NCBI GenBank assembly: GCA_943736015.1
Contig: OX031072.1
Location: 9,513,501 to 9,577,500, forward strand
From: Tridacna crocea
Taxonomy: Eukaryota > Mollusca > Bivalvia > Cardiida > Cardiidae
Direction of reading: 5' to 3'
DNA length: 64,000 bases
Shown here: positions 1 through 64,000 of the stretch, piece by piece
How positions within the stretch are numbered: the stretch's first letter is position 1
How the letters are laid out: every line of letters starts with the position of its first letter
Notes under the pieces: model-generated
What the model was told of the DNA's origin: nothing
Database searches by the model: none
Seen by the model: only the letters and a program-made list of their open reading frames with translations
Translations under genes and position numbers: made by a program

Positions 1-126
1 CACTGTACATTGATCACTTTGGCTTATTGAAAGTTTCAGTGTGCAGCATTTATTGTGGGCTGAGTTAGAAAAGCAAATCCAGTTAAGGGCTTGGGGGGTG
101 CATCGAGGGTCTAAGGGAAGTAATTC
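1..126 (+). repeat. Partial monomer: single SR repeat of P type
   Basis: The window opens exactly on CACTGTACATTGATCAC, the start of an SR repeat. This is the tail of a monomer whose body lies to the left. Position 1,673 is its equivalent one P period later, so P monomers probably continue upstream. Confidence 0.9.
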
Positions 127-322
127 TTGCAAGGGGCTTGAAAAGACCAAAACAAGGTCTGCTGCGCCCCTATTTTCTTAAATGTTTGGCCATTTTCAGT
201 GAAATCTGGCATGTGTGGATGGTGCATGCCTGGCAGTTCGCCAAGGACTGCACAACAGCCTTTAAAGAAGACTTTAAATCCACTTTTATGCCTTTTTTTT
301 CACTGTTTTTTATCGAGAAATT

Positions 323-480
323 ATGGCGCCATTTTGGAGCGATTTTGAAGCTCTCTGATTGGCTGTTGAATATCTGATTGGCTATTGGTTCCCATTCTGA
401 TTTGGCTCCTTGGTTCCCATTCTGATTTCCTTACAGCTTCTCTGATTGGATAATTTCAGAGAGAGAAGAGATTTGATTGG
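323..480 (+). promoter_or_regulatory. P-type GGCGCC plus five ATTGG (CCAAT) boxes
   Basis: The palindrome ATGGCGCCAT (323-332) is followed by ATTGG at 358, 377, 384, 445 and 476. Several sit in CTGATTGG contexts, the reverse complement of the NF-Y type CCAATCAG. The same set lies 1,672 bp further on in M2. The motifs are seen directly; binding or promoter activity is inferred. Confidence 0.4.
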
Positions 481-763
481 CTGATGGGAAGGGGGGGAAT
501 AGCTGTTTATTCTTATTAACCTTTTACCACACAATGACGCCTTTTAACACCCCTGAAAGAGAAGGCTTTTGAAAATAATCTGAGGAAAGGAGACAATGCA
601 GGTTACCAGCATTTTCTCCTTTTCCCACAATGTTTACTACCCTATCAAAGAAAAAGTTGATTTTTAGTTATTCTTACATCTTATTGTATCTTTATGGCCT
701 ACTTCTAAATTCTTCAAACAAGAACAAGATTTTTTTATCGGAAAAAGTTTCCGCAACAGCAAA

Positions 764-940
764 CGGTTGCTTCTGAATTTTATATTTTTGCGCAGCAATT
801 AAACATAAAATTGACTTTTGACTCACGCGGTCGTCAAAATTGGTTCAATGTTTTCGTGACCCTGGTAAGAAAACAGGGAAAAACTTTGTTTACCTTTCTT
901 TGATTTGTTTAACAGGTATCAGTTGCCTCCGAAAGTGTCA
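764..940 (+). repeat. P-specific extra module, about 177 bp
   Basis: In Q monomers CCGCAACAGCAACCAG runs directly into TTGATTTTACGAC. In P monomers about 177 bp lie between these points, including TTTTCGTGACCCTGG and GTTTAACAGGTATCAG. The length equals one module of the a-e series, and the segment has the same kind of content (a CGTGACC-like core, TTTGATTTG, AACAGGT). It is probably one more copy of the same ancient module. The equivalent in M2 is 2436-2612. Confidence 0.75.
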
Positions 941-1798
941 AAGTTGATTTTACGATTTTATGCGCAGCACGTATCAGTCACATATGGGTGAGATGGTCAT
1001 CGTAACCAAATCTTTGGCCCTAGTGGGAGAAAATGAAAAAGAAAAATAGAAAAATCCCTATAATTGACTTTAAGCAACAGTTGTCGTCTGCTATAAAATA
1101 TATTCCATAAGTCGATTTTGCATGTTTTCGCGGGTATGTAACCGGCACCTGCGAGACAATAGACAACCTAAATGGGTTTGTCGTCACGGTAAAAAAAGAC
1201 TTGAGAAGTAAAAAACAGATATCAGAAATTAAGTTCCCTATATTTGATCCATTAAGCAACAGGTGCCATCTGCTATGAAGTGGTCCGTAAGTCGATTTTT
1301 CGCGTTTTCGCGGATACGTAACCGGAACCTATGAGACAGTTGTCAACATAAATAGATTTGTCGTCATGGTATAAAGAGATTGGAGGAAAAAAATATACAT
1401 CAAAAATTTTGTTCCATTTGTTTGATTTATGCAATAAGAAGCATTCAGTCTTTTTTTAGCCACTTGTCACATTATTTTCTGGGGTTTTTGCATGAGCGTA
1501 ACTGGCACATATGAGACGGTAGTCAACGTAACTGGGTTTCTTGTTGTGGTTTGAAGAGATTAGAAAATTTACACTTCAGTTGCCTTTGTTTGATATATGC
1601 AACAGGAAGCAACTAAAAGAGTTTTCAGTCTTTTTTTAGCCACTTGTCGCATTAATTTCTGGGGCTTTTTTACACTGTACATTGATCACTTTGGCTTATT
1701 GAAAGTTTCAATGTGCAGCATTTATTGTGGGCTGAGTTAGAAAAGCAAATCCAGTTAAGGGCTGGGGGGGTGCATCGAGGGTCTAAGGGAAGTAATTC

Positions 1799-3793
1799 TT
1801 GCAAGGGGCTTGAAAAGACCAAAACAAGGTCTGCTGCGCCCCTATTTTCTTAAATGTTTGGCCATTTTCAGTGAAATCTGGCATGTGTGGATGGTGCATG
1901 CCTGGCAGTTCGCCAAGGACTGCACAACAGCCTTTAACGAAGACTTTAAATCCACTTTTATGCCTTTTTTTTCACTGTTTTTTATCGAGAAATTATGGCG
2001 CCATTTTGGAGCGATTTTGAAGCTCTCTGATTGGCTGTTGAATATCTGATTGGCTATTGGTTCCCATTCTGATTTGGCTCCTTGGTTCCCATTCTGATTT
2101 CCTTAAAGCTTCTCTGATTGGATAATTTCAGAGAGAGAAGAGATTTGATTGGCTGATGGGAAGGGGGGGAATAGCTGTTTATTCTTATTAACCTTTTACC
2201 ACACAATGACGCCTTTTAACATCCCTGAAAGAGAAGGCTTTTGAAAATAATCTGAGGAAAGGAGACAATGCAGGTTACCAGCATTTTCTCCTTTTCCCAC
2301 AATGTTTACTACCCTATCAAAGAAAAAGTTGATTTTTAATTATTCTTACATCTTATTGTATCTTTATGGCCTACTTCTAAATTCTTCAAACAAGAACAAG
2401 ATTTTTTTATTGGAAAAAGTTTCCGCAACAGCAAACGGTTGCTTCTAAATTTTATATTTTTGCGCAGCGATTAAACATAAAATTGACTTTTGACTCGCGT
2501 GGTCGTCAAAATTGGTTCAATGTTTTCGTGACCCTGGTAAGAAAACAGGGAAAAACTTTGTTTACCATTCTTTGATTTGTTTAACAGGTATCAGTTGCCT
2601 CCGAAAGTGTCAAAGTTGATTTTACCATTTTATGCGCAGCACGTATCAGTCACATATGGGTGAGATGGTCATCGTAACCAAATCATTGGCCCTAGTGAGA
2701 GAAAATGAAAAAGAAAAATAGAAAAATCCCTATAATTGACTTTAAGCAACAGTTGTCGTCTGCTATGAAATATATTCCGTAAGTCGATTTTGCATGTTTT
2801 CGTGGGTATGTAACCGGCACCTGCGAGACAATAGACAACCTAAATGGGTTTGTCGTCACGGTAAAAAAAGACTTGAGAAGTAAAAAACAGATATCAGAAA
2901 TTAAGTTCCCTATATTTGATCCATTAAGCAACAGGTGTCATCTGCTATGAAGTGGTCCGTAAGTCGATTTTTCGCGTTTTCGCGGATACGTAACCGGAAC
3001 CTATGAGACGGTTGTCAACATAAATAGATTTGTCATCATGGTATAAAGAGATTGGAGGAAAAAAATATACATTAAAAATTTTGTTCCATTTGTTTGATTT
3101 ATGCAATAAGAAGCATTCAGTCTTTTTTTAGCCACTTGTCGCATTATTTTCTGGGGTTTTCGCATGAGCGTAACTGGCACATATGAGACGGTAGTCAACG
3201 TAACTGGGTTTCTTGTTGTGGTTTGAAGAGATTAGAAAAATTACACTTCAGTTGCCTTTGTTTGATATATGCAACAGGAAGCAACTAAAAGAGTTTTCAG
3301 TCTTTTTTTAGCCACTTGTCGCATTAATTTCTGGGGCTTTTTTACACTGTACATTGATCACTTTGGCTTATTGAAAGTTTCAATGTGCAGCATTTATTGT
3401 GGGCTGAGTTAGAAAAGCAAATCCAGTTAAGGGCTGGGGAGGGAAGTAATTGTTGCATTATTTTCTGGGCATTTTTTTTTTATACACTGTACATTGATCA
3501 CTTTGGCTTATTGAAAGTTCCTATGTGCAGCATTTATTGTGGGCCGTGTTAGAAAAGCAAATCCAGTTAAGGGCTGGGGAGGGGGGTGTTGGGTGCATCG
3601 AGGGTTAAAGGGAAGTAATTCTTGCATTATTTTCTGGGCTTTTTTTTTTTTTTTTTTATCCACACTGTACATTAATCACTTTGCCTTATTGAAAGTTTCA
3701 ATATGCAGCATTTATTTATGGGCTGAGTTAGAAAAGCAAATCCAGTTAAGGGCTGGGGAGGGGGGTGCATCGAGGGTTAAAGGGAAGTAATTC
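1799..3793 (+). repeat. Monomer M2, P body joined to a Q-type tail
   Basis: The body up to 3,344 is family P. From 3,345 the monomer continues into three SR repeats (3345, 3485, 3663) like those of Q monomers, giving 1,995 bp in all. The first SR is only 140 bp because the G-rich part is shortened (GGGGAGGGAAGTAATTG). This is the only P-to-Q transition in the window, and it lies within SR sequence. Confidence 0.92.
3345..3793 (+). repeat. SR block at the P/Q boundary, 3 copies
   Basis: SR repeats start at 3345, 3485 and 3663. Each reads CACTGTACATTGATCAC, then GCAGCATTTATTGTGG, a G-rich run, GGGAAGTAATT and a poly(T) tract. The first copy is shortened within the G-rich part. The block joins the two satellite families. 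Confidence 0.9.
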
Positions 3794-5533
3794 TTGCAAA
3801 ACGGTCTTCTGCGCCCCTATTTTCTTAAATGTTTGCCCATTTTGAGTGAAATCTGGCATGTGTGGGTGGTGCAGGCATGGCAGTTTGCAAGGACTGCACA
3901 GCAGCCTTTAAAGAAGACTTTAATTCCACTTTTATGCCGTTTTTTTCACGGTTTTTTTATGGATAAATTTTGGCGCCATTTTGGAGCGATTTTGAAGCTC
4001 TCTGATTGGCTGTTGAATTTCTTAAGTCTACTCTGATTGGCTGCTGGTATCCATTCTGATTTCCTTAAAGCTTCTCTGATTGGATAATTATTAACCTTTT
4101 ACCACACAATGACGCCTTTTAAAGAAGGCTTTTAAAAATAATCTGAGGAATGGAGACAATGCAGGTTACCAGCATTTTCTCCTTTTCCCACAATGTTTTC
4201 TACCCTATCAAAGAAACAATTGATTCTTAGTTATTCTTACATCTTATTGCATCTTTATGGCCTACTTCTAAATTCTTCAAACAAGAACAAGATTTTTTTA
4301 TCTGAAAAAGTTTCGGCAACAGCAACCAGTTGATTTTATGACTTTATACGCAGCACGTAACGGTCACGTATGGGTGAGATGGTCATCGTAACCAAATCAA
4401 TGGCCCTAGTTAGAGGAAAAGAAAAAAGAAAAATCCCTATAATTGACTTAAGCAGCAGTTGTCGTCTGCAATAAAATATTCCGTAAGTCGATCTTTCATG
4501 TTTTTGCGGATACGTAAGTGGCACCTGCGAGACAATAGACAACCTAAAAAGCTTTGTTGTCACGGCGAAAAAAGATTGCAGAAATAAAAAGCAGATATTA
4601 GAAATTAAGTTCCCTATATTTGACCTATTAAGCAACAGGTGTCGTCTGCTATGAAATGTTCCGTAAGTCGATTTTTCGCATTTTCGTGGATACGTAACCG
4701 GCACCTACGAGACGGTAGTCAACGTAAATGGATTTGTCGTCATGGTATAAAGAGATTGGAGAAAAAAATATAAATTTAAAAATTTAGTTCCTTTTGTTTG
4801 ATTTCTGCAATAAGAAGCAGCTGCTACTGAAAGAGCCTTCAGTCTTTTTTTAGCCACTTGTCGCATTATTTTCTGGGGTTTTCGCATGCGCGTAACTGGC
4901 ACGTATGAGACGGAAGTCAACGTAACTGGGTTTCTTGTTGTGGTTTGAAGAGATTAGAAAAATTACACTTCAGTTGCCTTTGTTTGATATATGAGAGTTT
5001 TCAGTCTTTTTTTAGCCACTTGTCACATTAATTTCTGAGGTTTTCGCATGAGCGTAACTGGCACATAGTCAACGTAACTGGGTTTCTTGTTGCGGTTTGA
5101 AGAGATTGGAAAAATTACACTTCAGTTGCCTTTGTTTGAGATATATAATAGGAAGCAACTGAAAGAGTTTTCAGTCTTTTTTTTAGCCACTTGTCACATT
5201 AATTTCTGGGCATTTTTTTTTACACTGTACATTGATCACTTTGGCTTATTGAAAGGTCCAATGTGCAGCATTTATTGTGGACCGAGTTAGAAAAGCAAAT
5301 CCAGTTAAGGGCTGGGGAGGGGGATGTTGGGTGCATGGAGGGTTAAAGGGAAGTAATTCTTGCATTATTTTCTTGGTGGTTTTTTTTTTTCTTTTTTACA
5401 CACACTGTACATTGATCACTTTGGCTTATTGAAAGTTTCAATATGCAGCATTTATTTATGGGCTGAGTTAGAAAAGCAAATCCAGTTAAGGGCTGGGGAG
5501 GGGGGTGCATCGAGGGTTAAAGGGAAGTAATTC
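3794..5533 (+). repeat. Monomer M3, family Q type D, 1,740 bp
   Basis: This is the first full Q monomer. It has D-type bases (GCATGCGCGTAACTGG, CACCTGCGAGAC). Only two SR repeats follow the body (5223, 5403), the lowest number among Q monomers, which accounts for the short length. Similar D-type monomers reappear only after about 47 kb. Confidence 0.95.
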
Positions 5534-7302
5534 TTGCAAAACGGTCTTCTGCGCCCCTATTTTCTTAAATGTTTGCCCATTTTGAGTGAAATCTGGCATG
5601 TGTGGGTGGTGCAGGCATGGCAGTTTGCAAGGACTGCACAGCAGCCTTTAAAGAAGACTTTAATTCCACTTTTATGCCGTTTTTTTCACTGTTGTTTTAT
5701 GGATAAATTTTGGCGCCATTTTGGAGCGATTTTGAAGCTCTCTGATTGGCTGTTGAATTTCTTAAGTCTACTCTGATTGGCTGCTGGTATCCATTCTGAT
5801 TTCCTTAAAGCTTCTCTGATTGAATAATTATTAACCTTTTACCACACAATGACGCCTTTTAAAGAAGGCTTTTAAAAATAATCTGAGGAAAGGAGACAAT
5901 GCAGGTTACCAGCATTTTCTCCTTTTCCCACAATGTTTTCTACCCTATCAAAGAAACAATTGATTCTTAGTTATTCTTACATCTTATTGCATCTTTATGG
6001 CCTACTTCTAAATTCTTGAAACAAGAACAAGATTTTTTTATCGGAAAAAGTTTCCGCAACAGCAACCAGTTGATTTTACGACTTTATACGCAGCACGTAA
6101 CGGTCACGTATGGGTGAGATGGTCATCGTAACCAAATCAATGGCCCTAGTTAGAGAAAAAGAAAAAAGAAAAATCCCTATAATTGACTTAAGCAGCAGTT
6201 GTCGTCTGCTATAAAATATTCCGTAAGTCGATCTTTCATGTTTTTGCGGATACGTAAGTGGCACCTATGAGACAATAGACAACCTAAAAAGCTTTGTTGT
6301 CACGGTGAAAAAAGATTGCAGAAATAAAAAGCAGATATTAGAAATTAAGTTCCCTATATTTGACCTATTAAGCAACAGGTGTCGTCTGCTATGAAATGTT
6401 CCGTAAGTCGATTTTTCGCATTTTCGTGGATACGTAACCGGCACCTATGAGACGGTAGTCAACGTAAATGGATTTGTTGTCACGGTATAAAGAGATTGGA
6501 GAAAAAAATATAAATTTAAAAATTTAGTTCCTTTTGTTTGATTTCTGCAATAAGAAGCAGCTGCTACTGAAAGAGCCTTCAGTCTTTTTTTAGCCACTTG
6601 TCGCATTATTTTCTGGGGTTTTCGCATGCGCTTAACTGGCACGTATGAGACGGAAGTCAACATAACTGGGTTTCTTGTTGCGGTTTGAAGAGATTGGAAA
6701 AATTACACTTCAGTTGCCTTTGTTTGAGATATGCAATAGGAAGCAACTGAAAGAGTTTTCAGTCTTTTTTTAGCCACTTGTCACATTAATTTCTGGGCAT
6801 TTTTTTTTACACTGTACATTGATTACTTTGGCTTATTGAAAGTTTCAATGTGCAGCATTTATTGTGGGCTGAGTTAGAAAAGCAAATCCAGTTAAGGGCT
6901 GGGGAGGGGGGTGTTGGGTGCATGGAGGGTTAAAGGGAAGTAATTCTTGCATTATTTTCTGGGCGTTTTTTTTTTTTTTTATACACTGTACATTGATCAC
7001 TTTGGCTTATTGAAAGTTTCAATGTGCAGCATTTATTGTGGGCTGAGTTAGAAAAGCAAATCCAGTTAAGGGCTGGGGAGGGGGGTGTTTGGTGCATCGA
7101 GGGTTAAAGGGAAGTAATTCTTGCATTACTTTCTGGGCTTTTTTTTTTTTTTTTTTTATACGCACTGTACATTGATCACTTTGGCTTATTGAAAGTTTCA
7201 ATATGCAGCATTTATTTATGGGCTGAGTTAGAAAAGCAAATCCAGTTAAGGGCTCGGGAGGGGAGGTGCATCGAGGGATCGAGGGTTAAAGGGAAGTAAT
7301 TC
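5534..7302 (+). repeat. Monomer M4, Q type A, lacking one body module
   Basis: Length is 1,769 bp with three SR repeats (6810, 6984, 7163). Modules d and e are fused: CGCTTAACTGGCACGTATGAGACGG of the d side leads directly into the e-type end (TTTGAGATATGCAATAGG), removing about 160 bp. The tail has ACTTTCTGGGC before the poly(T). A unique 8-bp tandem duplication, ATCGAGGGATCGAGGG, lies near 7270-7285. Confidence 0.94.
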
Positions 7303-9203
7303 TTGCAAAACGGTCTTCTGCGCCCCTATTTTCTTAAATGTTTGCCCATTTTGAGTGAAATCTGGCATGTGTGGGTGGTGCAGGCATGGCAGTTTGCAAG
7401 GACTGCACAGCAGCCTTTAAAGAAGACTTTAATTCCACTTTTATGCCGTTTTTTTCACGGTTTTTTTATGGATAAATTTTGGCGCCATTTTGGAGCGATT
7501 TTGAAGCTCTCTGATTGGCTGTTGAATTTCTTAAGTCTACTCTGATTGGCTGCTGGTATCCATTCTGATTTCCTTAAAGCTTCTCTGATTGGATAATTAT
7601 TAACCTTTTACCACACAATGATGCCTTTTAAAGAAGGCTTTTAAAAATAATCTGAGGAAAGGAGACAATGCAGGTTACCAGCATTTTCTCCTTTTCCCAC
7701 AATGTTTTCTACCCTATCAAAGAAACAATTGATTCTTAGTTATTCTTACATCTTATTGCATCTTTATGGCCTACTTCTAAATTCTTCAAACAAGAACAAG
7801 ATTTTTTTATCGGAAAAAGTTTCCGCAACAGCAACCAGTTGATTTTACGACTTTATATGAAGCACGTAACGGTCACGTATGGGCGAGATGGTCATCGTAA
7901 CCAAATCAATGGCCCTAGTTAGAGAAAAAGAAAAAATAAAAAACCCTATAATTGACTTAAGCAGGAGTTGTCGTCTGCTATAAAATATTCCGTAAGTCGA
8001 TCTTTCATGTTTTTGGGGATACGTAAGTGGCACCTGCGAGACAATAGACAACCTAAAAAGCCTTGTTGTCACGGCGAAAAAAGATTGCAGAAATAAAAAG
8101 CAGATATTAGAAATTAAGTTCCCTATATTTGACCTATTAAGCAACAGCTATGAAATGTTCCGTAAGTCGATTTTTCGCATTTTCTCGGATACGTAACCGG
8201 CACCTACGAGACGGTAGTCAACGTAAATGGATTTGTCGTCACGGTATAAAGAGATTGGAGAAAAAAATATAAATTTAAAAATCTAGTTCCTTTTGTTTGA
8301 TTTCTGCAATAAGAAGCAGCTGCTACTGAAAGAGCCTTCAGTCTTTTTTTAGCCACTTGTCGCATTATTTTCTGGGGTTTTCGCATGCGTGTAACTGGCA
8401 CGTACGAGACGGAAGTCAACGTAACTGGGTTTCTTGTTGCGGTTTGAAGAGATTAGAAAAATTACACTTCAGTTGCCTTTGTTTGATATATGAGAGTTTT
8501 CAGTCTTTTTTTAGCCACTTGTCACATTAATTTCTGAGGTTTTCGCATGAGCGTAACTGGCACATAGTCAACGTAACTGGGTTTCTTGTTGCGGTTTGAA
8601 GAGATTGGAAAAATTACACTTCAGTTGCCTTTGTTTGAGATATGCAATAGAAAGCAACTGAAAGAGTTTTCAGTCTTTTTTTAGCCACTTGTCACATTAA
8701 TTTCTGGGCATTTTCTTTTACACTGTACATTGATCACTTTGGCTTATTGAAAGTTTCAATGTGCAGCATTTATTGTGGGCTGAGTTAGAAAAGCAAATCC
8801 AGTTAAGGGCTGGGGAGGGGGGTGTTGGGTGCATGGAGGGTTAAAGGGAAGTAATTCTTGCATTATTTTCTGGGCGTTTTTTTTTTTTTTTTATACACTG
8901 TACATTGATCACTTTGGCTTATTGAAAGTTCCAATGTGCAGCATTTATTGTGGGCCGAGTTAGAAAAGCAAATCCAGTTAAGGGCTGGGGAGGGGGGTGT
9001 TGGGTGCATCGAGGGTTAAAGGGAAGTAATTCTTGCATTATTTTCTGGGCGTTTTTTTTTTTTTATTATACACACTGTACATTGATCACTTTGGCTTATT
9101 AAAAGTTTCAATATGCAGCATTTATTTATGGGCTGAGTTAGAAAAGCAAATCCAGTTAAGGGCTGGGGAGGGGGGTGCATCGAGGGTTAAAGGGAAGTAA
9201 TTC
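7303..9203 (+). repeat. Monomer M5, Q type B-like, 1,901 bp
   Basis: It carries rare bases shared with M25 about 38 kb away: GTATGGGCGAGATGG, AAAAGCCTTGTTG and TTTTCTCGGATACG. SR repeats start at 8721, 8896 and 9073. It also lacks the GGTGTCGTCT stretch after AAGCAACAG in module c (near 8146). Confidence 0.94.
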
Positions 9204-10793
9204 TTGCAAAACGGTCTTCTGCGCCCCTATTTTCTTAAATGTTAAAGGAGACAATGCAGGTTACCAGCATTTTCTCCTTTTCCCACAATGCTTTCTACCC
9301 TATCAAAGAAACAATTGATTCTTAGTTATTCTTACATCTTATTGCATCTTTATGGCCTACTTCTAAATTCTTCAAAAAAGAACAAGATTTTTTTATCGGA
9401 AAAAGTTTCCGCAACAGCAACCAGTTGATTTTACGACTTTATACGCAGCACGTAACGGTCACGTATGGGTGAGATGGTCATCGTAACCAAATCAATGGCC
9501 CTAGTTAGAGAAAAAGAAAAAAGAAAAATCCCTATAATTGACTTAAGCAGCAGTTGTCGTCTGCTATAAAATATTCCGTAAGTCAATCTTTCATATTTTT
9601 GCGAATACGTAAGTGGCACCTGAGAGACAATAGACAACCTAAAAAGCTTTGTTGTCACGGCGAAAAAAGATTGCAGAAATAAAAAGCAGATATTAGAAAT
9701 TAAGTTCCCTATATTTGACCTATTAAGCAACAGGTGTCGTCTGCTATGAAATGTTCCGTAAGTCGATTTTTCGCATTTTCGCGGATACGTAACCGGCACC
9801 TACGAGACGGTAGTCAACGTAAATGGATTTGTCGTCACGGTATAAAGAGATTGGAGAAAAAAATATAAATTTAAAAATTTAGTTCCTTTTGCTTGATTCC
9901 TGCAATAAGAAGCAGCTGCTACTGAAAGAGCCTTCAGTCTTTTTTTAGCCACTTGTCGCATTATTTTCTGGGGTTTTGGCATGCGCATAACTGGCATGTA
10001 TGAGACGGAAATCAACGTAACTGGGTTTCTTGTTGCGGTTTCAAGAGATTAGAAAAATTACACTTCAGTTGCCTTTGTTTGATATATGAGAGTTTTCAGT
10101 CTTTTTTTAGCCACTTGTCACATTAATTTCTGAGGTTTTCGCATGAGCGTAACTGGCACATAGTCAACGTAACTGGGTTTCTTGTTGCGGTTTGAAGAGA
10201 TTGGAAAAATTACACTTCAGTTGCCTTTGTTTGAGATATGCAATAGGAAGCAACTGAAAGAGTTTTCAGTCTTTTTTTAGCCACTTGTCACATTAATTTC
10301 TGGGCATTTTTTTTTACAGTGTACATTGATCACTTTGGCTTATTGAAAGTTTCAATGTGCAGCATTTATTGTGGGCTGAGTTAGAAAAGCAAATCCAGTT
10401 AAGGGCTGGGGAGGGGGGTGTTGGGTGCATGAAGGGTTAAAGGGAAGTAATTCTTGCATTATTTTCTGGGCGTTTTTTTTTTTTATACACTGTACATTGA
10501 TCACTTTGGCTTATTGAAAGTTCCAATGTGCAGCATTTATTGTGGGCCGAGTTAGAAAAGCAAATCCAGTTAAGGGCTGGGGAGGGGGGTGTTGGGTGCA
10601 TCGAGGGTTAAAGGGAAGTAATTCTTGCATTATTTTCTGGGCGTTTTTTTTTTTTAATACACACTGTACATTGATCACTTTGGCTTATTGAAAGTTTCAA
10701 TATGCAGCATTTATTTATGGGCTGAGTTAGAAAAGCAAATCCAGTTAAGGGCTGGGGAGGGGGGGTGCATCGAGTGTTAAAGGGAAGTAATTC
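9204..10793 (+). repeat. Monomer M6, Q type C with a 315-bp deletion
   Basis: Length is 1,590 bp. After CTTAAATGTT (ending 9243) the sequence jumps to AAAGGAGACAATGCAGG, so about 315 bp are missing by comparison with M7. The lost part is the whole TTTGGCGCC/CCAAT module. The body has C-type bases (TTTTTGCGAATACG, GGCATGCGCATAACTGG), also found in M21. SR repeats start at 10317, 10488 and 10662. Confidence 0.95.
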
Positions 10794-10968
10794 TTGCAAA
10801 ACGGTCTTCTGCGCCCCTATTTTCTTAAATGTTTGCCCATTTTGAGTGAAATCTGGCATGTGTGGGTGGTGCAGGCATGGCAGTTTGCAAGGACTGCACA
10901 GCAGCCTTTAAAGAAGACTTTAATTCCACTTTTATGCCGTTTTTTTCACTGTTTTTTTATGGATAAAT

Positions 10969-11083
10969 TTTGGCGCCATTTTGGAGCGATTTTGAAGCTC
11001 TCTGATTGGCTGTTGAATTTCTTAAGTCTACTCTGATTGGCTGCTGGTATCCATTCTGATTTCCTTAAAGCTTCTCTGATTGG
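10969..11083 (+). promoter_or_regulatory. E2F-like TTTGGCGCC plus three inverted CCAAT boxes
   Basis: TTTGGCGCC (10969-10977) fits the E2F consensus TTTSSCGC. The adjoining GCGCCATTTTGG also resembles a YY1-type core. ATTGG boxes follow at 11005, 11036 and 11079, all within CTGATTGG, so the opposite strand reads CCAATCAG as in NF-Y sites. The first two boxes are 31 bp apart, close to the three-turn spacing known from NF-Y-controlled cell-cycle promoters; the third is 43 bp on. A TTTAAAAATA stretch lies about 50 bp downstream. The module sits about +175 to +289 from each monomer start and recurs in all Q monomers except M6. M15, M21 and M24 have GGCACC and M28 has GGCGCT instead. Function is inferred only. 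Confidence 0.45.
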
Positions 11084-11113
11084 ATAATTATTAACCTTTT
11101 ACCACACAATGAC

Positions 11114-11129
11114 GCCTTTTAAAGAAGGC
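11114..11129. repeat. Short inverted repeat GCCTT-N6-AAGGC
   Basis: GCCTTTTAAAGAAGGC forms a 5-bp stem with a 6-base centre and recurs at about +320 in most Q monomers. In M1-M2 the same arms are separated by about 14 more bases. M26 and M27 lose the right arm with their 75-bp deletion. It could form a weak hairpin; no function is evident. Confidence 0.5.
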
Positions 11130-11158
11130 TTTTAAAAATAATCTGAGGAAAGGAGACA

Positions 11159-11230
11159 ATGCAGGTTACCAGCATTTTCTCCTTTTCCCACAATGTTTTC
11201 TACCCTATCAAAGAAACAATTGATTCTTAG
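11159..11230 (+). other. Recurrent 23-codon micro-ORF (doubtful)
   Basis: An ATG at 11159 opens 23 codons (starting MQVTSIFSFSHNV) and ends at TAG. It lies about 30 bp after the TATA-like TTTAAAAATA. The frame is also open, with the stop at the same place, in the divergent P monomers (596-667 in M1), where it differs by several amino-acid changes. It is missing in M26 and M27. Length and pattern of change do not show selection on a peptide, so chance is the likelier explanation. Confidence 0.1.
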
Positions 11231-12705
11231 TTATTCTTACATCTTATTGCATCTTTATGGCCTACTTCTAAATTCTTGAAACAAGAACAAGATTTTTTTA
11301 TCGGAAAAAGTTTCCGCAACAGCAACCAGTTGATTTTACGACTTTATACGCAGCACGTAACGGTCACGTATGGGTGAGATGGTCATCGTAACCAAATCAA
11401 TGGCCCTAGTTAGAGAAAAAGAAAAAAGAAAAATCCCTATAATTGACTTAAGCAGCAGTTGTCATCTGCTATAAAATATTCCGTAAGTCGATCTTTCATG
11501 TTTTTGCGGATACGTAAGTGGCACCTATGAGACAATAGACAACCTAAAAAGCTTTGTTGTCACGGCGAAAAAAGATTGCAGAAATAAAAAGCAGATATTA
11601 GAAATTAAGTTCCCTATATTTGACCTATTAAGCAACAGGTGTCGTCTGCTATGAAATGTTCCGTAAGTCGATTTTTCGCATTTTCGTGGATACGTAACCG
11701 GCACCTACGAGACGGTAGACAACGTAAATGGATTTGTTGTCACGGTATAAAGAGATTGGAGAAAAAAATATAAATTTAAAAATTTAGTTCCTTTTGTTTG
11801 ATTTCTGCAATAAGAAGCAGCTGCTACTGAAAGAGCCTTCAGTCTTTTTTTAGCCACTTGTCGCATTATTTTCTGGGGTTTTCGCATGCGCTTAACTGGC
11901 ACGTATGAGACGGAAGTCAACATAACTGGGTTTCTTGTTGCGGTTTGAAGAGATTAGAAAAATTACGCTTCAGTTGCCTTTGTTTGATATATGAGAGTTT
12001 TCAGTCTGTTTTTAGCCACTTGTCACATTAATTTCTGAGGTTTTCGCATGAGCGTAACTGGCACATAGTCAACGTAACTGGGTTTCTTGTTGCGGTTTGA
12101 AGAGATTGGAAAAATTACACTTCAGTTGCCTTTGTTTGAGATATGCAATAGGAAGCAACTGAAAGAGTTTTCAGTCTTTTTTTAGCCACTTGTCACATTA
12201 ATTTCTGGGCATTTTTTTTTACACTGTACATTGATCACTTTGGCTTATTGAAAGTTTCAATGTGCAGCATTTATTGTGGGCTGAGTTAGAAAAGCAAATC
12301 CAGTTAAGGGCTGGGGAGGGGGGTGTTGGGTGCATGGAGGGTTAAAGGGAAGTAATTCTTGCATTATTTTCTGGGCGTTTTTTTTTTTTATACACTGTAC
12401 ATTGATCACTTTGGCTTATTGAAAGTTCCAATGTGCAGCATTTATTGTGGGCCGAGTTAGAAAAGCAAATCCAGTTAAGGGCTGGGGAGGGGGGTGTTGG
12501 GTGCATCGAGGGTTAAAGGGAAGTAATTCTTGCATTATTTTCTGGGCGTTTTTTTTTTTTTTTTTTTTATACACACTGTACATTGATCACTTTGGCTTAT
12601 TGAAAGTTTCAATATGCAGCATTTATTTATGGGCTGAGTAAGAAAAGCAAATCCAGTTAAGGGCTGGGGAGGGGGGGTGCATCGAGGGTTAAAGGGAAGT
12701 AATTC

Positions 12706-14620
12706 TTGCAAAACGGTCTTCTGCGCCCCTATTTTCTTAAATGTTTGCCCATTTTGAGTGAAATCTGGCATGTGTGGGTGGTGCAGGCATGGCAGTTTGC
12801 AAGGACTGCACAGCAGCCTTTAAAGAAGACTTTAATTCCACTTTTATGCCGTTTTTTTCACTGATTTTTTTTATGGATTAATTTTGGCGCCATTTTGGAG
12901 CGATTTTGAAGCTCTCTGATTGGCTGTTGAATTTCTTAAGTCTACTCTGATTGGCTGCTGGTATCCATTCTGATTTCCTTAAAGCTTCTCTGATTGGATA
13001 ATTATTAACCTTTTACCACACAATGACGCCTTTTAAAGAAGGCTTTTAAAAATAATCTGAGGAAAGGAGACAATGCAGGTTACCAGCATTTTCTCCTTTT
13101 CCCACAATGTTTTCTACCCTATCAAAGAAACAATTGATTCTTAGTTATTCTTACATCTTATTGCATCTTTATGGCCTACTTCTAAATTCTTCAAACAAGA
13201 ACAAGATTTTTTTATCGGAAAAAGTTTCCGCAACAGCAACCAGTTGATTTTACGACTTTATACGCAGCACGTAACGGTCACGTATGGGTGAGATGGTCAT
13301 CGTAACCAAATCAATGGCCCTAGTTAGAGAAAAAGAAAAAAGAAAAATCCCTATAATTGACTTAAGCAGCAGTTGTCGTCTGCTATAAAATATTCCGTAA
13401 GTCGATCTTTCATGTTTTTGCGGATACGTAAGTGGCACCTATGAGACAATAGACAACCTAAAAAGCTTTGTTGTCACGGCGAAAAAAGATTTCAGAAATA
13501 AAAAGCAGATATTAGAAATTAAGTTCCCTATATTTGACCTATTAAGCAACAGGTGTCGTCTGCTATGAAATGTTCCGTAAGTCGATTTTTCGCATTTTCG
13601 TGGATACGTAACCGGCACCTACGAGACGGTAGACAACGTAAATGGATTTGTTGTCACGGTATAAAGAGATTGGAGAAAAAAATATAGATTTAAAAATTTA
13701 GTTCCTTTTGTTTGATTTCTGCAATAAGAAGCAGCTGCTACTGAAAGAGCCTTCAGTCTTTTTTTAGCCACTTGTCGCATTATTTTCTGGGGTTTTCGCA
13801 TGCGCTTAACTGGCACGTATGAGACGGAAGTCAACATAACTGGGTTTCTTGTTGCGGTTTGAAGAGATTAGAAAAATTACACTTCAGTTGCCTTTGTTTG
13901 ATATATGAGAGTTTTCAGTCTGTTTTTAGCCACTTGTCACATTAATTTCTGAGGTTTTCGCATGAGCGTAACTGGCACATAGTCAACGTAACTGGGTTTC
14001 TTGTTGCGGTTTGAAGAGATTGGAAAAATTACACTTCAGTTGCCTTTGTTTGAGATATGCAATAGGAAGCAACTGAAAGAGTTTTCAGTCTTTTTTTAGC
14101 CACTTGTCACATTAATTTCTGGGCATTTTTTTTTACACTGTACATTGATCACTTTGGCTTATTGAAAGTTTCAATGTGCAGCATTTATTGTGGGCTGAGT
14201 TAGAAAAGCAAATCCAGTTAAGGGCTGGGGAGGGGGGTGTTGGGTGCATGGAGGGTTAAAGGGAAGTAATTCTTGCATTATTTTCTGGGCGTTTTTTTTT
14301 TTTATACACTGTACATTGATCACTTTGGCTTATTGAAAGTTCCAATGTGCAGCATTTATTGTGGGCCGAGTTAGAAAAGCAAATCCAGTTAAGGGCTGGG
14401 GAGGGGGGTGTTGGGTGCATCGAGGGTTAAAGGGAAGTAATTCTTGCATTATTTTCTGGGCGTTTTCTTTTTGTTTTTTTTTTATACACACTGTACATTG
14501 ATCACTTTGGCTTATTGAAAGTTTCAATATGCAGCATTTATTTATGGGCTGAGTAAGAAAAGCAAATCCAGTTAAGGGCTGGGGAGGGGGGGTGCATCGA
14601 GGGTTAAAGGGAAGTAATTC
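12706..14620 (+). repeat. Monomer M8, Q type A, 1,915 bp
   Basis: Nearly identical to M9, with which it shares private bases: ATGGATTAATTTTGG in the head, AAAGATTTCAG in module b, and TGGGCTGAGTAAGAAAAG in the SR repeat just upstream of each. The pair looks like a recent single-monomer tandem duplication. SR repeats start at 14136, 14307 and 14489. The last poly(T) is interrupted (TTTTCTTTTTG). Confidence 0.95.
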
Positions 14621-16535
14621 TTGCAAAACGGTCTTCTGCGCCCCTATTTTCTTAAATGTTTGCCCATTTTGAGTGAAATCTGGCATGTGTGGGTGGTGCA
14701 GGCATGGCAGTTTGCAAGGACTGCACAGCAGCCTTTAAAGAAGACTTTAATTCCACTTTTATGCCGTTTTTTTCACTGATTTTTTTTATGGATTAATTTT
14801 GGCGCCATTTTGGAGCGATTTTGAAGCTCTCTGATTGGCTGTTGAATTTCTTAAGTCTACTCTGATTGGCTGCTGGTATCCATTCTGATTTCCTTAAAGC
14901 TTCTCTGATTGGATAATTATTAACCTTTTACCACACAATGACGCCTTTTAAAGAAGGCTTTTAAAAATAATCTGAGGAAAGGAGACAATGCAGGTTACCA
15001 GCATTTTCTCCTTTTCCCACAATGTTTTCTACCCTATCAAAGAAACAATTGATTCTTAGTTATTCTTACATCTTATTGCATCTTTATGGCCTACTTCTAA
15101 ATTCTTCAAACAAGAACAAGATTTTTTTATCGGAAAAAGTTTCCGCAACAGCAACCAGTTGATTTTACGACTTTATACGCAGCACGTAACGGTCACGTAT
15201 GGGTGAGATGGTCATCGTAACCAAATCAATGGCCCTAGTTAGAGAAAAAGAAAAAAGAAAAATCCCTATAATTGACTTAAGCAGCAGTTGTCGTCTGCTA
15301 TAAAATATTCCGTAAGTCGATCTTTCATGTTTTTGCGGATACGTAAGTGGCACCTATGAGACAATAGACAACCTAAAAAGCTTTGTTGTCACGGCGAAAA
15401 AAGATTTCAGAAATAAAAAGCAGATATTAGAAATTAAGTTCCCTATATTTGACCTATTAAGCAACAGGTGTCGTCTGCTATGAAATGTTCCGTAAGTCGA
15501 TTTTTCGCATTTTCGTGGATACGTAACCGGCACCTACGAGACGGTAGACAACGTAAATGGATTTGTTGTCACGGTATAAAGAGATTGGAGAAAAAAATAT
15601 AAATTTAAAAATTTAGTTCCTTTTGTTTGATTTCTGCAATAAGAAGCAGCTGCTACTGAAAGAGCCTTCAGTCTTTTTTTAGCCACTTGTCGCATTATTT
15701 TCTGGGGTTTTCGCATGCACTTAACTGGCACGTATGAGACGGAAGTCAACATAACTGGGTTTCTTGTTGCGGTTTGAAGAGATTAGAAAAATTACACTTC
15801 AGTTGCCTTTGTTTGATATATGAGAGTTTTCAGTCTGTTTTTAGCCACTTGTCACATTAATTTCTGAGGTTTTCGCATGAGCGTAACTGGCACATAGTCA
15901 ACGTAACTGGGTTTCTTGTTGCGGTTTGAAGAGATTGGAAAAATTACACTTCAGTTGCCTTTGTTTGAGATATGCAATAGGAAGCAACTGAAAGAGTTTT
16001 CAGTCTTTTTTTAGCCACTTGTCACATTAATTTCTGGGCATTTTTTTTTACACTGTACATTGATCACTTTGGCTTATTGAAAGTTTCAATGTGCAGCATT
16101 TATTGTGGGCTGAGTTAGAAAAGCAAATCCAGTTAAGGGCTGGGGAGGGGGGTGTTGGGTGCATGGAGGGTTAAAGGGAAGTAATTCTTGCATTATTTTC
16201 TGGGCGTTTTTTTTTTTTATACACTGTACATTGATCACTTTGGCTTATTGAAAGTTCCAATGTGCAGCATTTATTGTGGGCCGAGTTAGAAAAGCAAATC
16301 CAGTTAAGGGCTGGGGAGGGGGGTGTTGGGTGCATCGAGGGTTAAAGGGAAGTAATTCTTGCATTATTTTCTGGGCGTTTTTTTTTTGTTTTTTTTTTAT
16401 ACACACTGTACATTGATCACTTTGGCTTATTGAAAGTTTCAATATGCAGCATTTATTTATGGGCTGAGTTAGAAAAGCAAATCCAGTTAAGGGCTGGGGA
16501 GGGGGGGTGCATCGAGGGTTAAAGGGAAGTAATTC
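14621..16535 (+). repeat. Monomer M9, Q type A, holds the start of the hexamer duplication
   Basis: Length is 1,915 bp. From about 15,568-15,712 onward the sequence repeats almost exactly 11,474 bp later; before that it does not. GCATGCACTTAACTGG (15713 region) is found elsewhere only in M15. SR repeats start at 16051, 16222 and 16404. The second ends in a T10-G-T10 tract. Confidence 0.95.
16051..16535 (+). repeat. Standard SR block (three copies, 171 + 182 + 132 bp)
   Basis: This is the representative block present once per monomer. Each SR contains CACTGTACATTGATCAC, GCTTATTGAAAGTTTC, GCAGCATTTATT, AGAAAAGCAAATCCAG, a G-rich stretch (GGGGAGGGGGGTG), AGGGTTAAAGGGAAG and TTCTTGCATTATTTTC, then poly(T) and TATACA. 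The last copy stops at TTCTTGCA and passes into the next monomer head. The G-rich stretch could form a G-quadruplex on the + strand. Confidence 0.93.
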
Positions 16536-18443
16536 TTGCAAAACGGTCTTCTGCGCCCCTATTTTCTTAAATGTTTGCCCATTTTGAGTGAAATCTGGCA
16601 TGTGTGGGTGGTGCAGGCATGGCAGTTTGCAAGGACTGCACAGCAGCCTTTAAAGAAGACTTTAATTCCACTTTTATGCCGTTTTTTTCACTGATTTTTT
16701 TTATGGATAAATTTTGGCGCCATTTTGGAGCGATTTTGAAGCTCTCTGATTGGCTGTTGAATTTCTTAAGTCTACTCTGATTGGCTGCTGGTATCCATTC
16801 TGATTTCCTTAAAGCTTCTCTGATTGGATAATTATTAACCTTTTACCACACAATGACGCCTTTTAAAGAAGGCTTTTAAAAATAATCTGAGGAAAGGAGA
16901 CAATGCAGGTTACCAGCATTTTCTCCTTTTCCCACAATGTTTTCTACCCTATCAAAGAAACAATTGATTCTTAGTTATTCTTACATCTTATTGCATCTTT
17001 ATGGCCTACTTCTAAATTCTTGAAACAAGAACAAGATTTTTTTATCGGAAAAAGTTTCCGCAACAGCAACCAGTTGATTTTATGACTTTATATGCAGCAC
17101 GTAACGGTCACGTATGGGTGAGATGGTCATCGTAACCAAATCAATGGCCCTAGTTAGAGATAAAGAAAAAATAAAAAACCCTATAATTGACTTAAGCAGC
17201 AGTTGTCGTCTGCTATAAAATTTTCCGTAAGTCAATCTTTCATGTTTTTGCGGATACGTAAGTGGCACCTGCGAGACAATAGACAACCTAAAAAGCTTTT
17301 TTGTCACGGCGAAAAAAGATTGCAGAAATAAAAAGCAGATATTAGAAATTAAGTTCCCTATATTTGACCTATTAAGCAACAGGTGTCGTCTGCTATAAAT
17401 TGTTCCGTAAGTCAATTTTTCGCATTTTCGCGGATACGTAACCGGCACCTACGAGACGGTAGTCAATGTAAATGGATTTGTCGTCACGGTATAAAGAGAT
17501 TGGAGAAAAAAATATAAATTTAAAAATTTAGTTCCTTTTGTTTGATTTCTGCAATAAGAAGCAGCTGCTACTGAAAGAGCCTTCAGTCTTTTTTTAGCCA
17601 CTTGTCGCATTATTTTCTGGGGTTTTCGCATGGGCGTAACTGGCACGTATGAGACGGAAGTCAACATAACTGGGTTTCTTGTTGCGGTTTGAAGAGATTA
17701 GAAAAATTACACTTCAGTTGCCTTTGTTTGATATATGAGAGTTTTCAGTCTTTTTTTTAGCCACTTGTCACATTAATTTCTGAGGTTTTCGCATGAGCGT
17801 AACTGGCACATAGTCAACGTAACTGGGTTTCTTGTTGCGGTTTGAAGAGATTGGAAAAATTACACTTCAGTTGCCTTTGTTTGAGATATGCAATAGGAAG
17901 CAACTGAAAGAGTTTTCAGTCTTTTTTTAGCCACTTCTCACATTAATTTCTGGGCATTTTTTATTACAGTGTACATTGATCACTTTGGCTTATTGAAAGT
18001 TTCAATGTGCAGCATTTATTGTGGGCTGAGTTAGAAAAGCAAATCCAGTTAAGGGCTGGGGAGGGGGGTGTTGGGTGCATGGAGGGTTAAAGGGAAGTAA
18101 TTCTTGCATTATTTTCTGGGCGTTTTTTTTTTTTATACACTGTACATTGATCACTTTGGCTTATTGAAAGTTCCAATGTGCAGCATTTATTGTGGGCCGA
18201 GTTAGAAAAGCAAATCCAGTTAAGGGCTGGGGAGGGGGGTGTTGGGTGCATCGAGGGTTAAAGGGAAGTAATTCTTGCATTATTTTCTGGGCGTTTTTTT
18301 TTTTTAATACACACTGTACATTGATCACTTTGGCTTATTGAAAGTTTCAATATGCAGCATTTATTTATGGGCTGAGTTAGAAAAGCAAATCCAGTTAAGG
18401 GCTGGGGAGGGGGGGTGCATCGAGGGTTAAAGGGAAGTAATTC
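16536..18443 (+). repeat. Monomer M10, Q type B, 1,908 bp
   Basis: B-type bases are AAAAAATAAAAAACCC, GTAAGTCAATCTTTC and GCATGGGCGTAACTGG. Private changes include TATAAAATTTTCCG and AAAAGCTTTTTTGTC. SR repeats start at 17967 (as CAGTGTAC), 18138 and 18312. Its duplicate is M16. Confidence 0.95.
17100..17966 (+). repeat. Degenerate module array a-e inside a monomer
   Basis: Five related modules can be aligned on their CGTAA core at 17100 (a), 17257 (b), 17437 (c), 17635 (d) and 17798 (e), a spacing of 157-198 bp. Shared blocks in order are CGTAAC-GGCAC--GAGAC, GTCAACGTAA-TGG, TTGTCGTCACGG or TTCTTGTTGCGG, GAAGAGATTGGA, TTTGTTTGAT, GCAATAAGAAGC, TTTTTTTAGCCACTTGTC and TTTCTGGGGTTTTCGCAT. The monomer body therefore grew by repeated duplication of one module that later diverged. 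The same layout holds in other Q monomers. Confidence 0.8.
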
Positions 18444-20356
18444 TTGCAAAACGGTCTTCTGCGCCCCTATTTTCTTAAATGTTTGCCCATTTTGAGTGAA
18501 ATCTGGCATGTGTGGGTGGTGCAGGCATGGCAGTTTGCAAGGACTGCACAGCAGCCTTTAAAGAAGACTTTAATTCCACTTTTATGCCGTTTTTTTCACT
18601 GATTTTTTTTATGGATAAATTTTGGCGCCATTTTGGAGCGATTTTGAAGCTCTCTGATTGGCTGTTGAATTTCTTAAGTCTACTCTGATTGGCTGCTGGT
18701 ATCCATTCTGATTTCCTTAAAGCTTCTCTGATTGGATAATTATTAACCTTTTACCACACAATGACGCCTTTTAAAGAAGGCTTTTAAAAATAATCTGAGG
18801 AAAGGAGACAATGCAGGTTACCAGCATTTTCTCCTTTTCCCACAATGTTTTCTACCCTATCAAAGAAACAATTGATTCTTAGTTATTCTTACATCTTATT
18901 GCATCTTTATGGCCTACTTCTAAATTCTTCAAACAAGAACAAGATTTTTTTATCGGAAAAAGTTTCCGCAACAGCAACCAGTTGATTTTACGACTTTATA
19001 CGCAGCACGTAACGGTCACGTATGGGTGAGATGGTCATCGTAACCAAATCAATGGCCCTAGTTAGAGAAAAAGAAAAAAGAAAAATCCCTATAATTGACT
19101 TAAGCAGCAGTTGTCGTCTGCTATAAAATATTCCGTAAGTCGATCTTTCATGTTTTTGCGGATACGTAAGTGGCACCTATGAGACAATAGACAACCTAAA
19201 AAGCTTTGTTGTCACGGCGAAAAAAGATTGCAGAAATAAAAAGCAGATATTAGAAATTAAGTTCCCTATATTTGACCTATTAAGCAACAGGTGTCGTCTG
19301 CTATGAAATGTTCCGTAAGTCGATTTTTCGCATTTTCGTGGATACGTAACCGGCACCTACGAGACGGTAGACAACGTAAATGGATTTGTTGTCACGGTAT
19401 AAAGAGATTGGAGAAAAAAATATAAATTTAAAAATTTAGTTCCTTTTGTTTGATTTCTGCAATAAGAAGCAGCTGCTACTGAAAGAGCCTTCAGTCTTTT
19501 TTTAGCCACTTGTCGCATTATTTTCTGGGGTTTTCGCATGCGCTTAACTGGCACGTATGAGACGGAAGTCAACATAAATGGGTTTCTTGTTGCGGTTTGA
19601 AGAGATTAGAAAAATTACACTTCAGTTGCCTTTGTTTGATATATGAGAGTTTTCAGTCTGTTTTTAGCCACTTGTCACATTAATTTCTGAGGTTTTCGCA
19701 TGAGCGTAACTGGCACATAGTCAACGTAACTGGGTTTCTTGTTGCAGTTTGAAGAGATTGGAAAAATTACACTTCAGTTGCCTTTGTTTGAGATATGCAA
19801 TAGGAAGCAACTGAAAGAGTTTTCAGTCTTTTTTTAGCCACTTGTCACATTAATTTCTGGGCATTTTTTTCTACACTGTACATTGATCACTTTGGCTTAT
19901 TGAAAGTTTCAATGTGCAGCATTTATTGTGGGCTGAGTTAGAAAAGCAAATCCAGTTAAGGGCTGGGGAGGGGGGTGTTGGGTGCATGGAGGGTTAAAGG
20001 GAAGTAATTCTTGCATTATTTTCTGGGCGTTTTTTTTTTTTATACACTGTACATTGATCACTTTGGCTTATTGAAAGTTCCAATGTGCAGCATTTATTGT
20101 GGGCCGAGTTAGAAAAGCAAATCCAGTTAAGGGCTGGGGAGGGGGGTGTTGGGTGCATCGAGGGTTAAAGGGAAGTAATTCTTGCATTACTTTCTGGGCT
20201 TTTTTTTTTTTTTTTTTTTTTACGCACTGGACATTGATCACTTTGGCTTATTGAAAGTTTCACTATGCAGCATTTATTTATGGGCTGAGTTAGAAAAGCA
20301 AATTCAGTTAAGGGCTCGGGAGGGGAGGTGCATCGAGGGTTAAAGGGAAGTAATTC
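18444..20356 (+). repeat. Monomer M11, Q type A, 1,913 bp
   Basis: A-type body with AACATAAATGGGTTTC after module d and GTTGCAGTTTG in module e. SR repeats start at 19874, 20045 and 20225. The last SR is a CACTGGACATTG variant preceded by a pure T22 tract. Its duplicate is M17. Confidence 0.95.
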
Positions 20357-22275
20357 TTGCAAAACGGTCTTCTGCGCCCCTATTTTCTTAAATGTTTGCC
20401 CATTTTGAGTGAAATCTGGCATGTGTGGGTGGTGCAGGCATGGCAGTTTGCAAGGACTGCACAGCAGCCTTTAAAGAAGACTTTAATTCCACTTTTATGC
20501 CGTTTTTTTCACTGATTTTTTTTATGGATAAATTTTGGCGCCATTTTGGAGCGATTTTGAAGCTCTCTGATTGGCTGTTGAATTTCTTAAGTCTACTCTG
20601 ATTGGCTGCTGGTATCCATTCTGATTTCCTTAAAGCTTCTCTGATTGGATAATTATTAACCTTTTACCACACAATGACGCCTTTTAAAGAAGGCTTTTAA
20701 AAATAATCTGAGGAAAGGAGACAATGCAGGTTACCAGCATTTTCTCCTTTTCCCACAATGTTTTCTACCCTATCAAAGAAACAATTGATTCTTAGTTATT
20801 CTTACATCTTATTGCATCTTTATGGCCTACTTCTAAATTCTTGAAACAAGAACAAGATTTTTTTATCGGAAAAAGTTTCCGCAACAGCAACCAGTTGATT
20901 TTACGACTTTATATGCAGCAGATAACGGTCACGTATGGGTGAGATGGTCATCGTAACCAAATCAATGGCCCTAGTTAGAGAAAAAGAAAAAATTAAAAAC
21001 CCTATAATTGACTTAAGCAGCAGTTGTCGTCTGCTATAAAATATTCCGTAAGTCAATCTTTCATGTTTTTGCGGATACGTAAGTGGCACCTGCGAGACAA
21101 TAGACAACCTAAAAAGCTTTGTTGTCACGGCGAAAAAAGATTGCAGAAATAAAAAGCAGATATTAGAAATTAAGTTCCCTATATTTGACCTATTTAGCAA
21201 CAGGTGTCGTCTGCTATGAAATGTTCCGTAAGTCAATTTTTCGCATTTTCGCGGATACGTAACCGGCACCTACGAGACGGTAGTCAACGTAAATGGATTT
21301 GTCGTCACGGTATAAAGAGATTGGAGAAAAAAATATAAATTTAAAAATTTAGTTCCTTTTGTTTGATTTCTGCAATAAGAAGCAGCTGCTACTGAAAGAG
21401 CCTTCAGTCTTTTTTTAGCCACTTGTCGCATTATTTTCTGGGGTTTTCGCATGGGCATAACTGGCACGTATGAGACGGAAGTCAACGTAACTGGGTTTCT
21501 TGTTGCGGTTTGAAGAGATTAGAAAAATTACACTTCAGTTGCCTTTGTTTGATATATGAGAGTTTTCAGTCTTTTTTTTAGCCACTTGTCACATTAATTT
21601 CTGAGGTTTTCGCATGAGCGTAACTGGCACATAGTCAATGTAACTGGGTTTCTTGTTGCGGTTTGAAGAGATTGGAAAAATTACACTTCAGTTGCCTTTG
21701 TTTGAGATATGCAATAGGAAGCAACTGAAAGAGTTTTCAGTCTTTTTTTAGCCACTTGTCACATTAATTTCTGGGCATTTTTTTTTACAGTGTACATTGA
21801 TCACTTTGGCTTATTGAAAGTTTCAATGTGCAGCATTTATTGTGGGCTGAGTTAGAAAAGCAAATCCAGTTAAGGGCTGGGGAGGGGGGTGTTGGGTGCA
21901 TGGAGGGTTAAAGGGAAGTAATTCTTGCATTATTTTCTGGGCGTTTTTTTTTTTTATACACTGTACATTGATCACTTTGGCTTATTGAAAGTTTCAATGT
22001 GCAGCATTTATTGTGGGCCGAGTTAGAAAAGCAAATCCAGTTAAAGGCTGGGGAGGGGGGTGTTGGGTGCATCGAGGGTTAAAGGGAAGTAATTCTTGCA
22101 TTATTTTCTGGTCGTTTTTTTTTTTTTTTTTTTTTTTTATACACACTGTACATTGATCACTTTGGCTTATTGAAAGTTTCAATATGCAGCATTTATTTAT
22201 GGGCTGAGTTAGAAAAGCAAATCCAGTTAAGGGCTGGGGAGGGGGGGTGCATCGAGGGTTAAAGGGAAGTAATTC
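20357..22275 (+). repeat. Monomer M12, Q type B, 1,919 bp
   Basis: B-type body with private GCAGCAGATAACGG, GACCTATTTAGCAAC and GCATGGGCATAACTGG. SR repeats start at 21788, 21959 and 22144; the last follows TTTTCTGGTCG and a T24 tract. Its duplicate is M18. Confidence 0.95.
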
Positions 22276-24182
22276 TTGCAAAACGGTCTTCTGCGCCCCT
22301 ATTTTCTTAAATGTTTGCCCATTTTGAGTGAAATCTGGCATGTGTGGGTGGTGCAGGCATGGCAGTTTGCAAGGACTGCACAGCAGCCTTTAAAGAAGAC
22401 TTTAATTCCACTTTTATGCCGTTTTTTTCACTGTTTTTTTATGGATAAATTTTGGCGCCATTTTGGAGCGATTTTGAAGCTCTCTGATTGGCTGTTGAAT
22501 TTCTTAAGTCTACTCTGATTGGCTGCTGGTATCCATTCTGATTTCCTTAAAGCTTCTCTGATTGGATAATTATTAACCTTTTACCACATAATGACACCTT
22601 TTAAAGAAGGCTTTTAAAAATAATCTGAGGAAAGGAGACAATGCAGGTTACCAGCATTTTCTCCTTTTCCCACAATGTTTTCTACCCTATCAAAGAAACA
22701 ATTGATTCTTAGTTATTCTTACATCTTATTGCATCTTTATGGCCTACTTCTAAATTCTTCAAACAAGAACAAGATTTTTTTATCGGAAAAAGTTTCCGCA
22801 ACAGCAACCAGTTGATTTTACGACTTTATACGCAGCACGTAACGGTCACGTATGGGTGAGATGGTCATCGTAACCAAATCAATGGCCCTAGTTAGAGAAA
22901 AAGAAAAAAGAAAAATCCCTATAATTGACTTAAGCAGCAGTTGTCGTCTGCTATAAAATATTCCGTAAGTCGATCTTTCATGTTTTTGCGGATACGTAAG
23001 TGGCACCTATGAGACAATAGACAACCTAAAAAGCTTTGTTGTCACGGCGAAAAAAGATTGCAGAAATAAAAAGCAGATATTAGAAATTAAGTTCCCTATA
23101 TTTGACCTATTAAGCAACAGGTGTCGTCTGCTATGAAATGTTCCGTAAGTCGATTTTTCGCATTTTCGTGGATACGTAACCGGCACCTACGAGACGGTAG
23201 ACAACGTAAATGGATTTGTTGTCACGGTATAAAGAGATTGGAGAAAAAAATATAAATTTAAAAATTTAGTTCCTTTTGTTTGATTTCTGCAATAAGAAGC
23301 AGCTGCTACTGAAAGAGCCTTCAGTCTTTTTTTAGCCACTTGTCGCATTATTTTCTGGGGTTTTCGCATGCGCTTAACTGGCACGTATGAGACGGAAGTC
23401 AACATAACTGGGTTTCTTGTTGCGGTTTGAAGAGATTAGAAAAATTACACTTCAGTTGCCTTTGTTTGATATATGAGAGTTTTCAGTCTGTTTTTAGCCA
23501 CTTGTCACATTAATTTCTGAGGTTTTCGCATGAGCGTAACTGGCACATAGTCAACGTAACTGGGTTTCTTGTTGCGGTTTGAAGAGATTGGAAAAATTAC
23601 ACTTCAGTTGCCTTTGTTTGAGATATGCAATAGGAAGCAACTGAAAGAGTTTTCAGTCTTTTTTTAGCCACTTGTCACATTAATTTCTGGGCATTTTTTT
23701 CTACACTGTACATTGATCACTTTGGCTTATTGAAAGTTTCAATGTGCAGCATTTATTGTGGGTCGAGTTAGAAAAGCAAATCCAGTTAGGGGCTGGGGAG
23801 GGGGGTGTTGGGTGCATGGAGGGTTAAAGGGAAGTAATTCTTGCATTATTTTCTGGGCATTTTTTTTTTTATACACTGTACATTGATCACTTTGGCTTAT
23901 TGAAAGTTCCAATGTGCAGCATTTATTGTGGGCCGAGTTAGAAAAGCAAATCCAGTTAAGGGCTGGGGAGGGGGGTGTTGGGTGCATCGAGGGTTAAAGG
24001 GAAGTAATTCTTGCATTACTTTCTGGGCTTTTTTTTTTTTTTTTTTGACGCACTGGACATTGATCACTTTGGCTTATTGAAAGTTTCACTATGCAGCATT
24101 TATTTATGGGCTGAGTTAGAAAAGCAAATCCAGTTAAGGGCTGGGGAGGGGAGGTGCATCGAGGGTTAAAGGGAAGTAATTC
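22276..24182 (+). repeat. Monomer M13, Q type A, 1,907 bp
   Basis: A-type body with CCACATAATGACACC in place of the usual CCACACAATGACGCC. SR repeats start at 23704, 23874 and 24051, the last as CACTGGACATTG. GTGGGTCGAGTTAG and CAGTTAGGGGCTGG in the first SR are private to this monomer and its duplicate M19. Confidence 0.95.
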
Positions 24183-26096
24183 TTGCAAAACGGTCTTCTG
24201 CGCCCCTATTTTCTTAAATGTTTGCCCATTTTGAGTGAAATCTGGCATGTGTGGGTGGTGCAGGCATGGCAGTTTGCAAGGACTGCACAGCAGCCTTTAA
24301 AGAAGACTTTAATTCCACTTTTATGCCGTTTTTTTTCACTGTTTTTTTTTATGGATAAATTTTGGCGCCATTTTGGAGCGATTTTGAAGCTCTCTGATTG
24401 GCTGTTGAATTTCTTAAGTCTACTCTGATTGGCTGCTGGTATCCATTCTGATTTCCTTAAAGCTTCTCTGATTGGATAATTATTAACCTTTTACCACACA
24501 ATGACGCCTTTTAAAGAAGGCTTTTAAAAATAATCTGAGGAAAGGAGACAATGCAGGTTACCAGCATTTTCTCCTTTTCCCACAATGTTTTCTACCCTAT
24601 CAAAGAAACAATTGATTCTTAGTTATTCTTACATCTTATTGCATCTTTATGGCCTACTTCTAAATTCTTCAAACAAGAACAAGATTTTTTTATCGGAAAA
24701 AGTTTCCGCAACAGCAACCAGTCGATTTTACGACTTTATATGCAGCACATAACGGTCACGTATGGGTGAGATGGTCATCGTAACCAAATCAATGGCCCTA
24801 GTTAGAGAAAAAGAAAAAATAAAAAACCCTATAATTGACTTAAGCAGCAGTTGTCGTCTGCTATAAAATATTCCGTAAGTCAATCTTTCATGTTTTTGCG
24901 GATACGTAAGTGGCACCTGCGAGACAATAGACAACCTAAAAAGCTTTGTTGTCACGGCGAAAAAAGATTGCAGAAATAAAAAGCAGATATTAGAAATTAA
25001 GTTCCCTATATTTGACCTATTAAGCAACAGGTGTCATCTGCTATGAAATGTTCCGTAAGTCAATTTTTCGCATTTTCGCGGATACGTAACCGGCACCTAC
25101 GAGACGGTAGTCAACGTAAATGGATTTGTCGTCACGGTATAAAGAGATTGGAGAAAAAAATATAAATTTAAAAATTTAGTTCCTTTTGTTTGATTTCTGC
25201 AATAAGAAGCAGCTGCAACTGAAAGAGCCTTCAGTCTTTTTTTAGCCACTTGTCGCATTATTTTCTGGGGTTTTCGCATGGGCGTAACTGGCACGTATGA
25301 GACGGTAGTCAACGTAACTGGGTTTCTTGTTGCGGTTTGAAGAGATTAGAAAAATTACACTTCAGTTGCCTTTGTTTGATATATGAGAGTTTTCAGTCTT
25401 TTTTTTAGCCACTTGTCACATTAATTTCTGAGGTTTTCGCATGAGCGTAACTGGCACATAGTCAACGTAACTGGGTTTCTTGTTGCGGTTTGAAGAGATT
25501 GGAAAAATTACACTTCAGTTGCCTTTGTTTGAGATATGCAATAGGAAGCAACTGAAAGAGTTTTCAGTCTTTTTTTAGCCACTTGTCACATTAATTTCTG
25601 GGCATTTTTTTCTACACTGTACATTGATCACTTTGGCTTATTGAAAGTTTCAATGTGCAGCATTTATTGTGGGCTGAGTTAGAAAAGCAAATCCAGTTAA
25701 GGGCTGGGGAGGGGGGTGTTGGGTGCATGGAGGGTTAAAGGGAAGTAATTCTTGCATTATTTTCTGGGCGTTTTTTTTTTTTTTAATACACTGTACATTG
25801 ATCACTTTGGCTTATTGAAAGTTCCAATGTGCAGCATTTATTGTGGGCCGAGTTAGAAAAGCAAATCCAGTTAAGGGCTGGGGAGGGGGGTGTTGGGTGC
25901 ATCGAGGGTTAAAGGGAAGTAATTCTTGCATTATTTTCTGGGCGTTTTTTTTTTTTTATTATACACACTGTACATTGATCACTTTGGCTTATTAAAAGTT
26001 TCAATATGCAGCATTTATTTATGGGCTGAGTTAGAAAAGCAAATCCAGTTAAGGACTGGGGAGGGGGGTGCATCGAGGGTTAAAGGGAAGTAATTC
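24183..26096 (+). repeat. Monomer M14, Q type B, 1,914 bp
   Basis: B-type body with CAACCAGTCGATTTTACG and AGCAGCTGCAACTG. SR repeats start at 25615, 25789 and 25966. The last has the C-lineage marks TTATTATACACACTG and GGCTTATTAAAAG. Both known differences from its duplicate M20 are here: 25886 lies in its second SR, and 24143 lies in the SR just before its start. Confidence 0.94.
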
Positions 26097-28009
26097 TTGC
26101 AAAACGGTCTTCTGCGCCCCTATTTTCTTAAATGTTTGCCCATTTTGAGTGAAATCTGGCATGTGTGGGTGGTGCAGGCATGGCAGTTTGCAAGGACTGC
26201 ACAGCAGCCTTTAAAGAAGACTTTAATTCCACTTTTATGCCGTTTTTTTCACTGTATTTTTATGGATAAATTTTGGCACCATTTTGGAGCGATTTTGAAG
26301 CTCTCTGATTGGCTGTTGAATTTCTTAAGTCTACTCTGATTGGCTGCTGGTATCCATTCTGATTTCCTTAAAGCTTCTCTGATTGGATAATTATTAACCT
26401 TTTACCACACAATGACGCCTTTTAAAGAAGGCTTTTAAAAATAATCTGAGGAAAGGAGACAATGCAGGTTACCAGCATTTTCTCCTTTTCCCACAATGCT
26501 TTCTACCCTATCAAAGAAACAATTGATTCTTAGTTATTCTTACATCTTATTGCATCTTTATGGCCTACTTCTAAATTCTTCAAACAAGAACAAGATTTTT
26601 TTATCGGAAAAAGTTTCCGCAACAGCAACCAGTTGATTTTACGACTTTATACGCAGCACGTAACGGTCACGTATGGGTGAGATGGTCATCGTAACCAAAT
26701 CAATGGCCCTAGTTAGAAAAAAAGAAAAAAGAAAAATCCCTATAATTGACTTAAGCAGCAGTTGTCGTCTGCTATAAAATATTCCGTAAGTCGATCTTTC
26801 ATATTTTTGCGAATACGTAAGTGGCACCTGAGAGACAATAGACAACCTAAAAAGCTTTGTTGTCACGGCGAAAAAAGATTGCAGAAATAAAAAGCAGATA
26901 TTAGAAATTAAGTTCCCTATATTTGACCTATTAAGCAACAGGTGTCGTCTGCTATGAAATGTTCCGTAAGTCGATTTTTCGCATTTTCGCGGATACGTAA
27001 CCGGCACCTATGAGACGGTAGTCAACGTAAATGGATTTGTCGTCACGGTATAAAGAGATTGGAGAAAAAAATATAAATTTAAAAATTTAGTTCCTTTTGT
27101 TTGATTTCTGCAATAAGAAGCAGCTGCTACTGAAAGAGCCTTCAGTCTTTTTTTAGCCACTTGTCGCATTATTTTCTGGGGTTTTCGCATGCACTTAACT
27201 GGCACGTATGAGACGGAAGTCAACATAACTGGGTTTCTTGTTGCGGTTTGAAGAGATTAGAAAAATTACACTTCAGTTGCCTTTGTTTGATATATGAGAG
27301 TTTTCAGTCTGTTTTTAGCCACTTGTCACATTAATTTCTGAGGTTTTCGCATGAGCGTAACTGGCACATAGTCAACGTAACTGGGTTTCTTGTTGCGGTT
27401 TGAAGAGATTGGAAAAATTACACTTCAGTTGCCTTTGTTTGAGATATGCAATAGGAAGCAACTGAAAGAGTTTTCAGTCTTTTTTTAGCCACTTGTCACA
27501 TTAATTTCTGGGCATTTTTTTTTACACTGTACATTGATCACTTTGGCTTATTGAAAGTTTCAATGTGCAGCATTTATTGTGGGCTGAGTTAGAAAAGCAA
27601 ATCCAGTTAAGGGCTGGGGAGGGGGGTGTTGGGTGCATGGAGGGTTAAAGGGAAGTAATTCTTGCATTATTTTCTGGGCGTTTTTTTTTTTTATACACTG
27701 TACATTGATCACTTTGGCTTATTGAAAGTTCCAATGTGCAGCATTTATTGTGGGCCGAGTTAGAAAAGCAAATCCAGTTAAGGGCTGGGGAGGGGGGTGT
27801 TGGGTGCATCGAGGGTTAAAGGGAAGTAATTCTTGCATTATTTTCTGGGCGTTTTTTTTTTGTTTTTTTTTTATACACACTGTACATTGATCACTTTGGC
27901 TTATTGAAAGTTTCAATATGCAGCATTTATTTATGGGCTGAGTTAGAAAAGCAAATCCAGTTAAGGGCTGGGGAGGGGGGGTGCATCGAGGGTTAAAGGG
28001 AAGTAATTC
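26097..28009 (+). repeat. Monomer M15, chimera: C-type head, M9-type tail
   Basis: The head has the C-type CACTGTATTTTTATGG and GGCACC in place of GGCGCC. The body has C-type GCGAATACG up to at least 27,041. From 27,186 at the latest the sequence is that of M9 (GCATGCACTTAACTGG). It is therefore the junction monomer of the hexamer duplication. SR repeats start at 27525, 27696 and 27878. Confidence 0.94.
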
Positions 28010-29917
28010 TTGCAAAACGGTCTTCTGCGCCCCTATTTTCTTAAATGTTTGCCCATTTTGAGTGAAATCTGGCATGTGTGGGTGGTGCAGGCATGGCAGT
28101 TTGCAAGGACTGCACAGCAGCCTTTAAAGAAGACTTTAATTCCACTTTTATGCCGTTTTTTTCACTGATTTTTTTTATGGATAAATTTTGGCGCCATTTT
28201 GGAGCGATTTTGAAGCTCTCTGATTGGCTGTTGAATTTCTTAAGTCTACTCTGATTGGCTGCTGGTATCCATTCTGATTTCCTTAAAGCTTCTCTGATTG
28301 GATAATTATTAACCTTTTACCACACAATGACGCCTTTTAAAGAAGGCTTTTAAAAATAATCTGAGGAAAGGAGACAATGCAGGTTACCAGCATTTTCTCC
28401 TTTTCCCACAATGTTTTCTACCCTATCAAAGAAACAATTGATTCTTAGTTATTCTTACATCTTATTGCATCTTTATGGCCTACTTCTAAATTCTTGAAAC
28501 AAGAACAAGATTTTTTTATCGGAAAAAGTTTCCGCAACAGCAACCAGTTGATTTTATGACTTTATATGCAGCACGTAACGGTCACGTATGGGTGAGATGG
28601 TCATCGTAACCAAATCAATGGCCCTAGTTAGAGATAAAGAAAAAATAAAAAACCCTATAATTGACTTAAGCAGCAGTTGTCGTCTGCTATAAAATTTTCC
28701 GTAAGTCAATCTTTCATGTTTTTGCGGATACGTAAGTGGCACCTGCGAGACAATAGACAACCTAAAAAGCTTTTTTGTCACGGCGAAAAAAGATTGCAGA
28801 AATAAAAAGCAGATATTAGAAATTAAGTTCCCTATATTTGACCTATTAAGCAACAGGTGTCGTCTGCTATAAATTGTTCCGTAAGTCAATTTTTCGCATT
28901 TTCGCGGATACGTAACCGGCACCTACGAGACGGTAGTCAATGTAAATGGATTTGTCGTCACGGTATAAAGAGATTGGAGAAAAAAATATAAATTTAAAAA
29001 TTTAGTTCCTTTTGTTTGATTTCTGCAATAAGAAGCAGCTGCTACTGAAAGAGCCTTCAGTCTTTTTTTAGCCACTTGTCGCATTATTTTCTGGGGTTTT
29101 CGCATGGGCGTAACTGGCACGTATGAGACGGAAGTCAACATAACTGGGTTTCTTGTTGCGGTTTGAAGAGATTAGAAAAATTACACTTCAGTTGCCTTTG
29201 TTTGATATATGAGAGTTTTCAGTCTTTTTTTTAGCCACTTGTCACATTAATTTCTGAGGTTTTCGCATGAGCGTAACTGGCACATAGTCAACGTAACTGG
29301 GTTTCTTGTTGCGGTTTGAAGAGATTGGAAAAATTACACTTCAGTTGCCTTTGTTTGAGATATGCAATAGGAAGCAACTGAAAGAGTTTTCAGTCTTTTT
29401 TTAGCCACTTCTCACATTAATTTCTGGGCATTTTTTATTACAGTGTACATTGATCACTTTGGCTTATTGAAAGTTTCAATGTGCAGCATTTATTGTGGGC
29501 TGAGTTAGAAAAGCAAATCCAGTTAAGGGCTGGGGAGGGGGGTGTTGGGTGCATGGAGGGTTAAAGGGAAGTAATTCTTGCATTATTTTCTGGGCGTTTT
29601 TTTTTTTTATACACTGTACATTGATCACTTTGGCTTATTGAAAGTTCCAATGTGCAGCATTTATTGTGGGCCGAGTTAGAAAAGCAAATCCAGTTAAGGG
29701 CTGGGGAGGGGGGTGTTGGGTGCATCGAGGGTTAAAGGGAAGTAATTCTTGCATTATTTTCTGGGCGTTTTTTTTTTTTAATACACACTGTACATTGATC
29801 ACTTTGGCTTATTGAAAGTTTCAATATGCAGCATTTATTTATGGGCTGAGTTAGAAAAGCAAATCCAGTTAAGGGCTGGGGAGGGGGGGTGCATCGAGGG
29901 TTAAAGGGAAGTAATTC
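28010..29917 (+). repeat. Monomer M16, Q type B, duplicate of M10
   Basis: Matches M10 at +11,474 bp, including TATAAAATTTTCCG, the CAGTGTAC first SR (29441) and equal poly(T) lengths. SR repeats start at 29441, 29612 and 29786. I saw no differences from M10. Confidence 0.95.
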
Positions 29918-31830
29918 TTGCAAAACGGTCTTCTGCGCCCCTATTTTCTTAAATGTTTGCCCATTTTGAGTGAAATCTGGCATGTGTGGGTGGTGCAGGC
30001 ATGGCAGTTTGCAAGGACTGCACAGCAGCCTTTAAAGAAGACTTTAATTCCACTTTTATGCCGTTTTTTTCACTGATTTTTTTTATGGATAAATTTTGGC
30101 GCCATTTTGGAGCGATTTTGAAGCTCTCTGATTGGCTGTTGAATTTCTTAAGTCTACTCTGATTGGCTGCTGGTATCCATTCTGATTTCCTTAAAGCTTC
30201 TCTGATTGGATAATTATTAACCTTTTACCACACAATGACGCCTTTTAAAGAAGGCTTTTAAAAATAATCTGAGGAAAGGAGACAATGCAGGTTACCAGCA
30301 TTTTCTCCTTTTCCCACAATGTTTTCTACCCTATCAAAGAAACAATTGATTCTTAGTTATTCTTACATCTTATTGCATCTTTATGGCCTACTTCTAAATT
30401 CTTCAAACAAGAACAAGATTTTTTTATCGGAAAAAGTTTCCGCAACAGCAACCAGTTGATTTTACGACTTTATACGCAGCACGTAACGGTCACGTATGGG
30501 TGAGATGGTCATCGTAACCAAATCAATGGCCCTAGTTAGAGAAAAAGAAAAAAGAAAAATCCCTATAATTGACTTAAGCAGCAGTTGTCGTCTGCTATAA
30601 AATATTCCGTAAGTCGATCTTTCATGTTTTTGCGGATACGTAAGTGGCACCTATGAGACAATAGACAACCTAAAAAGCTTTGTTGTCACGGCGAAAAAAG
30701 ATTGCAGAAATAAAAAGCAGATATTAGAAATTAAGTTCCCTATATTTGACCTATTAAGCAACAGGTGTCGTCTGCTATGAAATGTTCCGTAAGTCGATTT
30801 TTCGCATTTTCGTGGATACGTAACCGGCACCTACGAGACGGTAGACAACGTAAATGGATTTGTTGTCACGGTATAAAGAGATTGGAGAAAAAAATATAAA
30901 TTTAAAAATTTAGTTCCTTTTGTTTGATTTCTGCAATAAGAAGCAGCTGCTACTGAAAGAGCCTTCAGTCTTTTTTTAGCCACTTGTCGCATTATTTTCT
31001 GGGGTTTTCGCATGCGCTTAACTGGCACGTATGAGACGGAAGTCAACATAAATGGGTTTCTTGTTGCGGTTTGAAGAGATTAGAAAAATTACACTTCAGT
31101 TGCCTTTGTTTGATATATGAGAGTTTTCAGTCTGTTTTTAGCCACTTGTCACATTAATTTCTGAGGTTTTCGCATGAGCGTAACTGGCACATAGTCAACG
31201 TAACTGGGTTTCTTGTTGCAGTTTGAAGAGATTGGAAAAATTACACTTCAGTTGCCTTTGTTTGAGATATGCAATAGGAAGCAACTGAAAGAGTTTTCAG
31301 TCTTTTTTTAGCCACTTGTCACATTAATTTCTGGGCATTTTTTTCTACACTGTACATTGATCACTTTGGCTTATTGAAAGTTTCAATGTGCAGCATTTAT
31401 TGTGGGCTGAGTTAGAAAAGCAAATCCAGTTAAGGGCTGGGGAGGGGGGTGTTGGGTGCATGGAGGGTTAAAGGGAAGTAATTCTTGCATTATTTTCTGG
31501 GCGTTTTTTTTTTTTATACACTGTACATTGATCACTTTGGCTTATTGAAAGTTCCAATGTGCAGCATTTATTGTGGGCCGAGTTAGAAAAGCAAATCCAG
31601 TTAAGGGCTGGGGAGGGGGGTGTTGGGTGCATCGAGGGTTAAAGGGAAGTAATTCTTGCATTACTTTCTGGGCTTTTTTTTTTTTTTTTTTTTTTACGCA
31701 CTGGACATTGATCACTTTGGCTTATTGAAAGTTTCACTATGCAGCATTTATTTATGGGCTGAGTTAGAAAAGCAAATTCAGTTAAGGGCTCGGGAGGGGA
31801 GGTGCATCGAGGGTTAAAGGGAAGTAATTC
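29918..31830 (+). repeat. Monomer M17, Q type A, duplicate of M11
   Basis: Matches M11, including the T22 tract, CACTGGACATTG (31699) and the private AACATAAATGGG. SR repeats start at 31348, 31519 and 31699. Confidence 0.95.
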
Positions 31831-33749
31831 TTGCAAAACGGTCTTCTGCGCCCCTATTTTCTTAAATGTTTGCCCATTTTGAGTGAAATCTGGCATGTGT
31901 GGGTGGTGCAGGCATGGCAGTTTGCAAGGACTGCACAGCAGCCTTTAAAGAAGACTTTAATTCCACTTTTATGCCGTTTTTTTCACTGATTTTTTTTATG
32001 GATAAATTTTGGCGCCATTTTGGAGCGATTTTGAAGCTCTCTGATTGGCTGTTGAATTTCTTAAGTCTACTCTGATTGGCTGCTGGTATCCATTCTGATT
32101 TCCTTAAAGCTTCTCTGATTGGATAATTATTAACCTTTTACCACACAATGACGCCTTTTAAAGAAGGCTTTTAAAAATAATCTGAGGAAAGGAGACAATG
32201 CAGGTTACCAGCATTTTCTCCTTTTCCCACAATGTTTTCTACCCTATCAAAGAAACAATTGATTCTTAGTTATTCTTACATCTTATTGCATCTTTATGGC
32301 CTACTTCTAAATTCTTGAAACAAGAACAAGATTTTTTTATCGGAAAAAGTTTCCGCAACAGCAACCAGTTGATTTTACGACTTTATATGCAGCAGATAAC
32401 GGTCACGTATGGGTGAGATGGTCATCGTAACCAAATCAATGGCCCTAGTTAGAGAAAAAGAAAAAATTAAAAACCCTATAATTGACTTAAGCAGCAGTTG
32501 TCGTCTGCTATAAAATATTCCGTAAGTCAATCTTTCATGTTTTTGCGGATACGTAAGTGGCACCTGCGAGACAATAGACAACCTAAAAAGCTTTGTTGTC
32601 ACGGCGAAAAAAGATTGCAGAAATAAAAAGCAGATATTAGAAATTAAGTTCCCTATATTTGACCTATTTAGCAACAGGTGTCGTCTGCTATGAAATGTTC
32701 CGTAAGTCAATTTTTCGCATTTTCGCGGATACGTAACCGGCACCTACGAGACGGTAGTCAACGTAAATGGATTTGTCGTCACGGTATAAAGAGATTGGAG
32801 AAAAAAATATAAATTTAAAAATTTAGTTCCTTTTGTTTGATTTCTGCAATAAGAAGCAGCTGCTACTGAAAGAGCCTTCAGTCTTTTTTTAGCCACTTGT
32901 CGCATTATTTTCTGGGGTTTTCGCATGGGCATAACTGGCACGTATGAGACGGAAGTCAACGTAACTGGGTTTCTTGTTGCGGTTTGAAGAGATTAGAAAA
33001 ATTACACTTCAGTTGCCTTTGTTTGATATATGAGAGTTTTCAGTCTTTTTTTTAGCCACTTGTCACATTAATTTCTGAGGTTTTCGCATGAGCGTAACTG
33101 GCACATAGTCAATGTAACTGGGTTTCTTGTTGCGGTTTGAAGAGATTGGAAAAATTACACTTCAGTTGCCTTTGTTTGAGATATGCAATAGGAAGCAACT
33201 GAAAGAGTTTTCAGTCTTTTTTTAGCCACTTGTCACATTAATTTCTGGGCATTTTTTTTTACAGTGTACATTGATCACTTTGGCTTATTGAAAGTTTCAA
33301 TGTGCAGCATTTATTGTGGGCTGAGTTAGAAAAGCAAATCCAGTTAAGGGCTGGGGAGGGGGGTGTTGGGTGCATGGAGGGTTAAAGGGAAGTAATTCTT
33401 GCATTATTTTCTGGGCGTTTTTTTTTTTTATACACTGTACATTGATCACTTTGGCTTATTGAAAGTTTCAATGTGCAGCATTTATTGTGGGCCGAGTTAG
33501 AAAAGCAAATCCAGTTAAAGGCTGGGGAGGGGGGTGTTGGGTGCATCGAGGGTTAAAGGGAAGTAATTCTTGCATTATTTTCTGGTCGTTTTTTTTTTTT
33601 TTTTTTTTTTTTATACACACTGTACATTGATCACTTTGGCTTATTGAAAGTTTCAATATGCAGCATTTATTTATGGGCTGAGTTAGAAAAGCAAATCCAG
33701 TTAAGGGCTGGGGAGGGGGGGTGCATCGAGGGTTAAAGGGAAGTAATTC
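31831..33749 (+). repeat. Monomer M18, Q type B, duplicate of M12
   Basis: Matches M12, including GCAGCAGATAACGG, TTTTCTGGTCG and the T24 tract before 33618. SR repeats start at 33262, 33433 and 33618. Confidence 0.95.
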
Positions 33750-35656
33750 TTGCAAAACGGTCTTCTGCGCCCCTATTTTCTTAAATGTTTGCCCATTTTG
33801 AGTGAAATCTGGCATGTGTGGGTGGTGCAGGCATGGCAGTTTGCAAGGACTGCACAGCAGCCTTTAAAGAAGACTTTAATTCCACTTTTATGCCGTTTTT
33901 TTCACTGTTTTTTTATGGATAAATTTTGGCGCCATTTTGGAGCGATTTTGAAGCTCTCTGATTGGCTGTTGAATTTCTTAAGTCTACTCTGATTGGCTGC
34001 TGGTATCCATTCTGATTTCCTTAAAGCTTCTCTGATTGGATAATTATTAACCTTTTACCACATAATGACACCTTTTAAAGAAGGCTTTTAAAAATAATCT
34101 GAGGAAAGGAGACAATGCAGGTTACCAGCATTTTCTCCTTTTCCCACAATGTTTTCTACCCTATCAAAGAAACAATTGATTCTTAGTTATTCTTACATCT
34201 TATTGCATCTTTATGGCCTACTTCTAAATTCTTCAAACAAGAACAAGATTTTTTTATCGGAAAAAGTTTCCGCAACAGCAACCAGTTGATTTTACGACTT
34301 TATACGCAGCACGTAACGGTCACGTATGGGTGAGATGGTCATCGTAACCAAATCAATGGCCCTAGTTAGAGAAAAAGAAAAAAGAAAAATCCCTATAATT
34401 GACTTAAGCAGCAGTTGTCGTCTGCTATAAAATATTCCGTAAGTCGATCTTTCATGTTTTTGCGGATACGTAAGTGGCACCTATGAGACAATAGACAACC
34501 TAAAAAGCTTTGTTGTCACGGCGAAAAAAGATTGCAGAAATAAAAAGCAGATATTAGAAATTAAGTTCCCTATATTTGACCTATTAAGCAACAGGTGTCG
34601 TCTGCTATGAAATGTTCCGTAAGTCGATTTTTCGCATTTTCGTGGATACGTAACCGGCACCTACGAGACGGTAGACAACGTAAATGGATTTGTTGTCACG
34701 GTATAAAGAGATTGGAGAAAAAAATATAAATTTAAAAATTTAGTTCCTTTTGTTTGATTTCTGCAATAAGAAGCAGCTGCTACTGAAAGAGCCTTCAGTC
34801 TTTTTTTAGCCACTTGTCGCATTATTTTCTGGGGTTTTCGCATGCGCTTAACTGGCACGTATGAGACGGAAGTCAACATAACTGGGTTTCTTGTTGCGGT
34901 TTGAAGAGATTAGAAAAATTACACTTCAGTTGCCTTTGTTTGATATATGAGAGTTTTCAGTCTGTTTTTAGCCACTTGTCACATTAATTTCTGAGGTTTT
35001 CGCATGAGCGTAACTGGCACATAGTCAACGTAACTGGGTTTCTTGTTGCGGTTTGAAGAGATTGGAAAAATTACACTTCAGTTGCCTTTGTTTGAGATAT
35101 GCAATAGGAAGCAACTGAAAGAGTTTTCAGTCTTTTTTTAGCCACTTGTCACATTAATTTCTGGGCATTTTTTTCTACACTGTACATTGATCACTTTGGC
35201 TTATTGAAAGTTTCAATGTGCAGCATTTATTGTGGGTCGAGTTAGAAAAGCAAATCCAGTTAGGGGCTGGGGAGGGGGGTGTTGGGTGCATGGAGGGTTA
35301 AAGGGAAGTAATTCTTGCATTATTTTCTGGGCATTTTTTTTTTTATACACTGTACATTGATCACTTTGGCTTATTGAAAGTTCCAATGTGCAGCATTTAT
35401 TGTGGGCCGAGTTAGAAAAGCAAATCCAGTTAAGGGCTGGGGAGGGGGGTGTTGGGTGCATCGAGGGTTAAAGGGAAGTAATTCTTGCATTACTTTCTGG
35501 GCTTTTTTTTTTTTTTTTTTGACGCACTGGACATTGATCACTTTGGCTTATTGAAAGTTTCACTATGCAGCATTTATTTATGGGCTGAGTTAGAAAAGCA
35601 AATCCAGTTAAGGGCTCGGGAGGGGAGGTGCATCGAGGGTTAAAGGGAAGTAATTC
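33750..35656 (+). repeat. Monomer M19, Q type A, duplicate of M13
   Basis: Matches M13, including CCACATAATGACACC and GTGGGTCGAGTTAG, except C35617 against G24143 in its last SR. SR repeats start at 35178, 35348 and 35525. Confidence 0.95.
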
Positions 35657-37570
35657 TTGCAAAACGGTCTTCTGCGCCCCTATTTTCTTAAATGTTTGCC
35701 CATTTTGAGTGAAATCTGGCATGTGTGGGTGGTGCAGGCATGGCAGTTTGCAAGGACTGCACAGCAGCCTTTAAAGAAGACTTTAATTCCACTTTTATGC
35801 CGTTTTTTTTCACTGTTTTTTTTTATGGATAAATTTTGGCGCCATTTTGGAGCGATTTTGAAGCTCTCTGATTGGCTGTTGAATTTCTTAAGTCTACTCT
35901 GATTGGCTGCTGGTATCCATTCTGATTTCCTTAAAGCTTCTCTGATTGGATAATTATTAACCTTTTACCACACAATGACGCCTTTTAAAGAAGGCTTTTA
36001 AAAATAATCTGAGGAAAGGAGACAATGCAGGTTACCAGCATTTTCTCCTTTTCCCACAATGTTTTCTACCCTATCAAAGAAACAATTGATTCTTAGTTAT
36101 TCTTACATCTTATTGCATCTTTATGGCCTACTTCTAAATTCTTCAAACAAGAACAAGATTTTTTTATCGGAAAAAGTTTCCGCAACAGCAACCAGTCGAT
36201 TTTACGACTTTATATGCAGCACATAACGGTCACGTATGGGTGAGATGGTCATCGTAACCAAATCAATGGCCCTAGTTAGAGAAAAAGAAAAAATAAAAAA
36301 CCCTATAATTGACTTAAGCAGCAGTTGTCGTCTGCTATAAAATATTCCGTAAGTCAATCTTTCATGTTTTTGCGGATACGTAAGTGGCACCTGCGAGACA
36401 ATAGACAACCTAAAAAGCTTTGTTGTCACGGCGAAAAAAGATTGCAGAAATAAAAAGCAGATATTAGAAATTAAGTTCCCTATATTTGACCTATTAAGCA
36501 ACAGGTGTCATCTGCTATGAAATGTTCCGTAAGTCAATTTTTCGCATTTTCGCGGATACGTAACCGGCACCTACGAGACGGTAGTCAACGTAAATGGATT
36601 TGTCGTCACGGTATAAAGAGATTGGAGAAAAAAATATAAATTTAAAAATTTAGTTCCTTTTGTTTGATTTCTGCAATAAGAAGCAGCTGCAACTGAAAGA
36701 GCCTTCAGTCTTTTTTTAGCCACTTGTCGCATTATTTTCTGGGGTTTTCGCATGGGCGTAACTGGCACGTATGAGACGGTAGTCAACGTAACTGGGTTTC
36801 TTGTTGCGGTTTGAAGAGATTAGAAAAATTACACTTCAGTTGCCTTTGTTTGATATATGAGAGTTTTCAGTCTTTTTTTTAGCCACTTGTCACATTAATT
36901 TCTGAGGTTTTCGCATGAGCGTAACTGGCACATAGTCAACGTAACTGGGTTTCTTGTTGCGGTTTGAAGAGATTGGAAAAATTACACTTCAGTTGCCTTT
37001 GTTTGAGATATGCAATAGGAAGCAACTGAAAGAGTTTTCAGTCTTTTTTTAGCCACTTGTCACATTAATTTCTGGGCATTTTTTTCTACACTGTACATTG
37101 ATCACTTTGGCTTATTGAAAGTTTCAATGTGCAGCATTTATTGTGGGCTGAGTTAGAAAAGCAAATCCAGTTAAGGGCTGGGGAGGGGGGTGTTGGGTGC
37201 ATGGAGGGTTAAAGGGAAGTAATTCTTGCATTATTTTCTGGGCGTTTTTTTTTTTTTTAATACACTGTACATTGATCACTTTGGCTTATTGAAAGTTCCA
37301 ATGTGCAGCATTTATTGTGGGCCGAGTTAGAAAAGCAAATCCAGTTAAGGGCTGGGGAGCGGGGTGTTGGGTGCATCGAGGGTTAAAGGGAAGTAATTCT
37401 TGCATTATTTTCTGGGCGTTTTTTTTTTTTTATTATACACACTGTACATTGATCACTTTGGCTTATTAAAAGTTTCAATATGCAGCATTTATTTATGGGC
37501 TGAGTTAGAAAAGCAAATCCAGTTAAGGACTGGGGAGGGGGGTGCATCGAGGGTTAAAGGGAAGTAATTC
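35657..37570 (+). repeat. Monomer M20, Q type B, duplicate of M14
   Basis: Matches M14, including CAACCAGTCGATTTTACG and equal T-run lengths, except C37360 (GGGGAGCGGGG) against G25886. SR repeats start at 37089, 37263 and 37440. Confidence 0.95.
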
Positions 37571-39473
37571 TTGCAAAACGGTCTTCTGCGCCCCTATTTT
37601 CTTAAATGTTTGCCCATTTTGAGTGAAATCTGGCATGTGTGGGTGGTGCAGGCATGGCAGTTTGCAAGGACTGCACAGCAGCCTTTAAAGAAGACTTTAA
37701 TTCCACTTTTATGCCGTTTTTTTCACTGTATTTTTATGGATAAATTTTGGCACCATTTTGGAGCGATTTTGAAGCTCTCTGATTGGCTGTTGAATTTCTT
37801 AAGTCTACTCTGATTGGCTGCTGGTATCCATTCTGATTTCCTTAAAGCTTCTCTGATTGGATAATTATTAACCTTTTACCACACAATGACGCCTTTTAAA
37901 GAAGGCTTTTAAAAATAATCTGAGGAAAGGAGACAATGCAGGTTACCAGCATTTTCTCCTTTTCCCACAATGCTTTCTACCCTATCAAAGAAACAATTGA
38001 TTCTTAGTTATTCTTACATCTTATTGCATCTTTATGGCCTACTTCTAAATTCTTCAAACAAGAACAAGATTTTTTTATCGGAAAAAGTTTCCGCAACAGC
38101 AACCAGTTGATTTTACGACTTTATACGCAGCACGTAACGGTCACGTATGGGTGAGATGGTCATCGTAACCAAATCAATGGCCCTAGTTAGAAAAAAAGAA
38201 AAAAGAAAAATCCCTATAATTGACTTAAGCAGCAGTTGTCGTCTGCTATAAAATATTCCGTAAGTCGATCTTTCATATTTTTGCGAATACGTAAGTGGCA
38301 CCTGAGAGACAATAGACAACCTAAAAAGCTTTGTTGTCACGGCGAAAAAAGATTGCAGAAATAAAAAGCAGATATTAGAAATTAAGTTCCCTATATTTGA
38401 CCTATTAAGCAACAGGTGTCGTCTGCTATGAAATGTTCCGTAAGTCGATTTTTCGCATTTTCGCGGATACGTAACCGGCACCTATGAGACGGTAGTCAAC
38501 GTAAATGGATTTGTCGTCACGGTATAAAGAGATTGGAGAAAAAAATATAAATTTAAAAATTTAGTTCCTTTTGTTTGATTTCTGCAATAAGAAGCAGCTG
38601 CTACTGAAAGAGCCTTCAGTCTTTTTTTAGCCACTTGTCGCATTATTTTCTGGGGTTTTGGCATGCGCATAACTGGCATGTATGAGACGGAAATCAACGT
38701 AACTGGGTTTCTTGTTGCGGTTTCAAGAGATTAGAAAAATTACACTTCCGTTGCCTTTGTTTGATATATGAGAGTTTTCAGTCTTTTTTTAGCCACTTGT
38801 CACATTAATTTCTGAGGTTTTCGCATGAGCGTAACTGGCACATAGTCAACGTAACTGGGTTTCTTGTTGCGGTTTGAAGAGATTGGAAAAATTACACTTC
38901 AGTTGCCTTTGTTTGAGATATGCAATAGGAAGCAACTGAAAGAGTTTTCAGTCTTTTTTTAGCCACTTGTCACATTAATTTCTGGGCATTTTTTTTTACA
39001 CTGTACATTGATCACTTTGGCTTATTGAAAGTTTCAATGTGCAGCATTAATTGTGGGCTGAGTTAGAAAAGCAAATCCAGTTAAGGGCTGGGGAGGGGGG
39101 TGTTGGGTGCATGGAGGGTTAAAGGGAAGTAATTCTTGCATTATTTTCTGGGCGTTTTTTTTTTATACACTGTACATTGATCACTTTGGCTTATTGAAAG
39201 TTCCAATGTGCAGCATTTATTGTGGGCCGAGTTAGAAAAGCAAATCCAGTTAAGGGCTGGGGAGGGGGGTGTTGGGTGCATCGAGGGTTAAAGGGAAGTA
39301 ATTCTTGCATTATTTTCTGGGCGTTTTTTTTTTTTTATACACACTGTACATTGATCACTTTGGCTTATTGAAAGTTTCAATATGCAGCATTTATTTATGG
39401 GCTGAGTTAGAAAAGCAAATCCAGTTAAGGGCTGGGGAGGGGGGGTGCATCGAGGGTTAAAGGGAAGTAATTC
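37571..39473 (+). repeat. Monomer M21, Q type C, 1,903 bp
   Basis: The most complete C-type monomer: GGCACC head, GCGAATACG, CACCTGAGAGAC and TTTTGGCATGCGCATAACTGG. It pairs with M6, which has the same body but lacks the CCAAT module, and with the head of M15. SR repeats start at 38999, 39168 and 39342. Confidence 0.95.
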
Positions 39474-41388
39474 TTGCAAAACGGTCTTCTGCGCCCCTAT
39501 TTTCTTAAATGTTTGCCCATTTTGAGTGAAATCTGGCATGTGTGGGTGGTGCAGGCATGGCAGTTTGCAAGGACTGCACAGCAGCCTTTAAAGAAGACTT
39601 TAATTCCACTTTTATGCCGTTTTTTTCACTGATTTTTTTTATGGATAAATTTTGGCGCCATTTTGGAGCGATTTTGAAGCTCTCTGATTGGCTGTTGAAT
39701 TTCTTAAGTCTACTCTGATTGGCTGCTGGTATCCATTCTGATTTCCTTAAAGCTTCTCTGATTGGATAATTATTAACCTTTTACCACACAATGACGCCTT
39801 TTAAAGAAGGCTTTTAAAAATAATCTGAGGAAAGGAGACAATGCAGGTTACCAGCATTTTCTCCTTTTCCCACAATGTTTTCTACCCTATCAAAGAAACA
39901 ATTGATTCTTAGTTATTCTTACATCTTATTGCATCTTTATGGCCTACTTCTAAATTCTTCAAACAAAAACAAGATTTTTTTATCGGAAAAAGTTTCCGCA
40001 ACAGCAACCAGTTGATTTTACGACTTTATACGCAGCACGTAACGGTCACGTATGGGTGAGATGGTCATCGTAACCAAATCAATGGCCCTAGTTAGAGAAA
40101 AAGAAAAAAGAAAAATCCCTATAATTGACTTAAGCAGCAGTTGTCGTCTGCTATAAAATATTCCGTAAGTCGATCTTTCATGTTTTTGCGGATACGTAAG
40201 TGGCACCTATGAGACAATAGACAACCTAAAAAGCTTTGTTGTCACGGCGAAAAAAGATTGCAGAAATAAAAAGCAGATATTAGAAATTAAGTTCCCTATA
40301 TTTGACCTATTAAGCAACAGGTGTCGTCTGCTATGAAATGTTCCGTAAGTCGATTTTTCGCATTTTCGTGGATACGTAACCGGCACCTACGAGACGGTAG
40401 ACAACGTAAATGGATTTGTTGTCACGGTATAAAGAGATTGGAGAAAAAAATATAAATTTAAAAATTTAGTTCCTTTTGTTTGATTTCTGCAATAAGAAGC
40501 AGCTGCTACTGAAAGAGCCTTCAGTCTTTTTTTAGCCACTTGTCGCATTATTTTCTGGGGTTTTCGCATGCGCTTAACTGGCACGTATGAGACGGAAGTC
40601 AACATAACTGGGTTTCTTGTTGCGGTTTGAAGAGATTAGAAAAATTACACTTCAGTTGCCTTTGTTTGATATATGAGAGTTTTCAGTCTGTTTTTAGCCA
40701 CTTGTCACATTAATTTCTGAGGTTTTCGCATGAGCGTAACTTGCACATAGTCAATGTAACTGGGTTTCTTGTTGCGGTTTGAAGAGATTGGAAAAATTAC
40801 ACTTCAGTTGCCTTTGTTTGAGATATGCAATAGGAAGCAACTGAAAGAGTTTTCAGTCTTTTTTTAGCCACTTGTCACATTAATTTCTGGGCATTTTTTT
40901 TTACAGTGTACATTGATCACTTTGGCTTATTGAAAGTTTCAATGTGCAGCATTTATTGTGGGCTGAGTTAGAAAAGCAAATCCAGTTAAGGGCTGGGGAG
41001 GGGGGTGTTGGGTGCATGGAGGGTTAAAGGGAAGTAATTCTTGCATTATTTTCTGGGCGTTTTTTTTTTTTATACACTGTACATTGATCACTTTGGCTTA
41101 TTGAAAGTTCCAATGTGCAGCATTTATTGTGGGCCGAGTTAGAAAAGCAAATCCAGTTAAGGGCTGGGGAGGGGGGTGTTGGGTGCATCGAGGGTTAAAG
41201 GGAAGTAATTCTTGCATTATTTTCTGGGCGTTTTTTTTTTGTTTTTTTTTTATACACACTGTACATTGATCACTTTGGCTTATTGAAAGTTTCAATATGC
41301 AGCATTTATTTATGGGCTGAGTTAGAAAAGCAAATCCAGTTAAGGGCTGGGGAGGGGGGGTGCATCGAGGGTTAAAGGGAAGTAATTC
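39474..41388 (+). repeat. Monomer M22, Q type A, 1,915 bp
   Basis: A-type body following a C-type monomer, as M7 follows M6. SR repeats start at 40904 (CAGTGTAC), 41075 and 41257. The T10-G-T10 tract before the last SR is shared with M9, M15 and M24. Confidence 0.95.
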
Positions 41389-43296
41389 TTGCAAAACGGT
41401 CTTCTGCGCCCCTATTTTCTTAAATGTTTGCCCATTTTGAGTGAAATCTGGCATGTGTGGGTGGTGCAGGCATGGCAGTTTGCAAGGACTGCACAGCAGC
41501 CTTTAAAGAAGACTTTAATTCCACTTTTATGCCGTTTTTTTCACTGTTTTTTTATGGATAAATTTTGGCGCCATTTTGGAGCGATTTTGAAGCTCTCTGA
41601 TTGGCTGTTGAATTTCTTAAGTCTACTCTGATTGGCTGCTGGTATCCATTCTGATTTCCTTAAAGCTTCTCTGATTGGATAATTATTAACCTTTTACCAC
41701 ACAATGACGCCTTTTAAAGAAGGCTTTTAAAAATAATCTGAGGAAAGGAGACAATGCAGGTTACCAGCATTTTCTCCTTTTCCCACAATGTTTTCTACCC
41801 TATCAAAGAAACAATTGATTCTTAGTTATTCTTACATCTTATTGCATCTTTATGGCCTACTTCTAAATTCTTCAAACAAGAACAAGATTTTTTTATCGGA
41901 AAAAGTTTCCGCAACAGCAACCAGTTGATTTTACGACTTTATAAGCAGCACGTAACGGTCACGTATGGGTGAGATGCTCATCGTAACCAAATCAATGGCC
42001 CTAGTTAGAGAAAAAGAAAAAAGAAAAATCCCTATAATTGACTTAAGCAGCAGTTGTCGTCTGCTATAAAATATTCCGTAAGTCGATCTTTCATGTTTTT
42101 GCGGATACGTAAGTGGCACCTATGAGACAATAGACAACCTAAAAAGCTTTGTTGTCACGGCGAAAAAAGATTGCAGAAATAAAAAGCAGATATTAGAAAT
42201 TAAGTTCCCTATATTTGACCTATTAAGCAACAGGTGTCGTCTGCTATGAAATGTTCCGTAAGTCAATTTTTCGCATTTTCGCGGATACGTAACCGGCACC
42301 TACGAGACGGTAGTCAACGTAAATGGATTTGTCGTCACGGTATAAAGAGATTGGAGAAAAAAATATAGATTTAAAAATTTAGTTCCTTTTGTTTGATTTC
42401 TGCAATAAGAAGCAGCTGCTACTGAAAGAGCCTTCAGTCTTTTTTTAGCCACTTGTCGCATTATTTTCTGGGGTTTTCGCATGCGCTTAACTGGCACGTA
42501 TGAGACGGAAGTCAACATAACTGGGTTTCTTGTTGCGGTTTGAAGAGATTAGAAAAATTACACTTTAGTTGCCTTTGTTTGATATATGAGAGTTTTCAGT
42601 CTTTTTTTTAGCCACTTGTCACATTAATTTCTGAGGTTTTCGCATGAGCGTAACTGGCACATAGTCAACGTAACTGGGTTTCTTGTTGCGGTTTGAAGAG
42701 ATTGGAAAAATTACACTTCAGTTGCCTTTGTTTGAGATATGCAATAGGAAGCAACTGAAAGAGTTTTCAGTCTTTTTTTAGCCACTTGTCACATTAATTT
42801 CTGGGCATTTTTTTCTACACTGTACATTGATCACTTTGGCTTATTGAAAGTTTCAATGTGCAGCATTTATTGTGGGCTGAGTTAGAAAAGCAAATCCAGT
42901 TAAGGGCTGGGGAGGGGGGTGTTGGGTGCATGGAGGGTTAAAGGGAAGTAATTCTTGCATTATTTTCTGGGCGTTTTTTTTTTTTTTATACACTGTACAT
43001 TGATCACTTTGGCTTATTGAAAGTTCCAATGTGCAGCATTTATTGTGGGCCGAGTTATAAAAGCAAATCCAGTTAAGGGCTGGGGAGGGGGGTGTTGGGT
43101 GCATCGAGGGTTAAAGGGAAGTAATTCTTGCATTATTTTCTGGGCGTTTTTTTTTTTATTATACACACTGTACATTGATCACTTTGGCTCATTAAAAGTT
43201 TCAATATGCAGCATTTATTTATGGGCTGAGTTAGAAAAGCAAATCCAGGTAAGGGCTGGGGAGGGGGGTGCATCGAGGGTTAAAGGGAAGTAATTC
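41389..43296 (+). repeat. Monomer M23, Q type A with a B-like module c
   Basis: Mostly A-type, but module c has GTAAGTCAATTTTTCG, TTCGCGGATACG and GGTAGTCAACG as in B. Private bases are TTATAAGCAGCACG and GAGATGCTCATCG. SR repeats start at 42818, 42991 and 43166; the last has the C-lineage marks TTATTATACACACTG and ATTAAAAG. It looks like a mosaic of two subtypes. Confidence 0.92.
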
Positions 43297-45208
43297 TTGC
43301 AAAACGGTCTTCTGCGCCCCTATTTTCTTAAATGTTTGCCCATTTTGAGTGAAATCTGGCATGTGTGGGTGGTGCAGGCATGGCAGTTTGCAAGGACTGC
43401 ACAGCAGCCTTTAAAGAAGACTTTAATTCCACTTTTATGCCGTTTTTTTCACTGTATTTTTATGGATAAATTTTGGCACCATTTTGGAGCGATTTTGAAG
43501 CTCTCTGATTGGCTGTTGAATTTCTTAAGTCTACTCTGATTGGCTGCTGGTATCCATTCTGATTTCCTTAAAGCTTCTCTGATTGGATAATTATTAACCT
43601 TTTACCACACAATGACGCCTTTCAAAGAAGGCTTTTAAAAATAATCTGAGGAAAGGAGACAATGCAGGTTACCAGCATTTTCTCCTTTTCCCACAATGTT
43701 TTCTACCCTATCAAAGAAAAAATTGATTCTTAGTTATTCTTACATCTTATTGCATCTTTATGGCCTACTTCTAAATTCTTCAAACAAGAACAAGATTTTT
43801 TTATCGGAAAAAGTTTCCGCAACAGCAACCAGTTGATTTTATGACTTTATACGCAGCACGTAACGGTCACGTATGGGTGAGATGGTCATCGTAACCAAAT
43901 CAATGGCCCTAGTTAGAGAAAAAGAAAAAAGAAAAATCCCTATAATTGACTTAAGCAGCAGTTGTCGTCTGCTATGAAATATTCCGTAAGTCGATCTTTC
44001 ATGTTTTTGCGGATACTAAGTGGCACCTATGAGACAATAGACAACCTAAAAAGCTTTGTTGTCACGGCGAAAAAAGATTGCAGAAATAAAAAGCAGATAT
44101 TAGAAATTAAGTTCCCTATATTTGACCTATTAAGCAACAGGTGTCGTCTGCTATGAAATGTTCCGTAAGTCGATTTTTCGCATTTTCGTGGATACGTAAC
44201 CGGCACCTACGAGACGGTAGACAACGTAAATGGATTTGTTGTCACGGTATAAAGAGATTGGAGAAAAAAATATAAATTTAAAAATTTAGTTCCTTTTGTT
44301 TGATTTCTGCAATAAGAAGCAGCTGCTACTGAAAGAGCCTTCAGTCTTTTTTTAGCCACTTGTCGCATTATTTTCTGGGGTTTTCGCATGCGCTTAACTG
44401 GCACGTATGAGACGGAAGTCAACATAACTGGGTTTCTTGTTGCGGTTTGAAGAGATTAGAAAAATTACACTTCAGTTGCCTTTGTTTGATATATGAGAGT
44501 TTTCAGTCTGTTTTTAGCCACTTGTCACATTAATTTCTGAGGTTTTCGCATGAGCGTAACTGGCACATAGTCAACGTAACTGGGTTTCTTGTTGCGGTTT
44601 GAAGAGATTGGAAAAATTACACTTCAGTTGCCTTTGTTTGAGATATGCAATAGGAAGCAACTGAAAGAGTTTTCAGTCTTTTTTTAGCCACTTGTCACAT
44701 TAATTTCTGGGCATTTTTTTTTACACTGTACATTGATCACTTTGGCTTATTGAAAGTTTCAATGTGCAGCATTTATTGTGGGCTGAGTTAGAAAAGCAAA
44801 TCCAGTTAAGGGCTGGGGAGGGGGGTGTTGGGTGCATGGAGGGTTAAAGGGAAGTAATTCTTGCATTATTTTCTGGGCGTTTTTTTTTTTTATACACTGT
44901 ACATTGATCACTTTGGCTTATTGAAAGTTCCAATGTGCAGTATTTATTGTGGGCCGAGTTAGAAAAGCAAATCCAGTTAAGGGCTGGGGAGGGGGGTGTT
45001 GGGTGCATCGAGGGTTAAAGGGAAGTAATTCTTGCATTATTTTCTCGGCGTTTTTTTTTTGTTTTTTTTTTATACACACTGTACATTGATCACTTTGGCT
45101 TATTGAAAGTTTCAATATGCAGCATTTATTTATGGGCTGAGTTAGAAAAGCAAATCCAGTTAAGGGCTGGGGAGGGGGGGTGCATCGAGGGTTAAAGGGA
45201 AGTAATTC
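43297..45208 (+). repeat. Monomer M24, chimera: C-type head, A-type body
   Basis: The head has CACTGTATTTTTATGG and GGCACC as in M15 and M21. The body is type A (GCGCTTAACTGG, GGTAGACAACG). GGATACTAAGTGG in module b lacks two bases of the usual GATACGTAAG. SR repeats start at 44724, 44895 and 45077. Confidence 0.93.
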
Positions 45209-47120
45209 TTGCAAAACGGTCTTCTGCGCCCCTATTTTCTTAAATGTTTGCCCATTTTGAGTGAAATCTGGCATGTGTGGGTGGTGCAGGCATGGCAGTT
45301 TGCAAGGACTGCACAGCAGCCTTTAAAGAAGACTTTAATTCAACTTTTATGCCGTTTTTTTCACTGTTTTTTTTATGGATAAATTTTGGCGCCATTTTGG
45401 AGCAATTTTGAAGCTCTCTGATTGGCTGTTGAATTTCTTAAGTCTACTCTGATTGGCTGCTGGTATCCATTCTGATTTCCTTAAAGCTTCTCTGATTGGA
45501 TAATTATTAACCTTTTACCACACAATGATGCCTTTTAAAGAAGGCTTTTAAAAATAATCTGAGGAAAGGAGACAATGCAGGTTACCAGCATTTTCTCCTT
45601 TTCCCACAATGTTTTCTACCCTATCAAAGAAACAATTGATTCTTAGTTATTCTTACATCTTATTGAATCTTTATGGCCTACTTCTAAATTCTTCAAACAA
45701 GAACAAGGTCTTTTTATCGGAAAAAGTTTCCACAACAGCAACCAGTTGATTTTACGACTTTATATGCAGCACGTAACGGTCACGTATGGGCGAGATGGTC
45801 ATCGTAACCAAATCAATGGCCCTAGTTAGAGAAAAAGAAAAAATAAAAATCCCTATAATTGACTTAAGCAGCAGTTGTCGTCTGCTATAAAATATTCCGT
45901 AAGTCAATCTTTCATGTTTTTGCGGATACGTAAGTGGCACCTGCGAGAGAATAGACAACCTAAAAAGCCTTGTTGTCACGGCGAAAAAAGATTGCAGAAA
46001 TAAAAAGCAGATATTAGAAATTAAGTTCCCTATATTTGACCTATTAAGCAACAGGTGTCGTCTGCTATGAAATGTTCCGTAAGTCGATTTTTCGCATTTT
46101 CTCGGATACGTAACCGGCACCTACGAGACGGTAGTCAACGTAAATGGATTTGTCGTCACGGTATAAAGAGATTGGAGAAAAAAATATAAATTTAAAAATT
46201 TAGTTCCTTTTGTTTGATTTCTGCAATAAGAAGCAGCTGCTACTGAAAGAGCCTTCAGTCTTTTTTTAGCCACTTGTCGCATTATTTTCTGGGGTTTTCG
46301 CATGCGCGTAACTGGCACGTATGAGATGGAAGTCAATGTAACTGGATTTCTTGTTGCGGTTTGAAGAGATTAGAAAAATTACACTTCAGTTGCCTTTGTT
46401 TGATATATGAGAGTTTTCAGTCTTATTTTAGCCACTTGTCACATTAATTTCTGAGGTTTTCGCATGAGCGTAACTGGCACATAGTCAACGTAACTGGGTT
46501 TCTTGTTGCAGTTTGAAGAGATTGGAAAAATTACACTTCAGTTGCCTTTGTTTGAGATATGCAATAGGAAGCAACTGAAAGAGTTTTCAGTCTTTTTTTA
46601 GCCACTTGTCACATTAATTTCTGGGCATTTTTTTTTTACACTGTACATTGATCACTTTGGCTTATTGAAAGTTTCAATGTGCAGCATTTATCGTGGGCTG
46701 AGTTAGAAAAGCAAATCCAGTTAAGGGCTGGGGAGGGGGGTGTTGGGTGCATGGAGGGTTAAAGGGAAGTAATTCTTGCATTATTTTCTGGGCGTTTTTT
46801 TTTTTTATACACTGTACATTGATCACTTTGGCTTATTGAAAGTTCCAATGTGCAGCATTTATTGTGGGCCGAGTTAGAAAAGCAAATCCAGTTAAGGGCT
46901 GGGGAGGGGGATGTTTGGTGCATCGAGGGTTAAAGGGAAGTAATTCTTGCATTACTTTCTGGGCGTTTTTTTTTTTTTTTTTTATACTCACTGTACATTG
47001 ATCACTTTGGCTTATTGAAAGTTTCAATATGCAGCATTTATTTATGGGCTGAGTTAGAAAAGCAAATCCAGTTAAGGGCTGGGGAGAGGGGGTGCATCGA
47101 GGGTTAAAGGGAAGTAATTC
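45209..47120 (+). repeat. Monomer M25, close relative of M5
   Basis: Shares GTATGGGCGAGATGG, AAAGCCTTGTTG and TTTTCTCGGATACG with M5 about 37.9 kb upstream. Private bases include TTCAACTTTTATGCCG and GAGCAATTTTGAAG. SR repeats start at 46639, 46810 and 46989. It marks the right end of the homogenised core. Confidence 0.94.
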
Positions 47121-48961
47121 TTGCAAAACGGTCTTCTGCGCCCCTATTTTCTTAAATGTTTGCCCATTTTGAGTGAAATCTGGCATGTGTGGGTGGTGCA
47201 GGCATGGCAGTTTGCAAGGACTGCACAGCAGCCTTTAAAGAAGACTTTAATTCCACTTTTATGCCGTTTTTTTCACTGTTTTTTTATGGATAAATTTTGG
47301 CGCCATTTTGGAGCGATTTTGAAGCTCTCTGATTGGCTGTTGAATTTCTTAAGTCTACTCTGATTGGCTGCTGGTATCCATTCTGATTTCCTTAAAGCTT
47401 CTCTGATTGGATAATTATTAACCTTTTACCACACAATGACGCCAATGTTTTCTACCCTATCAAAGAAACAATTGATTCTTAGTTATTCTTACATCTTATT
47501 GCATCTTTATGGCCTACTTCTAAATTCTTCAAACAAGAACAAGATTTTTTTATCGGAAAAAGTTTCCGCAACAGCAACCAGTTGATTTTTACGACTTTAT
47601 ACGCAGCACGTAACGGTCACGTATGGGTGAGATGGTCATCGTAACCAAATTAATGGCCCTAGTTAGAGAAAAAGAAAAAAGAAAAATCCCTATAATTGAC
47701 TTAAGCAGCAGTTGTCATCTGCTATAAAATATTCCATAAGTCGATCTTTCATGTTTTTGCGGGTACGAAATTCGCACCTGCGAGACAATAGATAACCTAA
47801 AAAGCTTTGTTGTCACGGCGAAAAAAGATTGCAGAAATAAAAAGCAGATATTAGAAATTAAGTTCCCTATATTTGACCTATTAAGCAACAGGTGTAATCT
47901 GCTGTGAAATGTTCCGTAAGTCGATTTTTCTTATTTTCGCAGATACATAACCGGCACCTATGAGACGGTAGTCAACGTAAATGGATTTGTCGTCACGGTA
48001 TAAAGAGATTGGAGAAAAAAATATAAATTTTAAAATTTAGTTCCTTTTGTTTGATTTCTGCAATAAGAAGCAGCTGCTACTGAAAGAGCCTTCAGTCTTT
48101 TTTTAGCCACTTGTCGCATTATTTTCTGGGGTTTTCGCATGCGCATAACTGGCACGTATGAGACGGAAGTCAACGTAACTGGGTTTCTTGTTGCGGTTTG
48201 AAGAGATTAGAAAAATTACACTTCAGTTGCCTTTGTTTGATATATGAGAGTTTTCAGTCTTTTTTTAGCCACTTGTCACATTAATTTCTGAGGTTTTTTG
48301 CATGAGCGTAACTGGCACATAGTCAACGTAACTGGCTTTCTTGTTGCGGTTTGAAGAGATTGGAAAAATTACACTTCAGTTGCCTTTGTTTGAGATATGC
48401 AATAGGAAGCAACTAAAAGAGTTTTCAGTGTTTTTTTAGCCACTTGTCACATTAATTTCTGGGCTTTTTTTTTTACACTGTACATTGATCACTTTGGCTT
48501 ATTGAAAGTTTCAATGTGCAGCATTTATTGTGGGCTGAGTTAGAAAAGCAAATCCAGTTAAGGGCTGGGGAGGGGGGTGTTGGGTGCATGGAGGGTTAAA
48601 GGGAAGTAATTCTTGCATTATTTTCTGGGCGTTTTTTTTCTTTTATACACTGTACATTGATCACTTTGGCTTATTGAAAGTTCCAATGTGCAGCATTTAT
48701 TGTGGGCCGAGTTAGAAAAGCAAATCCAGTTAAGGGCTGGGGAGGGGGGTGTTGGGTGCATCGAGGGTTAAAGGGAAGTAATTCTTGCATTATTTTCTGG
48801 GCGTTTTTTTTTTTGTTTTTTTTTATACAAACTGTACATTGATCACTTTGGCTTATTGAAAGTTTCAATATGCAGCATTTGTTTATGGGCTGAGTTAGAA
48901 AAGCAAATCCAGTTAAGGGCTGGGGAGGAGGGGTGCATCGAGGGTTAAAGGGAAGTAATTC
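47121..48961 (+). repeat. Monomer M26, Q type D with a 75-bp deletion
   Basis: Length is 1,841 bp. CACAATGACGCC is followed directly by AATGTTTTCTACCC, so 75 bp including the inverted-repeat arm, the TATA-like stretch and the micro-ORF start are gone. Module b is diverged (GGGTACGAAATTCGCACC). SR repeats start at 48476, 48648 and 48830. Confidence 0.95.
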
Positions 48962-50797
48962 TTGCAAAACGGTCTTCTGCGCCCCTATTTTCTTAAATGT
49001 TTGCCCATTTTGAGTGAAATCTGGCATGTGTGGGTGGTGCAGGCATGGCAGTTTGCAAGGACTGCACAGCAGCCTTTAAAGAAGACTTTAATTCCACTTT
49101 TATGCCGTTCTTTTCACTGTTTTTTTAATGGGTAAATTTTGGCGCCATTTTGGAGCGATTTTGAAGCTCTCTGATTGGCTGTTGAATTTCTTAAGTCTAC
49201 TCTGATTGGCTGCTGGTATCCATTCTGATTTCCTTAAAGCTTCTCTGATTGGATAATTATTAACCTTTTACCACACAATGATGCCAATGTTTTCTACCCT
49301 ATCAAAGAAACAATTCATTCTTAGTTATTCTTACATCTTATTGCATCTTTATGGCCTACTTCTAAATTTTTCAAACAAGAACAAGATTTTTTTATCGGAA
49401 AAAGTTTCCGCAACAGCAACCAGTTGATTTTATGACTTTATACGCAGCACGTAACGGTCACGTATGGGTGAGATGGTCATCGTAACCAAATCAATGGCCC
49501 TAGTTAGAGAAAAAGAAAAAAGAAAAATCCCTATAATTGTCTTAAGCAGCAGTTGTTGTCTGCTATAAAATATTCCGTAAGTCGATCTTTCATGTTTTTG
49601 CGGATACGTAAGTGGCACCTGCGAGACAATAGACAACCTAAAAAGCTTTGTTGTCACGGCGAAAAAAGATTGCAGAAATAAAAAGCAGATATTAGAAATT
49701 AAGTTCCCTATATTTGACCTATTCAGCAACAGGTGTCGTCTGCTATGAAATGTTCCGTAAGTCGATTTTTCGCATTTTCGCGGATACGTAACTGGCACCT
49801 ACGAGACGGTAGTCAACGTAAATGGATTTGTCGTCACGGTATAAAGAGATTGGAGAAAAAAATATAAATTTAAAAATTTAGTTCCTTTTGTTTGATTTCT
49901 GCAATAAGAAGCAGCTGCTACTGAAAGAGCCTTCAGTCTTTTTTTAGCCACTTGTCGCATTATTTTCTGGGGTTTTCGCATGCGCGTAACTGGCACGTAT
50001 GAGACGGAAGTCAACGTAACTGGGTTTCTTGTTGCGGTTTGAAGAGATTAGAAAAATTACACTTCAGTTGCCTTTGTTTGATATATGAGAGTTTTCAGTC
50101 TTTTTTTAGCCACTTGTCACATTAATTTCTGAGGTTTTCGCATGAGCGTAACTGGCACATAGTCAACGTAAATGGGTTTCTTGTTGCGGTTTGAAGAGAT
50201 TGGAAAAATTACACTTCTGTTGCCTTTGTTTGAGATATGCAAAGGAAACAATTGAAAGAGTTTTCAGTCTTTTTTTAGCCACTTGTCACATTAATTTCTG
50301 GGCATTTTTTTTTAAACTGTACATTGATCACTTTGGCTTATTGAAAGTTCCAATGTGCAGCATTTATTGTGGGCCGAGTTAGAAAAGCAAATCCAGTTAC
50401 GGGCTGGGGAGGGGGGTGTTGGGTGCATGGAGGGTTAAAGGGAAGTAATTCTTGCATTATTTTCTAGGCGGTTTTTTTTTTTTTTTATACACACTGTACA
50501 TTGATCACTTTGGCTTATTGAAAGTTTCAATATGCAGCATTTATTGTGGGCTGAGTTAGAAAAGCAAATCCAGTTAAGGGCTCGGGAGGGGGGTGTTGGG
50601 TGCATGGAGGGTTAAAGGGAAGTAATTCTTGCATTATTTTCTGGGCGTTTTTTTTTTTTTTTTATACACTGTACATTGATCACTTTAGCTTATTGAAAGT
50701 TCCAATGTGCAGCATTTATTTATGGGCTGAGTTAGAAAAGCAAATCCACTTAAGGGCTGGGGAGGGGGGTGCATCGAGGGTTAAAGGGAAGTAATTC
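48962..50797 (+). repeat. Monomer M27, Q type D with the same 75-bp deletion
   Basis: Length is 1,836 bp. The break is identical to that of M26 (GATGCC then AATGTTTTC), showing common descent. SR repeats start at 50315 (AACTGTAC), 50502 and 50667. Confidence 0.95.
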
Positions 50798-52893
50798 TTG
50801 CAAAACGGTCTTCTGCGCCCCTATTTTCTTAAATGTTTGCCCATTTTGAGTGAAATCTGGCATGTGTGGGTGGTGCAGGCATGGCAGTTTGCAAGGACTG
50901 CACAGCAGCCTTTAAAGAAGACTTTAATTCCACTTTTATGCCGTTTTTTTCACTGTTTTTTTATGGATAAATTTTGGCGCTATTTTGGAGCGATTTTGAA
51001 GCTCTCTGATTGGCTGTTGAATTTCTTAAGTCTACTCTGATTGGCTGCTGGTATCCATTCTGATTTCCTTAAAGCTTCTCTGATTGGATAATTATTAACC
51101 TTTTACCACACAATGACGCCTTTTAAAGAAGGCTTTTAAAAATAATCTGAGGAAAGGAGACAATGCAGGTTACCAGCATTTTCTCCTTTTCCCACAATGT
51201 TTTCTACCCTATCAAAGAAACAATTGATTCTTAGTTATTCTTACATCTTATTGCATCTTTATGGCCTACTTCTAAATTCTTCAAACAAGAACAAGATTTC
51301 TTTATCGGAAAAAGTTTCCGCAACAGGAACCAGTTGATTTTACGACTTTATACGCAGCACGTAACGGTCACGTATGGGTGAGATGGTCATCGTAACCAAA
51401 TCAATGGCCCTAGTTAGAGAAAAAGAAAAAAGAAAAGTCCCTATAATTGACTTAAGCAGCAGTTGTCGTCTGCTATAAAATATTCCGTAAGTCGATCTTT
51501 CATGTTTTTGCGGATACGTAAGCGGCACCTGCGAGACAATAGACAACCTAAAAAGCTTTGTTGTCACGGCGAAAAAAGATTGCAGAAATAAAAAGCAGAT
51601 ATTAGAAATTAAGTTCCCTATATTTGACCTATTAAGCAACAGGTGTCGTCTGCTATGAAATGTTCCGTAAGTCGATTTTTCGCATTTTCGCGGATAGGTA
51701 ACCGGCACCTACGAGACGGTAGTCAACGTAAATGGATTTGTCGTCACGGTATAAAGAGATTGGAGAAAAAAATATAAATTTAAAAATTTAGTTCCTTTTG
51801 TTTGATTACTGCAATAAGAAGCAGCTGCTACTGAAAGAGCCTTCAGTCTTTTTTTAGCCACTTGTCGCATTATTTTCTGGGGTTTTCGCATGCGCGTAAC
51901 TGGCACGTATGAGACGGAAGTCAACGTAACTGGGTTTCTTGTTGCGGTTTGAAGAGATTAGAAAAATTACTCTTCAGTTGCCTTTGTTTGATATATGAGA
52001 GTTTTCAGTCTTTTATTAGCCACTTGTCACATTAATTTCTGAGGTTTTCGCATGAGCGTAACTGGCACATAGTCAACGTAACTGGGTTTCTTGTTGCAGT
52101 TTGAAGAGATTGGAAAAATTACACTTCAGTTGCCTTTGTTTGAGATATGCAATAGGAAGCAACTGAAAGAGTTTTCAGTCTTTTTTTTTAGCCACTTGTC
52201 ACATTAATTTCTGGGCATTTTTTTTTACACTGTACATTGATCACTTTGGCTTATTGAAAGTTTCAATGTGCAGCATTTATTGTGGGCCGAGTTAGAAAAG
52301 CAAATCCAGTTAAGGGCTGGAGAGGGGGTTGTTGGGTGCATCGAGGGTTAAAGGGAAGTAATTCTTGCATTGTTTTCTGGGCGTTTTTTTTTTTTTTTTT
52401 ATACACTGTACATTGATCACTTTGGCTTATTGAAAGTTCCAATGTGCAGCATTTATTGTGGGCCGAGTTAGAAAAGCAAATCCAGTTAAGGGCTGGGGAG
52501 GGGGGTGTTGGGTGAATCGAGGGTTAAAGGGAAGTAATTCTTGCATTATTTTCTGGGAGTTTTTTTTTTTTTTTTATACACACTGTACATTGATCACTTT
52601 GGCTTATTGAAAGTTTCAATATGCAGCATTTATTTATGGGCTGAGTTAGAAAAGCAAATCCAGTTAAGGGCTGGGGAGGGGGGTTTTGGGTGTATCGAGG
52701 GTTAAAGGGAAGTAATTCTTGCATTATTTTCTGGGCGTTTTTTTTTTTTTTTTTTTATACACACTGTACTTTGATTACTTTGGCTTATTGAAAGTTTCAA
52801 TATGCAGCATTTATTAATGGGCTGAGTTAGAAAAGCAAATCCAGTTAAGAGCTGGGGAGGGGGGGTGCATCGAGGGTTAAAGGGAATTAATTC
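50798..52893 (+). repeat. Monomer M28, Q type D with 4 SR repeats
   Basis: Length is 2,096 bp. GGCGCT replaces GGCGCC in the E2F-like motif. SR repeats start at 52228, 52404, 52581 and 52762. Marks shared with M31 are GGATAGGTAACCGG, ATTACTCTTCAG, CTTTTATTAGCC, TGCATTGTTTTCTGGG and GTGAATCGAGGG. Confidence 0.95.
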
Positions 52894-54999
52894 TTGCAAA
52901 ATGGTCTTCTGCGCCCCTATTTTCTTAAATGTTTGCCCATTTTGAGTGAAATCTGGCATGTGTGGGTGGTGCAGGCATGGCAGTTTGCAAGGACTGCACA
53001 GCAGCCTTTAAAGAAGACTTTAATTCCACTTTTATGCCGTTTTTTTCACTGTTTTTTTATGGATAAATTTTGGCGCCATTTTGGAGCGATTTTGAAGCTC
53101 TCTGATTGGCTGTTGAATTTCTTAAGTCTACTCTGATTGGCTGCTGGTATCCATTCTGATTTCCTTAAAGCTTCTCTGATTGGATAATTATTAACCTTTT
53201 ACCACACAATGACGCCTTTTAAAGAAGGCTTTTAAAAATAATCTGAGGAAAGGACACAATGCAGGTTACCAGCATTTTCTCCTTTTCCCACAATGTTTTC
53301 TACCCTATCAAAGAAACAATTGATTCTTAGTTATTCTTACATCTTATTGCATCTTTATGGCCTACTTCTAAATTCTTCAAACAAGAACAAGATTTTTTTA
53401 TCGGAAAAAGTTTCCGCAACAGCAACCAGTTGATTTTACGACTTTATACGCAGCACGTAACGGTCACGTATGGGTGAGATGGTCATTGTAACCAAATCAA
53501 TGGCCCTAGTTAGAGAAAAAGAAAAAAGAAAAGTCCCTATAATTGACTTAAGCAACAGTTGTCGTCTGCTATAAAATATTCCGTAAGTCGATCTTTCATG
53601 TTTTTGCGGATACGTAAGTGGCACCTGCGAGACAATAGACAACCTAAAAAGCTTTGTTGTCACGGCAAAAAAAGATTGCAGAAATAAAAAGCAGATATTA
53701 GAAATTAAGTTCCCTATATTTGACCTATTAAGCAACAGGTGTCATCTGCTATGAAATGTTCCGTAAGTCGATTTTTCGCATTTTCGCGGATACGTAACCG
53801 GCACCTACGAGACGGTAGTCAACATAAATGGATTTGTCGTCACGGTATAAAGAGATTGGAGAAAAAAATATGAATTTAAAAATTTAGTTCCTTTTGTTTG
53901 ATTTCTGCAATAAGAAGCAGCTGCTACTGAAAGAGCCTTCAGTCTTTTTTTAGCCACTTGTCGCATTATTTTCTGGGGTTTTCACATGCGCGTAACTGGC
54001 ACATATGAGACGGAAGTCAACGTAACTGGGTTTCTTGTTGCGGTTTGAAGAGATTAGAAAAATTACACTTCAGTTGCCTTTGTTTGATATATGAGAGTTT
54101 TCAGTCTTTTTTTAGCCACTTGTCACATTAATTTCTGAGGTTTTCGCATGAGCGTAACTGGGACATAGTCAACGTAACTGGGTTTCTTGTTGCGGTTTGA
54201 AGAGATTGGAAAAGTTACACTTCAGTTGCCTTTGTTTGAGATATGCAACAGGAACCAACTGAAAGAGTTTTCAGTCTTTTTTTAGACACTTGTCACATTA
54301 ATTTCTGCGCATTTTTTTTTACACTGTACATTGATCACTTTGGCTTTTTGAAAGTTTCAATGTGCAGCATTTATTGTGGGCTGAGTTAGAAAAGCAAATC
54401 CAGTTAAGGGCTGGGGAGGGGGGTGTTGGGTGCATGGAGGGTTAAAGGGAAGTAATTTTTGCATTATTTTCTGGGCGTCTTTTTTTTTTATACACTGTAC
54501 ATTGATCACTTTGGCTTATTGAAAGTTCCAATGTGCAGCATTTATTGTGGGCCGAGTTAGAAAAGCAAATCCAGTTAAGGGCTGGGGAGGGGGGTGTTGG
54601 GTGCATCGAGGGTTAAAGGGAAGTAATTCTTGCATTATTTTCTTGGCTTTTTTTTTTTTTATACACACTGTACATTGATCACTTTGGCTTATTGAAAGTT
54701 TCAATATGCAGCATTTATTTATGGGCTGAGTTAGAAAAGCAAATCCAGTTAAGGGCTGGGGAGGGGGGTTTTTGGTGTATCGAGGGTTAAAGGGAAGTAA
54801 TTCTTGCATTATTTTCTGGGCGTTTTTTCTTTCTTTTTTTTATACACACTGTACATTGATCACTTTGGCTTATTGAAAGTTCCAATATGCAGCATTTATT
54901 GTGGGCCGAGTTAGAGAAGCAAATCCAGTTAAGGGCTGGGGAGGGGGGTGTTGGGTGCATCGAGGGTTAAAGGGAAGTAACTCTTGCATTATTTTCTGG

Positions 55000-55033
<34 letters not shown>

Positions 55034-55167
55034 CACACTGTACATTGATCACATTGTCTTATTGAAAGTTTCAATATGCAGCATTTATTCATGGGCTGAG
55101 TTAGAAAAGCAAATCCAGTTAAGGGCTGGGGAGGGGGGGTGCATCGAGGGTTAAAGGGAAGTAATTC
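52894..55167 (+). repeat. Monomer M29, longest monomer (2,274 bp, 5 SR repeats)
   Basis: SR repeats start at 54322, 54493, 54666, 54847 and 55036. The tract before the last is 28 T (55003-55030), the longest homopolymer I found. GGAGGAAAGGACACAATG is shared with M30. Tail marks CTGGGCGTCTTTT and GGCTTTTTGAAAG are shared with M33. Confidence 0.95.
54322..55167 (+). repeat. Expanded SR block, five copies
   Basis: Five SR repeats with spacing 171, 173, 181, 189 and a final 132 bp. Expansion to 4-5 copies is confined to M28, M29, M31, M32 and M33. Elsewhere blocks have three copies (two in M3, one in M1). Confidence 0.92.
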
Positions 55168-57059
55168 TTGCAAAACGGTCTTCTGTGCCCCTATTTTCTT
55201 AAATGTTTGCCCATTTTGAGTGAAATGTGGCATGTGTGGGTGGTGCAGGCATGGCAGTTTGCAAGGACTGCACAGCAGCCTTTAAAGAAGACTTTAATTC
55301 CACTTTTATGCCGTTTTTTTCACTGTTTTTTTATGGATAAATTTTGGCGCCATTTTGGAGCGATTTTGAAGCTCTCTGATTGGCTGTTGAATTTCTTAAG
55401 TCTACTCTGATTGGCTGCTGGTATCCATTCTGATTTCCTTAAAGCTTCTCTGATTGGATAATTATTAACCTTTTACCACACAATGACGCCTTTTAAAGAA
55501 GGCTTTTAAAAATAATCTGAGGAAAGGACACAATGCAGGTTACCAGCATTTTCTCCTTTTCCCACAATGTTTTCTACCCTATCAAAGAAACAATTGATTC
55601 TTAGTTATTCTTACATCTTATCGCATCTTTATGGCCTACTTCTAAATTCTTCAAACAAGAACAAGATTTTTTTATCTGAAAAAGTTTCAGCAACAGCAAC
55701 CAGTTGATTTTACGACTTTATACGCAGCACGTAACGGTCACGTATGGGTGAGATGGTCATTGTAACCAAATCAATGGCCCTAGTTAGAGAAAAAGAAAAA
55801 AGAAAAATCCCTATAATTGACTTAAGCAGCAGTTGTCGATCTTTCATGTTTTTGCGGATACGTAAGTTGCACCTGCGAGACAATAGACAACCTAAAAAGC
55901 TTTGTTGTCACGGCGAAAAAAGATTGCAGAAATAAAAAGCAGATATTAGAAATTAAGTTCCCTATATTTGACCTATTAAGCAACAGGTGTCGTCTGCTGT
56001 GAAATGTTCCGTAAGTCGATTTTTCGCATTTTCGCGGATACGTAACCGGCATCTACGACGAGACGGTAGTCAACGTAAATGGATTTGTCGTCACGGTATA
56101 AAGAGATTGGAAAAAAAAATATAAATTTAAAAATTTAGTTCCTTTTGTTTGATTTCTGCAATAAGAAGCAGCTGCTACTGAAAGAGCCTTCAGTCTTTTT
56201 TAAGCCTCTTGTCGCATTATTTTCTGGGGTTTTCGCATGTGCGTAACTGGCACGTATGAGACGGAATTCACATAATTGGACTTCTTGTTGCGGTTTGAAG
56301 AGATTAGAAAAATTACACTTCAGTTGCCTTTGTTTGATATATGAGAGTTTTCAGTCTTTTTTTAGCCACTTGTCACATTAATTTCTGAGGTTTTCGCATG
56401 AGCGTAACTGGCACATAGTCAACGTAACTGGGTTTCTTGTTGCGGTTTGAAGAGATTGGAAAAATTACACTTCAGTTGCCTTTGTTTGAGATATGCAATA
56501 GGAAGCAACTGAAAGAGTTTTCAGTCTTTTTTTTAGCCACTTGTCACATTAATTTCTGGGCATTTTTTTTTACACTGTACATTGATCACTTTGGCTTATT
56601 GAAAGTTTCAATGTGCAGCATTTATTGTGGGCTGAGTTAGAAAAGCAAATCCAGTTAAGGGCTGGGGAGGGGGGTGTTGGGTGCATCGAGGGTTAAAGGG
56701 AAGTAATTCTTGCATTATTTTCTGGGCGTTTTTTTTTTTTTTATACACTGTACATTGATCACTTTGGCTTATTGAAAGTTCCAATGTGCAGCATTTATTG
56801 TGGGCCGAGTTAGTAAAGCAAATCCAGTTAAGGGCTGGGGAGGGGGGTGTTGGGTGCATCGAGGGTTAAAGGGAAGTAATTTTTGCATTATTTTCTGGGC
56901 GTTTTTTTTTTTTTTTTTTTTTATACACACTGTACTTTGATTACTTTGGCTTATTGAAAGTTTCAATATGCAGCATTTATTTATGGGCTGAGTTAGAAAA
57001 GCAAATCCAGTTAAGAGCTGGGGAGGGGGGGTGCATCGAGGGTTAAAGGGAAGTAATTC
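55168..57059 (+). repeat. Monomer M30, Q type D, 1,892 bp
   Basis: About 25 bp are missing between CAGCAGTTGTCG and ATCTTTCATG in module b (near 55838). CTACGACGAGACGG and GGAATTCACATAATTGG are shared with M32. SR repeats start at 56573, 56746 and 56929; GAGTTAGTAAAGC in the second is also in M32. Confidence 0.94.
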
Positions 57060-59155
57060 TTGCAAAACGGTCTTCTGTGCCCCTATTTTCTTAAATGTTT
57101 GCCCATTTTGAGTGAAATCTGGCATGTGTGGGTGGTGCAGGCATGGCAGTTTGCAAGGACTGCGCAGCAGCCTTTAAAGAAGACTTTAATTCCACTTTTA
57201 TGCCGTTTTTTTCACTGTTTTTTTATGGATAAATTTTGGCGCCATTTTGGAGCGATTTTGAAGCTCTCTGATTGGCTGTTGAATTTCTTAAGTCTACTCT
57301 GATTGGCTGCTGGTATCCATTCTGATTTCCTTAAAGCTTCTCTGATTGGATAATTATTAACCTTTTACCACACAATGACGCCTTTTAAAGAAGGCTTTTA
57401 AAAATAATCTGAGGAAAGGAGACAATGCAGGTTACCAGCATTTTCTCCTTTTCCCACAATGTTTTCTACCCTATCAAAGAAACAATTGATTCTTAGTTAT
57501 TCTTACATCTTATTGCATCTTTATGGCCTACTTCTAAATTCTTCAAACAAGAACAAGATTTTTTTTTATCGGAAAAAGTTTCCGCAACAGCAACCAGTTG
57601 ATTTTACGACTTTATACGCAGCACGTAACGGTCACGTATGGGTGAGATGGTCATCGTAACCAAATCAATGGCCCTAGTTAGAGAAAAAGAAAAAAGAAAA
57701 ATCCCTATAATTGACTTAAGCAGCAGTTGTCGTCTGCTATAAAATATTCCGTAAGTCGATCTTTCATGTTTTTGTGGATACGTAAGTGGCACCTGCGAGA
57801 CAATAGACAACCTAAAAAGCTTTGTTGTCACGGCGAAAAAAGATTGCAGAAATAAAAAGCAGATATTAGAAATTAAGTTCCCTATATTTGACCTATTAAG
57901 CAACAGGTGTCGTCTGCTATGAAATGTTCCGTAAGTCGATTTTTCGCATTTTCGCGGATAGGTAACCGGCATCTACGAGACGGTACTCAACGTAAATGGA
58001 TTTGTCGTCTCGGTATAAAGAGATTGGAGAAAAAAATATAAATTTAAAAATTTAGTTCCTTTTTGTTTGATTTCTGCAATAAGAAGCAGCTGCTACTGAA
58101 AGAGCCTTCAGTCTTTTTTTATCCACTAGTCGCATTATTTTCTGGGGTTTTTGCAACCGCGTAACTGGCACGTATGAGACGGAAGTCAACGTAACTGGGT
58201 TTCTTGTTGCGGTTTGAAGAGATTAGAAAAATTACTCTTCAGTTGCCTTTGTTTGATATATGAGAGTTTTCAGTCTTTTATTAGCCACTTGTCACATTAA
58301 TTTCTTAGGTTTTCGCATGAGCATAACTGGCACATAGTCAACGTAACTGGGTTTCTTGTTGCAGTTTGAAGAGATTGGAAAAATTACACTTCAGTTGCCT
58401 TTGTTTGAGATATGCAATAGGAAGCAACTGAAAGAGTTTTCAGTCTTTTTTTTTAGCCACTTGTCACATTAATTTCTGGGCATTTTTTTTTACACTGTAC
58501 ATTGATCACTTTGGCTTATTGAAAGTTTCAATGTGCAGCATTTATTGTGGGCCGAGTTAGAAAAGCAAATCCAGTTAAGGGCTGGGGAGGGGGTTGTTGG
58601 GTGCATCGAGGGTTAAAGGGAAGTAATTCTTGCATTGTTTTCTGGGCGTTTTTTTTTTTTTATACACTGTACATTGATCACTTTGACTTATTGAAAGTTC
58701 CAAATATGCAGCATTTATTGTGGGCCGAGTTAGAAAAGCAAATCCAGTTAAGGGCTGGGGAGGGGGGTGTTGGGTGAATCGAGGGTTAAAGGGAAGTAAT
58801 TCTTGCATTATTTTCTGGGAGTTTTTTTTTTTTTTTAATACACTCTGTACATTGATCACTTTGGCTTTTTGAAAGTTTCAATATGCAGCATTTATTTATG
58901 GGCTGAGTTAGACAAGCAAATCCAGTTAAGGGCTGGGGAGGGGGGGTTTGGGTGTATCGAGGGTTAAAGGGAAGTAATTCTTGCATTATTTTCTGGGCGT
59001 TTTTGGTTTTTTTTTCTTTATACACACTGTACTTTGATTACTTTGGCTTATTGAAAGTTTCAATATGCAGCATTTATTAATGGGCTGAGTTAGAAAAGCA
59101 AATCCAGTTAAGAGCTGGGGAGGGGGGTGCATCGAGGGTTAAAGGGAAGTAATTC
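57060..59155 (+). repeat. Monomer M31, relative of M28 (4 SR repeats)
   Basis: Length is 2,096 bp. The head is like M30 (GGTCTTCTGTGCCCC), while the body and tail follow M28. SR repeats start at 58493, 58665, 58843 and 59025. The last poly(T) is broken (TTTTTGGTTTTTTTTTC). Confidence 0.94.
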
Positions 59156-61411
59156 TTGCAAAACGGTCTTCTGCGCCCCTATTTTCTTAAATGTTTGCCC
59201 ATTTTGAGTGAAATCTGGCATGTGTGGGTGGTGCAGGCATGGCAGTTTGCAAGGACTGCACAGCAGCCTTTAAAGAAGACTTTAATTCCACTTTTATGCC
59301 GTTTTTTTCACTGTTTTTTTATGGATAAATTTTGGCGCCATTTTGGAGCGATTTTGAAGCTCTCTGATTGGCTGTTGAATTTCTTAAGTCTACTCTGATT
59401 GGCTGCTGGTATCCATTCTGATTTCCTTAAAGCTTCTCTGATTGGATAATTATTAACCTTTTACCACACAATGACGCCTTTTAAAGAAGGCTTTTAAAAA
59501 TAATCTGAGGAAAGGAGACAATGCAGGTTACCAGCATTTTCTCCTTTTCCCACAATGTTTTCTACCCTATCAAAGAAACAATTGATTCTTAGTTATTCTT
59601 ACATCTTATTGCATCTTTATGGCCTACTTCTAAATTCTTCAAACAAGAACAAGATTTTTTTTATCGGAAAAAGTTTCCGCAACAGCAACCAGTTGATTTT
59701 ACGACTTTATACGCAGCACGTAACGGTCACGTATGGGTGAGATGGTCATCGTAACCAAATCAATGGCCCTAGTTAGAGAAAAAGAAAAAAGAAAAATCCC
59801 TATAATTGACTTAAGCAGCAGTTGTCGTCTGCTATAAAATATTCCGTAAGTCGATCTTTCATGTTTTTACGGATACGTAAGTGGCACCTGCGAGACAATA
59901 GACAACCTAAAAAGCTTTGTTGTCACGGCGAAAAAAGATTGCAGAAATAAAAAGCAGATATTAGAAATTAAGTTCCCTATATTTGACCTATTAAGCAACA
60001 GGTGTTGTCTGCTATGAAATGTTCCGTAAGTCGATTTTTCGCATTTTCGCGGATACGTAACCGGCACCTACGACGAGACGGTAGTGAACGTAAATAGATT
60101 TGTCGTCACGGTATAAAGAGATTGGAGAAAAAAATATAAATTTAAAAATTTAGTTCCTTTTGTTTGATTTCTGCAATAAGAAGCAGCTGCTACTGAAAGA
60201 GCCTCTTGTCGCATTATTTTCTGGGGTTTTCGCATGCGCGTAACTGGCACGTATGAGACGGAATTCACATAATTGGACTTCTTGTTGCGGTTTGAAGAGA
60301 TTAGAAAAATTACACTTCAGTTGCCTTTGTTTGATATATGAGAGTTTTCAGTCTTTTTTTAGCCACTTGTCACATTAATTTCTGAGGTTTTCGCATGAGC
60401 GTAACTGGCACATAGTCAACGTAACTGGGTTTCTAGTTGCTGTTTGAAGAGATTGGAAAAATTACACTTCAGTTGCCTTTGTTTGAGATATGCAATAGGA
60501 AGCAACTGAAAGAGTTTTCAGTCTTTTTTTTAGCCACTTGTCACATTAATTTCTGGGCATTTTTTTTTACACTGTACATTGATCACTTTGGCTTATTGAA
60601 AGTTTCAATGTGCAGCATTTATTGTGGGCTGAGTTAGAAAAGCAAATCCAGTTAAGGGCTGGGGAGGGGGGTGTTGGGTGCATCGAGGGTTAAAGGGAAG
60701 TAATTCTTGCATTATTTTCTGGGCGTTTTTTTTTTTTTTTTATACACTGTACATTGATCACTTTGGCTTATTGAAAGTTCCAATGTGCAGCATTTATTGT
60801 GGGCCGAGTTAGTAAAGCAAATCCAGTTAAGGGCTGGGAAGGGGGGTGTTGGGTGCATCGAGGGTTAAAGGGAAGTAATTCTTGCATTATTTTCTGGGCG
60901 TTTTTTTTTTTTTTTTTTTATACACACTGTACTTTGATTACTTTGGCTTATTGAAAGTTTCAATATGCAGCATTTATTAATGGGCTGAGTTAGAAAAGCA
61001 AATCCAGTTAAGAGCTGGGGACGGGGGTGTTGGGTGCATCGAGGGTTAAAGGGAAGTAATTCTTGCATCATTTTCTGGGCGTTTTTTTTCTTTTTTTTAT
61101 ACACACTGTACATTGATCACTTTGGTTTATTGAAAGTTCCAATGTGCAGCATTTATTGTGGGCTGAGTTAGAAAAGCAAATCCAGTTAAGGGCTGGGGAG
61201 GGGGGTCTTGGGTGCATAGAGGGTTAAAGGGAAGTAATTCTTGCATTATTTTCTGGGAGTTTTTTTTTTTATACACTGTACATTGATCACTTTGGCTTAT
61301 TGAAAGTTCCAATGTGCAGCATTTATTGTGGGCCGAGTTAGAAAAGGAAATCCAGTTAAGGGCTGGGGAGGGGGGGTGTTGGGTGCATCGAGAGTTGAAG
61401 GGAAGTAATTC
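59156..61411 (+). repeat. Monomer M32, relative of M30 (5 SR repeats)
   Basis: Length is 2,256 bp. Shares CTACGACGAGACGG and GGAATTCACATAATTGG with M30. About 18-20 bp are lost after GAAAGAGCC in module c/d (near 60203). SR repeats start at 60570, 60745, 60925, 61104 and 61274, two more than M30. Confidence 0.94.
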
Positions 61412-63506
61412 TTGCAAAACGGTCTTCTGCGCCCCTATTTTCTTAAATGTTTGCCCATTTTGAGTGAAATCTGGCATGTGTGGGTGGTGCAGGCATGGCA
61501 GTTTGAAAGAACTGCACAGCAGCCTTTAAAGAAGACTTTAATTCCACTTTTATGCCGTTTTTTTCACTGTTTTTTTATGGATAAATTTTGGCGCCATTTT
61601 GGAGCGATTTTGAAGCTCTCTGATTGGCTGTTGAATTTCTTAAGTCTACTCTGATTGGCTGCTAGTATCCACTCTGATTTCCATAAAGCTTCTCTGATTG
61701 CATAATTATTAACCTTTTACCACACAATGACGCCTTTTAAAGAAGGCTTTTAAAAATAATCTGAGGAAAGGAGACAATGCAGGTTACCAGCATTTTCTCC
61801 TTTTCCCACAATGTTTTCTACCCTATCAAAGAAACAATTGATTCTTAGTTATTCTTACATCTTATTGCATCTTTATGGCCTACTTCTAAATTCTTCAAAC
61901 AAGAACAAGATTTTTTTATCGGAAAAAGTTTCCGCAACAGCAATCAGTTGATTTTACGACTTTATACGCAGCACGTAACGGTCACGTATGGGTGAGATGG
62001 TCATCGTAACCAAATCAATGGCCCTAGTTAGAGAAAGAGAAAAAAGAAAAATCCCTATAATTCACTTAAGCAGCAGTTGTCGTCTGCTATAAAATATTCC
62101 GTAAGTCGATCTTTCATGTTTTTGCGGATATGTAAGTGGCACCTGCGAGACAATAGACAACCTAAAAAGCTTTGTTGTCACGGCGAAAAAAGATTGCAGA
62201 AAAAAAAAAGCAGATATTAGAAATTAAGTTCCCTATATGTGAACTATTAAGCAACAGGTGTCGTCTGCTATGAAATGTTCCGTAAGTCGATTTTTCGCAT
62301 TTTCGCGGATACGTAACCGGCACCTACGAGACGGTAGTCAACGTAAATTGATTTGTCGTCAACATATAAAGAGATTGGAGAAAAAAATATAAATTTAAAA
62401 ATTAAGTTCCTTTTGTTTGATTTCTGCAATAAGAAGCAGCTGCTACTGAAAGAGCCCTCAGTCTTTTTTTAGCCACTTGTCGCATTATTTTCTGGGGTTT
62501 TCGCATGCGCGTAACTGGCACGTATGAGACGGAAGTCAACGTAACTGGGTTTCTTGTTGCGGTTTGAAGAGATTAGAAAAATTACACTTCAGTTGCCTTT
62601 GTTTGATATATGAGAGTTTTCAGTCTTTTTTTAGCCACTTGTCACATTAATTTCTGGGCATTTTTTTTTTTACACTGTACCTTGATCACTTTGGCTTATT
62701 GAAAGTTTCAATGTGCAGCATTTATTGTGGGCTGAGTTAGAAAAGCAAATCCAGTTAAGGGCTGGGGAGGGGGGTGTTAGGTGCATGGAGGGTTAAAGGG
62801 AAGTAATTTTTGCATTATTTTCTGGGCGTCTTTTTTTTTTTTATACACTGTACATTGATCACTTTGGCTTATTGAAAGTTCCAATCTGCAGCATTTATTG
62901 TGGGCCGAGTTAGAAAAGCAAATCCAGTTAAGGGCTGGGGAGGGGGGTGTTGGGTGCATCGAGGGTTAAAGGGAAGTAATTCTTGCATTATTTTCATGGC
63001 GTTTTTTTTTTTTATACACACTGTACATTGATCACTTTGGCTTTTTGAAAGTTTCAATGTGCAGCATTTATTGTGGGCTGAGTTAGAAAAGCAAATCCAG
63101 TTAAGGGCTGGGGAGAGGGGTGTTGGGTGCATCGAGGGTTAAAGGGAAGTAATTCTTGCATTATTTTCTGGGCGTTTTTTTTTTTTTATACACTGTACAT
63201 TGATCACTTTGGCTTATTGAAAGTTCCAATGTGCAGCATTTATTGTGGGCCGAGTTAGAAAAGCAAATCCAGTTAAGGGCTGGGGAGGGGGATGTTGGGT
63301 GCATGGAGGGTTAAAGGGAAGTAATTCTTGCATTATTTTCTGGGCGTTTTTTTTTTTTTTTTTTTTTTTTATACACACTGTACATTGATCACTTTGGCTT
63401 ATTGAAAGTTTCAATATGCAGCATTTATTTATGGGCTGAGTTAGAAAAGCAAATCCACTTAAGGGCTGGGGAGGGGGGTGCATCGAGGGTTAAAGGGAAG
63501 TAATTC
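61412..63506 (+). repeat. Monomer M33, five SR repeats, lacking module e
   Basis: Length is 2,095 bp. Module d ends in TTTGATATATGAGAG and passes directly to TTAATTTCTGGGCA and the SR block, so one module of about 160 bp is missing, with a different join from that of M4. SR repeats start at 62673, 62846, 63019, 63191 and 63376. Confidence 0.94.
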
Positions 63507-64000
63507 TTGCAAAATGGTCTTCTGTGCCCCTATTTTCTTAAATGTTTGCCCATTTTGAGTGAAATCTGGCATATGTGGGTGGTGCCGGCATGGCAGTTTG
63601 CAAGGACTGCACAGCAGCCTTTAAAGAAGACTTTAATTCCACTTTTATGCCGTTTTTTTCACTGTTTTTTTTATGGATAAATTTTGGCGCCATTTTGGAG
63701 CGATTTTGAAGCTCTCTGATTGGCTGTTGAATTTCTTAAGTCTACTCTGATTGGCTGCTGGTATCCATTCTGATTTCCTTTAAGCTTCTCTGATTGGATA
63801 ATTATTAACCTTTTACCACACAATGACGCCTTTTAAAGAAGGCTTTTAAAAATAATCTGAGGAAAGGAGACAATGCAGGTTACCAGCATTTTCTCCTTTT
63901 CCCACAATGTTTTCTACCCTATCAAAGAAACAATTGATTCTTAGTTATTCTTACATCTTATTGCATCTTTATGGCCTACTTCTAAATTCTTCAAACAAGA
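63507..64000 (+). repeat. Partial monomer M34, cut by the window end
   Basis: The head, CCAAT module and AT-rich segment are present to TCTTCAAACAAGA. It has private bases ATGGTCTTCTGTGCC and GGTGCCGGCATGG. The array clearly continues to the right. Confidence 0.95.

Follow-up and report, generated by a model that had tools for sequence, protein, structure and literature searches.

An 11,474-bp tandem block duplication, probably real and recent, within a satellite DNA array of Tridacna crocea

Organization of the satellite array

The window analysed here is a stretch of 64,000 nucleotides of Tridacna crocea (GCA_943736015.1, contig OX031072.1, hereafter C17, positions 9,513,501–9,577,500), examined together with 100 kb of flank on each side in an assembly of 1.049 Gb and 31 contigs. 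No N occurs among the 264,000 bases of the window and both flanks. The window lies inside an array that starts at about C17:9,485,312 and is still running at 9,677,500, the last base examined, giving 192 kb of array. Our analysis revealed 107 monomer anchors, all in one orientation, arranged head to tail over at least 192 kb. Arrays with monomer lengths of their own were present in the samples taken elsewhere, from contigs C1, C2 (two places), C3, C4 and C6, with periods of 2090, 1612, 1695, 1676, 1828 and 1744–1926 bp. The array is eukaryotic satellite DNA. Within the window it is organized as follows:

1..2190, + strand: end of the outer part of the array, with monomers of about 1,672 bp (1.67 kb) that carry one copy each of a 171–180-bp sub-repeat
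2191..64000, + strand: inner core, mostly 1.9-kb monomers, usually with three sub-repeats (range 2 to 6) in each anchor interval (monomer table and TRF)
23694..24187, + strand: one instance of the internal sub-repeats, for which TRF gives a period of about 170 and 2.9 copies, with T-runs and a G-rich stretch of the type that holds both differing bases of the duplication described below

The inner core spans approximately C17:9.516–9.601 Mb and so extends beyond the window. Monomers in the middle of the core (m022–m039) are 98–100% like their best partner, with lower values for monomers nearer the edges. Repeated unequal exchange is expected to leave the middle of an array more alike than its edges.

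No Rfam family reached its gathering score in the window, and the nine Rfam matches up to E 5 obtained in one monomer were all far below that score. A search in the bacterial setting found no tRNA, and the longest stop-to-stop open reading frame over one monomer was 100 aa. Each monomer contains in a row GATTGG repeats (inverted CCAAT), TGACG and a T/A-rich stretch, for example at window positions 24364–24600; in its motifs this row resembles a putative promoter. Elsewhere in the assembly, the 29,009-bp contig C31 is mitochondrial and carries a COX1 in which TGA is read as Trp. At 29 kb, it is larger than usual for animal mitochondrial DNA. Arg codons at COX1 positions where Ser is usual may point to an invertebrate code. 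The mollusc haemocyanin domain PF14830 returned no match, in a search run without a positive control.

Approximately 140–170 bp of the monomer, of the type at window positions 22600–22740 and with a near-palindromic centre, also exist as a dispersed element. In the 71.5 kb of left flank (C17:9,413,501–9,485,000) this element accounts for 53 merged sites, of which 42 gave matches on both strands; the remainder of the monomer was not found in this flank (169 of 1,672 positions matched). A 40-base piece of the element gave 96,375 matches genome-wide at up to 2 mismatches (47,569 + 48,806), satellite copies included. An estimate derived from this count, in which the satellite would make up about 16% of the genome, was rejected because the pattern lies in the element that is also dispersed. 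Other parts of the monomer gave 10,152 matches (41 bases, up to 2 mismatches) and 14,236 matches (50 bases, up to 3 mismatches, with up to several per monomer); the satellite may comprise about ten thousand monomers and make up close to 2% of the genome. Bivalve satellites linked to non-autonomous mobile elements (for example PMC7492417, PMC8268682) are similar in that the monomer holds sequence also dispersed as short copies. In contrast to these bivalve and oyster satellites, the C17 monomer of 1.67–1.9 kb contains a short element of about 140 bp with inverted repeats, and the likeness is one of organization.

Extent and identity of the duplicated block

A preliminary description of this DNA had proposed a nearly perfect tandem duplication of 11,474 bp that differs at two bases only, and base-by-base alignment of the two blocks bears this out. 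When the window is compared with itself at a shift of +11,474 bp, positions 15568–27185 match positions 27042–38659 over 11,618 bp, ungapped and with exactly two mismatches (divergence of 1.7e-4, i.e., 2/11,618, no indel). The components of the duplication are:

15568..27041, + strand: copy A of the 11,474-bp block, consisting of a monomer tail, five whole monomers and the head of the next monomer (constant-offset comparison and monomer table)
24143, + strand: first differing base, G, with C at its copy B counterpart, 35617
25886, + strand: second differing base, G, with C at its copy B counterpart, 37360
27042..38515, + strand: copy B of the block; two exact periods end at 38515 and identity goes on to 38659

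The extent originally given, 15568–38515, thus describes a real block, although the identity is slightly longer and continues in the second copy for 144 bp past 38515. With the anchor used here, the monomer spacings within the block are 1908, 1913, 1917, 1910, 1911 and 1915 bp; their sum of 11,474 agrees with the earlier list of six monomer lengths, from which single values deviate by a few bases, as another anchor would give. Both sites lie in the G-rich portion of the internal sub-repeat, with G in copy A and C in copy B. Genome-wide searches with the exact 64-base context of the C at 35617 and the exact 61-base context of the C at 37360 returned one match each, in copy B. Positions 25886 and 35617 are 9,731 bp apart; the interval between window positions 26 and 29 kb, over which long reads were to be mapped according to the preliminary description, does not take in both sites.

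The two in-register copies are far more alike than other monomers of the core. When the five whole monomer pairs were compared between copy A and copy B, they differed by 0, 0, 0, 1 and 1 substitutions without any gap, against an average of 24.9 and a minimum of 5 substitutions for 148 other core pairs (m022–m039, only pairs with under 50 gapped bases). From these other pairs, about 151 substitutions would be predicted over 11,618 bp, against 2 seen. The two copies agree in the length of each of the 51 T-runs of 7 or more, so the agreement of poly(T) lengths reported earlier is real; its use as evidence of recency, however, carries little weight because indel events number only 0.14 per substitution among the 148 core pairs and 0.28 among 32 close pairs, so that none is expected beside two substitutions. 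The probability of zero indels with two substitutions is about 0.75 at the ratio of 0.14 and 0.57 at 0.28.

Recurrence of six monomers in the same order could also be read as a higher-order repeat, in which the six would form one unit and the two blocks would be two of many copies. Higher-order periods do occur on C6, where spacings of the 1920–1926 type appear three times and are followed by 1744. Nevertheless, the monomers before m024 and after m036 break the six-unit order, leaving two copies only, and a 1.3-kb piece of the block had full-length 100% matches only at two places, both on C17, among 40 candidates scored. The block was not found repeated many times, and we regard this reading as highly improbable. 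Within window positions 16900–28400 (m025–m029), monomers two apart are in several cases closer to each other than neighbours are (e.g., m026 and m028, with at most 15 differing events), hinting at a possible older two-unit pattern inside the block.

The junction between the two copies

Two intervals were defined at the point where copy A passes into copy B:

27042..27185, + strand: junction interval, a 144-bp tract without differences between the partners; the exchange must lie inside it, its exact point not being placeable
27009..27206, + strand: 198-bp junction sequence, a diagnostic probe with one exact match in the whole 1.05-Gb assembly

In the junction monomer (m030), the sequence to the left of 27042–27185 follows the monomer at 37.9 kb and the sequence to the right follows the monomer at 15.0 kb. 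Outside the duplicated tract the similarity falls off abruptly: the 2 kb that precede 15568 contain 37 differing events and the 2 kb that follow 27185 contain 34, one alignment end gap being included in each total. The nearest differences lie at 15567, 15548, 15537 and 15516 on the left and at 27186, 27193, 27195 and 27205 on the right. Substitution counts are additive, with 11 between m030 and m024, 10 between m030 and m036, and 21 (11 + 10) between m024 and m036. Together with the 144-bp identical tract, this additivity is what an unequal exchange requires, and it supports a reading of m030 as a hybrid of m036 on the left and m024 on the right. It is support and not proof, since the sum would be no different if m030 were ancestral.

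A shorter, 160-bp form of the junction (27035–27194) was ruled out as a unique probe, as it occurs at three places, two of them on C6. The nearest allele on each side is therefore common, and the hybrid status of m030 rests on sites further out.

Related monomers and other block duplications

The C6 monomers at 0.90 Mb that carry the 160-bp form have 24 or more differences and lie at least as far from the block as from other core monomers, which rules them out as a recent source of the block. No recent block copy between C6 0.90 Mb and the C17 core was detected, the C6 monomers examined being about equally far, at 24 differences or more, from several core monomers. When eight monomers were compared, the identity of one core monomer was 98.2% to a C6 monomer and 92.1% to an outer C17 monomer. 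In a FastTree analysis of 79 sequences, read without support values and disregarding five rows that are flank fragments at the dispersed element, two C6 monomers from 0.90 Mb fell among the C17 core, 15 from C6 9.8 Mb were placed beside them, and the outer C17 monomers grouped with those of C2 and C3. Based on these similarities, the C17 core looks like a C6-type subfamily inside the C17 array.

Seventeen constant-offset segments of at least 2,000 bp were detected in the 192 kb of array, a number that does not equal the number of events, since some of the segments overlap and reflect a single event, and indels divide other events into more than one segment. The 11,474-bp segment is the longest and the least diverged, at 0.00017, with 0.00066 as the next lowest value. 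Other offsets on C17 are 6,689 bp (8 mismatches in 8,942 bp), 8,358 bp (7 in 5,165), 13,379 bp (5 in 4,660), 6,689 bp again (5 in 3,292), 6,686 bp (2 in 3,008), 5,014 bp (6 in 2,749) and a single-monomer offset of 1,915 bp (5 in 2,548). The other block duplications, which have offsets at multiples of the monomer and span 4, 5, 3 and 8 monomers, are more diverged than the 11,474-bp one. In addition, a 30-kb sample of C6 (9.80–9.83 Mb) contains exact repeats, one of 6,235 bp at an offset of 18,875 and one of 3,867 bp at an offset of 7,515. Given these other blocks on C17 and the long exact repeats on C6, duplication of several monomers at once is usual here. The 11,474-bp duplication is not a singular oddity; it is an ordinary event for satellite DNA.

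Origin of the duplication

The preliminary description had offered a recent unequal crossover or an assembly duplication, which was the right pair of options, and our analysis favours the former. We consider it probable that the locus contains a real and recent tandem duplication inside the satellite array, because the 264 kb contain no Ns, the copies differ at very few bases, and the junction switches cleanly from one monomer to another. In the proposed sequence of events, two monomers about 98.9% alike, separated by six units and located on sister chromatids or on homologues, would have aligned out of register. An exchange within the 144-bp tract identical in the partners, by crossover or by a replication-based process with an equivalent outcome, would then have given two copies of the 11,474-bp block with a single hybrid monomer between them, and the two G-to-C changes would have arisen afterwards in copy B. 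We infer the presence of both copies in one DNA molecule, the crossover mechanism and the order of these events.

The alternative is that the assembler placed the same 11.5 kb twice, from one or both haplotypes, with the G/C differences being allelic or consensus errors. The block length is near that of long reads, and near-identical tandem copies whose two differing bases are both private to one copy have the look of a heterotype or homotype false duplication. At each of the two sites the change is G>C within a G-run, a type that accounts for 7 of 143 and for 12 of 204 private substitutions. Its presence at both sites is a little unexpected and would be as compatible with residual consensus error as with mutation, although two events are too few to call. 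On the other hand, a heterotype copy should carry the heterozygosity of the species, whereas the observed difference is just 0.017%. As heterozygosity, such a value would be very low for an outbred invertebrate. The clean join from monomer to monomer within a 144-bp identical tract, producing a 198-bp sequence that is single in the assembly, also argues against an assembler artefact. Furthermore, recent assembly slips could not account for all of the more diverged duplications of like kind in this array. False duplications in assemblies are documented, and PMC9516828 names gaps between the members of a duplicated pair on one scaffold as one of their main marks, which the gap-free 264,000 bases do not show. 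Judged by the description in PMC9516828, the C17 copies resemble false duplications in being near-identical and in tandem on one scaffold, and differ from them in having no gap between the copies and far fewer differences than usual heterozygosity gives. We regard a false duplication as unlikely.

Copying of the block by a long gene-conversion or break-induced-replication tract, or by re-integration of an excised circle, would leave the same product and junction as a reciprocal crossover, and the sequence is compatible with each of these routes. They would need a tract of at least 11 kb, whereas a simple crossover covers all features with one exchange; we consider them quite unlikely.

A real tandem duplication by unequal exchange would agree with what is known of unequal crossing-over and block amplification in satellites such as human alpha satellite, with in-register blocks of several monomers, a hybrid junction monomer and a middle that is more alike. 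The C17 array differs from alpha satellite in its monomer (1.67–1.9 kb here, about 171 bp there) and in having two block copies only, and centromeric status is not implied for it. Taking a mutation rate of 3e-9 per base per generation, an order of magnitude that is not species-specific, the duplication would be some tens of thousands of generations old, with a Poisson range of about thirty-fold. The age could be far less if the two C's are consensus errors.

Significance

The mechanism is well known either way, and the importance of the finding is modest. If the duplication were an assembly error, it would show how such arrays get inflated. If it is real, the locus preserves a clean and almost unaltered junction from a satellite block duplication, from which the exchange tract and the block size can be read directly, and this junction sits beside older duplications of like kind within the array. 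As a wider scenario, which we put forward only tentatively, the C17 array may be a locus in active turnover, where the 1.9-kb subfamily may have entered the 1.67-kb array and may be spreading from its middle by block duplications of 3–8 monomers, the 11,474-bp block being the latest. If this scenario is true, a dated series of unequal exchanges and a transfer between chromosomes would have been caught in one locus.
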